40,380 bases of DNA, from positions 1 to 40,380 of the forward strand of contig DATJYL010000140.1 in NCBI GenBank assembly GCA_035499655.1. Direction: 5' to 3'. The translations under genes were made by a program, and so were the position numbers. This DNA comes from Pirellulales bacterium. Lineage in GTDB: Bacteria > Planctomycetota > Planctomycetia > Pirellulales > JADZDJ01. The notes below the pieces were generated by a model. The model had not been told where the DNA came from, searched no databases, and worked only from the letters and a program-made list of their open reading frames with translations. Positions within the stretch are counted from its first letter, which is position 1, and each line of letters begins with the position of its first letter. Below are positions 1-40,380 of the stretch, piece after piece.

Positions 1-1
1 G

Positions 2-112
2 CTGCAATTGCGCAAGCGGGCGACGTATCCGCTGGCCGGCAGCGATTCGAAAAGCGTGGTGCTGGAGATCAAGCTGGCACAAGACGCGGAAATCACCGCG
101 GAAGATGATTAA
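2..112 (+). CDS. C-terminal end of an unidentified protein (5' part outside the window)
   Basis: An open frame enters from the left edge and stops at TAA 110-112, giving 36 residues that end in the acidic tail AEDD. The last stretch alternates hydrophobic and charged residues (SVVLEIKLAQDAEI), as an edge beta strand would. No family can be named from so little sequence. It could be a shadow frame, but the absence of stops and sensible codon choice make a real gene end more likely. Confidence 0.45.
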   Translation: MQLRKRATYPLAGSDSKSVVLEIKLAQDAEITAEDD

Positions 113-433
113 CCTCGGCTGGTTTCCACGCTAGCAAACGTAGCGGTCGTAACGATTTGCTGGATTCTGCCGATTTTTCGGCCGATACAGCTATCAGAGG
201 GTGTCGGTAGCCGAGGAGGGCTCAGACCGACCCACGACCCATCGGACGCCATTGCTGGCAGTTCTTAAAGCCGTCGACGGCATCGGTCAGGCGTGATCGG
301 TGATTCTGTCGGTACTCGTCGCATTAATCGGGACGGCTTTGTGATAGCCGGTGATGTAAACCCAGCAGCGTGGTGGTTCCAGCCAGCGCCGCTGGTCGTG
401 GCGCGCCGTCCATTTGCAAAGGAATATAAAGTC
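113..433. other. Intergenic region upstream of the Cys-rich lipoprotein gene
   Basis: About 320 bases without a convincing gene. The frame that continues into the lipoprotein from 293 is open, but its first 47 codons do not read like protein and lack a ribosome site. A small inverted repeat, CCGATTTTTCGG, lies near 167-180. I see no clear promoter. Confidence 0.4.
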
Positions 434-808
434 ATGCGGAACATCTTGTTTGCCATGCTGGCTGCGTTTGTCGTTTCGGCCTCCAGCGGCTGCTGCGGAA
501 ATCATTGGTGGGGACATAAATGCGATAACTGTGGTTGCGGCTGCGATCAGGGGTGTGGATATTGCGGCCAGAATTGCGGCGCCTGCGGACCCGGCGGATG
601 TGCCGGCGGCGGTTGTGCTGCGTGTGGCTGTTTAGACCACAATTCCGCTTGCTCGCCAATTCCCGATTGCGCTACGAACCGAGCCAATGTCGATTCGCAA
701 TTAGGTGGTCCGGCCGGGCCGCCTGCGGCGCAGGTAACGTATCCGTACTACACCGTCCGCGGCCCGCGCGATTTCTTTGCCAATAATCCGCCGAGCATTG
801 GACCTTAA
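434..808 (+). CDS. Small Cys/Gly-rich lipoprotein
   Basis: A 124-aa exported protein of unknown role. The start at 434 is preferred over the longer frame from 293 because AAGGA lies about 10 bases upstream and the protein then begins with a signal peptide (MRNILFAMLAAFVV) leading to a lipobox-like SSGC, so the mature protein is probably lipid-anchored. Residues roughly 20-70 are extremely rich in Cys and Gly, in Cys-Gly-x and Cys-x-x-Cys spacing, suggesting disulfide knots or metal binding. The C-terminal 50 residues are Pro-rich and end near PPSIGP. Such short Cys/Gly lipoproteins are common in planctomycetes, but I know of no proven function. It converges on fabF, with a shared terminator between them. 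Confidence 0.7.
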   Translation: MRNILFAMLAAFVVSASSGCCGNHWWGHKCDNCGCGCDQGCGYCGQNCGACGPGGCAGGGCAACGCLDHNSACSPIPDCATNRANVDSQLGGPAGPPAAQVTYPYYTVRGPRDFFANNPPSIGP

Positions 809-814
809 GGACTT

Positions 815-849
815 GAATGACGAATGACAAAATCCGAATGACGAATGAA
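815..849. repeat. In-register heptamer repeat (GAATGAC)n
   Basis: GAATGAC occurs at 815, 822 and 836, and GAATGA(A) at 843. The slot at 829 holds the variant AAAATCC, so all units keep a strict 7-base register. It lies between the lipoprotein stop and the terminator hairpin. Similar GAATGAC strings recur between genes in Pirellulales genomes as far as I recall; the function is unknown. Confidence 0.7.
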
Positions 850-853
850 TGAA

Positions 854-885
854 ACAAGCCCACGGGTTGCAACCCGTGGGCTTGT
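854..885. terminator. Bidirectional rho-independent terminator
   Basis: A perfect 15-bp stem (ACAAGCCCACGGGTT paired with AACCCGTGGGCTTGT) with a GC linker is bordered by an A-rich stretch on the left and TTTT inside the right arm. It sits between the plus-strand lipoprotein and the minus-strand fabF, so it can end transcription from both sides. Confidence 0.85.
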
Positions 886-935
886 TTTGTTGACAACAAC
901 GTGTTGGAAATAGTATTCGATGGCGATGCTTTTGC

Positions 936-2219
936 TTATCCCTTGAAACGCCCGACGATGAGCGAGATGTTCTGCCCGCCGAAGCCGAAGCTGTTGCTCA
1001 AGGCCACGTCGCAGCGCGATTGCCGGGCGGCATTGGGAATGTAATCTAAATCGCACTCCGGATCGGGCGTGTCGTAATTGATGGTCGGCGGCAAAGCGTT
1101 GTCGCGGATGGCCATCAAACAAATCACCAACTCGGTGGCGCCTGCCGCGGCGATTAAATGACCCAGCATGCTTTTGGTGCTGGAAACCGGCACCTTGTAG
1201 GCGTGGTCGCCGAAAATGGTTTTGATGGCCAGCGTTTCGACCTTGTCGTTGACGTCGGTGCTGGTGCCGTGGGCGTTGATGTAATGCACGTCGGTGGGAT
1301 TCAGCCCGGCATCTTCCAAGGCCAGCCGAATGCAGCCGGCGCCGCCGCGTCCTTCGGGGTGGGTATCGGTAATGCGATAAGCGTCGGCGGTGGAGCCGTA
1401 ACCGAGCAACTCGCCGTAAATTTTTGCGCCGCGGGCTTTGGCGTGTTCGAGTTCCTCCACCAGGAGCATGGTGGACCCTTCGCCGAGCACAAACCCGTCG
1501 CGATCTTTATCGAACGGGCGAGAAGCCTTGGTGGGCGCATCGTTGCGGGTGGAAAGGGCGGTGAGCAGATTGAAGCCTGTCACGCCGAACGGATGGATCA
1601 TGCTGTGGGTGCCGCCGGAGAGCATGATTTCGGCCTCGCCCCGGCGGATGAGTTCCGCGGCCTCTCCCACGGCCTGGCTGCTGGCGGCGCACGCGGTTAG
1701 ACAGTTGGCGTTAGGACCTTGTGCGTTGAACATGGAGGCCAGATGCGCGGCGGGCATGTGCGGCTCCTGCTCCAATTCCGCCATGGGGTGGAGCGTTTCC
1801 AAACCCTCGCGGGTGAAGGCCGCCACATCAAGTTGTTCTCCCTCCAGCGCGTGCGCCATCATCCGCGTGAAGCTGGCAAAATCTTGCTGGCCTTCGCCGC
1901 TGCCCAAGTACACGCCGAAGCGGGTGGGATCGAACCGGCTGCCGTCCAATCCCGAATCTTGCATGGCTTGCTTGGCGGCGCCGGCGGCGAAGCGCGTGTG
2001 GCGACCGCGATATTTCCAACGCTCCGGGTCCTCGCCGGCATCGGCAATATCCCAATTTTTGACCTCGGCGGAAATTTTGGTGGGAAAATTGCTGGCGTCG
2101 AAATGCGTGGTGTAACCCACGCCCGATTCTCCCTTCAGCAGCCGCTGCCACATTTCGTCGACCGAATTGCCCAAGGGTGTGACGCAACCGACGCCGGTAA
2201 TGACGACACGACGCTTCAT
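936..2219 (-). CDS. fabF: 3-oxoacyl-[acyl-carrier-protein] synthase II (FabF/KAS II)
   Basis: This 427-aa condensing enzyme adds a malonyl-ACP-derived two-carbon unit to an acyl-ACP in the cytoplasm. It is full length for FabF. The thiolase-fold signatures are intact: catalytic Cys177 in TACAAS, His317 in NAHGTS, Lys349 in SSTKS and His354 in GHLIAAAG, plus the C-terminal glycine-rich FGFGG. The start at 2219 is supported by AAGGA about 8 bases upstream. It is the last gene of a minus-strand set with two FabZ-like dehydratases and an acyl carrier protein, 141 bases after the nearer dehydratase. The set has no reductase or malonyltransferase, so it is either a specialised lipid module or a partial fatty-acid cluster completed elsewhere. 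The KS family is certain; FabF as against another KAS II-like paralogue is probable. Confidence 0.92.
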   Translation of the reverse strand: MKRRVVITGVGCVTPLGNSVDEMWQRLLKGESGVGYTTHFDASNFPTKISAEVKNWDIADAGEDPERWKYRGRHTRFAAGAAKQAMQDSGLDGSRFDPTRFGVYLGSGEGQQDFASFTRMMAHALEGEQLDVAAFTREGLETLHPMAELEQEPHMPAAHLASMFNAQGPNANCLTACAASSQAVGEAAELIRRGEAEIMLSGGTHSMIHPFGVTGFNLLTALSTRNDAPTKASRPFDKDRDGFVLGEGSTMLLVEELEHAKARGAKIYGELLGYGSTADAYRITDTHPEGRGGAGCIRLALEDAGLNPTDVHYINAHGTSTDVNDKVETLAIKTIFGDHAYKVPVSSTKSMLGHLIAAAGATELVICLMAIRDNALPPTINYDTPDPECDLDYIPNAARQSRCDVALSNSFGFGGQNISLIVGRFKG

Positions 2220-2360
2220 AATAAAGTTCCTTATTCCACTGGCGGCGAAATTCCCGTCATGGCGAATGGCGCCGGATGACTTGAGCTGGGATGAATACTA
2301 GGCGGGCGAGGCTTTCTGGCAAAGATTGACGATGGGGGGAGAACTGGACTTCGTGGGGGA

Positions 2361-2918
2361 TTATTTCACGGCCGCGTTTTGGGCGCTTAAGAACGGATCG
2401 CTTTCGGCCATGTGAGGGTGAATTTGGAGTGGGTTTCCGGCGGCATCGCGCCCAACTTCGTACAGTTTCAGCAGCCGCAGCCAGGAAAACAAATCGTAGG
2501 GGATAAACAATTCCAGCTTTTCGCCACGGGGAGTGTTCTGCTCCAAGTGGGCGAAGAAAATTTCGGCTTCGGCCTGGAGTTGGCCGTTGACGTGGCTGGT
2601 GACGGTGGCCATGGCGCCGTCTTCCTTGATGTCCTGCAGGACGGCGTGATAAGTGAGCACATCGCCCGGGGACGCTTCGCCGTGAAAGAGGGCCTTGGAA
2701 ACTTTCGCCAAAATCACCTGCTTGGTGAAACCGCTATGTTCGCAGACCAATAAGCCGGCGGTTTGAGCCATGCCTTCCAAAACCAAGGTGTTGGGCATGA
2801 CCGAGGCGCCGGGAAAATGATCGTGCAGATGATCTTCCGAGAGGGACAGCGTTTTGATCGCCGTGGCGCTGTGGCCGCTGACAAACTCGGTGAAGCGATC
2901 GATCCAAAACCAACGCAT
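2361..2918 (-). CDS. FabZ-like 3-hydroxyacyl-ACP dehydratase (copy 1)
   Basis: A 185-aa hot-dog-fold protein expected to dehydrate 3-hydroxyacyl-ACP. The FabZ block is present: DHFPGASVMP with catalytic His34, followed by Glu48 in LVLEGMAQTAG. It is about 35 residues longer than typical FabZ (near 150), the extra lying at the C-terminus. The start at 2918 has TGAGGA about 9 bases upstream. It lies between the acyl carrier protein gene (94 bases upstream) and fabF. It is a distant paralogue of copy 2 (3479-4033); both keep the His/Glu pair at identical positions. VMPN replaces the usual VMPG and may reflect a different acyl group. It could instead be a thioesterase-like hot-dog protein, but the catalytic pair favours dehydration. 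Confidence 0.85.
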   Translation of the reverse strand: MRWFWIDRFTEFVSGHSATAIKTLSLSEDHLHDHFPGASVMPNTLVLEGMAQTAGLLVCEHSGFTKQVILAKVSKALFHGEASPGDVLTYHAVLQDIKEDGAMATVTSHVNGQLQAEAEIFFAHLEQNTPRGEKLELFIPYDLFSWLRLLKLYEVGRDAAGNPLQIHPHMAESDPFLSAQNAAVK

Positions 2919-3011
2919 GGCGGCGAAAATCCTCAGACAAGAATCAAAGCACGGCCACCGTATGCTTGCGGCTTAGCGGCCATTCATCCCTAAACAACGC
3001 GCCGATTCCGA

Positions 3012-3398
3012 TTACGGCAGTTTACTTTGCACGTAGTTGACTAAATCTTGCACAGTGAGCAGGTTTCCGAAGTTGGTGACGCGCGGGTCGGCCTCGAATT
3101 TTGTCAGGTCGACAAATGGCATGCGTTTTTTCAACTGCTCAATGCCCTCGGGCGTGACCTTGCCTTCGCGAATGTATTGCGCATTGCTGAGAATATCTTC
3201 GGGGAACAACTCGCCGCGTGGGATTTTGATGTTAAATGTTTTTTCCAGACGAAACACGATGTCGAGAAAATCGATGGATTCGGCTCCTAAATCGCCGACC
3301 ATGGTGGCCTCGGGCGTCACTTCATCGTCGTCGACACCCAGCGCGTCGACCAAACAGTTGCGAACTTTCTCGAACACTTCGGCTTGCTGTACAGGCAT
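3012..3398 (-). CDS. Acyl carrier protein with C-terminal extension
   Basis: A 128-aa carrier protein for acyl chains. Residues 5-85 form the ACP domain; the phosphopantetheine site is Ser41 in DLGAESIDFLD, and the acidic helix that docks partner enzymes follows. Ordinary AcpP is about 78 residues. The extra segment, with a TPEGI stretch and a terminal LTVQDLVNYVQSKLP helix, looks like an enlarged or embellished C-terminal half. Long ACPs of this type next to FabZ and FabF genes are, to my knowledge, frequent in planctomycetes. The start at 3398 is supported by GGGAGG about 10 bases upstream. It lies 80 bases downstream of FabZ-like copy 2 and is probably co-transcribed with the whole module, so it is the likely carrier for the two dehydratases and the synthase. 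Confidence 0.9.
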   Translation of the reverse strand: MPVQQAEVFEKVRNCLVDALGVDDDEVTPEATMVGDLGAESIDFLDIVFRLEKTFNIKIPRGELFPEDILSNAQYIREGKVTPEGIEQLKKRMPFVDLTKFEADPRVTNFGNLLTVQDLVNYVQSKLP

Positions 3399-3478
3399 GG
3401 ATTAAAACCTCCCAGTGCGATCACAAAATAATTGAATTGCGGTATGGTTGTTGGTTGGCAAAGTGGATGTGTGCGCGA

Positions 3479-4033
3479 TTATTGAATTACCGCCGGATTG
3501 AGGGGCACCGGCGAGATCACGGCATGGCTGCCATTTGCCGACGGAACTCCAGGCGAGGTTTCCATGGGCCGATATAAAATGTCGAACTGCTTTCGCATTT
3601 GGCGGATTACGTGGGCATCGGCACTGGCGCGAACCGGATTGCCGTCTGCCAGGTTGAATTGGGCCATCACCAACCGAGCGCCGACATTCACTTTTCCATC
3701 GACGGAGCCTTGCACTTTTAGTTTGGTCTGCTGCGGCGTGGCGCCAATAATTTCTGCCTTTACGGTCAGGGTTTGTCCGGGCTCGACGAAATCGGCATAT
3801 TTAACGTTTCGTGCTTCACGCAGCACGACCATACTATGTTGAAAATTTTCGGTGGCGCGAATCAGCCAGGCCGAGGCTTGCGTGAGTGCTTCCAGCATAA
3901 ACACGCCGGGCATAACAGGAAACTGCGGAAAATGGTCGGCCAGGTAGTCTTCGGCCAGGGCCAATCCTTTGATTGCCGTAATGCTTTCGCCGGGCTTCAG
4001 TTCGACAATGCGGTCCAGTAACTTAAAACGCAT
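3479..4033 (-). CDS. FabZ-like 3-hydroxyacyl-ACP dehydratase (copy 2)
   Basis: A 184-aa hot-dog-fold protein, first gene of the fab-like module. The motif DHFPQFPVMPG carries catalytic His34, and Glu48 sits in FMLEALTQASAW, matching FabZ closely. The frame is open to 4243, but the start is set at 4033 (MRFKLLDRIVEL) because family similarity begins there and the upstream residues do not look like protein. No strong Shine-Dalgarno sequence is seen at either start. The C-terminal 35 residues are Pro-rich, beyond the usual FabZ length. Two dehydratases side by side suggest substrates of different length or saturation, or formation of a heteromer; both ideas are inference. Confidence 0.85.
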   Translation of the reverse strand: MRFKLLDRIVELKPGESITAIKGLALAEDYLADHFPQFPVMPGVFMLEALTQASAWLIRATENFQHSMVVLREARNVKYADFVEPGQTLTVKAEIIGATPQQTKLKVQGSVDGKVNVGARLVMAQFNLADGNPVRASADAHVIRQMRKQFDILYRPMETSPGVPSANGSHAVISPVPLNPAVIQ

Positions 4034-4543
4034 AACAACCGTCTGCGTAACACGCGACGGGTAGATAATGATCTGGGGGAACCACGAACCAGTCAGTATA
4101 CGCGCTAGGGAATCGCTCCACAACCGCGTGCCGGTGCTGAAAATTGCTCGGAAGTGAGCTCGTGCCACGATCTTCGGAAAAAGCCGTAAACTTTTACAGT
4201 GTAAGGTTTCAGCGTCTGGACTGCCCATTTGAAATCGCGCCAAATGTGCGACTCAATCATTATCGGCAATCAAGGGTCGAGTGACGCCGAGTTCGGTTGT
4301 GACAGCGGATTAAACCCACTCTTTCTGTCAGTTTGGCAGCGTGTTACTGATAAGGCCTTCGATTGGCCGAAATTTGCCCATGCGTAACCATCTTACCAGC
4401 AAGCATTTAGAACGAGTCCGATCGTTGAATGGTTGGGCACGGACTTTGCTTATTGGGCTGCTGGGTGTGCCGCTTCTCAAGTTTCGAACGTCTAGATTAA
4501 AACTTCATTTACATAGAGACCCGTTCAACGGAGGAAACAAATC
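4034..4543. other. Divergent intergenic region (fab-like module / Hsp20 operon)
   Basis: About 510 bases without a convincing gene; promoters for both transcription units should lie here. I found no CIRCE element (TTAGCACTC-N9-GAGTGCTAA) and no clean sigma-32 promoter. The Hsp20 side ends in a strong GGAGG at 4530-4534. Confidence 0.5.
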
Positions 4544-4993
4544 ATGGTCATGCGAGGCAACGTCACTGTATACCCGCTTCAGCAATTGCGCGACGAGGTC
4601 GATCGTCTGTTCACTAACGTCATTACGCACCCGACGGTGAGCAGTGCGGCTCGGTTGGTAACGGGCCGGGGATTTCCCGCGGTAAACGTTTGGGAAGACA
4701 GCGACAACTTATTTGTCGAAGCGGAAGTGCCGGGCGTGAAGCCCGAGCAACTTGATGTCACCGTGGTTGGCAATGAGCTAACGATCAAAGGCCAGCGCCC
4801 CGAGGAGCAACAAGGCGATGCGGCGTTTCATCGGCGCGAACGTGGGCAAGGCGCTTTCACGCGCATCGTGCGGCTGTCGAGCGAAGTCAATGCGGACAAC
4901 GTGCATGCTGAGCTGAACGACGGCGTACTGTTGCTTACGCTGCCCAAGGCCGAAGCCGCCAAGCCACGGAAGATTAAAGTGAAAACCGAGTAA
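4544..4993 (+). CDS. Hsp20/alpha-crystallin small heat-shock protein (copy 1)
   Basis: A 149-aa ATP-independent chaperone expected to form oligomers that hold unfolding proteins in the cytoplasm. After a roughly 40-residue N-terminal arm, the alpha-crystallin domain spans about 45-140 (FPAVNVWEDSDNLFVEAEVPGV, shown here only to its first 20 residues in the family sense: a VNVWEDSD opening and an AEVPGV strand). It ends with GVLLLTLPK and the C-terminal IKV of the I-x-I/V anchor. The start at 4544 is fixed by GGAGG 9 bases upstream. It is the first of three Hsp20 genes spaced about 80 bases apart on the same strand, probably one heat-responsive operon. Confidence 0.93.
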   Translation: MVMRGNVTVYPLQQLRDEVDRLFTNVITHPTVSSAARLVTGRGFPAVNVWEDSDNLFVEAEVPGVKPEQLDVTVVGNELTIKGQRPEEQQGDAAFHRRERGQGAFTRIVRLSSEVNADNVHAELNDGVLLLTLPKAEAAKPRKIKVKTE

Positions 4994-5076
4994 GATGAGT
5001 CGTCTTCGAAAATCGAATGAAACTCACAATTGAAAATTAAAATCATTGAGAGACCCTACAAACAGGAGGCTGAATC

Positions 5077-5481
5077 ATGTCTGTTGAAACCACCATCAAT
5101 CAGGAACCTGGCGCCGCCGAAGTATTGCCACCGGAACACACCCGGGGCGGGCCGTATTATCGTCCGAATGTCGACATTTTTGAGTTGCCCGATCAACTCG
5201 TGGTATTGGCCGATGTACCGGGCGCCAAAAAAGACCAGATCGACGTGCGATTTGAGGACGGTTCGTTGAGCATTCACGCCCACGTGAACGAGCGGCAGGA
5301 ATCGCAAGGGCCGTATGTGCGGCAAGAATATGGGGTGGGAGATTTTTATCGGACGTTCCGCGTGAGCGAGCAGATAGACGCTTCGCGGATTTCCGCGGAA
5401 TACGCGTCGGGGGTATTGACGCTGCACTTGCCGAAAGTGGAAGCGGTAAAACCACGCAAAATTAAGGTGGCGGCGAAGTAA
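5077..5481 (+). CDS. Hsp20/alpha-crystallin small heat-shock protein (copy 2)
   Basis: A 134-aa small heat-shock protein, second in the tandem set. The crystallin domain runs from about residue 28 (RPNVDIFELPDQ) through LADVPGAKKDQI and GVLTLHLPK. The tail KPRKIKV matches copy 1, so these two are the closest pair. The start at 5077 has CAGGAGG about 8 bases upstream. It differs from its neighbours in having a very short N-terminal arm with few hydrophobic residues. Because that arm often sets oligomer size and client choice, this copy may act as a partner subunit; that is inference. Confidence 0.92.
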   Translation: MSVETTINQEPGAAEVLPPEHTRGGPYYRPNVDIFELPDQLVVLADVPGAKKDQIDVRFEDGSLSIHAHVNERQESQGPYVRQEYGVGDFYRTFRVSEQIDASRISAEYASGVLTLHLPKVEAVKPRKIKVAAK

Positions 5482-5555
5482 TTGTTGAACCACGGAGAAT
5501 TGGGGCAGGCGATGCTTGGGCCGATTCGTCATTCCAAAATGGAGGAGGAAAAGCC

Positions 5556-6062
5556 ATGAACCTTGTGCCTTGGAAAAACAAATCGGGAGAAACGCCGGAG
5601 GGGCGGCTGTCGCCGCTTATGGAATTTCGCTCGGAAGTGAACCGCTTGTTCGATTCTTTCCTGCGCGAGCCGTTCGATTCGCTCAGCGAATCGGTGGCCT
5701 CCTGGGGCCGTTGGGCGCCGGCGCTGGATGTTTCGGAAAGCGATACCGCCGTTACCGTGCGGGCGGAAGTGCCAGGAGTGGATCCGAAAGAAATCGAGAT
5801 TACGGTCACTGGCGACCGGCTGACCATTTCCGGCGAGAAGAAAGAAACGGTGGAGAAAAAAGATCGCGATGTGTTCCACCGCGAAAGCCGCTACGGCAGC
5901 TTTAGCCGCACGTTGCAATTGCCCGCCAGCGTTGATCCGCAGCACGTGACCGCCGAGCATGCCAACGGCGTGCTAACCATTACGCTGCAGAAAACGCCGG
6001 CCGCCACGGCAAAGAAAATTGTGGTGAAAAGCCACAGCGACAAGCAGCACGCGAAAAGTTAG
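5556..6062 (+). CDS. Hsp20/alpha-crystallin small heat-shock protein (copy 3)
   Basis: A 168-aa small heat-shock protein ending the three-gene set. It resembles the widespread bacterial class A form: an N-terminal arm with SEVNRLFDSFLREPFD, then the crystallin domain with PALDVSESDTAVTVRAEVPG, the HRESRYGSFSRTLQLP block and GVLTITLQK. The C-terminus is Lys-rich with IVV as the anchor motif. The start at 5556 follows GGAGGAGG about 8 bases upstream, the strongest ribosome site of the three. The stop at 6060-6062 is followed at once by inverted repeats, consistent with the end of the transcript. Confidence 0.95.
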   Translation: MNLVPWKNKSGETPEGRLSPLMEFRSEVNRLFDSFLREPFDSLSESVASWGRWAPALDVSESDTAVTVRAEVPGVDPKEIEITVTGDRLTISGEKKETVEKKDRDVFHRESRYGSFSRTLQLPASVDPQHVTAEHANGVLTITLQKTPAATAKKIVVKSHSDKQHAKS

Positions 6063-6138
6063 ACCGAAGTACGATTCGGTATTGCGTGTTCAAAATGGCC
6101 GGACGGCCACGCCGTACGGTCCGGATGCTGTGAGTATC
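6063..6138. repeat. Inverted repeats between convergent genes
   Basis: Directly after the third Hsp20 stop, ACCGAA (6063-6068) pairs with TTCGGT (6075-6080), and CCGGAC (6099-6104) pairs with GTCCGG (6119-6124). A GGAT/ATCC pair follows, within 6123-6138. There is no T run, so a factor-dependent terminator or a dispersed palindromic repeat is more likely than a classical intrinsic terminator. Confidence 0.45.
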
Positions 6139-6189
6139 CGGCTACTTTCGGCATGTTCGTGCGAAATCCTCTGAGCGTTCAATCGGTAA

Positions 6190-9100
6190 TCAACGGTTGT
6201 TGTTCTGTCCGTTATTATTGTTGCCGTTGCCGCCGAAGCCGTTATTGTTGTTTCCGCCGGGGCCATTGCGACCGTTATTCCAACGGTTACGGCGATCTTG
6301 ATCGTTGCCATTCTGATTGGCGTTGGCGGCGTTTCGCTTGGCGGCTTCCGGATCGGCCACGTTTTTCAGCGCGTCTTTAATCAGCGGATCGTCCAGCGCG
6401 CCGCCGACGCTAATCACGCGCACGACCGGCTCGACGGGCTTGGTGGAATCGTCGAGCTTGTGAATCATGCCGATCACGTCGGTCAGTAGGAATTGCGGGG
6501 CGGATACGACCAGGGAATTTGACGTGGGGTCCACTCCCACCGACAGCAATCCCTTGAACCGCGGAACGCCGTTCGTGGTGTCTTGCCGGTTGCCCATGTC
6601 GTAAAAGCTGTAAAAGGGCCGCTGCTGCTGTTGCTGCTGCGGATTCCCCGTGGCGGCCAGGGCTTTATCGTTGGGGCTGAGCAAATCGCGGTAGACTTCT
6701 TTGATAATGTCGCTGACCGCTTGCGCTTTGGCGTATTTAACGGCCACGATTTGGGTGCGGCGGATCGATTGCGAATCGGGCGGCTCCTCGCGGTCGTACA
6801 ATTCAATCAGCGATTTAATTTCCGCCAATTGGTCGTCGTCGGCCCCTTGCACCAAAATCGAATTCGTCACCGGATCGGGGGTGAAGCGGAGCGGCTCGCG
6901 CTTCGACAGGCGGTTGCGATCTTCCTTCTTCTCCTGCGGCTGTTCGTCGAAGAAATAATAGACCGAGAAGTTATCGCGTTGTTTTTGTGCCTCTTCGGAG
7001 AACACGGTTTCCAGCAGGCTGGCCACGTCCTTGGCGTAGGTGTGCTTGAGCATGAAAACATGGTAGCGTGAATCGGCGGGGGAGAGTTCGTCCACGAGTT
7101 TCATGAACTGATCGAGCGCGGCCGGATCGCGCGAGGTGACAATCAAACCCTGCGGGCCACGGGTGATGGAAATTGCGGGCGACGCCGAAGACGATGCGAA
7201 GGGCGATCCGGAGGCAGCGTTTCCCGCAGGCGTGTTGTCCGCCGTGCGACGATCGTCCGGCGGCATTCGCAGCGGTGAGCGATCCGCGTTGGAATCAGCC
7301 CCATCGACATCGTTGGCCGCCACGGTATTGATGGTCGCCGGTTGGGCGGTTTTCTCCACCGCCGTCTCCAATTTCTCCGCTGCGGTAGCCGGCTGTGGTA
7401 AACGTAGCAGCTGTTCTTCCGGTGAGTTGTCAATCGAAACGCTGAATGCCGGACCGCCGGATGGCAGCCTTAAAGGAATGATGGCCGTGGCCGAGGGGGA
7501 CGCATGTGCGGGCTGTTTTTTTTCCTGCTTTTCACTTTTATGTTCTGAATCTGAGTTTTCCGAATCCGACTGGCCGTGCGCGCGTTCTGAGGTGTGGCTC
7601 TTGTCGCTCGATGCGCCGTTTTTGTCGGGCGTGTCGTCGGTCGAACTGCCTTTACTGCCGTCGCGGTTGCGGGAGCTGTCGGAATCTTTCGGGTCATCAA
7701 CATTTAACTGTAGCGGCGTCGGGCTGAGCGAAGGCCATACGCGCTGGAGCTGATCTAACAACCGGCTGGTATCGCGGCCGGGTTCACTGTGGATGACCCG
7801 CATGTTGTCGCCCTGCGTGTTGCCGAAGGGGTCTTCGCCCAGTTTGATGAGCAGGGCGCGAATTTCCTCCAGTTCGATGTCGTTGACTCGCAGCAGAAGG
7901 CGGTTGTGCTTGGTATCGGCCTCGACCTGAAAGCCGCCGTCTTTGGATTGCTCCGGCGCTCGGTAATCGCCGAAGACATAGCGCGGCCGGGTGGCGTCTT
8001 TGTTGGGGCCGCGCATCAAAAACTCGATGGAGCCGGCCACGTAATCGGCATCCAGCTTGCGAAGCTGGACCACTTCAAACCGCCGCGCGCTGCCATCCAG
8101 TTTTTCGATGAGCGCGCGCACGGTAACGTGATCGACCAGCGGACCGCTGACGATGATGGCGTGGTTTACGTTGTCGACTTCCAACCGCGTGGACGGATCG
8201 AGATTGCCCAGGTCTTTCAGCACGCTGACGATGGGCGCGGGATCGGCCGCCACCAGGCGATACATTTGCACGCGCTGCACGGCGGCCAGCGGCGAAACGC
8301 CGGCGGTGGGCACGTCGAGCAACTGCACTGCCTGCTCGATCACGGCCAGCTTGTCCGGCGTGGCCAGCGCCATAATGCTGTTTTCGCGGCGGTTAATGGT
8401 CAGATAAATTTTTTCTTCCTGTTGCTGCTGCCGCGGCTTTTTATCGCCGCCGTTTTGCTGCTGGGCTTGCTGCTGCATTTGCTGCATCATCTGCTGCATT
8501 TGCTGCATCTGGTCGTTATTGTTGCCGCCGCCGCCGGGTGTTTTTTCCGGCGGAATTCCCAGCAATTGCTTGAGCGTGGCCAGCACGTCGTCGGCCCGGG
8601 CGTTGTGCAGCTGGAATTCGCGCAGTTGATGCTCTTTGCCGCTTTCGCCTTGCTCGGCGCCGACCACTTCGCGAACCCGGCGCAACGTGCCGGCGGTGTC
8701 GAGAATATCCAAGCGATTGGTGGTTTTCAGGGCGCTAATGTGCTCTTTGCCGACGGGGCTGAGCAGCGGCTTCAATTCTTCCACCATCGGCTCCGCTTGC
8801 AATCGATCTAAATTGAAAAAGATTCGCACCAATTCGAACGTGCCGCGGCCGTCCAACTCCGACGGGAGCACCACCGGGACCAGGCTGACGTCCAAATGCT
8901 TTAAGTCCGAGACAATCAACACTTCGCCGTTGCGCAGCAGCGTGAAGCCCTTAGTGAGCAAAATGGAATTGATTAAATCGCGGGCCTCGGCCACGGTGTA
9001 TTTGCGGCGCGTCGCCAGATCGAGGTAGCCGCCGGGCACCTCCTCCCAATCGAGGCTCATGTGCGAAATGTCGGCCAGCCATTCCAGCACCGCTTGCCAC

Positions 9101-9639
9101 GGCTGCCCGCGAAAGCTGAACGAAACCATTCCCTCGGCATCGGGTTGCACTTTCAGTTCCGTGGGGTCGGGATCCTTGGCGGGCTTTTCCGGGCGTTTGA
9201 CCGGCTGCGGCGATTCGGCGGCCGATTTATCTTTCGATTTGTCTTTGTCCGCATCGGCCGATTTGTCGTCCGCGCTTTTGCCTTCGTCCGGCTTGGCGGC
9301 GCCGTCGGCGTGGTCTTTCTTTTCGCCGTCTTTGCTCTCTCGATCTTTGGCGGCAGCATCGTCTTTGGCAGGCGTGGCTGCATCGGCAGGTTTCGCGTCG
9401 GCGTTTTTAGAAGCATCGGACCCCGGTTCATCGGCCCGTACCTGCGAAATCGGCGCAGCCAAGAAATTGAAACTGAGAAGTCCAAGCGCCAGAGCGCAGC
9501 CCAGGGTCAACTCGCAAGTTATCGCCGCCAGAAAAGAGAACAGAACCGCCCTGCACTGCCGGCGCACCGGTAGCGCGGCGGCCGCTTTGCGCAGATTGCG
9601 ATTGGGTGACGGCTGCGTCACGGTTACTCCCCGATTCAT
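6190..9639 (-). CDS. Very large secretin N-domain (NolW-like) repeat protein without an evident barrel
   Basis: About 1,149 aa from ATG 9639; a GTG at 9648 is possible and neither has a good ribosome site. A basic N-terminus and a hydrophobic segment near 35-65 suggest export or membrane anchoring. Then come a Lys/Asp/Ala-rich low-complexity linker (about 72-165), a region like the short secretin/TonB N-domain (VSFSFRGQPWQAVLEWLADIS, given here as its core PWQAVLEWLAD), and several NolW-type units of the form FxLxxAxAxDVxxxL. These are broken by a Gln/Met-rich insert (about 378-412) and a Ser/Asp/Lys linker near 660-720. The last 55 residues are Asn/Gly-rich. The conserved C-terminal secretin barrel is not recognisable. 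It may be a periplasmic scaffold or half of a split secretin. The long Gln runs are encoded by CTG/TTG (plus-strand) repeats. Confidence 0.75.
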   Translation of the reverse strand: MNRGVTVTQPSPNRNLRKAAAALPVRRQCRAVLFSFLAAITCELTLGCALALGLLSFNFLAAPISQVRADEPGSDASKNADAKPADAATPAKDDAAAKDRESKDGEKKDHADGAAKPDEGKSADDKSADADKDKSKDKSAAESPQPVKRPEKPAKDPDPTELKVQPDAEGMVSFSFRGQPWQAVLEWLADISHMSLDWEEVPGGYLDLATRRKYTVAEARDLINSILLTKGFTLLRNGEVLIVSDLKHLDVSLVPVVLPSELDGRGTFELVRIFFNLDRLQAEPMVEELKPLLSPVGKEHISALKTTNRLDILDTAGTLRRVREVVGAEQGESGKEHQLREFQLHNARADDVLATLKQLLGIPPEKTPGGGGNNNDQMQQMQQMMQQMQQQAQQQNGGDKKPRQQQQEEKIYLTINRRENSIMALATPDKLAVIEQAVQLLDVPTAGVSPLAAVQRVQMYRLVAADPAPIVSVLKDLGNLDPSTRLEVDNVNHAIIVSGPLVDHVTVRALIEKLDGSARRFEVVQLRKLDADYVAGSIEFLMRGPNKDATRPRYVFGDYRAPEQSKDGGFQVEADTKHNRLLLRVNDIELEEIRALLIKLGEDPFGNTQGDNMRVIHSEPGRDTSRLLDQLQRVWPSLSPTPLQLNVDDPKDSDSSRNRDGSKGSSTDDTPDKNGASSDKSHTSERAHGQSDSENSDSEHKSEKQEKKQPAHASPSATAIIPLRLPSGGPAFSVSIDNSPEEQLLRLPQPATAAEKLETAVEKTAQPATINTVAANDVDGADSNADRSPLRMPPDDRRTADNTPAGNAASGSPFASSSASPAISITRGPQGLIVTSRDPAALDQFMKLVDELSPADSRYHVFMLKHTYAKDVASLLETVFSEEAQKQRDNFSVYYFFDEQPQEKKEDRNRLSKREPLRFTPDPVTNSILVQGADDDQLAEIKSLIELYDREEPPDSQSIRRTQIVAVKYAKAQAVSDIIKEVYRDLLSPNDKALAATGNPQQQQQQRPFYSFYDMGNRQDTTNGVPRFKGLLSVGVDPTSNSLVVSAPQFLLTDVIGMIHKLDDSTKPVEPVVRVISVGGALDDPLIKDALKNVADPEAAKRNAANANQNGNDQDRRNRWNNGRNGPGGNNNNGFGGNGNNNNGQNNNR

Positions 9640-9808
9640 TTCCCGCACATGCCAGAGAACAGAGACAATCGGCCCGCTGATCCGTGCGGCCCACCTGCAA
9701 TTGGGGATTCGCCCGCTAGTTTACACAACTAGCCCACGGGGGGCAAGTTTTTTGGGCGGGGGCAGTGGGTCAGTACTAATTCTAGGAATTCCCAAGCGAC
9801 GGCGCTGA

Positions 9809-9904
9809 TTACTTCCGCCAGCGCTTATCACTGAAGCGCCAGACCTGAATCGCAAGCAAGATCATTGCGGCGATTACGACATAATGCCACGGGCTAATTT
9901 GCAT
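9809..9904 (-). CDS. Predicted 31-aa single-pass membrane peptide
   Basis: A short frame reading MQISPWHYVVIAAMILL, then AIQVWRF and a basic tail ending KRWRK before TAA 9809-9811. The pattern (Trp/His head, about 15 hydrophobic residues, positive C-terminus) is that of a small inner-membrane protein with its C-terminus in the cytoplasm. The start ATG is directly preceded by a run of eight G bases. The gene stands alone between the large secretin-like gene and a repeat cluster. A chance frame cannot be excluded. Confidence 0.4.
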   Translation of the reverse strand: MQISPWHYVVIAAMILLAIQVWRFSDKRWRK

Positions 9905-9942
9905 CCCCCCCCATCATATACGATTCGCCTTGCAAAGCTGCT

Positions 9943-10007
9943 GGGTGGCACTGGCTTTGCCAGTGTTTTTTTGTGTGGTACGCAGCACTGGCAGAGCCAG
10001 TGGCACC
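9943..10007. repeat. REP-like double palindrome (GCCACTGGC family)
   Basis: Two arms face each other: 9943-9965 and 9986-10007, inverted copies with two mismatches over the shared 22-23 bases. Each arm is itself palindromic: CACTGGC (9949-9955) pairs with GCCAGTG (9959-9965) over a TTT loop. The left hairpin is followed by seven T bases (9966-9972), so it also has the shape of an intrinsic terminator in the plus direction. Short repeats with this core are, as I recall, widespread in Pirellulales. Confidence 0.65.
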
Positions 10008-10014
10008 CGTGCGA

Positions 10015-10068
10015 CGGCTGTCCCCCTGCCGTTTGCTTTGGGGAAACGCCAGCGGCTGAGGACAGCCG
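10015..10068. repeat. Second REP-like inverted repeat (GGCTGTCC family)
   Basis: CGGCTGTCC (10015-10023) pairs with GGACAGCCG (10060-10068), with a GTTT/AAAC pair inside. It adjoins the double palindrome at 9943-10007 and lies 25 bases beyond the stop of the GH2 gene, so the pair may serve as that gene's 3' boundary. Confidence 0.6.
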
Positions 10069-10093
10069 CTTCTACATTTCACACTGACCCGCG

Positions 10094-12628
10094 CTATTTC
10101 CCCGCTTCCGGTTTCAGCGTGATGTTCACCGTCGCCGGCTCCAACCCTTCGGCCGTGGCCGTCAGCTTGGCCGTGCCGCCGGTTTCTTGGGCGCGAACAA
10201 TCGCCAGCGCCAGGCCGTGGAACGCTTTGCGGGAATCGACGCCTTGGAATTGCTCGTGATTCGTGGGGTCGCCGTTTTCCAGCCCGGCAATTGCCGCCGG
10301 CCCGTCGAGCTTGAACTTGATTTCGTTATCCGCATCCGGACAAACGTGGCCATCTTTATCGATCACGCGGGCGGTCACAAAACTCAAGTCGTCGCCATCA
10401 GCGTAAATCTTAGAGCGATCGGCCTTCAGCTCCAACTTGGCTGGCTTCCCGGCGGTGGTCACTTCGTCGGTGGCCCACTCTTTGCCGTCTTTTTTCGCCA
10501 CGGCTTTGAGCGTGCCCGGCTCGAAGGGGACTTTCCACTCGTAATGGGTTTGCACCAGGTCTTTTGCTTCCTTCGTGCCCAGCGATTTGCCGTTCAGGAA
10601 TAGTTCCACCGAATCGCCGTTAGTGAAGGCCCACACCGGAATTTCCTTGCCGGCAAATTGCTCCCAATTCCAATGCGGCAGCAAATGCACCATGGGCTTG
10701 TCGGACCACGACGCCTGATAAATGTAGAAGCGGTCTTTCGGGAAGCCGGCCAAATCGACAATGCCGAAATACGACGACCGGGCCGGCCACGGAAACGGCG
10801 TGGGCTCGCCGATGTAATCGAAGCCGGTCCAGACAAACTCGCCGGCCACCCAGGGATGCTTTTTCAACGCCAGCAAGCTAGTTTCGGCCGTGTGGCCCCA
10901 CGGCGGACGATCTAAATCGTAAGACGTGCATTGCGTGTCTGGCCGAATTTTAATTTTCACCTGCCCGTCGTCATTCAAATATAAGCCGTATTCGCCGCGC
11001 GTGGAAAGCGCCGAGGCGGTTTCCGAAGCGATCAGCTTGCGGTCATCTTTGTGGTCGACATCGTAGTTGTTGATGTTGTAGTTAATGCCCATCACGTCCA
11101 GGGCGTCGGCAAAGCCGGTACGGACAGCGCTATTGGGGTTGTTGCAGGCGGACACGGTTGGGCGGGTGGGATCTTCGCGGTGGGCGATGTCGGAGAGCCG
11201 CTTGGCCATTTCGCCGCCATTTTTGGCGCCTTGTTCGGGAATTTCGTTCCCGATGGACCAGAGCACCACGCTGGGATGGTTCCGATCACGGTGGATCATG
11301 GCGGTGATGTCAGGCTCCGACCAATCGTCGAAAAAGCGACCATAGCCCATCTTGGTTTTGGAACGTTTCCATTCGTCGAAGGCTTCATCCATGACGACAA
11401 AGCCCAATTCGTCGGCCAGGTCAAGACATTCTTTGGCCGGCGGATTGTGGGAGGTGCGCAGCGCGTTATCGCCCATGTCTTTCAGAATTTGCAGTTGCCG
11501 CTCCATGGCCCGAGTGTTGAAGGCCGAGCCCAGCGCGCCTAAATCGTGGTGGTTGCAAGTGCCCTGAATTTGCAGCCGCTTGCCGTTGAGCAAAAAGCCG
11601 TTGTCGGCGGTGAACTCGATGGTGCGGAAGCCGATGCGGTCGGTGACGGCATCGGTCGGCTGTCCCCCTTCCGAAACGGTGGTGAGGGCGCGGTACAAAT
11701 GCGGGGAATCGACGGACCATAAGTGCGGACTGGAGACGGTGCACTTGGCCGACAGGGTGGCTTCGCTGTGGGCGGGAATAGCCTGTTCGTCGGAGGTCGC
11801 TTCCGCCACGGCGGTTCCAAGAGGAGCATTGTTGAAGTCGCGGCTTTCCTGGTCGGCGCCGCGGACGCCCAAGTCGAAAATTTTCGTGGAGAATTTGCAC
11901 TTCTGTTCGGCATCAGAATCGTTGCGGACCGTCGTTTTTACGGTGACCGTGAAATCGTTGGAATCGGCCCCGGCTTTCTCCGAAACTACATAAGTACCCC
12001 ACGGAGCAATATGCACCGGATCGGTAATCACCAAATGCACGGGCCGGAAAATGCCGGCGCCGGAGTACCACCGCGAGCAGGGCTGTTCCACATTGCAGCG
12101 CACGGCCAGGGTGTTGGGCGCGTCGAATTTGAGATCGTCGGTAATGTCGTACTGAAACGGCGTGTAACCGTAGGGATGATTGCCCAGCAGCTTACCGTTG
12201 AGATAGACATCGGAATTCATGTACACGCCGTCGAACACCATCGCCACACGCTTTCCCTTGGCTGAGGCCGGCGGTGTAAAGGTTTTTCGATACCAGGCGA
12301 CGCCGGCATCCAAATAACCGCCGCCGCCGTCTTGAACAGCCTTCTGCTGACGATTGTCGTAGTGCGAACTGCCGGGGGAGTCAGGATCGAACGGCCCTTC
12401 CATTTTGCTGGGATCTTTTCCCGGCGGACCTTCGATGCTGTAATCATGCGGCACGTTCAAGGTGCGCCAGGTAGAATCGTCGAAGCCGGGCTGGCTGGCA
12501 TCGGCGGGATCGCCCAGTTGAAACTTCCACTGCTGATTAAATGGCAGCGTTTGGCGTTGGGCCTCGGCCATGGCGGTGCTGGCGGCTAAAACAATGGCGC
12601 TAAATATCCCGGCGAGATGAACTTGCAT
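10094..12628 (-). CDS. GH2-family beta-galactosidase-like glycoside hydrolase, secreted
   Basis: An 844-aa exported enzyme expected to release beta-linked galactose or a related sugar from oligosaccharides. A signal peptide ends near residue 22 (AMAEAQ). The sugar-binding jelly roll covers about 28-205 (TLNVPHDYSIEG, YRKTFTPP, VYLNGKLLG), an immunoglobulin-like domain about 205-335, and the TIM barrel about 340-640. The acid/base is Glu462 in LWSIGNE and the likely nucleophile is Glu536 in IASETAS. C-terminal Ig-like domains follow (WAFTNGDSVELFLNG). The start has TGAGGA about 10 bases upstream. Its neighbours include a pectate lyase and other exported proteins, which suits polysaccharide breakdown. 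Substrate specificity within GH2 cannot be read from sequence alone. Confidence 0.9.
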   Translation of the reverse strand: MQVHLAGIFSAIVLAASTAMAEAQRQTLPFNQQWKFQLGDPADASQPGFDDSTWRTLNVPHDYSIEGPPGKDPSKMEGPFDPDSPGSSHYDNRQQKAVQDGGGGYLDAGVAWYRKTFTPPASAKGKRVAMVFDGVYMNSDVYLNGKLLGNHPYGYTPFQYDITDDLKFDAPNTLAVRCNVEQPCSRWYSGAGIFRPVHLVITDPVHIAPWGTYVVSEKAGADSNDFTVTVKTTVRNDSDAEQKCKFSTKIFDLGVRGADQESRDFNNAPLGTAVAEATSDEQAIPAHSEATLSAKCTVSSPHLWSVDSPHLYRALTTVSEGGQPTDAVTDRIGFRTIEFTADNGFLLNGKRLQIQGTCNHHDLGALGSAFNTRAMERQLQILKDMGDNALRTSHNPPAKECLDLADELGFVVMDEAFDEWKRSKTKMGYGRFFDDWSEPDITAMIHRDRNHPSVVLWSIGNEIPEQGAKNGGEMAKRLSDIAHREDPTRPTVSACNNPNSAVRTGFADALDVMGINYNINNYDVDHKDDRKLIASETASALSTRGEYGLYLNDDGQVKIKIRPDTQCTSYDLDRPPWGHTAETSLLALKKHPWVAGEFVWTGFDYIGEPTPFPWPARSSYFGIVDLAGFPKDRFYIYQASWSDKPMVHLLPHWNWEQFAGKEIPVWAFTNGDSVELFLNGKSLGTKEAKDLVQTHYEWKVPFEPGTLKAVAKKDGKEWATDEVTTAGKPAKLELKADRSKIYADGDDLSFVTARVIDKDGHVCPDADNEIKFKLDGPAAIAGLENGDPTNHEQFQGVDSRKAFHGLALAIVRAQETGGTAKLTATAEGLEPATVNITLKPEAGK

Positions 12629-12784
12629 AATCGTGCGTCCTCAAAACGACAACTGGGTGTCAATGCATGGCTCGGGCCCAAGGAACGACCTCAGACTCCG
12701 GTTCTGGCAACTCCCCACGGCAGTAGCACGCGCTCCTCTAAGATACGGCAATTCTAATCTGCCGGTACTGCTTCGCAAGTGTGG

Positions 12785-13171
12785 TCAGGCCCAAGTGCCG
12801 ACGGCGAATCGTAGCGCACGAAGCGCGGCCCTTGGCCAACGTTGGAACACTGGACAGACCGCCGCCAGGCACAAGGCGATGGTTGCCGACGGAGGCTTAG
12901 ACATCGCCGCGTCCGAGCCACCACCCGTTTTAAGAAACTGGAGCCATGATTGCAAATCGGCGATGCTCACTTTGCCGTCGTGATTCAGGTCGCCGATGGA
13001 GAACCGCTGCGCAATGCTGAGGCTTTTGGCCATTTCAAAATCGGGCAGATCGGCCAGAGCCAATTCCATGGCTTTGATGTCCGCTGCGTCAACACTGCTG
13101 TCACGATTGAAATCGCCCAGCTTGAACGGCTGAGTGATTAAATCGTAGCCGATCACATCGACCGCCGGCTG
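12785..13171 (-). pseudogene. Remnant of an exported protein: dockerin-like repeats with a degenerate PEP-CTERM-like tail
   Basis: Reading begins abruptly after an in-frame stop (13172-13174) with AVDVIGYDL, a phrase that in planctomycete exported metalloprotease-like proteins precedes the dockerin part (recall-based). Two calcium-loop units follow: GDFNRDSSVDAADIKAM and GDLNHDGKVSIADLQ. Then come a Gly-rich linker (KTGGGS), KPPS where PEP would be expected, a hydrophobic segment and an Arg-rich end. The catalytic or surface domain is missing. A GTG at 13156 could still start a 123-aa protein, but without a signal peptide it could not be exported. It is most likely the 3' end of a decayed gene. 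Confidence 0.6.
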
Positions 13172-13381
13172 TTAACCGACATTACGCATGGCGACTGAGG
13201 ACCGTCGCCCTTATATGTTTCAAACTAACCCCTTACCCATCGTGGGTTAAGAGCACAATACCCCGCCGACTGCACCGGTCGGCAATTCGGACATTTAACC
13301 ACAAACTAACCTACGACCAATTGCCATTTACACCGCGGTGGAAGCCGTTTACCATTGCCGGCTCTCTTTTCCGAGGACCGG

Positions 13382-13618
13382 ATGCGCAACGTGTTGCTTC
13401 TCATCGCCCTGGCAATAGCGGCCGCCTCGGGCTGCTGCATGCTCAAATTGCACAGCCCGTTCCCGTTTGTCGATGCGCCAGGTCGAGAAACGAGTTTACC
13501 CGATCTCCAGAAGCACGATTCGGACCAACCGCAGAATTCGAATCGGTCGATTTGCTCCGGTAGCGTCCAATCTCCTGCTGGTAACGAGCGGCAAAACGGA
13601 ACGGATCATATCAGTTGA
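13382..13618 (+). CDS. Small predicted lipoprotein
   Basis: A 78-aa protein with a signal peptide, MRNVLLLIALAIAAASGCC, ending in a lipobox-like ASGC. The remainder is polar and Ser/Gln/Asn-rich with no known domain. GAGGA lies 4 bases before the ATG, rather close. The opening resembles the lipoprotein at 434-808 (both start MRN followed by Leu/Ala and SGCC or ASGCC), suggesting related secretion signals, but the mature parts differ. It converges on the small membrane protein at 13654-13866. The function is unknown and the gene could be a decayed lipoprotein. Confidence 0.5.
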   Translation: MRNVLLLIALAIAAASGCCMLKLHSPFPFVDAPGRETSLPDLQKHDSDQPQNSNRSICSGSVQSPAGNERQNGTDHIS

Positions 13619-13653
13619 TATGCCGGCCGACCGCGCCCAGACCGTTCCGGGGT

Positions 13654-13866
13654 CTAGGAATTGCGCCACTTGTAAATGCATATTCCTGCGCCGATTACCG
13701 CAAAAAAAATCCCGCCTCGCCATTCCCACAATTGCAGATCGAGCCTGCCGGGCGCTAAAAGATGGTTGATTTGTTGGTCCACCCAATGCGCAAAATCGGT
13801 TTGAGGAAACAGCAACAGCAACACGGCGAACGCAAAACAAACGATCGCGGCAATCATTCCTCGCAT
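13654..13866 (-). CDS. Hypothetical 70-aa protein with two membrane segments
   Basis: The frame is open to 14181, but protein-like sequence starts at MRGMIAAIVCFAFAVLLLL (13866). A first hydrophobic helix covers about 4-20, a polar loop with HWVDQQINHLL follows, and a second helix (IFFAVIGAGICIY) is near 53-65, before KWRNS at the C-terminus. No family is recognised. Upstream is the divergent pectate lyase gene. There is no strong ribosome site. Confidence 0.5.
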   Translation of the reverse strand: MRGMIAAIVCFAFAVLLLLFPQTDFAHWVDQQINHLLAPGRLDLQLWEWRGGIFFAVIGAGICIYKWRNS

Positions 13867-14009
13867 GATCGGGCCCTGGCAGTTTTCAGCCCCTGCCAAA
13901 CGATTCAGGGGGCATAAAGAGTGCCAGACGATGAAATTATTTCCGGCCGGACACAAAGTTGGCAGTATTTGGTGAAATGGATTAGACTTTGTGCTGAGAG
14001 AGCCCAGCG

Positions 14010-15398
14010 ATGCAACTGACGCGCAATTTCTATGCCATTGGGACGGTCCTCGTTGGACTGTTCTTGTGCGGCGCTGTGCAAGGGGCGACTTATTACGTGG
14101 CCACCAATGGGAGCGACACCGGAGCGGGAACATTATCGCAGCCGTTTGCCAGCATTGCGCAAGCGCAACAGGCGGCATCATCGGGCGATACGGTTTACAT
14201 TCGCGGAGGCACGTACACCAACTTTTCTGTGGCAGCGACCGATGCCACTTACCAGTACGTCCTTAATTTCACCAAGAGCAACATCAACTACCTGGCATAT
14301 CCTGGAGATCCGTCCCCGATTCTCAATTTTTCCAACATTGCTCCCACGACCCTGCGAGTCTGTGGCATTCAAGTCACTGGATCGAACGATACCTTCCAGG
14401 GAATCAATGTCACCGGAGTTCAGGCAGGAACTTTGAAGCAAGCCGACAATTGGCGAATTACCGGCAATGGAAACACCTTCAACGAGATCGTGACCCACGA
14501 TGATCAAGGGAACGGAATGTATTTTTTGTCGCATTCGTCGAACAATTTAGTTCTCAACTGCGATTCCTACAATCTCGTCGGTGTGAATGGAATATCGGCC
14601 GGAAACACCGACGGCTTTGGCTGTCATTCCGCGGGCTCGGGCAATGTTTTCCGAGGAGACCGTTCCTGGGGCAACAGTGACGACGGCTACGACTGCATTG
14701 ACAATTCCGGCGGCGGGGTCACCTTTGACCACTGTTGGGCGTACGATAATGGACGCTTTGACGGAAACAAAAACGGCTTTAAGATCGGCGGCTTTGGCGA
14801 CACCGGCGGCAGTTTTCCCGATCCACCGTCGGCGAATACCGTCGAGTTCTGCCTGTCGGCCGACAACGGCGCCAACGGGTTTTATGCCAACCATCAGCCG
14901 GGGCAGGCCGCCAACTGGTACAACAACACCGCCTACAACAATCACGGCAACTTCAACATGCTGGAGGCGATAGATACCAGCCCGGAAAACAGCAGCGTTC
15001 CGGGAACGCGCGAAGTTCTGCACAACAACCTGGCGTATGTGGGAACGGGCGTATCGAACCTCGACGAAACTGGAAGCATGGTGGCGAACAATTGGTTCAC
15101 ACTGCCCGTGACCGTCAGCGCCGCGGATTTCCAGAGCTTGGATGCCACCCAAATGACGCTGCCTCGTCAGGCCGACGGCAGCCTGCCCGACATCGCGTTT
15201 ATGAATTTGGCCGCTGGGAGCGACCTGATTGACGCCGGCCTGAATGTCGGCTTGCCTTACCTCGGGGCCGCGCCCGATTTGGGCGCGTTTGAAACCGTTC
15301 CCGAGCCCAGCACCTTCATCCTGGCCGTCTTGGCGTTTGGGTTGTTAGTCGCTTTGCCTTCACGTCGGCCAGCGCTTCGCGCGCCACAGCAAGCCTAG
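14010..15398 (+). CDS. PL9-family pectate lyase with PEP-CTERM anchor
   Basis: A 462-aa exported enzyme that should cleave polygalacturonan by calcium-dependent beta-elimination. A signal peptide ends near residue 25 (AVQGA). The opening YYVATNGSDTGAGTLSQPF is typical of right-handed beta-helix polysaccharidases. The PL9 core is clear: DGFGCHSAGSGN (Asp201), NSDDGYDCID (Asp224, Asp225 and Asp228 as calcium ligands) and GNKNGFKIGG with the likely base Lys258, in spacing close to that of characterised Pel9A. The C-terminus has VPEPS, a hydrophobic segment and an Arg-rich tail, the exosortase sorting signal. The last 39 bases overlap, on the opposite strand, the end of the formylglycine-enzyme-like gene. 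Confidence 0.88.
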   Translation: MQLTRNFYAIGTVLVGLFLCGAVQGATYYVATNGSDTGAGTLSQPFASIAQAQQAASSGDTVYIRGGTYTNFSVAATDATYQYVLNFTKSNINYLAYPGDPSPILNFSNIAPTTLRVCGIQVTGSNDTFQGINVTGVQAGTLKQADNWRITGNGNTFNEIVTHDDQGNGMYFLSHSSNNLVLNCDSYNLVGVNGISAGNTDGFGCHSAGSGNVFRGDRSWGNSDDGYDCIDNSGGGVTFDHCWAYDNGRFDGNKNGFKIGGFGDTGGSFPDPPSANTVEFCLSADNGANGFYANHQPGQAANWYNNTAYNNHGNFNMLEAIDTSPENSSVPGTREVLHNNLAYVGTGVSNLDETGSMVANNWFTLPVTVSAADFQSLDATQMTLPRQADGSLPDIAFMNLAAGSDLIDAGLNVGLPYLGAAPDLGAFETVPEPSTFILAVLAFGLLVALPSRRPALRAPQQA

Positions 15399-16436
15399 AG
15401 AGGCTAGTGCTAAGAGAATAACGCTGGAAGGTTCGGGAACGAGTGCCACGCGGAATCCGGTGGCGCCGACTTCGTAGAGATCGCCGGACGAAGGACCGTA
15501 GTCGTACAGTTCTTCCGGTCCATAGTAGCTAAGTAGTAATTGAGGAGAGAGGGAGGTATCGGACCACGAATCACCGCTTAAACCGCGGATGCGGGCGCCA
15601 TCAATCAGCGTTTCATTCCACTGGAAAACATCGCCCCCCATGTCAAAAGCGCCGTAGGGGCTGGCGGAAGCCGTGTAGGCCCCCACATCGGTCAGATAAT
15701 TCTGCGTGCTGCTTAAAGTTGACGAACCGGTAACAGCGTAACCGGTTGTTGGATCGTAAAAGTTGGCGGTGTCTGGCGTGTTGCCCGGCGGAGCTGAAGT
15801 GGTGGGAGCAGTGTCGATGGAAAATGGATAAATATTGTATGTTTTAGTGGAAGGATTATAGTATGCCGCTTTGTACCATTCATCTTCGGTGGGAATCACC
15901 CAAGTGGCATTGGTGTTGCGGGTGGGAAATAGAACGCCAGTGTTAAGCGTGTACGAGCCCGTTTCAGTCGTGTTCGCACCTTCTGCACCGTCCGGCTGGC
16001 CGTTATAAAGCCAATTGGCAAATCGAGCCGCATTGCTCCAACTAATGTAGGCAATAGGATGATTAGGAGAACCGATCACGCTGTACGTGTAACTGCCCGA
16101 GGCGCCATTCTGCTGGATTCCGGCGACGTGCAGGTCCGTCGCCATGTTGGAAACGTAAAGCCCATAAGGATCGGTCGCCGCCACAGCGTTCAGAAACTCC
16201 GTGTACTGGCCCACGGTCACGTCATATTCGCCAATGCTATAGTTGTAGCCGACCGATCCAATTCCACGAATGGAACCGAAGTTTAGTTGATTAGCCGTAT
16301 TGCCCGGATTACCGACTGACACGGTGACCAGGCTGGTTTGCCCGTCGGGCATGTTGAACACATCGGCGAAAGCGGTTCGGAAAAAAACAAATGAAATCGC
16401 GCAAAGCAGCGCGAGTGAAACCAAGAAGCGTTTCAT
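15360..16436 (-). CDS. Formylglycine-generating-enzyme-like (SUMF1/EgtB fold) PEP-CTERM protein, probably non-catalytic
   Basis: A 358-aa exported protein from ATG 16436 (signal peptide MKRFLVSLALLCAISFVFF; GGAGC upstream). The longer frame to 16613 is not needed. The sulfatase-modifying-factor fold is shown by GEYDVTVGQYTEFLNAV, ISWSNAARFANWL, IPTEDEWYKAAYY, the NFYDPTTG region, SPYGAFDMGGDVFQWNE and GATGFRVA. VPEPSSVILLALASLG and RAKRWPT form the PEP-CTERM tail. True formylglycine enzymes bind copper through two cysteines, and the mature part of this protein contains none, so it should not oxidise sulfatases. It may be a ligand-binding or structural surface protein. Confidence 0.85.
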   Translation of the reverse strand: MKRFLVSLALLCAISFVFFRTAFADVFNMPDGQTSLVTVSVGNPGNTANQLNFGSIRGIGSVGYNYSIGEYDVTVGQYTEFLNAVAATDPYGLYVSNMATDLHVAGIQQNGASGSYTYSVIGSPNHPIAYISWSNAARFANWLYNGQPDGAEGANTTETGSYTLNTGVLFPTRNTNATWVIPTEDEWYKAAYYNPSTKTYNIYPFSIDTAPTTSAPPGNTPDTANFYDPTTGYAVTGSSTLSSTQNYLTDVGAYTASASPYGAFDMGGDVFQWNETLIDGARIRGLSGDSWSDTSLSPQLLLSYYGPEELYDYGPSSGDLYEVGATGFRVALVPEPSSVILLALASLGLLWRAKRWPT

Positions 16437-16529
16437 CGAGCGGGCTCCGAATTCAATGGTGCAACTGAACCGTGGAGCCTTGCCTCTGTCCCAACCCATC
16501 GACTGACGCCTCCCCACTATAGCCGTGAA

Positions 16530-17000
16530 GTGGGGGCCACACAAGCAACTTTTCGCCGCATTGAGGCCGACAGCGCACTGAAAAAAACCGCCGGAGTTGA
16601 CGGATGCGAACAAGACACATCGCGTCGGTCAACGACCCTCGCTAACATACTCAGCGAGTCAGCGATGCAAATCGTCGGTCTGGCCGATGTAGCGCCGGCC
16701 AACGACATCATTCACATGAACATAAACAAAGTAGTTCAAGCTCCCCGAGTAGGACTCGAACTGGGTCACGTAAGCAAGAATCCTAGCAAAGACTTATGTA
16801 AATCGCCAGATTCCAGCGCTGCACAATCCGGTGCAATTCCGTCAAATTTTGACGCATCTTCCGATACGTCGAACAGCGGAATGGTCGGATCACCCAACCC
16901 TGACCTGGCTTTGATCATCTCTCGTTGGCCCACGTTGTCTTCTGACATCAAGAAACAGATCCTGTCTTTGCTGAGCGGGGCAACACAGGATGATCCGTGA
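16530..17000 (+). pseudogene. Possible remnant of a site-specific integrase tail
   Basis: A 156-codon frame whose parts do not form one clear protein. At 16740-16769 it reads APRVGLELGH, the phrase that arises when the antisense of a tRNA 3' half is translated and that often ends planctomycete integrases. Its last 33 residues (PDLALIISRWPTLSSDIKKQ, then ILSLLSG) resemble the WP-x-LP-containing tail found on planctomycete phage-type integrases. The catalytic Arg/His/Tyr domain is absent. Together with the IS110 transposase nearby it suggests an old integration scar. The assignment rests on remembered family patterns. Confidence 0.35.
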
Positions 17001-17539
17001 AAATTCAAATGTCAAAAAGCGTTCCCGATATTCCCATAATTATCCGTCACACGCCTAAGGACTCTTCGGCAGCTAGGAGCGGTGTCGCTTGATCACGGCC
17101 GCCAACTTTAGCCGGGGTTCTGGAAATTCCGCAAAAACGCGCGTTTGACAAGCAGTACTTTTTCGAGTCGATTTTTGGCTGCTGCATAGAGGTTTTCTGC
17201 CAAAACGGCTCTGCAAATAGCTCAAAGTCGAAGCCGTCTCCGACGTGGCAAAGCGCCAGTGTTTTTCACGAAAACGATCGATATCTTGCCGCCTCAACCC
17301 GGGCCCCAGCGCACTAAATCTGTGCTGGAATTTCGTCGCTTTCACACCGCGTTTGAGGATACAAAACAATAGGTAATCTAAGGGAACCCCCCCAGGTCAA
17401 TCCCTATGAAAACGCAGCACAATCCGCCCCTGCTACCGCGCCCAAACTTGTGAGAGCTTTGGCTCCTAATTCAGGCCGTTTGATCCACTGCGACAGTGCC
17501 CATTTGAAATGGAATTGCAATGAAGGCCCGGCTCTAGGT
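17001..17539. other. Intergenic stretch without a supported gene
   Basis: About 540 bases between the integrase-like remnant and the IS110 region. Frames up to 98 codons exist on the minus strand but lack a ribosome site, known motifs or plausible composition. A run of seven C bases occurs at 17387-17393. The area looks like eroded sequence next to mobile DNA. Confidence 0.4.
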
Positions 17540-17791
17540 CTAATCTCGTAAGGCTGATCGCTTCGCCGCGACTTCCGGGTAGTGTCCGTCAAGGTGCGCA
17601 TCCATGAGGAAGCCCGAGTCAAGGGGTAGCGGGTAAATCACGGGAACTCCCAAGCATCCATCCGGCATCCCTGACGTGCAGGCCGCCATGAGCTGAATTC
17701 GGCCGTCCCCATTCACATTTTCGGCATCAACGTGCCATGCGCATCCTACGGGGTACGGTTTGGTTCCCGCTATCTCCTTCACATTGGTCAT
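17540..17791 (-). CDS. Hypothetical 83-aa protein whose start overlaps the transposase stop
   Basis: The frame starts MTNVKEIAG and continues through VNGDGRIQLMAACTSG to HYPEVAAKRSALRD. Codon choice looks protein-like (G/C-rich third positions), but I recognise no family. Its ATG shares bases with the transposase stop in ATGA, the usual mark of translational coupling. Because insertion sequences normally end soon after the transposase, the frame probably crosses the element's boundary, so coupling may be accidental. It could be the remains of a disrupted host gene. Confidence 0.35.
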   Translation of the reverse strand: MTNVKEIAGTKPYPVGCAWHVDAENVNGDGRIQLMAACTSGMPDGCLGVPVIYPLPLDSGFLMDAHLDGHYPEVAAKRSALRD

Positions 17792-18807
17792 GCAGCTGGT
17801 GCTTCCCTCCAGGGTTGCCCGGATTTCAGGATGGCCAACATCACCCTCAAAACGTAATGGGCGGTGGCCACCAGCGCGATTTTCTTTCGGATTTCCTGAC
17901 CTTGATAAATTCGATCGAAGTGGGCGCGGATGGTCGGTGACCGCTGAATGCCTTGCCAAACGGCTTCGACAAGAAGATGCCGGACCGTGGCGGGGCCTTG
18001 CCGTGTAATGTGTCCGAGTCGGTTCGTCGAGCCAGATTGGTCTTGGCTGGGCACAAGGCCAAAGTAGCTGCCAATGGACTTCGTATCCGCAAAACGGTCG
18101 GCGCGATCCACGTAAGCTAAGACCGCCTCCGAGGTGCGAGGCCCAATGCCCGGGATCGTCTGGAGAAGCTGAACCTGTTTGTTTCCCGTAGCGAGTCGAT
18201 CAAGCGCTTGGTTCACGATTTGCACTTGCTGCGCAAACAGCGCCAACTCTTCCAGGAGCATCAAACGACGTGAGTGATGGGTCTGGCTCGGCAGTTCCAC
18301 GGCCTTCAGCCATTCGACACCCTCGTTGGTCCAGAGACGCCAGGTGCGTGGTGTGGCGATGCCGCAAGCGCGCAACAGGCTTCGTAACGAGTTTTTCGTG
18401 CGGGTTCGCTTCATCATCAAACGCTTGCGATGCTCGATGAGCTCGCGCCAGGTCCGCACCTCCTCCGAGGGAACATGGACTGCAGGCACTTCGTCGAGGA
18501 ACATGAGCTTCGCTAACTTCTCCGCGTCAATCCGATCGTTCTTGCGTTTGGACCGAAAGATGAGTCGCAGTTGCCCTGGGTGCGCTACCACAACCCGGTG
18601 AGCAAAACGCATCAGCACATCGTACAAGTGCCCATACCCGCACGACGCTTCAAAGCAGACGGCTAACGGCTCATTCCAAGACTCCAAAACCGCCACGACA
18701 TCCCTCCAGGCGCCACGCACTTTGAGCTGCTTGACGATGCAACCTTGATCGTCCAGTGCGCAAATTGTCGTGTGCCGCAAGTGAAGATCCAAACCCACGT
18801 ACCACAT
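17788..18807 (-). CDS. IS110-family transposase (DEDD, bridge-RNA type)
   Basis: A 339-aa transposase/recombinase. The start is 18807, not 18846, because GAAGGAGG lies 6 bases before that ATG and the family motif follows at once (MWYVGLDLH). The N-terminal RuvC-like DEDD residues are Asp7, Glu53 in CFEASCGYG, and Asp91 and Asp94 in KNDRIDAEK. The C-terminal domain has the helix-hairpin-helix TIPGIGPRTSEAVL (about 217-230) and SYFGLVPSQDQSGSTNRLGHITRQG, here noted by its block SYFGLVPSQ, where the catalytic serine of the family lies. The protein appears complete, so the element may be active. IS110 enzymes move without terminal inverted repeats, guided by a bridge RNA encoded beside the gene. 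Confidence 0.93.
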   Translation of the reverse strand: MWYVGLDLHLRHTTICALDDQGCIVKQLKVRGAWRDVVAVLESWNEPLAVCFEASCGYGHLYDVLMRFAHRVVVAHPGQLRLIFRSKRKNDRIDAEKLAKLMFLDEVPAVHVPSEEVRTWRELIEHRKRLMMKRTRTKNSLRSLLRACGIATPRTWRLWTNEGVEWLKAVELPSQTHHSRRLMLLEELALFAQQVQIVNQALDRLATGNKQVQLLQTIPGIGPRTSEAVLAYVDRADRFADTKSIGSYFGLVPSQDQSGSTNRLGHITRQGPATVRHLLVEAVWQGIQRSPTIRAHFDRIYQGQEIRKKIALVATAHYVLRVMLAILKSGQPWREAPAA

Positions 18808-19112
18808 AGGAACCTCCTTCGTGTTGAGTGACCTGGCCTCAGCCACGCTACTCCACTCCGGGCTTCCTTCATAGTTTCACAATTGATTTTGGCTAGTGCC
18901 TGGAACTGGGTTGTTTCCTGTTTGGTTTTTCGTGTCCGTTCGGCGAAGGTACCCGTCTTCACGTCCGGCTTGCAGCACAATACCTGTATCATTCGATCTT
19001 ACCCATGCACAATCGTCGAAGTCGATCACCGTCGTGTCAATCACGTCGCTTACGTGTTTCGATCGCGAGATTTCAATGCGGTCTAGCAGGATGCCACGAT
19101 GTCGCGCATAGC
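18808..19112 (-). ncRNA. Candidate bridge-RNA region of the IS110 element
   Basis: 305 bases upstream of the transposase without a supported gene. In the IS110 subgroup the long non-coding left end lies 5' of the transposase and is transcribed into the bridge RNA that pairs with donor and target DNA. Short complementary stretches exist (for example GATCACCGTCG and several CACGTCG/CGTG words near 19022-19065), but I could not fold it. Placement comes from family architecture; the exact ends are unknown. Confidence 0.35.
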
Positions 19113-20084
19113 TCAGGCTGCGTGCCGGTTGAGAGGACTTCGAGTGCTAGAATTTCGCACGGCATCACTCGAAAATGGGATAATCGTTTCCTCATCCACT
19201 GATTGCCAACTGCCACGATCCAAAATGTATTCCGGCGGTTTCAAGCTATCATGGTTCAGCCCGAATGAGGTCCAAGTGCAACGCTTGCGACGCGTTTCAC
19301 ATCGAATACGCTGGTTGGCGGCAATCAATTCAGGATCGGAATAACCTCGGGAATGGTCCAGGTGGAGGCATGTTGTTTGATGCCGCAGCGACTGCGGACG
19401 AATGCTGGCATTCGTCAGCCGTTCTCCAAGCTCCCGATCGAGGCCGCCATAATACAGTCGCTCGTCGAAACCATTAACACTTTCCACGTCCACTTTCCAG
19501 GCCGACGAATTATATCCGTTAAATGTCGCGCGGGTTAACGAGAATCGTTCGAATGTCCAGGCCAACCAAGGCTTGGTGACAAGGAAGCGTAGTTTCCGAG
19601 TCCACGGCATCCCCAGGGCAAGAAGTGATGTTGGGCGAAAGATACTGCCGTTCAGAATGTCCTCGCGCGAGATCCTTACGCTGAGGTCCATTGGCAAACG
19701 CACAATTCCGCCGGATAGAAATTGATTCGGTTTGGCGAAGCGGACGTGTTGAGCAACAAAGTCCTTTCGCGGGATGCAATCTCCGTCGGAAAAGATTAGG
19801 TATTCGCCTCGCGCGGCCAAAATGGCGCGGTTCAGGATGCGGCACTTTCGGAATCCTTGGTCCTCCTGCCAAACGTGCCGAAGCATTAGACCGGTATCGT
19901 GTTGCATTCGCGCAATCAATGCAGCGGTGGCTGGGGTTGAACCATCATCGGCCACGAGGATCTCAAAATGGGGATAGGACTGAGCCGAATATCCCCACAG
20001 AACTTTTGCCAACCAGTCGGGCGAATTGTAAGTGCTCAGAATTACGGAAACTTGCACCATCTTATTCCCCAGCCATGGGTCCAT
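19113..20084 (-). CDS. GT2-family glycosyltransferase
   Basis: A 323-aa GT-A-fold enzyme that should transfer a sugar from a nucleotide donor. It opens with VSVILSTYN (12-20) and has ADDGS with Asp46/Asp47 for nucleotide binding, the metal motif SDGDC (Asp100, Asp102) and an acceptor-side NGFDERLYYGGLDRELGERL-type block, noted here as GFDERLYYGG. Family relatives with GFRKCRILNRAI often decorate polysaccharides or small molecules. No membrane segment is seen. GAGGAG lies 8 bases before ATG 20084 and overlaps the stop of the preceding BKACE gene (12-base gap), so the two are translated from one message. It is the last gene of the ATP-grasp cluster; the IS110 element follows. Confidence 0.88.
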   Translation of the reverse strand: MDPWLGNKMVQVSVILSTYNSPDWLAKVLWGYSAQSYPHFEILVADDGSTPATAALIARMQHDTGLMLRHVWQEDQGFRKCRILNRAILAARGEYLIFSDGDCIPRKDFVAQHVRFAKPNQFLSGGIVRLPMDLSVRISREDILNGSIFRPTSLLALGMPWTRKLRFLVTKPWLAWTFERFSLTRATFNGYNSSAWKVDVESVNGFDERLYYGGLDRELGERLTNASIRPQSLRHQTTCLHLDHSRGYSDPELIAANQRIRCETRRKRCTWTSFGLNHDSLKPPEYILDRGSWQSVDEETIIPFSSDAVRNSSTRSPLNRHAA

Positions 20085-20096
20085 CTGATTTTCTCC

Positions 20097-20969
20097 TCAG
20101 GCGGCACGCTGAAAGGGAACGGTAGCGATCTGCGACACCACGTTCCCGGCCGGTGGAAGACCGAGTTTGTGCCGCGTGTGATCGCTGGTCGCGATTTCGC
20201 GCCCAGCTGCACGAGCGAGCCGCACGATGCGGTCGATCAAACCGGCGTTCGTGGCCAGTCGTTTTGTCTTCCAGTCAAAATAAATCGCATCTTCCAATCC
20301 CACACGGACGTGGCCACCCATTGTGACCGCCAACGAGTTAACAAAGAACTGGAAGCGACCGATGCCCGCCGCCGCCCAAGTCGTTCCCGAAGGAAGTGCT
20401 CGCACCAGCGTACACAAATTGTCAGGGGTCGCGGCCAGCGTGCCCAGCGAGCCGAGCAAAACGTTGGCATAAAACGGTGGTTCGATGAATCCTTCGTCGA
20501 CCATGTAGCGCGCATAGTCGACCATGCCCAAATCGAAAATCTCCAGTTCGGGAATGATTCCCCGTTCTTGCATGCTTGACGCCAGCCGCTGCACCATGTC
20601 CGGGGCATTAACCGATGCCTGCTTGGGAAAGTTCAGTGAGCCCAGCGTGAGTGAAGCCAGGTCCGGCTGTAGATTCAAGACTTGGCTGCGTTGCCAAAAC
20701 TCTCCATGAAGGCGGCCACTGCAAGAGCCAGAAATCAGCACTCCAGGGCACCGCTCTCGAACACCATGAAAAATTTCGGCGTAAATTTCCTCGCGGTACG
20801 TCGGAGTACCGTCCTTTTCACGTGCATGGAGGTGGAGAATTGTCGCGCCAGCGTCGACGCAACGGCGAGCATCGGCGATGATCTCCTCAGGAGAGACCGG
20901 CACATACGGGTTGTCGCTTTTTTGAGGAACCATTCCGGTAAGAGCGGCATTGATAATGAGAGGCTCCAT
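20097..20969 (-). CDS. BKACE-family beta-keto acid cleavage enzyme (DUF849, Kce-like)
   Basis: A 290-aa TIM-barrel enzyme. Family members use Zn2+ and acetyl-CoA to split a beta-keto acid into acetoacetate and a CoA ester; the founder, Kce, acts on 3-keto-5-aminohexanoate in lysine fermentation. The signatures are seen: NAALTG (7-12), the zinc pair His46 and His48 in LHLHAR, SGSCSGR, and the C-terminal GGHVRVGLED. Length is normal. The start at 20969 lacks a strong ribosome site. It stands 145 bases after ATP-grasp D and 12 bases before the glycosyltransferase. No other lysine-fermentation gene is near, so in this cluster it may supply or process a beta-keto or amino-acid-like building block; that role is inference. 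Confidence 0.9.
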   Translation of the reverse strand: MEPLIINAALTGMVPQKSDNPYVPVSPEEIIADARRCVDAGATILHLHAREKDGTPTYREEIYAEIFHGVRERCPGVLISGSCSGRLHGEFWQRSQVLNLQPDLASLTLGSLNFPKQASVNAPDMVQRLASSMQERGIIPELEIFDLGMVDYARYMVDEGFIEPPFYANVLLGSLGTLAATPDNLCTLVRALPSGTTWAAAGIGRFQFFVNSLAVTMGGHVRVGLEDAIYFDWKTKRLATNAGLIDRIVRLARAAGREIATSDHTRHKLGLPPAGNVVSQIATVPFQRAA

Positions 20970-21114
20970 GACCTATCTCGCTATCGGTGATTTAAGATGA
21001 TCAAACGCACCTAATGAAGTCAGACAAACACTGCCGACGTCATGCATCTTCAAGTTTACGGCTCGCTTTCATTGATCCTAATGCAGGTTCCTTCGCACCT
21101 TTTTCGCCTTCCGT

Positions 21115-22224
21115 TTAGGCGGCCGATATGAAGGCTGCATCCTGCCAGGTCTGCGACGCGCATCCGGTGTGCAGAATCATGCGTCGAATAATTTCTTCCG
21201 GCACTGGCAATCCGGCCTCTGTGAGGTACATGTGGGTCATGGCGGCCAGGCTACGTTCAACATAAGGATGCGTGTAACTCAATTCCCGTTCCGTGGGAAA
21301 CGATAAATTCGGATACGAATTCGTCTCCCAGACAATTGGCTCGCCTTGGGAGTCAAAGCTGTAATCGAATGCAGCCCACTGTAAATAAAGGCACCGCCTG
21401 GCCCGGTCGAGCAACGCGTGCTCGGAGGTCGGGGCTGTAAGGTAGTCAAGTTCTTCCTGGCGAGTTGCCCTACTGGCCACGCGCCTCGCGGCCCGAACTT
21501 CCCAGTGCCGAGAAACAATCAAGTGACGCCGCACACCAACCGTGCCGGCGACCACAAAGCGGCACTTGCGAAACAGGCTATCGGCTCCGGAAACATCGAT
21601 CCATTCAACGGCAATCGGACGACGCATTCGATCGAAGCGGATTTTTTCGAGATCGCTTGGCTGCCTGACCCGCACGACCGCTTTGCCGTGGCCGCAATCA
21701 TCACGGACGATGAAGGGCAAATCCAAACCGCCAAGATCGGATTGGAATTGCTGCGGATCGGAAATAGGCACGACTCGCGGCGTGCGAATTCCTTCCGCAG
21801 CGAGACGCCCAGCGGCCAGGGAGCGAATGCAATTGCTCGTGTGGGCGACGGAGTTAATGATTGGAATTCCGCGCGATTTGCATTCGGCTTCCAAGTCGAG
21901 CGCCCGAGCGTAGGTCGCGCGATCCATCCAATCGACTGCTGGATCTTGGAACCAGGGAACATAAAGCCGATAGCGAGACCAATCTCGTACTTTGCAGGGG
22001 AGTAATCGCAGCTCGAACAGCGATCGCAACTTAGGAAATTCCCTTGCCAGCCAACTCAAGTAGTAGTGCTGCAAATACGGATGCTTCCCGCCGTGTCGCG
22101 CGACAAGAATCCGCAGACCACTGTTAAGCCAGTGAATGTTCTGCCACGCATCGGCGGTGGAAACGGACATGCGGCACAACCGGCCCTTCCAAAAGTATTT
22201 GCGATGATTGCCAGAAGATTTCAC
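21115..22224 (-). CDS. ATP-grasp ligase-like protein D
   Basis: A 369-aa protein (GTG 22224; ATG 22170 is an alternative, neither with a strong ribosome site). It has an N-terminal pre-ATP-grasp part (LRILVARHGGKHPYLQHYY region, noted as ILVARHGG) and an ATP-grasp core: IRTPRVVPI, LPFIVRDDCGHGKAVV (the ATP-lid loop), IAVEWIDV, and the metal-binding set Asp287 in AAFDYSF with Glu300 and Asn302 in VWETNSYP. The fold joins a carboxylate, activated as acyl phosphate, to an amine or another nucleophile. It is a clear paralogue of protein C, 31 bases upstream, with many shared words (FELRLLPC versus FELCTLPC). No substrate can be named. Confidence 0.8.
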   Translation of the reverse strand: MKSSGNHRKYFWKGRLCRMSVSTADAWQNIHWLNSGLRILVARHGGKHPYLQHYYLSWLAREFPKLRSLFELRLLPCKVRDWSRYRLYVPWFQDPAVDWMDRATYARALDLEAECKSRGIPIINSVAHTSNCIRSLAAGRLAAEGIRTPRVVPISDPQQFQSDLGGLDLPFIVRDDCGHGKAVVRVRQPSDLEKIRFDRMRRPIAVEWIDVSGADSLFRKCRFVVAGTVGVRRHLIVSRHWEVRAARRVASRATRQEELDYLTAPTSEHALLDRARRCLYLQWAAFDYSFDSQGEPIVWETNSYPNLSFPTERELSYTHPYVERSLAAMTHMYLTEAGLPVPEEIIRRMILHTGCASQTWQDAAFISAA

Positions 22225-22255
22225 AGTATCAAGCTCAATGCGTTAAAGGTGGAGA

Positions 22256-23362
22256 TCAGGCCGATCGCCTGACTGGCGAGGCAGGTGTCCAGCCGGTGGC
22301 GACGATCTCGCTTAGGGAGTCAGGCGCTTCAATGCCCGCGCGAGTGAGATAGAGTTCAATGATTGCCGCCATTGCACGACGCTGGGCGTAATTGATGTAC
22401 TGGCGTTCGGGCTCTCGTTCGAGTCCCAGACCCGGCAAGACGTTGATTTCCCAAACAACCAGGTCTCCCGTCGGAGTGTAGCTGTAATCGAAGGCCACCA
22501 CGTCAAGACCGAGAATTCTCCTGACCTGTTGGAACCGCTGATGATTGGAATCGGGCTGCCGTTGATGCTCCATTTCTTCGCGGCAAGTGGCGGCGTTGAG
22601 ATCCCGCTTTGTACCGCGCACCTCCCACTCCTTGGCAATCTGCACCGACAATGCAATGCCGCGCTGCCCGGCGGCGAGGTAGCGATACTTGCGAAAGTAT
22701 CCATCGACGGGGCTTTGCACATTGATGAACTCCACCGCGATTGGATCCTCAAATTTCTCCAGCGGGACCCGCTCCACATCCGCCCGATTGCGGATCAAGT
22801 AGCTCTTGGTGCTGCCGCCGTGAGCGCGGTTTTCGCGAATCAGCAGCGGCAGATGCAATCCGCCGAAATCACGATTGAACTGACGATGATCCAAAATCCG
22901 CGTCATCTTTGGTGTTCGCACGCCCGCCGCGGCAATCGCTTCCGAGGCTTCGAGTTTCAAGGCCTGTAAAATCCGATCGACACGATTGATGGTTTCGATT
23001 CCACCGGCGTTCGCGATTGCTTCCAGTTCTTTCAACTGTCGATAGACATGGGGCCTGCGACTGACCATGTTTTCTGATACCCAGGGCACCACGAGACGCG
23101 TGCGCGAATCGATCCGGCTGCGGCAAGGTAATGTGCACAGTTCGAAGTATCGACGCACGTCCGGCAACTCTGTCGCGACCCAATCTAGGAATTTGCGGTA
23201 ATAACTTGTGATATGCAATCGATGCCGCACGAGCAAGATTCGCTCGTTTCCCGTAACCTGCTGCCGGTTCTCGAGAGCATCGCGAATTGTTCGCGTGGCC
23301 CAGCGCGCGCCCCTTTCCAGAGGATGCAATAGGTGATTGGCGAGGGATTGTTGACGCGGCAT
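22256..23362 (-). CDS. ATP-grasp ligase-like protein C
   Basis: A 368-aa protein, tandem paralogue of D. An Arg-rich N-terminal helix is followed by ERILLVRHRLHITSYY, VRTPKMTRI, the nucleotide loop LPLLIRENRAHGGSTKSY, PIAVEFINV and the Mg2+ set Asp292 in VAFDYSY with Glu305 and Asn307 in VWEINVLPG, which matches the classic ATP-grasp signature better than D does. The start at 23362 has AAGG about 8 bases upstream. It lies 65 bases after the GNAT gene. Both C and D keep metal-binding residues, so both are probably active, perhaps adding different units in turn or acting as a heterodimer (inference). Confidence 0.82.
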   Translation of the reverse strand: MPRQQSLANHLLHPLERGARWATRTIRDALENRQQVTGNERILLVRHRLHITSYYRKFLDWVATELPDVRRYFELCTLPCRSRIDSRTRLVVPWVSENMVSRRPHVYRQLKELEAIANAGGIETINRVDRILQALKLEASEAIAAAGVRTPKMTRILDHRQFNRDFGGLHLPLLIRENRAHGGSTKSYLIRNRADVERVPLEKFEDPIAVEFINVQSPVDGYFRKYRYLAAGQRGIALSVQIAKEWEVRGTKRDLNAATCREEMEHQRQPDSNHQRFQQVRRILGLDVVAFDYSYTPTGDLVVWEINVLPGLGLEREPERQYINYAQRRAMAAIIELYLTRAGIEAPDSLSEIVATGWTPASPVRRSA

Positions 23363-23427
23363 GACGCCTTATGCTTTTTAAAAGGGGACGGGGCAATGTT
23401 GCGTGTCGTCCAGAATTATTCCTTGAA

Positions 23428-23961
23428 TCAGAACTCCTTAACAACCACCTGGAATTCGACGCCGGGAAAGCGATTATCCGGGCTCGCAGGTCCCAGTACC
23501 CGCCATCCCCGATGTTCGAGCAACTGAGCCATGCGCGGTGAGGCCTGCCGCACGGCATGCAAGGCTCCGCGCGCTTGAGCGGCGGCATCTTGCAAATCGA
23601 GAATACGACGTCCTAAGCCGCACGCTCGGGCAAAGCGGGCCACCACCACACGGTCAGGCGCAGCCACGGGACCCGGCAACTGCAAGCCGAAGCGGAGATA
23701 CTCGTCAGCTTGATGAACCTCTGACAGCGAACGGTGCATGCTCAACCGTCCTGCGGCCGCGCACAGTCCATGGAAATCACGAATGAGCCAATGCGTGGAC
23801 CGCCCGTCGACCGAATCGCGCCACTGGCCGTTGGGGAAAGCATGGGGAGATAGAAGCCCTTCCTCGCGCCAAACGCTTATTCGAAAGCAGCAGATTTCCG
23901 CTATGACGTGCTCATCGCAGCTTTCAATTACGTGCCAAGTTGGAGGGCTAGCTAGTGGCAT
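23428..23961 (-). CDS. GNAT-family N-acyltransferase
   Basis: A 177-aa protein with the GNAT layout: N-terminal strand-helix (ICCFRISVWREEGLL), central strands (HWLIRDFHGLCAAAGRLSMH), and the acyl-CoA pyrophosphate-binding motif A as VVVARFARACGLGRRIL, that is R-x-x-G-x-G, followed by the helix and HRGWRVLGPAS. It should pass an acetyl or longer acyl group from a CoA or ACP donor to an amine. Inside an ATP-grasp cluster the natural acceptor is the ligated product or a building block. The start at 23961 has no clear ribosome site, and 192 bases separate it from ATP-grasp B, with a 50-codon frame in that gap. Confidence 0.8.
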   Translation of the reverse strand: MPLASPPTWHVIESCDEHVIAEICCFRISVWREEGLLSPHAFPNGQWRDSVDGRSTHWLIRDFHGLCAAAGRLSMHRSLSEVHQADEYLRFGLQLPGPVAAPDRVVVARFARACGLGRRILDLQDAAAQARGALHAVRQASPRMAQLLEHRGWRVLGPASPDNRFPGVEFQVVVKEF

Positions 23962-23978
23962 GGGTCCAAACGCGATTG

Positions 23979-24131
23979 CTAGCAGCAGTATTCATAGGAG
24001 ACAAGGATATCGTGTTTATCGGTCGTATCACTCGCGAAAAATAGGAAAACCTTGACGATGATATCGAGTTCACTGTTAGCAGTTCCTTTGAATACAGGGT
24101 GGTAAGTGCCTTTGATCCTCAGGGCAGGCAT
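23979..24131 (-). CDS. Candidate 50-aa peptide between ATP-grasp B and the GNAT gene
   Basis: A frame beginning MPALRIKGTYHPVFKG, with a hydrophobic DIIVKVFLFFAS middle, ends SYEYCC before TAG. It starts 22 bases after the stop of ATP-grasp B, runs in the same direction and fills most of the only large gap in that part of the cluster. Third-position GC is near half, no better than background, and no Shine-Dalgarno sequence is seen, so it may be chance. If real it could be a peptide substrate of the ATP-grasp enzymes or a small accessory protein. Confidence 0.25.
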   Translation of the reverse strand: MPALRIKGTYHPVFKGTANSELDIIVKVFLFFASDTTDKHDILVSYEYCC

Positions 24132-24153
24132 CGAAACAGAATTTCAAGCTTGA

Positions 24154-25527
24154 CTATGCTGCTCGCGCGGCTCGCCGCATAACTGCGGGTTGTAGCTTCG
24201 CAGAAAGCTGAGAATGCAGTTCATTGAGGCCTTCCGCCTGATGGGCTACCATGACGACGCTACACTTCCCCTCGGTAAAAGGGCTGAGATTTCTCGGAAC
24301 AAACCCTTGGTGCTGGCCCGGCTTGAAGAGCAATTCACCAACGGCGTCCTCCAGTGCCGAAAAGCTGTTGAGTGCCGTGGACATGTTCACGGCATAGAAG
24401 CTGCCCAGCGATGGGCCGCCGTAATTGCGCTGAATCTGATTCAATGCCGCGAACAAAGTTTGACTATATGTCGCACCGTTAATCCGGGGATTGAGCTCGG
24501 CCATTAGGAAGGATATTCCGCCGGCGGGTAATTTGTACTCGCAAAAATCAAATCCTATATGACCGGTTACACCCAAGTCTCGCAGAAAGAACATGAATCG
24601 TTCTGCTGCGGCAATCATGGCCGGGAGTTGGCCTGAATCTTTGAGCGGATACTGGTTGCCAGCGTGATCTAAGTTCCTTTCGAATACCTGTTGCGTGCAA
24701 CTGAAGCACGAGACATCACGCGTCTGCGGATCAATGAACATTCCTATGTTGGGGGAACTCGTGACTTCGAACATCGCTTCAACCAGATAGGTTATGTTAG
24801 AGTCGTTCTGTCGCAAACGCTCGATGCAGGGCGTCACTTCGTGAGTGCCGACAACAACCTGAACTGATGAGCCGTTATTGCCACAGGCTCCACGAACAAT
24901 TACCTTCCCAGTGTGACAGAGTTGGCGGCGGATTGCATTGCCCAAGTTGTACCAATCAATCGCCTTGGCAATCTCGATCACCTCGCCAGGGGCCACGGGA
25001 ATTCCAAGTGCCAGAGCCATCTGGCGGGCATGATGTTTTTGGTCGAAGTGCTCTAGCACGGCGCTATTGCCGCCAATCAACTGCACAGTTCCAGGCAGGC
25101 AGTCCTGTAAACGCTGAGCAAATTCCGTCTCGAAGCGGGTCGTCATATACGGCTGAAGTTCAACTTCTTCCGCGGGCCGAAGACTTTCGACAAGTTGCCG
25201 CCAAAGGTATTCGTCCCTGCCAAGCTTCGCGGCCATAGGTAATCCGGCAGTATCAGGCAAGTCGGGGCAGGAAATCACGTCCGCCAGACGCGGGCCGATT
25301 CCCAGTCGATTTAAGTAGGCCAGGTAACTTGCATCAGGGGGCGCATGGAGGCATACAAGATCGCCCGGTTTCGAGAACAGGAGCGAACGATCGGAGTAGT
25401 GCGCGAGTTCACAACCCCGCCAGGGCGCCAACGACGCGCACGCCATGGACCGGGCGCAATGCATGTGAAGCCGCCGACGATTCGCGGTTGCAAGCGAAGG
25501 AGCATTCATGACGAGAAAGGGTTCCAT
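24154..25527 (-). CDS. ATP-grasp ligase-like protein B (peptide-ligase type)
   Basis: A 457-aa protein, the largest ligase of the cluster. A roughly 155-residue N-terminal domain precedes the ATP-grasp part: HARQMALALGIPVAPGEV (lid entry), KVIVRGACGNNGSSVQVV (nucleotide loop, about 208-225), ITYLVEAMFEV and the metal set Asp327 in GHIGFDF with Glu344, Asn346 and Asn350 in AELNPRINGAT. The LNPR-x-N-G-A/S/T form resembles PGM1-like amide-bond ligases that join an amino acid or a peptide. Its start is 37 bases after the stop of A. The ATG at 25509 is an alternative start. The peptide-ligase link is inference from motif similarity. Confidence 0.8.
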   Translation of the reverse strand: MEPFLVMNAPSLATANRRRLHMHCARSMACASLAPWRGCELAHYSDRSLLFSKPGDLVCLHAPPDASYLAYLNRLGIGPRLADVISCPDLPDTAGLPMAAKLGRDEYLWRQLVESLRPAEEVELQPYMTTRFETEFAQRLQDCLPGTVQLIGGNSAVLEHFDQKHHARQMALALGIPVAPGEVIEIAKAIDWYNLGNAIRRQLCHTGKVIVRGACGNNGSSVQVVVGTHEVTPCIERLRQNDSNITYLVEAMFEVTSSPNIGMFIDPQTRDVSCFSCTQQVFERNLDHAGNQYPLKDSGQLPAMIAAAERFMFFLRDLGVTGHIGFDFCEYKLPAGGISFLMAELNPRINGATYSQTLFAALNQIQRNYGGPSLGSFYAVNMSTALNSFSALEDAVGELLFKPGQHQGFVPRNLSPFTEGKCSVVMVAHQAEGLNELHSQLSAKLQPAVMRRAARAA

Positions 25528-25564
25528 GCGACTGATCTTTCTTCGCAGTTAGCCCAATTAGATG

Positions 25565-26605
25565 CTATTGAGCACGCCGTCGCGTTTCCGCAATAAGCGT
25601 CAACGCCGCGCGGCGCAGACCGTCGAACTGAGCGGCAAAATCTAGGTTGTTGTCGCGTTGAATGCTCAGTCCTGTCGCCGAGGAAAAATGCCAAACATCG
25701 CCGCCGGAATTTGCCTCGATGACATACAGCTTGGCGCTCGGCGACTCGCGAATAATGTCAAAGCCCAGCAGCGGATGGTTGGGAAATGCGGCGTGCGCGC
25801 GCTGTCCTAATTTCAAAACGTCCTCGTCGTAACAAAGTTCGAACCGGCAGCCCGGACCGCTCGAAGTGATCGCCATCCCGCCGCCGTTTGCGTCACCCAC
25901 ATTAAAACCAACGGGGCTCGACAACGGGCGCCGGGTGCGTGCAGCTTCAACCTTCCAAGAAAACAACACTCGACCAAACAGGGTGGTCACGCGATAGCTG
26001 ACTGGCCAAGAGCCCGTATAAATGAATTCCTGCGCAATTAGGTCTAGATTGCCCCTGCGAACCGCCATCTTATTCGCCGGCGGTTTCCACCGCACTCGCC
26101 CCTGACGTTTGATCTTAACCTCGGCCCCGCGGCACCCTAAGTCAGGCTTCACGACCACGTACGGTCCGAAGCCGGTCAGATCGGGTGATTGGTTTTCAGT
26201 CACCAGTGCCCAGCGCGGAACGGGCACTCCGAACTGCTCCATCAACGCATATTCTGTGCTCTTTTTGAACAGACGGTTCTGACACAGGTAGCCACGCAGC
26301 GGATGGTAACGCTGCAATTGCGCCGGTGCCACTGTCAGCGCGGGTCTCAGCCACGGTGCGGGCCACAAATAGTCGTAATAGCGATCGGTCAGGATGATCG
26401 GCTTGATATCCGGCGCCAGTTCGCGAATCTTCTGTGCAATTGCGGGAAAATCTTGCGAATGTGCCCTTCGGCGCTTGGCCATCAGAATCAAGTTAAGCGG
26501 CCCGCGCGCAGGGGGCATGGATGCCAATTCTAATGAATCGACGAGCGTCTCCCGAGGCGGAGATTGCAACACAAAGGAAGAGGGCCGGTCTAAAATCGAT
26601 GCCAT
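25565..26605 (-). CDS. ATP-grasp ligase-like protein A, first gene of the cluster
   Basis: A 346-aa protein. Residues 36-110 form an alpha/beta pre-domain (LNLILMAKRRR, IKPIILTDRYYDYLW). The ATP-grasp core follows: KSTEYALMEQFGVPVPRW, VVVKPDLGCRGAEVKI with ATP-binding Lys153, IAQEFIYTG, and the metal set Asp283 in LLGFDII with Glu297 and Asn299 in YVIEANSGGD. This is the RimK/D-Ala ligase-like arrangement. The start at 26605 has AGGA about 8 bases upstream. It differs from B and from the C/D pair in sequence, so the cluster holds three separate ATP-grasp lineages. Its upstream region (26606-27156) should carry the cluster promoter. Confidence 0.82.
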   Translation of the reverse strand: MASILDRPSSFVLQSPPRETLVDSLELASMPPARGPLNLILMAKRRRAHSQDFPAIAQKIRELAPDIKPIILTDRYYDYLWPAPWLRPALTVAPAQLQRYHPLRGYLCQNRLFKKSTEYALMEQFGVPVPRWALVTENQSPDLTGFGPYVVVKPDLGCRGAEVKIKRQGRVRWKPPANKMAVRRGNLDLIAQEFIYTGSWPVSYRVTTLFGRVLFSWKVEAARTRRPLSSPVGFNVGDANGGGMAITSSGPGCRFELCYDEDVLKLGQRAHAAFPNHPLLGFDIIRESPSAKLYVIEANSGGDVWHFSSATGLSIQRDNNLDFAAQFDGLRRAALTLIAETRRRAQ

Positions 26606-27156
26606 CTGCGAGTCCTGAGGCTAGCACTGCAAGGTGCAACGATTGTCAATATCTCTGCCCTTCTATCGACTGGGCAAGCTTTGACGATTAAAAAAAGTAT
26701 GGTCATTCAGGCATGGGAACTTCCTATCGTGGGACAAACACCAAGTGGGCTGAGAGGCTAGCAACGCAATCGCAGCAGTAGGACATTACTTCACTACTTA
26801 CAACTAGGCTAGAGTGACTTGCGAATCCCCCGGAGATTCGACCAGTCCTTGCAGTTCGGACGAAGTCAGTTGTGCGCACAGCCGCGCGGAACAGGCGCGC
26901 TGAAGCAAGCCAAATGCTCCATCGCAAATACACTCAGCGCGCGACTGCGACTCGAAAAAGGGTTGGGTTGATGGGGCGTTTCTTGGACCCGAACGGCCGT
27001 CGACTGTCAGGCTGAGCACGGAGATGAGTTTTCGAGACGCCAAGAATGTGCCAACAAAGGGGTGAGTTTCTCGGAGTCCAAGAAAACGGATGCGTAATGC
27101 GGTCGAAAGGTGCAAAGACTCTTTCGCTTATTTGCTACGGTTACACTTTGCTGTAC
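26606..27156. other. Region upstream of the ATP-grasp cluster
   Basis: About 550 bases that should include the promoter for the minus-strand cluster. A 103-codon minus frame (26804-27115) covers one copy of the 47-base repeat and lacks a ribosome site; its second half (SARLCAQLTSSELQGLVES) looks somewhat protein-like and could be a gene fragment. No operator or riboswitch was recognised. Confidence 0.4.
27022..27068. repeat. 47-base direct repeat, copy A
   Basis: Shares 41 of 47 bases with copy B (28719-28765), same orientation. The conserved cores are ATGAGTTTTCGAGACGC and ATGTGCCAACAAA. The pair brackets the NHL-repeat gene. Confidence 0.75.
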
Positions 27157-28128
27157 CTAGACACACCAAGGAGCGAGATGCCCGTCGGGACTGATTTGAT
27201 GGTTTCGCCGGCGCGTTGCGACCAAGAGTATTCCCGTGCCAACACACAGCAATGCCAAGGAGGAGGGCTCTGGAACGACGCCGATCGCAATATATTGCGG
27301 ATCATGCATGACAGTACCGTCGCCGGGATCTGTTGCGAATCGCGAGGGAGTTCCATCCGGCGCGAACTCCTCGATAAAGTTGGTGATGTTTGCGGCGTAA
27401 AGGTTCCCGTCGCTGTCAAAGGCCAGGCCTAGCGGGATCGCCAAAATGGAGCTGTCGTTCGGGTCCGCAAATGCCCCTTCATCGTTGCCCAGGGAATTGA
27501 ACTCCTCGATTTTGTTATCGTTGAAATACGACACGAAGACGTTGTTGTCGCTGTCAATGGCCAGACCGCCCAGAGCATGGCCTGGGGTGGCAAATCGCGA
27601 CGGGGAGCCGGCAGGAGTGAATTTCTCAATGAAGTTAAGATTGGCCACATAGAGATTGCCCAGGCTGTCGAAGGCAATTCCCTGTGGTTGGTACACAACA
27701 GAATGGTCGCCGGGGTCGCTGGCGAACACAGACGGCGTGCCAGCGGGAGAGTACTCCTCAATCGTATTATTGCCGAATCCAGCAGCGAAAAGGTCGCCCA
27801 TGCTATCGAAAGCCAAGCCGGCCTTATTAGAAGTGCCGAAACTGGAGAAAACCGTTCCTGTTCCACCGGCGGGTGTGTATTTTTCGATCGCCGTGTTGGC
27901 GGAATTCGCGGCATAGACGTTGCCAGCGCTATCAATTGCCAATCCTTCCGGAGAGTGCAAGCCGGAGTTTGTAAACTGGGAACCGACGCCAGTTGGCGTG
28001 AATTGCTCAATCGTGTTGTTGGTATTCGACACAAAGAAGGCTTCGTCGGCGCGGGCGCTCATGGGAGCGACAGTGAAGATTGCTCCAACGCCAACCGATA
28101 GGAGCGCCAGCAGGCTATGGCTTTTCAT
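27157..28128 (-). CDS. NHL-repeat beta-propeller PEP-CTERM protein
   Basis: A 323-aa exported protein from ATG 28128 (GGAGT about 12 bases upstream; the longer start at 28221 would place 31 residues before the signal peptide). The signal peptide is MKSHSLLALLSVGVGAIF with cleavage near SARA. Five to six NHL-type blades of about 40 residues follow, each with a G-[LI]-A-[IF]-D-S-x-G-N-[LV]-Y-x-A-N pattern and an IE-[KE]-[YF]-x-P-x-G closing strand. PEP-CTERM (VPEPSSLALLCVGTG, RRR) follows, with an unusual 16-residue extension after the arginines. The role is probably binding or display on the cell surface; no enzyme site is seen. Confidence 0.87.
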   Translation of the reverse strand: MKSHSLLALLSVGVGAIFTVAPMSARADEAFFVSNTNNTIEQFTPTGVGSQFTNSGLHSPEGLAIDSAGNVYAANSANTAIEKYTPAGGTGTVFSSFGTSNKAGLAFDSMGDLFAAGFGNNTIEEYSPAGTPSVFASDPGDHSVVYQPQGIAFDSLGNLYVANLNFIEKFTPAGSPSRFATPGHALGGLAIDSDNNVFVSYFNDNKIEEFNSLGNDEGAFADPNDSSILAIPLGLAFDSDGNLYAANITNFIEEFAPDGTPSRFATDPGDGTVMHDPQYIAIGVVPEPSSLALLCVGTGILLVATRRRNHQISPDGHLAPWCV

Positions 28129-28241
28129 GTGATTAGCGACTCCTTGAACAAAAGACGCTAGCGAGTTGGGTCGAAAGATTGCAATCTTGCCTCGACATGA
28201 ATTCCTTAGTCCTTGCCGCATGACGGCAGTGATTTCAATTT

Positions 28242-28253
28242 CCCCCCCCCCCC
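28242..28253 (-). other. Homopolymer of 12 C (G12 on the coding strand) in the leader of the NHL gene
   Basis: Twelve consecutive C bases lie about 115 bases upstream of the NHL gene start, the longest mononucleotide run in the window. Such runs vary in length by slippage and can alter expression, but they are also a common site of sequencing error. Confidence 0.7.
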
Positions 28254-28447
28254 ATTATGGGCGGGTAATATGACCAAAGCAAGCACTTTTTATTGACTAT
28301 TCAGAAATTGGCGGAGCCTGAACCGCGACGAAGCACAGGATCGGTCGGAATCTAGTGCGAATGGGCCTCATCGTTTGGCGTTACGGCTGCCCCAACTCTC
28401 CAACTGGGTAAAGTAAGCGGTGCCGTGTCAACAAAAGTACCAATGTG

Positions 28448-28744
28448 TTATCGGGCTAGGGAACGGAGAGCCTCAAGATGATCAGCAAGCCAAGCGTCTG
28501 GCAGCAGTTGCGCAAGAAACTCTTCGGCAGACTTAAAGTCCCGAGGTTGACTGGCTAATTGCACGATTACGTCGTGCAAGTGTGCCCGGAGTTCCTCCGG
28601 ATTCGCTTTGAAGTTGACCGCGCAGAAGACAAATAGGCTGCCCGACGGTCGCAAATTCGTTGGTTTGCCGACGCATTTCTTTGGGTGGAACGGCAACCGA
28701 GTACCAGACCGAGAACCTAGATGAGTTTTCGAGACGCTCAGCAT
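28448..28744 (-). CDS. Hypothetical 98-aa protein or gene fragment
   Basis: The N-terminal 35 residues (MLSVSKTHLGSRSG onwards) come from the 47-base repeat and look unlike a folded protein. The last 55 residues (FKANPEELRAHLHDVIVQLA, then PRDFKSAEEFLAQLLPD and HLEALRSLAR) form a plausible all-helical unit. It could be the tail of a decayed gene fused by chance to the repeat, or a real small protein. No family is recognised, and no ribosome site precedes the ATG. Confidence 0.35.
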   Translation of the reverse strand: MLSVSKTHLGSRSGTRLPFHPKKCVGKPTNLRPSGSLFVFCAVNFKANPEELRAHLHDVIVQLASQPRDFKSAEEFLAQLLPDAWLADHLEALRSLAR

Positions 28745-28765
28745 GTGCCAACAAACCGGTCAGTT
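28719..28765. repeat. 47-base direct repeat, copy B
   Basis: The partner of 27022-27068 (41 of 47 bases identical). It overlaps the start of the 98-codon frame and the last codons of the giant surface-protein gene, whose stop is at 28760-28762. Confidence 0.75.
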
Positions 28766-31700
28766 GATGAAATAATTTGTCAGCTCGGTTTCGGACGCAG
28801 GCACAATCAAGCGGCTGGGGTTTCCGGTGCGGAAAACTGCACGGTAAAAAAGCAAGCCGCCAGCGGTGGAAATGATCGCCAGGAAAGACGCAGCGGGCTC
28901 GGGGACCGTCGCATTTGATCCACCTCCGCTGCGAAGGTCGCTAATCAACGCTTGGATGTCGGCATTGTTAAAATACCCGTCTTGATTGATGTCGCCCAGC
29001 GTAACCAAATCGGTGGCGGTCAGATCGTGGGTCGATTCGTAAGCGGCAGGATCCGCAAGCGCCGTCATCATCGCCAGCACATCGGGAGCATCAAGGGCAT
29101 TATCGCCGGTAAGATCCCCGGGGATAAGCGTTCGGCCGGGCACGACCTCGCCGGTGGCGAGTTGGACCGCATCGGGCATGCCGGAACCCGTGAACACAAT
29201 GTTGGCCAATTGATAGGCCGATAAACCGGTGGCGTCGGAGCCGACAAAGATTTGATCGGGCCCGCCGCCGGAAAGCGAGCCGCTCCAATCATCAATGGTG
29301 AGGGCCCCGCTCCAGGGTATGGCATTGCTGGCGGCAAAGTGCAGGACGCTTGTGCCTGACCCCAAGTCGATGTGCGAATTGGCGGTTACTTGTAGCTTGC
29401 CGGCGCCAAAATTGTCGCTGAATCCACCGGTGGTTAAGGTCCCACCAGCAAGTGTTAGATTCGCAGTCGTGGGAAACGTGTTGCTGGCTCCCAACTGCAA
29501 CGTTCCATGATTGATGGTCGTGGTGCCGGTGAAGGCGTTTGCGCCGGACAAGATTTCCGTGCCGGCGCCATTTTTGATGAGATTGAACGTGCCGGCGCTG
29601 GTGATCGTGCCGGTAAACCTGCCGCCGCCGTTGTTGGAGCCGATGGTCAGCGTGTCGGTATGCGAGCCGGAGAAACTGTTCACCACGGCGCCGGCGCCGG
29701 CGAGGGCGTTAATCGATTCGCTCGGTTCATCATGGAAATCGAGTGTGGTCCCGGCATCCAGCACCATGTTGCTGTTGGGCGAAAGCGCGCCGCTGGAGAG
29801 CGTTTCCAAAGTGCCCGCAGTGACGTGGGTGTCGCCGCTGTAAGTTTTAACGCCGCTGGCGAAGGTCCATTTTCCCGTACCGGATTTCACAACCGAAAGC
29901 GTGCCGCCCGATGGATCGGCCACGGCCAGACTGAGCGTGTTGTGCGCGGTGCTGGAACCCGTCAAGGTTAGGGTCGGACTGGAGCTGGCCGCAGTCGCCA
30001 GCGCGCCGGTGTTGGTGAAGCTCAATCCGCCGGAATTGTCGAGCGTGCCACCATTGGCGGTGAGTGTGAACAGCCGATTGGTCGAACCCGTGCCGGCCAG
30101 CGTGCCGCCGTCGAGAATTAAATTGCTGGCGACGTTGGACGAGGAACCGATGCCGCTGTTGGTTCCGCCATTGGCCACCACGCCGCTGATTTCGCCCCCG
30201 GTTTTGATAGTCGTGGCCCCGGTGTAGCTTTGCGAGGCGGTGACGTTCAGGTTCAACGCATTAACAGCTGCGGCACTGCCAAGACCAACCGTAACTGTGG
30301 AATTTCCGCTCAGGGCATTAATGCCGCTGACGGTTAGCGTTCCGCCGCCGCCACCGAAAGAGTACGCGCTGTTAGCCGGCGTAAGCACTCCGCTGTAAGT
30401 TACCGATCCGATGGCCCCGATGCTGATATAGGGCAGATTAGCACCGCCGTTGGCGCTCAGATTTAAATTGTTCGAACTGGAGGCGGCTAAGGCGACGACG
30501 CCTGTGGAAGTGCCGGTGATTCGTCCGAGGAAAGTTTGATCGATGGCGTATCCGGCGGCATCGGTGGCACCGGAGCTAACGGTCACACTGGCGCCGGAGC
30601 CGCCGATGCTGGCGGCGGTGTTGAATTGCAAAACGCCGCCGCTGATGGTCGTGGAACTGGAATACGTATCGGTTCCAGAAAGCACCTCGGTGCCGGCACC
30701 GGTCTTGGCAATTCCGCCGGCCCCGCCAATGGCCCCGGCGAAACTGCCGGAGGCATCACCATTGCCGAAGGTGAAAGTGCCGGCACTGACAGTGACGGTG
30801 CCGCCCCCCGACGAACCGTTATCCAGGGCGTTAATTCCCGTCGTCGTGTCGGCGACGAGGGTCGCGCCGGTGCTGACCAGCACATTTCCCTTTCCCGGGC
30901 CGGACGGCAAAAAGCCGCCCTGATACAAGCGCAAGGTGCCGGCCTGAACAGTCGTATTGCCGGAATAGGTCGAGAGTTTGCTTTCCCATAGCCAGCGTCC
31001 CGTGCCGTTCGCAATGACGGAGGTTTTGCTCGAAGCGTCGGGATCGCCCAGCGCTGGTGAAAAGGCGTTATGGGTTTCGCTGCCGATTAAATTCAGCGCG
31101 CGATTACCAGTCCCAGTGAAGGCAATGGCCCCGGTATTGGTAAAGCCCAAACCATCGCCGCTGCTGCCGGAGCCATCAATGGTGCCGCCATTGGGAGTCA
31201 TGGTAAACAGACGATCGGTGCTGACGCCTGCTGTGCCGGTGAATTGTAGCGTGCCGCCGTCGAAGACCAGATTCGCCGCCGCATTCGTGGATTGGCCCAG
31301 CGGTCCGGCAACGCCACCATTGCCGATGGTTACGATGTTCAGAATTCCGGCGGACAGGGTCGTGGAACCAGTGTACGTGTTGGCGCTGGTAACCGACCAC
31401 GTACCGCTGCCGTTTTTAATGATCGAGCCGGTGCCGATGGAACTGCTAATGACACCCGAATAAGACTCTGTGTTGGCGCCGACCGACAGGGTTGTGCCTT
31501 TCAAATCCAGGCCTTGGGAGCCGGACAGTCCGCCAAACGTGGCGTTGAAACCGTTCAGATCGAGCACAATGCCGGTGGTGGTCAAATTCACCGTGCTTTT
31601 TCGCAAGGCCAGCGCGTTGCCTAAACGCAGGGTACCGGCCGAAATGTTGGTATCGCCAGTGAAGCTGTTCGTTCCGCTCAACACCAGCACGCCGGCGCCG

Positions 31701-34141
31701 GCTTTGGTAATGCCGCCGGACCCGCCGATGGCCTGAGAAATGGTGAAGACGTTGGCGGCAGTGTTGACATCAATGGTGGAGGTGCTGGCGGAAAATGTCG
31801 GCGCGTGGTCATTGAGATTCGTGAACGTGATACCGGTGATGCGTAAAGTTCCGCCGGCAAACGTGATGGGACTGCCGACCGCGCCCAAATTGGAATCGTC
31901 TGACACCGACAAAACGCCGCCGGTGAGAATCGTCCCGCCGCTGTAGCTATTCATTCCGCTAAGTACCAACGTTCCCGCCCCGGCTTTTGTGAACGAGCCG
32001 TTGCCACCGATATTCTGGCTGACCGTGAACGTATTGGCGCTGTTGGCGATGTCAAATCCGCCGTTGAAGGTCGACCAGTTGACGACGTGCGAATTCAACG
32101 TGACTAGCGATGTGCCGTTAATTTGCAGCAGGCCGCCGTTAAAAGTGATGGAGCTGCCCGAGCCGTCGATGTTGGCGTCGCTGGAGATTCCCAGTTCACC
32201 GGCGGTTAGAATTGTTCCTCCGGAGTAATTGTTCGATGCCGTCAGCGCGAGGATGCCGGAGCCGATTTTTGTAATGGCTGTGTTGCCGGAGATCGCGCCG
32301 GAAATCGTCCCGTTGAACCCGTTGGTGTCGATCGTTCCGGCGCTCCCGGACATCGAAATGGGCACGTTGATCGCCAACTGGGCGGCCGCCCGTAGCGTGC
32401 CGCCGCTCCAATTCATCGTGCCGCCGCTGGTCCAGTTGCTCGGCGTGCCAGCCCCCAAAGCAATTTGCGAAACCATCAGCGTGCCGCTGGTGAAATTGAT
32501 GGTGCCGGTATAGTTGGTGGCCGACGGCGAATAAACCGTATCTCCCAAAATGATGTTGTAGGCTTGCACGGTGCCGCCGCTAATGTTCAGCGTGGCATTA
32601 TTTTGATCGCCCACGGTAATGGTGTCATAAACGCTCAGCGTTCCGCCGGTGGAGACGGTGACTTGTTCGCCGCCGGCGGTGGTGGGACCGTTGCCACCGA
32701 TGGAAAGTGTCATGGCTGTGGCGGTGCCCGACGAAATTGTAACCGTGCCATTGGTTGATCCGTTGCCGCGGATCAGCGCATGGTCAAAAACTCCTGGCAC
32801 GGCCGAGGACCACGTGCCGCTGGACCACGTGCCGCTAGCGTTGGACCACGTTTGGCTGGCGTATTCATCGCCTAGCTCGTTGGCGTATTGCTCGATCATG
32901 GTGTAGCCCAGCGGATTAAGTTTGAGTGCGCCCGACGGATCGGTCGTGCTCAAACCATGCGCCGCGGCCCAGGTGTCGGGAATGCCGTCGTTGGCGCTGC
33001 TAGTAGGTGGTGTGCCACCCGTGATGGTGCCAAAGCCGTTATTCGACAGGCCGGTGTCATTTTCCGTGTTGTAAATAGAACCCTGCGTGCCCAGTGATTG
33101 CACCTGACTAATGACTTGCGTATCTACTGTGTCGCGCTGCAGCGAATCGCCGGCGTGGGCCACGTCGAACGTGTAAGCCGCCGATGCGCTTAATAGCGGC
33201 AAACTGGTTGTGGTGGACGACCAGGGAGCAGACAGCAAATTTACCCCGCTGGGCGTAGTCGCCGAACCATTGAGGACTCCGTCTTTGTTCGAGTCGAGCA
33301 AATTACCAGAAGCATAAGCGCTTTGATTGGAGTCCAACTGGTACCAGGCATCTCCGGCGCTGGTAGTGCTTGGCCCGGCGATAAAATAATTGTTCAGGAT
33401 GTCGTAGCTGTAAACGCCCGCAGAGTTACCCGTGGTGTAGCCAGCTTGGTAATTATAAACCACGTTGTTGATGTATTGACTGTTCGATTTCGCCAGCGGA
33501 TTGCGGTTGTGGGCGTTGACCCACAAGTTGTTCACATAAGTGACGTTATTCCCCTCGGTATGCATGTTGAACTGCTGTGCTTTAATGGGATCGGCCAACA
33601 GCGAGTTTTGAATGGTGACGTTATTGACGCCATTGGTGCCCACGGCGTCGATGTTGTCGTACTGCGAGTATTCCGCATCCACGTGATCCAGAATCATGTT
33701 GGTGGTATCGCCCAAGTTAATGCTGGCCTTGGCGGAAGAGTCGGCGCTGCCCTCTCGGGCGCGAATGAATTCGACAATATCGTTACTGGAAGTTGAAAAT
33801 GAAACCTCGTGTCCCATGAAGCCAATGCCTTGGCCGGGCGCGGTTTGGCCCAGAATGGTGATGTTGCTTTTCACGCTGACGGCTGACAGCAAATTGACAT
33901 ATCCGCCCACGGCAAATACCACAATGCGGTTGGATTGACTCACTGCGTCGCGAAAAGAGCCAGCGCCGGAATCGTTGAGATTGGTCACCACGTACAGGCT
34001 GCCGGCGCGGCCGCCGGTGGATAGTGAGCCAAAACCTTCTGCATCGCCAAAGGCCCTCAATTGTGCTTGTGCGCAGTTCGTGTTTAGCCAGCAGATGGCA
34101 GCCACGCAAAATGTCGCCGCGCGCAACACGCGCTTTTCCAT
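28760..34141 (-). CDS. Giant surface protein: PL1-like pectate lyase domain, autotransporter-type beta-strand repeats, dockerin-like part, PEP-CTERM
   Basis: About 1,793 aa from ATG 34141 (MEKRVLRAATFCVAAICW signal peptide). Residues about 28-400 match PL1-type pectate lyases: AFGDAEGFGSLSTGGR, VTNLNDSGAGSFRDAV, SNITILGQTAPGQGI, and a beta-helix with Asn ladders. After an EF-like linker, at least eight autotransporter-associated strand repeats follow, each of the form K-x-G-x-G-x-L-x-L-[ST]-x-x-N-x-Y-[ST]-G-x-T-x-[IV]-x-x-G-x-L. Near the end are two calcium-loop segments (GDLTGDNALDAPDVLA, GDINQDGYFNNADIQA), VPEPA, a hydrophobic stretch and a basic tail of unusual length. There is no beta-barrel, so it is not a true autotransporter. 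It is probably anchored by an exosortase system and could bind or cut pectin at the surface. Confidence 0.88.
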   Translation of the reverse strand: MEKRVLRAATFCVAAICWLNTNCAQAQLRAFGDAEGFGSLSTGGRAGSLYVVTNLNDSGAGSFRDAVSQSNRIVVFAVGGYVNLLSAVSVKSNITILGQTAPGQGIGFMGHEVSFSTSSNDIVEFIRAREGSADSSAKASINLGDTTNMILDHVDAEYSQYDNIDAVGTNGVNNVTIQNSLLADPIKAQQFNMHTEGNNVTYVNNLWVNAHNRNPLAKSNSQYINNVVYNYQAGYTTGNSAGVYSYDILNNYFIAGPSTTSAGDAWYQLDSNQSAYASGNLLDSNKDGVLNGSATTPSGVNLLSAPWSSTTTSLPLLSASAAYTFDVAHAGDSLQRDTVDTQVISQVQSLGTQGSIYNTENDTGLSNNGFGTITGGTPPTSSANDGIPDTWAAAHGLSTTDPSGALKLNPLGYTMIEQYANELGDEYASQTWSNASGTWSSGTWSSAVPGVFDHALIRGNGSTNGTVTISSGTATAMTLSIGGNGPTTAGGEQVTVSTGGTLSVYDTITVGDQNNATLNISGGTVQAYNIILGDTVYSPSATNYTGTINFTSGTLMVSQIALGAGTPSNWTSGGTMNWSGGTLRAAAQLAINVPISMSGSAGTIDTNGFNGTISGAISGNTAITKIGSGILALTASNNYSGGTILTAGELGISSDANIDGSGSSITFNGGLLQINGTSLVTLNSHVVNWSTFNGGFDIANSANTFTVSQNIGGNGSFTKAGAGTLVLSGMNSYSGGTILTGGVLSVSDDSNLGAVGSPITFAGGTLRITGITFTNLNDHAPTFSASTSTIDVNTAANVFTISQAIGGSGGITKAGAGVLVLSGTNSFTGDTNISAGTLRLGNALALRKSTVNLTTTGIVLDLNGFNATFGGLSGSQGLDLKGTTLSVGANTESYSGVISSSIGTGSIIKNGSGTWSVTSANTYTGSTTLSAGILNIVTIGNGGVAGPLGQSTNAAANLVFDGGTLQFTGTAGVSTDRLFTMTPNGGTIDGSGSSGDGLGFTNTGAIAFTGTGNRALNLIGSETHNAFSPALGDPDASSKTSVIANGTGRWLWESKLSTYSGNTTVQAGTLRLYQGGFLPSGPGKGNVLVSTGATLVADTTTGINALDNGSSGGGTVTVSAGTFTFGNGDASGSFAGAIGGAGGIAKTGAGTEVLSGTDTYSSSTTISGGVLQFNTAASIGGSGASVTVSSGATDAAGYAIDQTFLGRITGTSTGVVALAASSSNNLNLSANGGANLPYISIGAIGSVTYSGVLTPANSAYSFGGGGGTLTVSGINALSGNSTVTVGLGSAAAVNALNLNVTASQSYTGATTIKTGGEISGVVANGGTNSGIGSSSNVASNLILDGGTLAGTGSTNRLFTLTANGGTLDNSGGLSFTNTGALATAASSSPTLTLTGSSTAHNTLSLAVADPSGGTLSVVKSGTGKWTFASGVKTYSGDTHVTAGTLETLSSGALSPNSNMVLDAGTTLDFHDEPSESINALAGAGAVVNSFSGSHTDTLTIGSNNGGGRFTGTITSAGTFNLIKNGAGTEILSGANAFTGTTTINHGTLQLGASNTFPTTANLTLAGGTLTTGGFSDNFGAGKLQVTANSHIDLGSGTSVLHFAASNAIPWSGALTIDDWSGSLSGGGPDQIFVGSDATGLSAYQLANIVFTGSGMPDAVQLATGEVVPGRTLIPGDLTGDNALDAPDVLAMMTALADPAAYESTHDLTATDLVTLGDINQDGYFNNADIQALISDLRSGGGSNATVPEPAASFLAIISTAGGLLFYRAVFRTGNPSRLIVPASETELTNYFIN

Positions 34142-34143
34142 TT

Positions 34144-34150
34144 CCCCCCC
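34144..34150 (-). promoter_or_regulatory. G7 tract serving as or replacing the ribosome site of the giant surface protein
   Basis: On the coding strand GAGA and seven G bases stand two bases before ATG 34141. This decides between that start and the in-frame ATG at 34177, which has no ribosome site and would put charged residues before the signal peptide. Slippage in the tract could change translation efficiency. Confidence 0.45.
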
Positions 34151-34335
34151 TCTCCGACAATGGGCTGGTTCCCGCACATTATTCAGCTTGTCGCCTATCT
34201 CAACGGCATTAGCAACCGCCCCTACGGTATTGTTAGAGTTCTCTACTAAAAGATGCTTTCCTCATGGAGCAAGGACAAACGCACACAGGAAAAAAAGAAA
34301 CAGTCGCTTGAAAGAAATGGAAATATCGGGTGTCG

Positions 34336-37300
34336 TTAATTTAAATTCTCTGCCCGCCTCAACACATCGGCCCAATCATCCCATAGCTCTCGGCACTCGC
34401 GTGCTTCTTCCGGTGACAACCTTTCGATTGAGTTGAAATCTCGCAGTCCCGACAGATCAGGGCTGGCTTGCCATGAATAAAGTTTATGTAGTAGTGTGCA
34501 ATTCGATTGGCAACTGCCTAGCGTCGAAGCCCAGGCGTCCAAAGTCATCCGCAACCATTTGCGTGCTTGTTGAATATTAAGTAGTCGTTCCGCATCGACT
34601 GATAGGTCGCCATCGTTATGAATACAGTTTGCAGTTCGCGCCGCAGCACATGCCGCCTCAAAGCCGCAACTACGATATAATTCGTCTTTTGGTTGTAATG
34701 AAGTTTCGAAGCATGCGCTATACAGACGTGTTGATGAGTCATATTGTTGTTTAATGAAGTACAATTCGGCCAGCAATCGGTCGGTGTCTTCGTCAAAGGC
34801 ATTAGCATTATTCGCGACCCCAGCAGGGAGGTGTTTTTCCAAATCAAAAAGACGTTGGCATTGATCAAGTTGAAGCTTAACAAAGCTGTGCAGGGGATGC
34901 CCTTCAGGCAGCAATGCAAGAGCGTGGTGAATTGCGACTTCAGCGTCGTTGAAATTGCCCAGGGCCATTAATGATTGCCCTAGTGCTTCGTAGGCCCTCT
35001 CTAATTTGGGGCTGAGTTGAACGGCGGTTTGAAACTGTTCCACCGAATCGCTCAAACGTCCTTGGATTTGCAAAATAATCCCAATGTTGTAATGGGCAAT
35101 GCCACTCTTCGGATGCATGCGAAGTGCTATTTCACATTCCTCGATTGCCTCCGGAAACTTGCCGGCGTAGGTCAGAGCGGTTCCCAAATCGTAATGCGGT
35201 TGAGTTAACTGCGGATTCAGGGCAATTGCCTGATTATACTGCTCAATGGCTTCGTCAAGTCGGCAATATTCCCTGAGGGCATTGCCGAGAACATAGTGTC
35301 CCCACGCGTTATTCGGGTCGATTTTCACTGCCTCACGATATTGTTCAATTGCTTCACGAACCATTCCCTGCGTCTTCAACGCACTCCCCAAACTAACGTA
35401 GCTCCCGCTATAACTGGGATTGATTTGTATTGCTCGCCAATACTGTTTGATCGCTTCATCAACTTGTCCTACAGCTCGCAAGGCATTCCCTAAACCCTCG
35501 TAGACAGCTGCCGAACTAGGACGAAGGGCTAAAGCCGCGCGGAAATAGCCTGCAGCGTCGGGTGATTTCTTTTTTGTCAGCGCAATTCCCAAGAAATAGT
35601 TGGCCCAAAAATCGGCGGGATAGGTTTGTTGCACTCGGTTAAGGAATTCAATTGAGTCGCGTCTCTTGGTCTGCAATCGATCACCTACGGCGACGAGTAA
35701 TTGGACCGATTCCTCTTTGACAGGTGCGGTTTTAGCCAGTTGCACTAGCCTGTCGGTATCCTCCCACGTAACCGGATCGCGGACACAGTCGCGCCATACA
35801 TCTGGATCGGCCCGCCGAGCGACGTCCATTAAAAGCGTCCGTCGTTTTGTATCATTCGTGCAGACAGCCCAATCGTCCATTGCAGCAAGCAGCGGCGCGC
35901 GGATCGACGACGCGGCGATTCTCATCGCAATAGCTGCAGGATCCTTGTTCGTATCGATAATGCCTGCGTCTCGAAATGCAATTGCATAATCTTGATCGGC
36001 TTGGAAATTGTTAAATGGCACTTTTTCTACGTTTGCGCGTTCCAAGCGAATATCATCAAAACGCCTCAACAAATCATGATTACGAGCATTTTGGTCTAAC
36101 TGCTTGATGCGATCGCGGAGCTCAAGAGGTGGGCCGGCTCCCAACCGTTCTTTCACTTGAGCAAGCACAGCATTGGCGTCCGACCAATTGCCTTCTGACT
36201 GCAGTTGAGCGACCTCATGCAAATTGTCTTCCGTGAGTCGCAATTTTGTCGCGTTCTTGTAGCTTAGCCAAATCGCTCCGCTAGCAATCGCAAAGAACAA
36301 CAAAACAATTGTTGATATTGCCATTGCTTGCACAGGGTGCCGACGGGCCCAACGCCAAAGTCGACGACCACGGCCCAAGGGACGAGCCACGATTGGCTCG
36401 TGTTTGCGAAACCGTTCCAAATCAGCGGCTAGATCTGATGCCGTGGCATACCGCTTGGCAATATTTTTTTCCAGACACTTCAGGCAGATGGTCTGCAAAT
36501 CGCGTGGTACTTGCGGCGCCAACCGGAGCAACGGAACAGGTTCCTGGTGGGCCGCTTGCAACAGTGTTTCCATCGGCGTAGCGCCATGAAATGGCGGGCG
36601 ACCCGTTAGCATTTCGTATAAGATGGCGCCCAGCGAATACACGTCCGCGGCGGGACCAACCTCGTTTGTGTGCCCGCACACTTGCTCTGGTGCAATGTAT
36701 GAGGGTGTACCCAAGACCATTCCTGATTGAGTTAGTTGACTCGCCGTTTCGTTAAAATCGGAACCAATCTTTGCCAGTCCAAAGTCAGTGATTTTTAGGT
36801 CGCAGTCGGACCATACTGTTTCAGAAGGGCGTTCGATCGAAGGACGGATAGATTTTGCGCATTTCGTTTCGAGCAAAACGTTGGAGGGTTTTAGATCGCG
36901 GTGGATCACACCACGACAGTGGGCATAACTAATTGCCTTGGCAAGAACCTCGACTAGGCGAGCCGATTCTGCTGCTGGCCGAGGAACCCCGGCCAGCCAC
37001 CGTGCCAGATTGTCCCCTTCAATTAATTCCAGCGCAAGATAAGGATAGTTACCTTTTTTTCCATAATCGTAAACTTGCACGATATTTGGATGTCGTAAGC
37101 GGGCGATGGCCTGCGCCTCGAGTCGAAACCGTTGTTGGGCCTCGCTAGATAGATGCGATGCTGACGACAGGACTTTTAAAGCCACTAACCGATTTAATTC
37201 CAGGTGGCGAGCTCGGAATACTACTCCCGACGCACCACGCCCTAATTCTCCCAGAATTTCGTAGCCAGCTAGTTCTGGAGCGGAACAAATTTCAGCAAAG

Positions 37301-37587
37301 TCTTCCATCGGCGGAGTAAGATCCGGCAATTGACGCGCTAGCACCTCTTCGGTAAGCCGAGCAAAAAAAAACGCTTCGGCAACCGATGAATTAGTCAGGT
37401 CCGTTTCGGACAGAGCATTCAAAAGCTGTGGATGAATTTTGGCCGGAATACTGATCGATATTCGCTGAAGCGTTTCCTGGCAACTGGAGCAGCTTTCGAT
37501 GTGGGATTCGAAAAATTTATATTCGGCATCATCGAGACCATGCCTGAGGAACTTTTCAAGTGAATCTGTTGTGGGACAAGTTATCAT
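34336..37587 (-). CDS. Transmembrane Ser/Thr protein kinase with zinc-finger and TPR domains
   Basis: A 1,083-aa Hanks-type (PknB-like) kinase. An N-terminal HxxxCxxC zinc-binding motif like that of anti-sigma factors is at His29, Cys33, Cys36. The kinase domain (about 109-390) has the G-loop GRGASGVV (116-123), Lys138, HRDLKPSN with Asp231, DFG 268-270 and APE 299-301, all intact. One membrane helix (about 420-441) follows, then a coiled or linker part and about eight TPR units (roughly 665-935), extending outward if the kinase is cytoplasmic. A C-terminal 140-residue part is unassigned. It lies 30 bases downstream of an ECF sigma gene, a pairing frequent in planctomycetes, where the kinase is thought to control the sigma factor. 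Confidence 0.92.
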   Translation of the reverse strand: MITCPTTDSLEKFLRHGLDDAEYKFFESHIESCSSCQETLQRISISIPAKIHPQLLNALSETDLTNSSVAEAFFFARLTEEVLARQLPDLTPPMEDFAEICSAPELAGYEILGELGRGASGVVFRARHLELNRLVALKVLSSASHLSSEAQQRFRLEAQAIARLRHPNIVQVYDYGKKGNYPYLALELIEGDNLARWLAGVPRPAAESARLVEVLAKAISYAHCRGVIHRDLKPSNVLLETKCAKSIRPSIERPSETVWSDCDLKITDFGLAKIGSDFNETASQLTQSGMVLGTPSYIAPEQVCGHTNEVGPAADVYSLGAILYEMLTGRPPFHGATPMETLLQAAHQEPVPLLRLAPQVPRDLQTICLKCLEKNIAKRYATASDLAADLERFRKHEPIVARPLGRGRRLWRWARRHPVQAMAISTIVLLFFAIASGAIWLSYKNATKLRLTEDNLHEVAQLQSEGNWSDANAVLAQVKERLGAGPPLELRDRIKQLDQNARNHDLLRRFDDIRLERANVEKVPFNNFQADQDYAIAFRDAGIIDTNKDPAAIAMRIAASSIRAPLLAAMDDWAVCTNDTKRRTLLMDVARRADPDVWRDCVRDPVTWEDTDRLVQLAKTAPVKEESVQLLVAVGDRLQTKRRDSIEFLNRVQQTYPADFWANYFLGIALTKKKSPDAAGYFRAALALRPSSAAVYEGLGNALRAVGQVDEAIKQYWRAIQINPSYSGSYVSLGSALKTQGMVREAIEQYREAVKIDPNNAWGHYVLGNALREYCRLDEAIEQYNQAIALNPQLTQPHYDLGTALTYAGKFPEAIEECEIALRMHPKSGIAHYNIGIILQIQGRLSDSVEQFQTAVQLSPKLERAYEALGQSLMALGNFNDAEVAIHHALALLPEGHPLHSFVKLQLDQCQRLFDLEKHLPAGVANNANAFDEDTDRLLAELYFIKQQYDSSTRLYSACFETSLQPKDELYRSCGFEAACAAARTANCIHNDGDLSVDAERLLNIQQARKWLRMTLDAWASTLGSCQSNCTLLHKLYSWQASPDLSGLRDFNSIERLSPEEARECRELWDDWADVLRRAENLN

Positions 37588-37617
37588 CGCGATTTTTATT
37601 TACGCAGAAACGAGCGA

Positions 37618-38217
37618 TTACTCATCTCCCAGACGTTTTACCTCTTCGCAAAGCATCCTTTGTACTTTGCTCCGGGCGACGAAGACAGTTGCTACTTTCA
37701 TGCCGAGTTGTCTAGCCGTTTGTGCGCCTGACTGGCCATCAATCGCTAGTAGGCGGAAAGCATCCCAAGTGCGTGGTTCGACACGAAGACGAACCCGGGC
37801 AGCAGCTTCTCGGAAAAGTTCTTGCTCAACCAGCTCAGTGAGCCTCGTGGAAAGATCGTCGCGAGCTTCGAAGGCTGAAAGCTGATCGTGCACCAAATCG
37901 CATTCGCTTGGCGTGACAAGCTTGTTACGCTTCTCAAGGTAGTCTCGCCATGCGTGGTGAGTGATTGTTTTTAACCAAGCGCGGAAACAGCCTCTTGAAT
38001 CGTAGCGAAAATCTCGAAGGCTAGTCGTTAGATTAAGAAAAACATTTTGCGTTACATCTTGGGCGTCAGCTTCTTGGAGTCCCCAGGACCGGCACCAAGC
38101 GATAATTTTTCGGCCATAGCGATGCACAAATTCGGCCCAGGCGGACGGATCATCTGGAACCGATTTTAGCCGACTAAGCAATGTGATGCGCGTGATTGAA
38201 TTTGAGGAATAGGCCAC
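37618..38217 (-). CDS. ECF-type RNA polymerase sigma factor
   Basis: A 199-aa sigma-70 family protein with regions 2 and 4 only. The frame is open to 38376, but GTG 38217 (VAYSSNSITRITLLSRL) is chosen because planctomycete ECF proteins begin with this type of sequence and AAAGGG lies 6 bases upstream. Region 2 includes WAEFVHRYGRKIIAW, DAQDVTQNVFLNL and FRAWLKTITHHAWRDYL; region 4 has RTWDAFRLLAIDGQSGAQTA with the helix-turn-helix QLGMKVATVFVARSKVQRML. Transcribed just before the TPR kinase, it probably forms a signalling pair with it. The signal and the target promoters are unknown. Confidence 0.9.
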   Translation of the reverse strand: MAYSSNSITRITLLSRLKSVPDDPSAWAEFVHRYGRKIIAWCRSWGLQEADAQDVTQNVFLNLTTSLRDFRYDSRGCFRAWLKTITHHAWRDYLEKRNKLVTPSECDLVHDQLSAFEARDDLSTRLTELVEQELFREAAARVRLRVEPRTWDAFRLLAIDGQSGAQTARQLGMKVATVFVARSKVQRMLCEEVKRLGDE

Positions 38218-38608
38218 TGCGAGCCCTTTCACGAAATAGCACTGCCTCAACCCAGATGGTTTCGATTCAAGACTGACACAGAAGCTTGATTTTACCCATC
38301 GATTGGTTGAGCCGCAAACATTTTCTTCGGTGGTTTCTGATTTTGAATCCGACCTTGTGATGCCATCGTCCCTCACAGGCCTGCAAAATCCTGACCACAG
38401 CAGATGCCATCTAATCTCAAAAATTTCCGTCGAACGCCGTTAGGTTTGTGCCACTCATCCCGTAATAGATGGTAAGGGGCAATCTTCTGATCTACGGCCG
38501 GTTTCAGCCGTTGGGGGAAGGGCTAGAGTTTTTCGGTGTGTCAGTCACATCACTTGCAAAGTGGGATTTAGGCGTCAGGCAGGCAGTTCTTATCACTAAA
38601 AAGGGGAA
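38218..38608. other. Divergent promoter region between the sigma-factor and AraC-type genes
   Basis: About 390 bases. The frame of the sigma gene stays open upstream to 38376 but reads poorly. I could not identify an ECF-type -35/-10 pair with confidence. A ribosome site AAAAGGGGAA precedes the AraC gene at 38597-38608. Confidence 0.4.
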
Positions 38609-39538
38609 ATGTCGAAAAAGTTTCGGACGTCAGATATCGGCAACTGCGGGACCATTGCTGCCGCAGAACTAATGGAAACCGTTCCTCAGCAGCTAGTTCG
38701 TGATGCAAGACGGTTTTGCTTTGAGCTAACACGAAATTCGAGCATTGAAGTCAGAGTTATTTGTGGCGGGTGGGAACGTGTCCGGAGCGGGCAGGCGATT
38801 GAGATTAAAAAGTTTCCACGTTATGCAATTGAATTTGTTGCGGCGGGAACAGGGTGGGTGGTATTTGACGACAAAGAGCACGCATTAATTCCCGGATCCG
38901 TGTTTGGATATATGCCAGGCTCGTCTTTAAAAATATCTGTTAACTCGGGCGAGTTCCTCGAAAAATACTACATCGTGTTTGCTGGACAAGGTGCTCGGAA
39001 AATTTTTCGGTGGGCCGATTTGGTTTCGAGAGGTGTTAGGCAAACTAGTGCGATTCATCAGATACGCGAATTGTTCGAGTTGATGATTGCAAATGGCCTT
39101 GCTCAAACCCGATATAGTCCGACCTTGTGTGCATCGTTGTTGCCGGCGTTGGCCTATAAAATTGCTGAACAACCAGCCTTGGCCGACAGAAACGATGTCC
39201 GGGCATTTGCCACTTACCAGGAAATTCAAAAGTTGATCGATCGGGACTTTTTGAAATTTAAGAGCGTTGAACAAGTGGCCGCATACAACCAGCTTTCAGT
39301 GACATATATCTGCCGACTTTTCAAACGATTCAATTACGTCACACCTTATAACTATTTACTGCGTCGTCGAATGCAGTTTGCAGCCGGGTTGCTTAGCGAT
39401 CCACAGTTTCTGATTAAGCAAGCCGCTCGTCAACTTGGATTTGCTGACCAGTTCCAATTCTCACGTGCCTTTAAGCGCTGCATTGGAATTTCGCCAGTAA
39501 AATTTCAACGCAAACTGCATAGATATTCAAAAGAGTGA
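38609..39538 (+). CDS. AraC-family transcriptional regulator
   Basis: A 309-aa DNA-binding protein. Residues about 40-150 form a cupin-like sensing domain (ICGGWERVRSGQAIEI, IEFVAAGTGWVVFDD, IPGSVFGYMPGS). The C-terminal 100 residues hold the double helix-turn-helix: SVEQVAAYNQLSVTYICRLF and LIKQAARQLGFADQFQFSRA, ending in the family signature FKRCIGISPVKFQR. GGGG lies about 5 bases before the ATG. The gene points towards the exported beta-strand-repeat protein at 39979, and AraC proteins with such cupin domains often respond to sugars, so it may regulate surface or polysaccharide genes nearby (inference). Confidence 0.92.
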   Translation: MSKKFRTSDIGNCGTIAAAELMETVPQQLVRDARRFCFELTRNSSIEVRVICGGWERVRSGQAIEIKKFPRYAIEFVAAGTGWVVFDDKEHALIPGSVFGYMPGSSLKISVNSGEFLEKYYIVFAGQGARKIFRWADLVSRGVRQTSAIHQIRELFELMIANGLAQTRYSPTLCASLLPALAYKIAEQPALADRNDVRAFATYQEIQKLIDRDFLKFKSVEQVAAYNQLSVTYICRLFKRFNYVTPYNYLLRRRMQFAAGLLSDPQFLIKQAARQLGFADQFQFSRAFKRCIGISPVKFQRKLHRYSKE

Positions 39539-39978
39539 AGGCTGCTGACCAAATCCAATGATAACGGTGCACCTTAGTCATCGAGAAATCGAAGGATGAA
39601 AAGAATGGCTATGCCTGTGTTTGAGTTTGGCTATTTTGTCGTCGACAAACCGAAACTAAGCTGCAGGGTTGGGAGTGTTCACATCCGGCAATACTTCTCG
39701 GTCATTGCGCACAATTTGAGAATTAGTCACTGGGTCGATAGGAAGCGATCAGCGATTTAGTGCGTCGTGCTGGAATTAAATTGATTTGGGGTAAATACCG
39801 CGCGCCAGCCGAGGCATTTCAAATTCGGTTCAAATAAGGGGGAGCGGAGCGCTGCAATACCTAGTCCGGTCGGGCAGTTGGTTCTATTCCGGAGTGAAGC
39901 CCGAACAATGAACTCTGAGTGATTCGGCAGGGTGTTTGATCGGGGGTTGTTTTGCGATTGATCCTTAAGGAGCATCTT
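39539..39978. other. Intergenic region before the last exported-protein gene
   Basis: About 440 bases. A 54-codon plus frame from 39596 has no recognisable domain and only a weak ribosome site. AAGGAG at 39967-39972 is the ribosome site of the next gene. A promoter, possibly AraC-controlled, is expected here, but no direct repeat fitting an AraC operator was found. Confidence 0.4.
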
Positions 39979-40380
39979 ATGATTATCCGCGCCGCATGCA
40001 AGTTAGTTGCATTCACCATTGTGTTCCTGCCTGCCATCGCCCTTGCTGACAGTGCCACATGGGACGGAAACGGTGCTACTTTAACCGACGGGTTGTGGTC
40101 CGATGTTGCCAATTGGGGTGGGGTCACGACGGTTCCGGGAACCTTCGGCGGTGAAACGGCAACATTTGACAATGCGGGGGGCGGCTTCACCACGATCGAC
40201 CTCGGTGCGGGCGTCTCGATCGCAAACATCTTCTTCGACACGTCGTCTGCGGCGCCTTTCTTCATTGGCACTTCTGGAAGTCAAACTCTTAATATCCAGG
40301 ATGGCGGGACGATCACCATGAATTCGCCGGTTGTCGCCAACGAAACCATTAGCGGATTGGTTACGCTCGGTACCGGAACG
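39979..40380 (+). CDS. N-terminal part of an exported autotransporter-type beta-strand-repeat protein (cut by the window edge)
   Basis: The first 134 codons of a gene that continues beyond the window. A signal peptide (MIIRAACKLVAFTIVFLPAI) ends near ALADS. The mature start ATWDGNGATLTDGLWSDVAN is the opening seen in planctomycete proteins with autotransporter-associated strand repeats: a TWDG...W....NW block, then FGGETATFDNAGG and strand-rich sequence with Gly/Thr/Asn. The start follows AAGGAG at a 6-base distance. Relatives carry many repeats and a PEP-CTERM tail like that at 28760-34141, which is expected but not seen here. Confidence 0.8.
   Translation, partial: MIIRAACKLVAFTIVFLPAIALADSATWDGNGATLTDGLWSDVANWGGVTTVPGTFGGETATFDNAGGGFTTIDLGAGVSIANIFFDTSSAAPFFIGTSGSQTLNIQDGGTITMNSPVVANETISGLVTLGTGT

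Follow-up and report, generated by a model that had tools for sequence, protein, structure and literature searches.

Related systems

LysX, ArgX and RimK, whose solved folds come nearest to one of the ligases described here, are enzymes that join amino acids to carboxylates. NRPS-independent amide pathways in which an ATP-grasp enzyme is paired with another amide-forming enzyme are established for E-64 (PMC12568646) and NAGGN (PMC8070244), and these two are the nearest working analogies of the mechanism proposed below. In the NAGGN pathway (Ngg/AsnO), GNAT activity and ATP-dependent peptide ligation yield an N-acylated dipeptide without an NRPS (PMC8070244). There, Ngg alone acetylates and ligates and AsnO amidates, whereas the locus studied here has separate GNAT and ligase genes, a BKACE and no AsnO, and none of its seven proteins matches the NCBIfam models of Ngg or AsnO. 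Pathways of the E-64 and dapdiamide type share stepwise, NRPS-independent amide formation by an ATP-grasp enzyme and a second amide-forming enzyme (PMC12568646), but this second enzyme is an amide bond synthetase, the ATP-grasp lineage is a different one, and there is no BKACE or GNAT core. A BKACE-like (DUF849) enzyme is also known from a natural-product cluster: BsfD, of phosphonate biosynthesis, has Phe at the position of Tyr145 of Kce and is reported to transfer acetyl instead of cleaving a beta-keto acid (preprint, PMC12871164). The preliminary description of the present locus knew of no pathway with its combination of genes, and none appears in the literature searched, nor does any paper there join BKACE-type enzymes with ATP-grasp enzymes (a search that covered few subscription journals).

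Organization of the locus

The window, that is, the whole stretch of DNA analysed, is one complete contig (C140) of 40380 bases from a draft genome of planctomycete type, 4.54 Mb in size and 97% complete; its PEP-CTERM and dockerin-like proteins, and members of the families studied here in planctomycete records, support this placement. Seven genes run in one direction along the minus strand from 26605 to 19113, first A, then B, GNAT, C, D, BKACE and GT, separated from A to GT by gaps of 37, 192, 65, 31, 145 and 12 bases; the arrangement and spacing reported in the preliminary description are reproduced exactly by the ORF calls. The genes, with the basis of each assignment, are:

25565..26605, minus strand: gene A, ATP-grasp protein, 346 aa (ORF and profile of 3 relatives)
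24154..25527, minus strand: gene B, 457 aa, ATP-grasp ligase that includes a PreAtp-grasp domain (PF18604)
23428..23961, minus strand: GNAT acyltransferase, 177 aa, core gene (predicted structure and acyl-CoA loop)
22256..23362, minus strand: gene C, ATP-grasp protein, 368 aa, of D's family but another lineage (alignment and tree)
21115..22224, minus strand: gene D, ATP-grasp ligase of the RimK/LysX class, 369 aa, GTG start, core gene (predicted structure)
20097..20969, minus strand: BKACE, 290 aa, from the family of beta-keto acid cleavage enzymes, core gene (PF05853)
19113..20084, minus strand: family-2 glycosyltransferase with a weak galactosyltransferase C-terminal match, 323 aa (PF00535)

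A row of seven intact ORFs with recognisable folds is hardly to be expected by chance. None of the genes in the cluster was recognisable as a transporter, resistance or regulatory gene, an Rfam search of positions 16000-30000 matched no RNA element, and promoter and terminator predictions showed no excess over shuffled sequence. An anti-phage defence system was considered and rejected, since none of the seven proteins matched a PADLOC defence model at E 0.01. An IS110 transposase lies 266 bases downstream of the cluster.

The four ATP-grasp proteins

The gene identities first proposed (four ATP-grasps, a GNAT, a BKACE and a glycosyltransferase) are upheld by profiles and structure prediction, which place the glycosyltransferase in family 2. 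Membership of the ATP-grasp superfamily follows for D from its predicted structure, for C from kinship with D, for B from Pfam and for A from a profile only. The Asp...Glu-x-Asn metal-binding set reported for all four proteins is present as D, E and N at 12 of 12 positions: D283/E297/N299 in A, D327/E344/N346 in B, Asp292/Glu305/Asn307 in C and Asp287/Glu300/Asn302 in D. A match to unrelated housekeeping enzymes, named at the outset as a finding that would count against the cluster, was not obtained, as no ATP-grasp scores above any curated cut-off for such an enzyme.

Protein A has the weaker sequence evidence, scoring 18.1 bits against Pfam ATP-grasp_3 (cut-off 23.2). A profile built from three sequences picks up chains of cyanophycin synthetase and of RimK-domain proteins (E 0.0025-0.1), and the three metal residues are invariant in the alignment of A relatives. 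By its sequence, A appears to be a distant relative of the cyanophycin synthetase/RimK class that is sporadic in planctomycetes: 293 other genomes of the phylum hold two relatives (38-42% identity), neither of which adjoins a core gene and one of which is neighboured by a methyltransferase. Protein B matches the ATP-grasp region of pyruvate carboxylase (E 0.0012) and carries the PreAtp-grasp domain (PF18604, 49.6 bits, cut-off 27.5), in which it resembles PGM1-type and BesA ligases, but the BesA model gives it 14.3 bits against a cut-off of 750. No gene for a precursor peptide came to notice. It has no close relative in 56 related genomes or on plasmids, and a pattern scan of genome contigs with B gave no match; PreAtp-grasp proteins of other planctomycetes were found and are too distant from B for use.

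C and D match no Pfam family, and their closest NCBIfam model, RimK (TIGR00768), gives 22.1 and 23.0 bits, respectively, where the curated cut-off for membership is 143.4. The two are 33% identical and align as one family, whose profile extends to chains of PurK, RimK, Ddl and LysX; the 22-sequence family alignment keeps Asp287, Glu300, Asn302 and a D-x-x-R-K-x-R segment, with the metal-site residues invariant. Structure prediction, which had been suggested for the ATP-grasp proteins, gives a confident model of D (pLDDT 88.6, pTM 0.87), to which the nearest solved folds are LysX (Z 21.6), RimK (Z 21.0) and ArgX (Z 20.4), with 260-268 residues aligned. The predicted fold and the Asp/Glu-x-Asn metal site are thus shared with these enzymes, but D is only 14-15% identical to them, has a long N-terminal helix and is seen with no LysW or S6 partner. 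Comparison of the D family with A or B by hhalign gave no significant whole-length match. In the tree, C pairs with the planctomycete protein L029 (support 100/99), while D groups with the other core ATP-grasps described below and with L049 at weak support (76/86); the four core ATP-grasps form one side of a branch at 68/53, so that a single core clade is compatible with the tree and weakly supported. The pairing of C and D proposed earlier therefore stands as membership of one family and falls as a recent pair, tandem duplicates or sisters being rejected (AU p 0.003).

The acyltransferase, the BKACE and the glycosyltransferase

The GNAT scores under the Pfam cut-off and is placed in its superfamily by predicted structure (pLDDT 87.3), whose fold is that of a GNAT (Z about 16 against several members of the family), and by the R/Q-x-x-G-x-G/A loop: its acyl-CoA loop, R-A-C-G-L-G, aligns with R-x-x-G-x-A of relatives. 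The glycosyltransferase matches PF00535 (GT2) at 71.5 bits and PF02709 at 21.1 bits, just under the cut-off.

The BKACE (P0006) belongs to PF05853 by profile (290 bits) and by its metal-binding residues. Positions His46, His48, Glu226, Arg222 and Asp227 align with Kce and are invariant in core members; they correspond to the zinc ligands and the active-site Arg, Glu and Asp of the BKACE family. The protein thus shares the fold family and metal ligands of Kce and BsfD, but Glu14 and Tyr145 of Kce are replaced by Val and Phe in four of four core BKACEs, BsfD also lacking the Tyr. Assignment as a 3-keto-5-aminohexanoate cleavage enzyme (Kce) was judged by the equivalog cut-off, by Glu14 for the amino group and by the catalytic Tyr145; with 271 bits against the lysine-fermentation Kce model (cut-off 382), Val14 and Phe145, the window protein does not qualify, and it scores 242 bits with the 3-oxoadipate model (cut-off 350). 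The enzyme is not likely to prefer aminated substrates such as KAH. Phe at the Tyr145 position is shared by three of the four closest DUF849 proteins with solved structures (all uncharacterised), so Phe145 does not decide the chemistry of the BKACE.

Distribution of the seven genes and the conserved core

The expectation that the seven genes stay together across planctomycetes is not borne out. A search of 145 related genomes, one of them congeneric, gave no match to ATP-grasp C, a DNA search of 56 relatives with positions 20700-40380 left the cluster part unmatched, and the C/D family has one other strong carrier among 392 genomes of the phylum. Together with the distribution of A and B, and with A relatives standing apart from the other six genes, this shows that the seven-gene set is not a conserved cluster. 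Plasmids hold no relatives of A, B or D and a partial GNAT match only, and a plasmid origin was rejected on these grounds. Scatter in related genomes, which had been named as a refuting outcome, is thus seen in part: the BKACE, the GNAT and the D-type ATP-grasp do travel together.

These three genes occur together in four genomes of three phyla, a lower bound, as contigs were scanned by two peptide patterns and the other scans were sampled. In L051, an Aestuariirhabdus MAG, BKACE (4526-5362), GNAT (5359-5889) and ATP-grasp (5886-6947) are consecutive with overlapping ends, and the same overlapping arrangement is found in L154, a gammaproteobacterial locus from the order of L051 (BKACE 7601-8479, GNAT 8476-9030, ATP-grasp 9015-10091). 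In L052, an actinobacterial MAG, the GNAT (9297-9815) overlaps the ATP-grasp (9812-10867) and the BKACE adjoins in convergent orientation. In the window the core is split by C and includes a 145-base gap. L051 and L052 came from a pattern scan with the C/D family over 84,980 species genomes (69 loci, 24 strong) and L154 from a GNAT profile search. The loci outside the window are single records, mostly MAGs, and their genes are our own ORF calls, which at high-GC loci (around L154 and around the A relatives) were made by a simple composition score and are approximate.

The ATP-grasps of L051, L154 and L052 are closer to D than to C, and the GNAT relatives beside a BKACE and a D-type ATP-grasp are 37-42% identical to that of the window. 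Strong GNAT matches are confined to L051 and L052 among twenty genomes with C/D relatives (best E 2e-4 in the other 18) and to the genome of L051 itself among 369 genomes of its class; class- and order-wide scans added one weak match (E 4e-10), from the class of L052, to a GNAT of the ordinary kind that lies in a different context. The window BKACE shares 56-57% identity with its gammaproteobacterial counterparts in L051 and L154 and 44% with that of L052. Since the best plasmid BKACE is 51.5% identical, BKACE similarity alone is no strong evidence; gene order is. A BKACE neighbourhood of Streptomyces camelliae contained no GNAT and no ligase. A, B, C and the glycosyltransferase are absent from the other core loci.

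Proposed pathway

Because only three of the seven genes are conserved in distant bacteria, the locus is probably an undescribed small-molecule pathway built around this three-enzyme core. We give an even chance to the fuller reading that it is a specialised-metabolism island of sporadic occurrence, put together from parts of mixed history, that makes a small amide-linked molecule without an NRPS, with the BKACE, the GNAT and the D-type ATP-grasp as its core. The stepwise amide formation suggested in the preliminary description agrees with this, as RimK/LysX-class ligases and a CoA-dependent acyltransferase, recognised from sequence and models, point to it. The proposal draws on the protein families, the catalytic-site residues, the predicted folds of D and the GNAT, and the conservation of the three-gene core.

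In this pathway, the BKACE would catalyse acyl exchange of a beta-keto acid with acetyl-CoA, thereby supplying or consuming a CoA ester. The GNAT would use an acyl-CoA to acylate an amine, such as the free amino group carried by an amino acid or by the ligation product. D would turn a carboxylate into an acyl phosphate and couple it with an amine in the manner of LysX and RimK. In the window's genome, C, B and A could attach further units and the glycosyltransferase a sugar. All substrates, the order of steps and the action of A, B, C and the glycosyltransferase in the same pathway are what we infer; given the absence of these four from the other core loci, proximity is the sole argument for their membership. 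It is possible, if doubtful, that the BKACE, the GNAT and a RimK-class ligase without a Pfam model constitute a dedicated pathway of distant phyla, leading to an N-acylated amide metabolite of undescribed kind to which the planctomycete adds three ligases and a sugar. If the core makes one metabolite, it would be a compact NRPS-free amide pathway of three genes and about 2.5 kb, expressible in a laboratory host and chemically solvable, and would provide a first function for an ATP-grasp family without a Pfam model that spans six phyla and settings as different as glycan loci of cyanobacteria and a bacillithiol-like operon.

Alternative explanations and the wider C/D family

A purely catabolic role, in which the BKACE degrades a beta-keto acid of a lysine, carnitine or beta-ketoadipate route beside unrelated neighbours, is very improbable: enzymes of the family are mostly catabolic and the lysine-fermentation and 3-oxoadipate models do score, but both scores fall below the curated cut-offs, the Val and Phe replacements hold in all core members, no other catabolic gene is near, and such a role fits poorly with a tight operon of GNAT and ligase in two genomes. 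We also consider it unlikely that the locus is a patchwork in which the core is one unit and A, B, C and the glycosyltransferase were acquired independently beside it. The separate occurrence of A and C relatives in other planctomycetes, the lack of B and the glycosyltransferase at other core loci, the nearby IS110 transposase and the absence of the whole cluster from relatives all favour such a history, but the seven genes are co-oriented with short gaps, and four ligases of one superfamily would be unusual for random neighbours.

A rather unlikely third explanation is decoration of a glycoconjugate, with ligases of the C/D family putting amino acids or acyl-amino acids on amino sugars, either in a polysaccharide or in a glycolipid, and the glycosyltransferase (19113-20084) acting on the same product. 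Its support comes from the wider family, which has relatives in Planctomycetota, Cyanobacteriota, Pseudomonadota, Myxococcota, Verrucomicrobiota and Actinomycetota. These relatives adjoin glycosyltransferases in Nostocales and in two further contigs of the window's genome (C134 and C154), and lie beside a Methyltransf_24 gene in seven loci, two of them on other contigs of that genome. In L046, a single reading frame joins the domain to a TupA-like ATP-grasp (PF14305, 92.7 bits), an enzyme type of teichuronopeptide synthesis, although PF14305 is matched by none of the four window ATP-grasps. In the sphingomonad locus L049, the relative directly follows genes for a BshA-like protein, an unknown protein and BshB1, of which BshA-like and BshB1 make and deacetylate an amino-sugar conjugate. 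Against this explanation, no glycosyltransferase or sugar gene lies near the core operons of L051 and L154, a glycosyltransferase adjoining a cluster is common by chance, and the folds nearest to D act on amino acids and peptides. The family contexts therefore support glycoconjugate decoration for some members, while the L051 and L154 operons stand without nearby sugar genes. A bacillithiol link, raised by L049, was rejected, the best BshA scores being 133 bits in the window's genome and 130 and 122 bits in two other core genomes (G544 and G545) against a cut-off of 273.7. Taken together, the C/D family gives the picture of amine ligases that work on small molecules and on amino sugars alike; in one further locus, L047, its domain is fused to a methyltransferase.

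Genomic contexts of C/D-family ATP-grasp proteins

Relatives of the cluster's ATP-grasp proteins C and D, which form one family without a Pfam model, are encoded next to a Methyltransf_24 gene in seven loci (L005, L006, L030, L033, L039, L046 and L050) that are spread over several phyla, two of the seven lying in the window's own genome. Fused forms also occur: in L046 (9815-12784), a C/D-family ATP-grasp and a TupA-like ATP-grasp (PF14305, 92.7 bits) constitute a single open frame, and in L047 a methyltransferase domain is joined to the C/D domain. The nearest relative of C, in L029 (5120-6921), adjoins an amino acid kinase gene whose product matches MfnE weakly (47.9 bits against a cut-off of 300), a possible hint of a furan-type cofactor.

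In a metagenome-assembled genome of Sphingomonadales, locus L049 (6650-11044) encodes, with overlapping gene ends, a BshA-like protein, an unknown protein of 408 amino acids, BshB1 and a C/D-family ATP-grasp. The BshA-like gene scores 256.7 bits, under the cut-off of 273.7, and the BshB1 gene scores 238.7 bits, over its own cut-off. The arrangement suggests a bacillithiol-like pathway; the C/D-family ATP-grasp could replace BshC there or follow it.

Context of a related BKACE

A BKACE with 51.5% identity to that of the window is encoded on a Streptomyces camelliae plasmid (NZ_CP115301.1; L164). Its setting there is a roseoflavin-like cluster (rosB, ribA, ribC), and its neighbours are a methyltransferase gene and a galactosyltransferase-related gene.

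Other genes and repeated DNA in the window

Further genes around the cluster are as follows:

936-4243, two FabA-like dehydratases, an acyl carrier protein and a beta-ketoacyl synthase, together a small gene set resembling those for fatty acids or polyketides
4544-6062, three tandem small heat-shock-like proteins, judged by eye to be of Hsp20 type
17788-18846, transposase of the IS110 family, separated from the downstream end of the cluster by 266 bases

A PEP-CTERM NHL-repeat gene is followed immediately on its 3' side by a non-coding stretch of 121 bases (26948-27068). This stretch recurs in a genome of the same genus (80%) and on another contig of the window's genome, C160 (74%), where it likewise lies immediately 3' of a gene, here for a dockerin-like secreted protein. 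Elsewhere in the window's genome, contig C95 has 80% DNA identity to positions 32232-34191, part of the gene for a repeat-rich secreted protein of 1805 amino acids, which therefore has a close paralogue.
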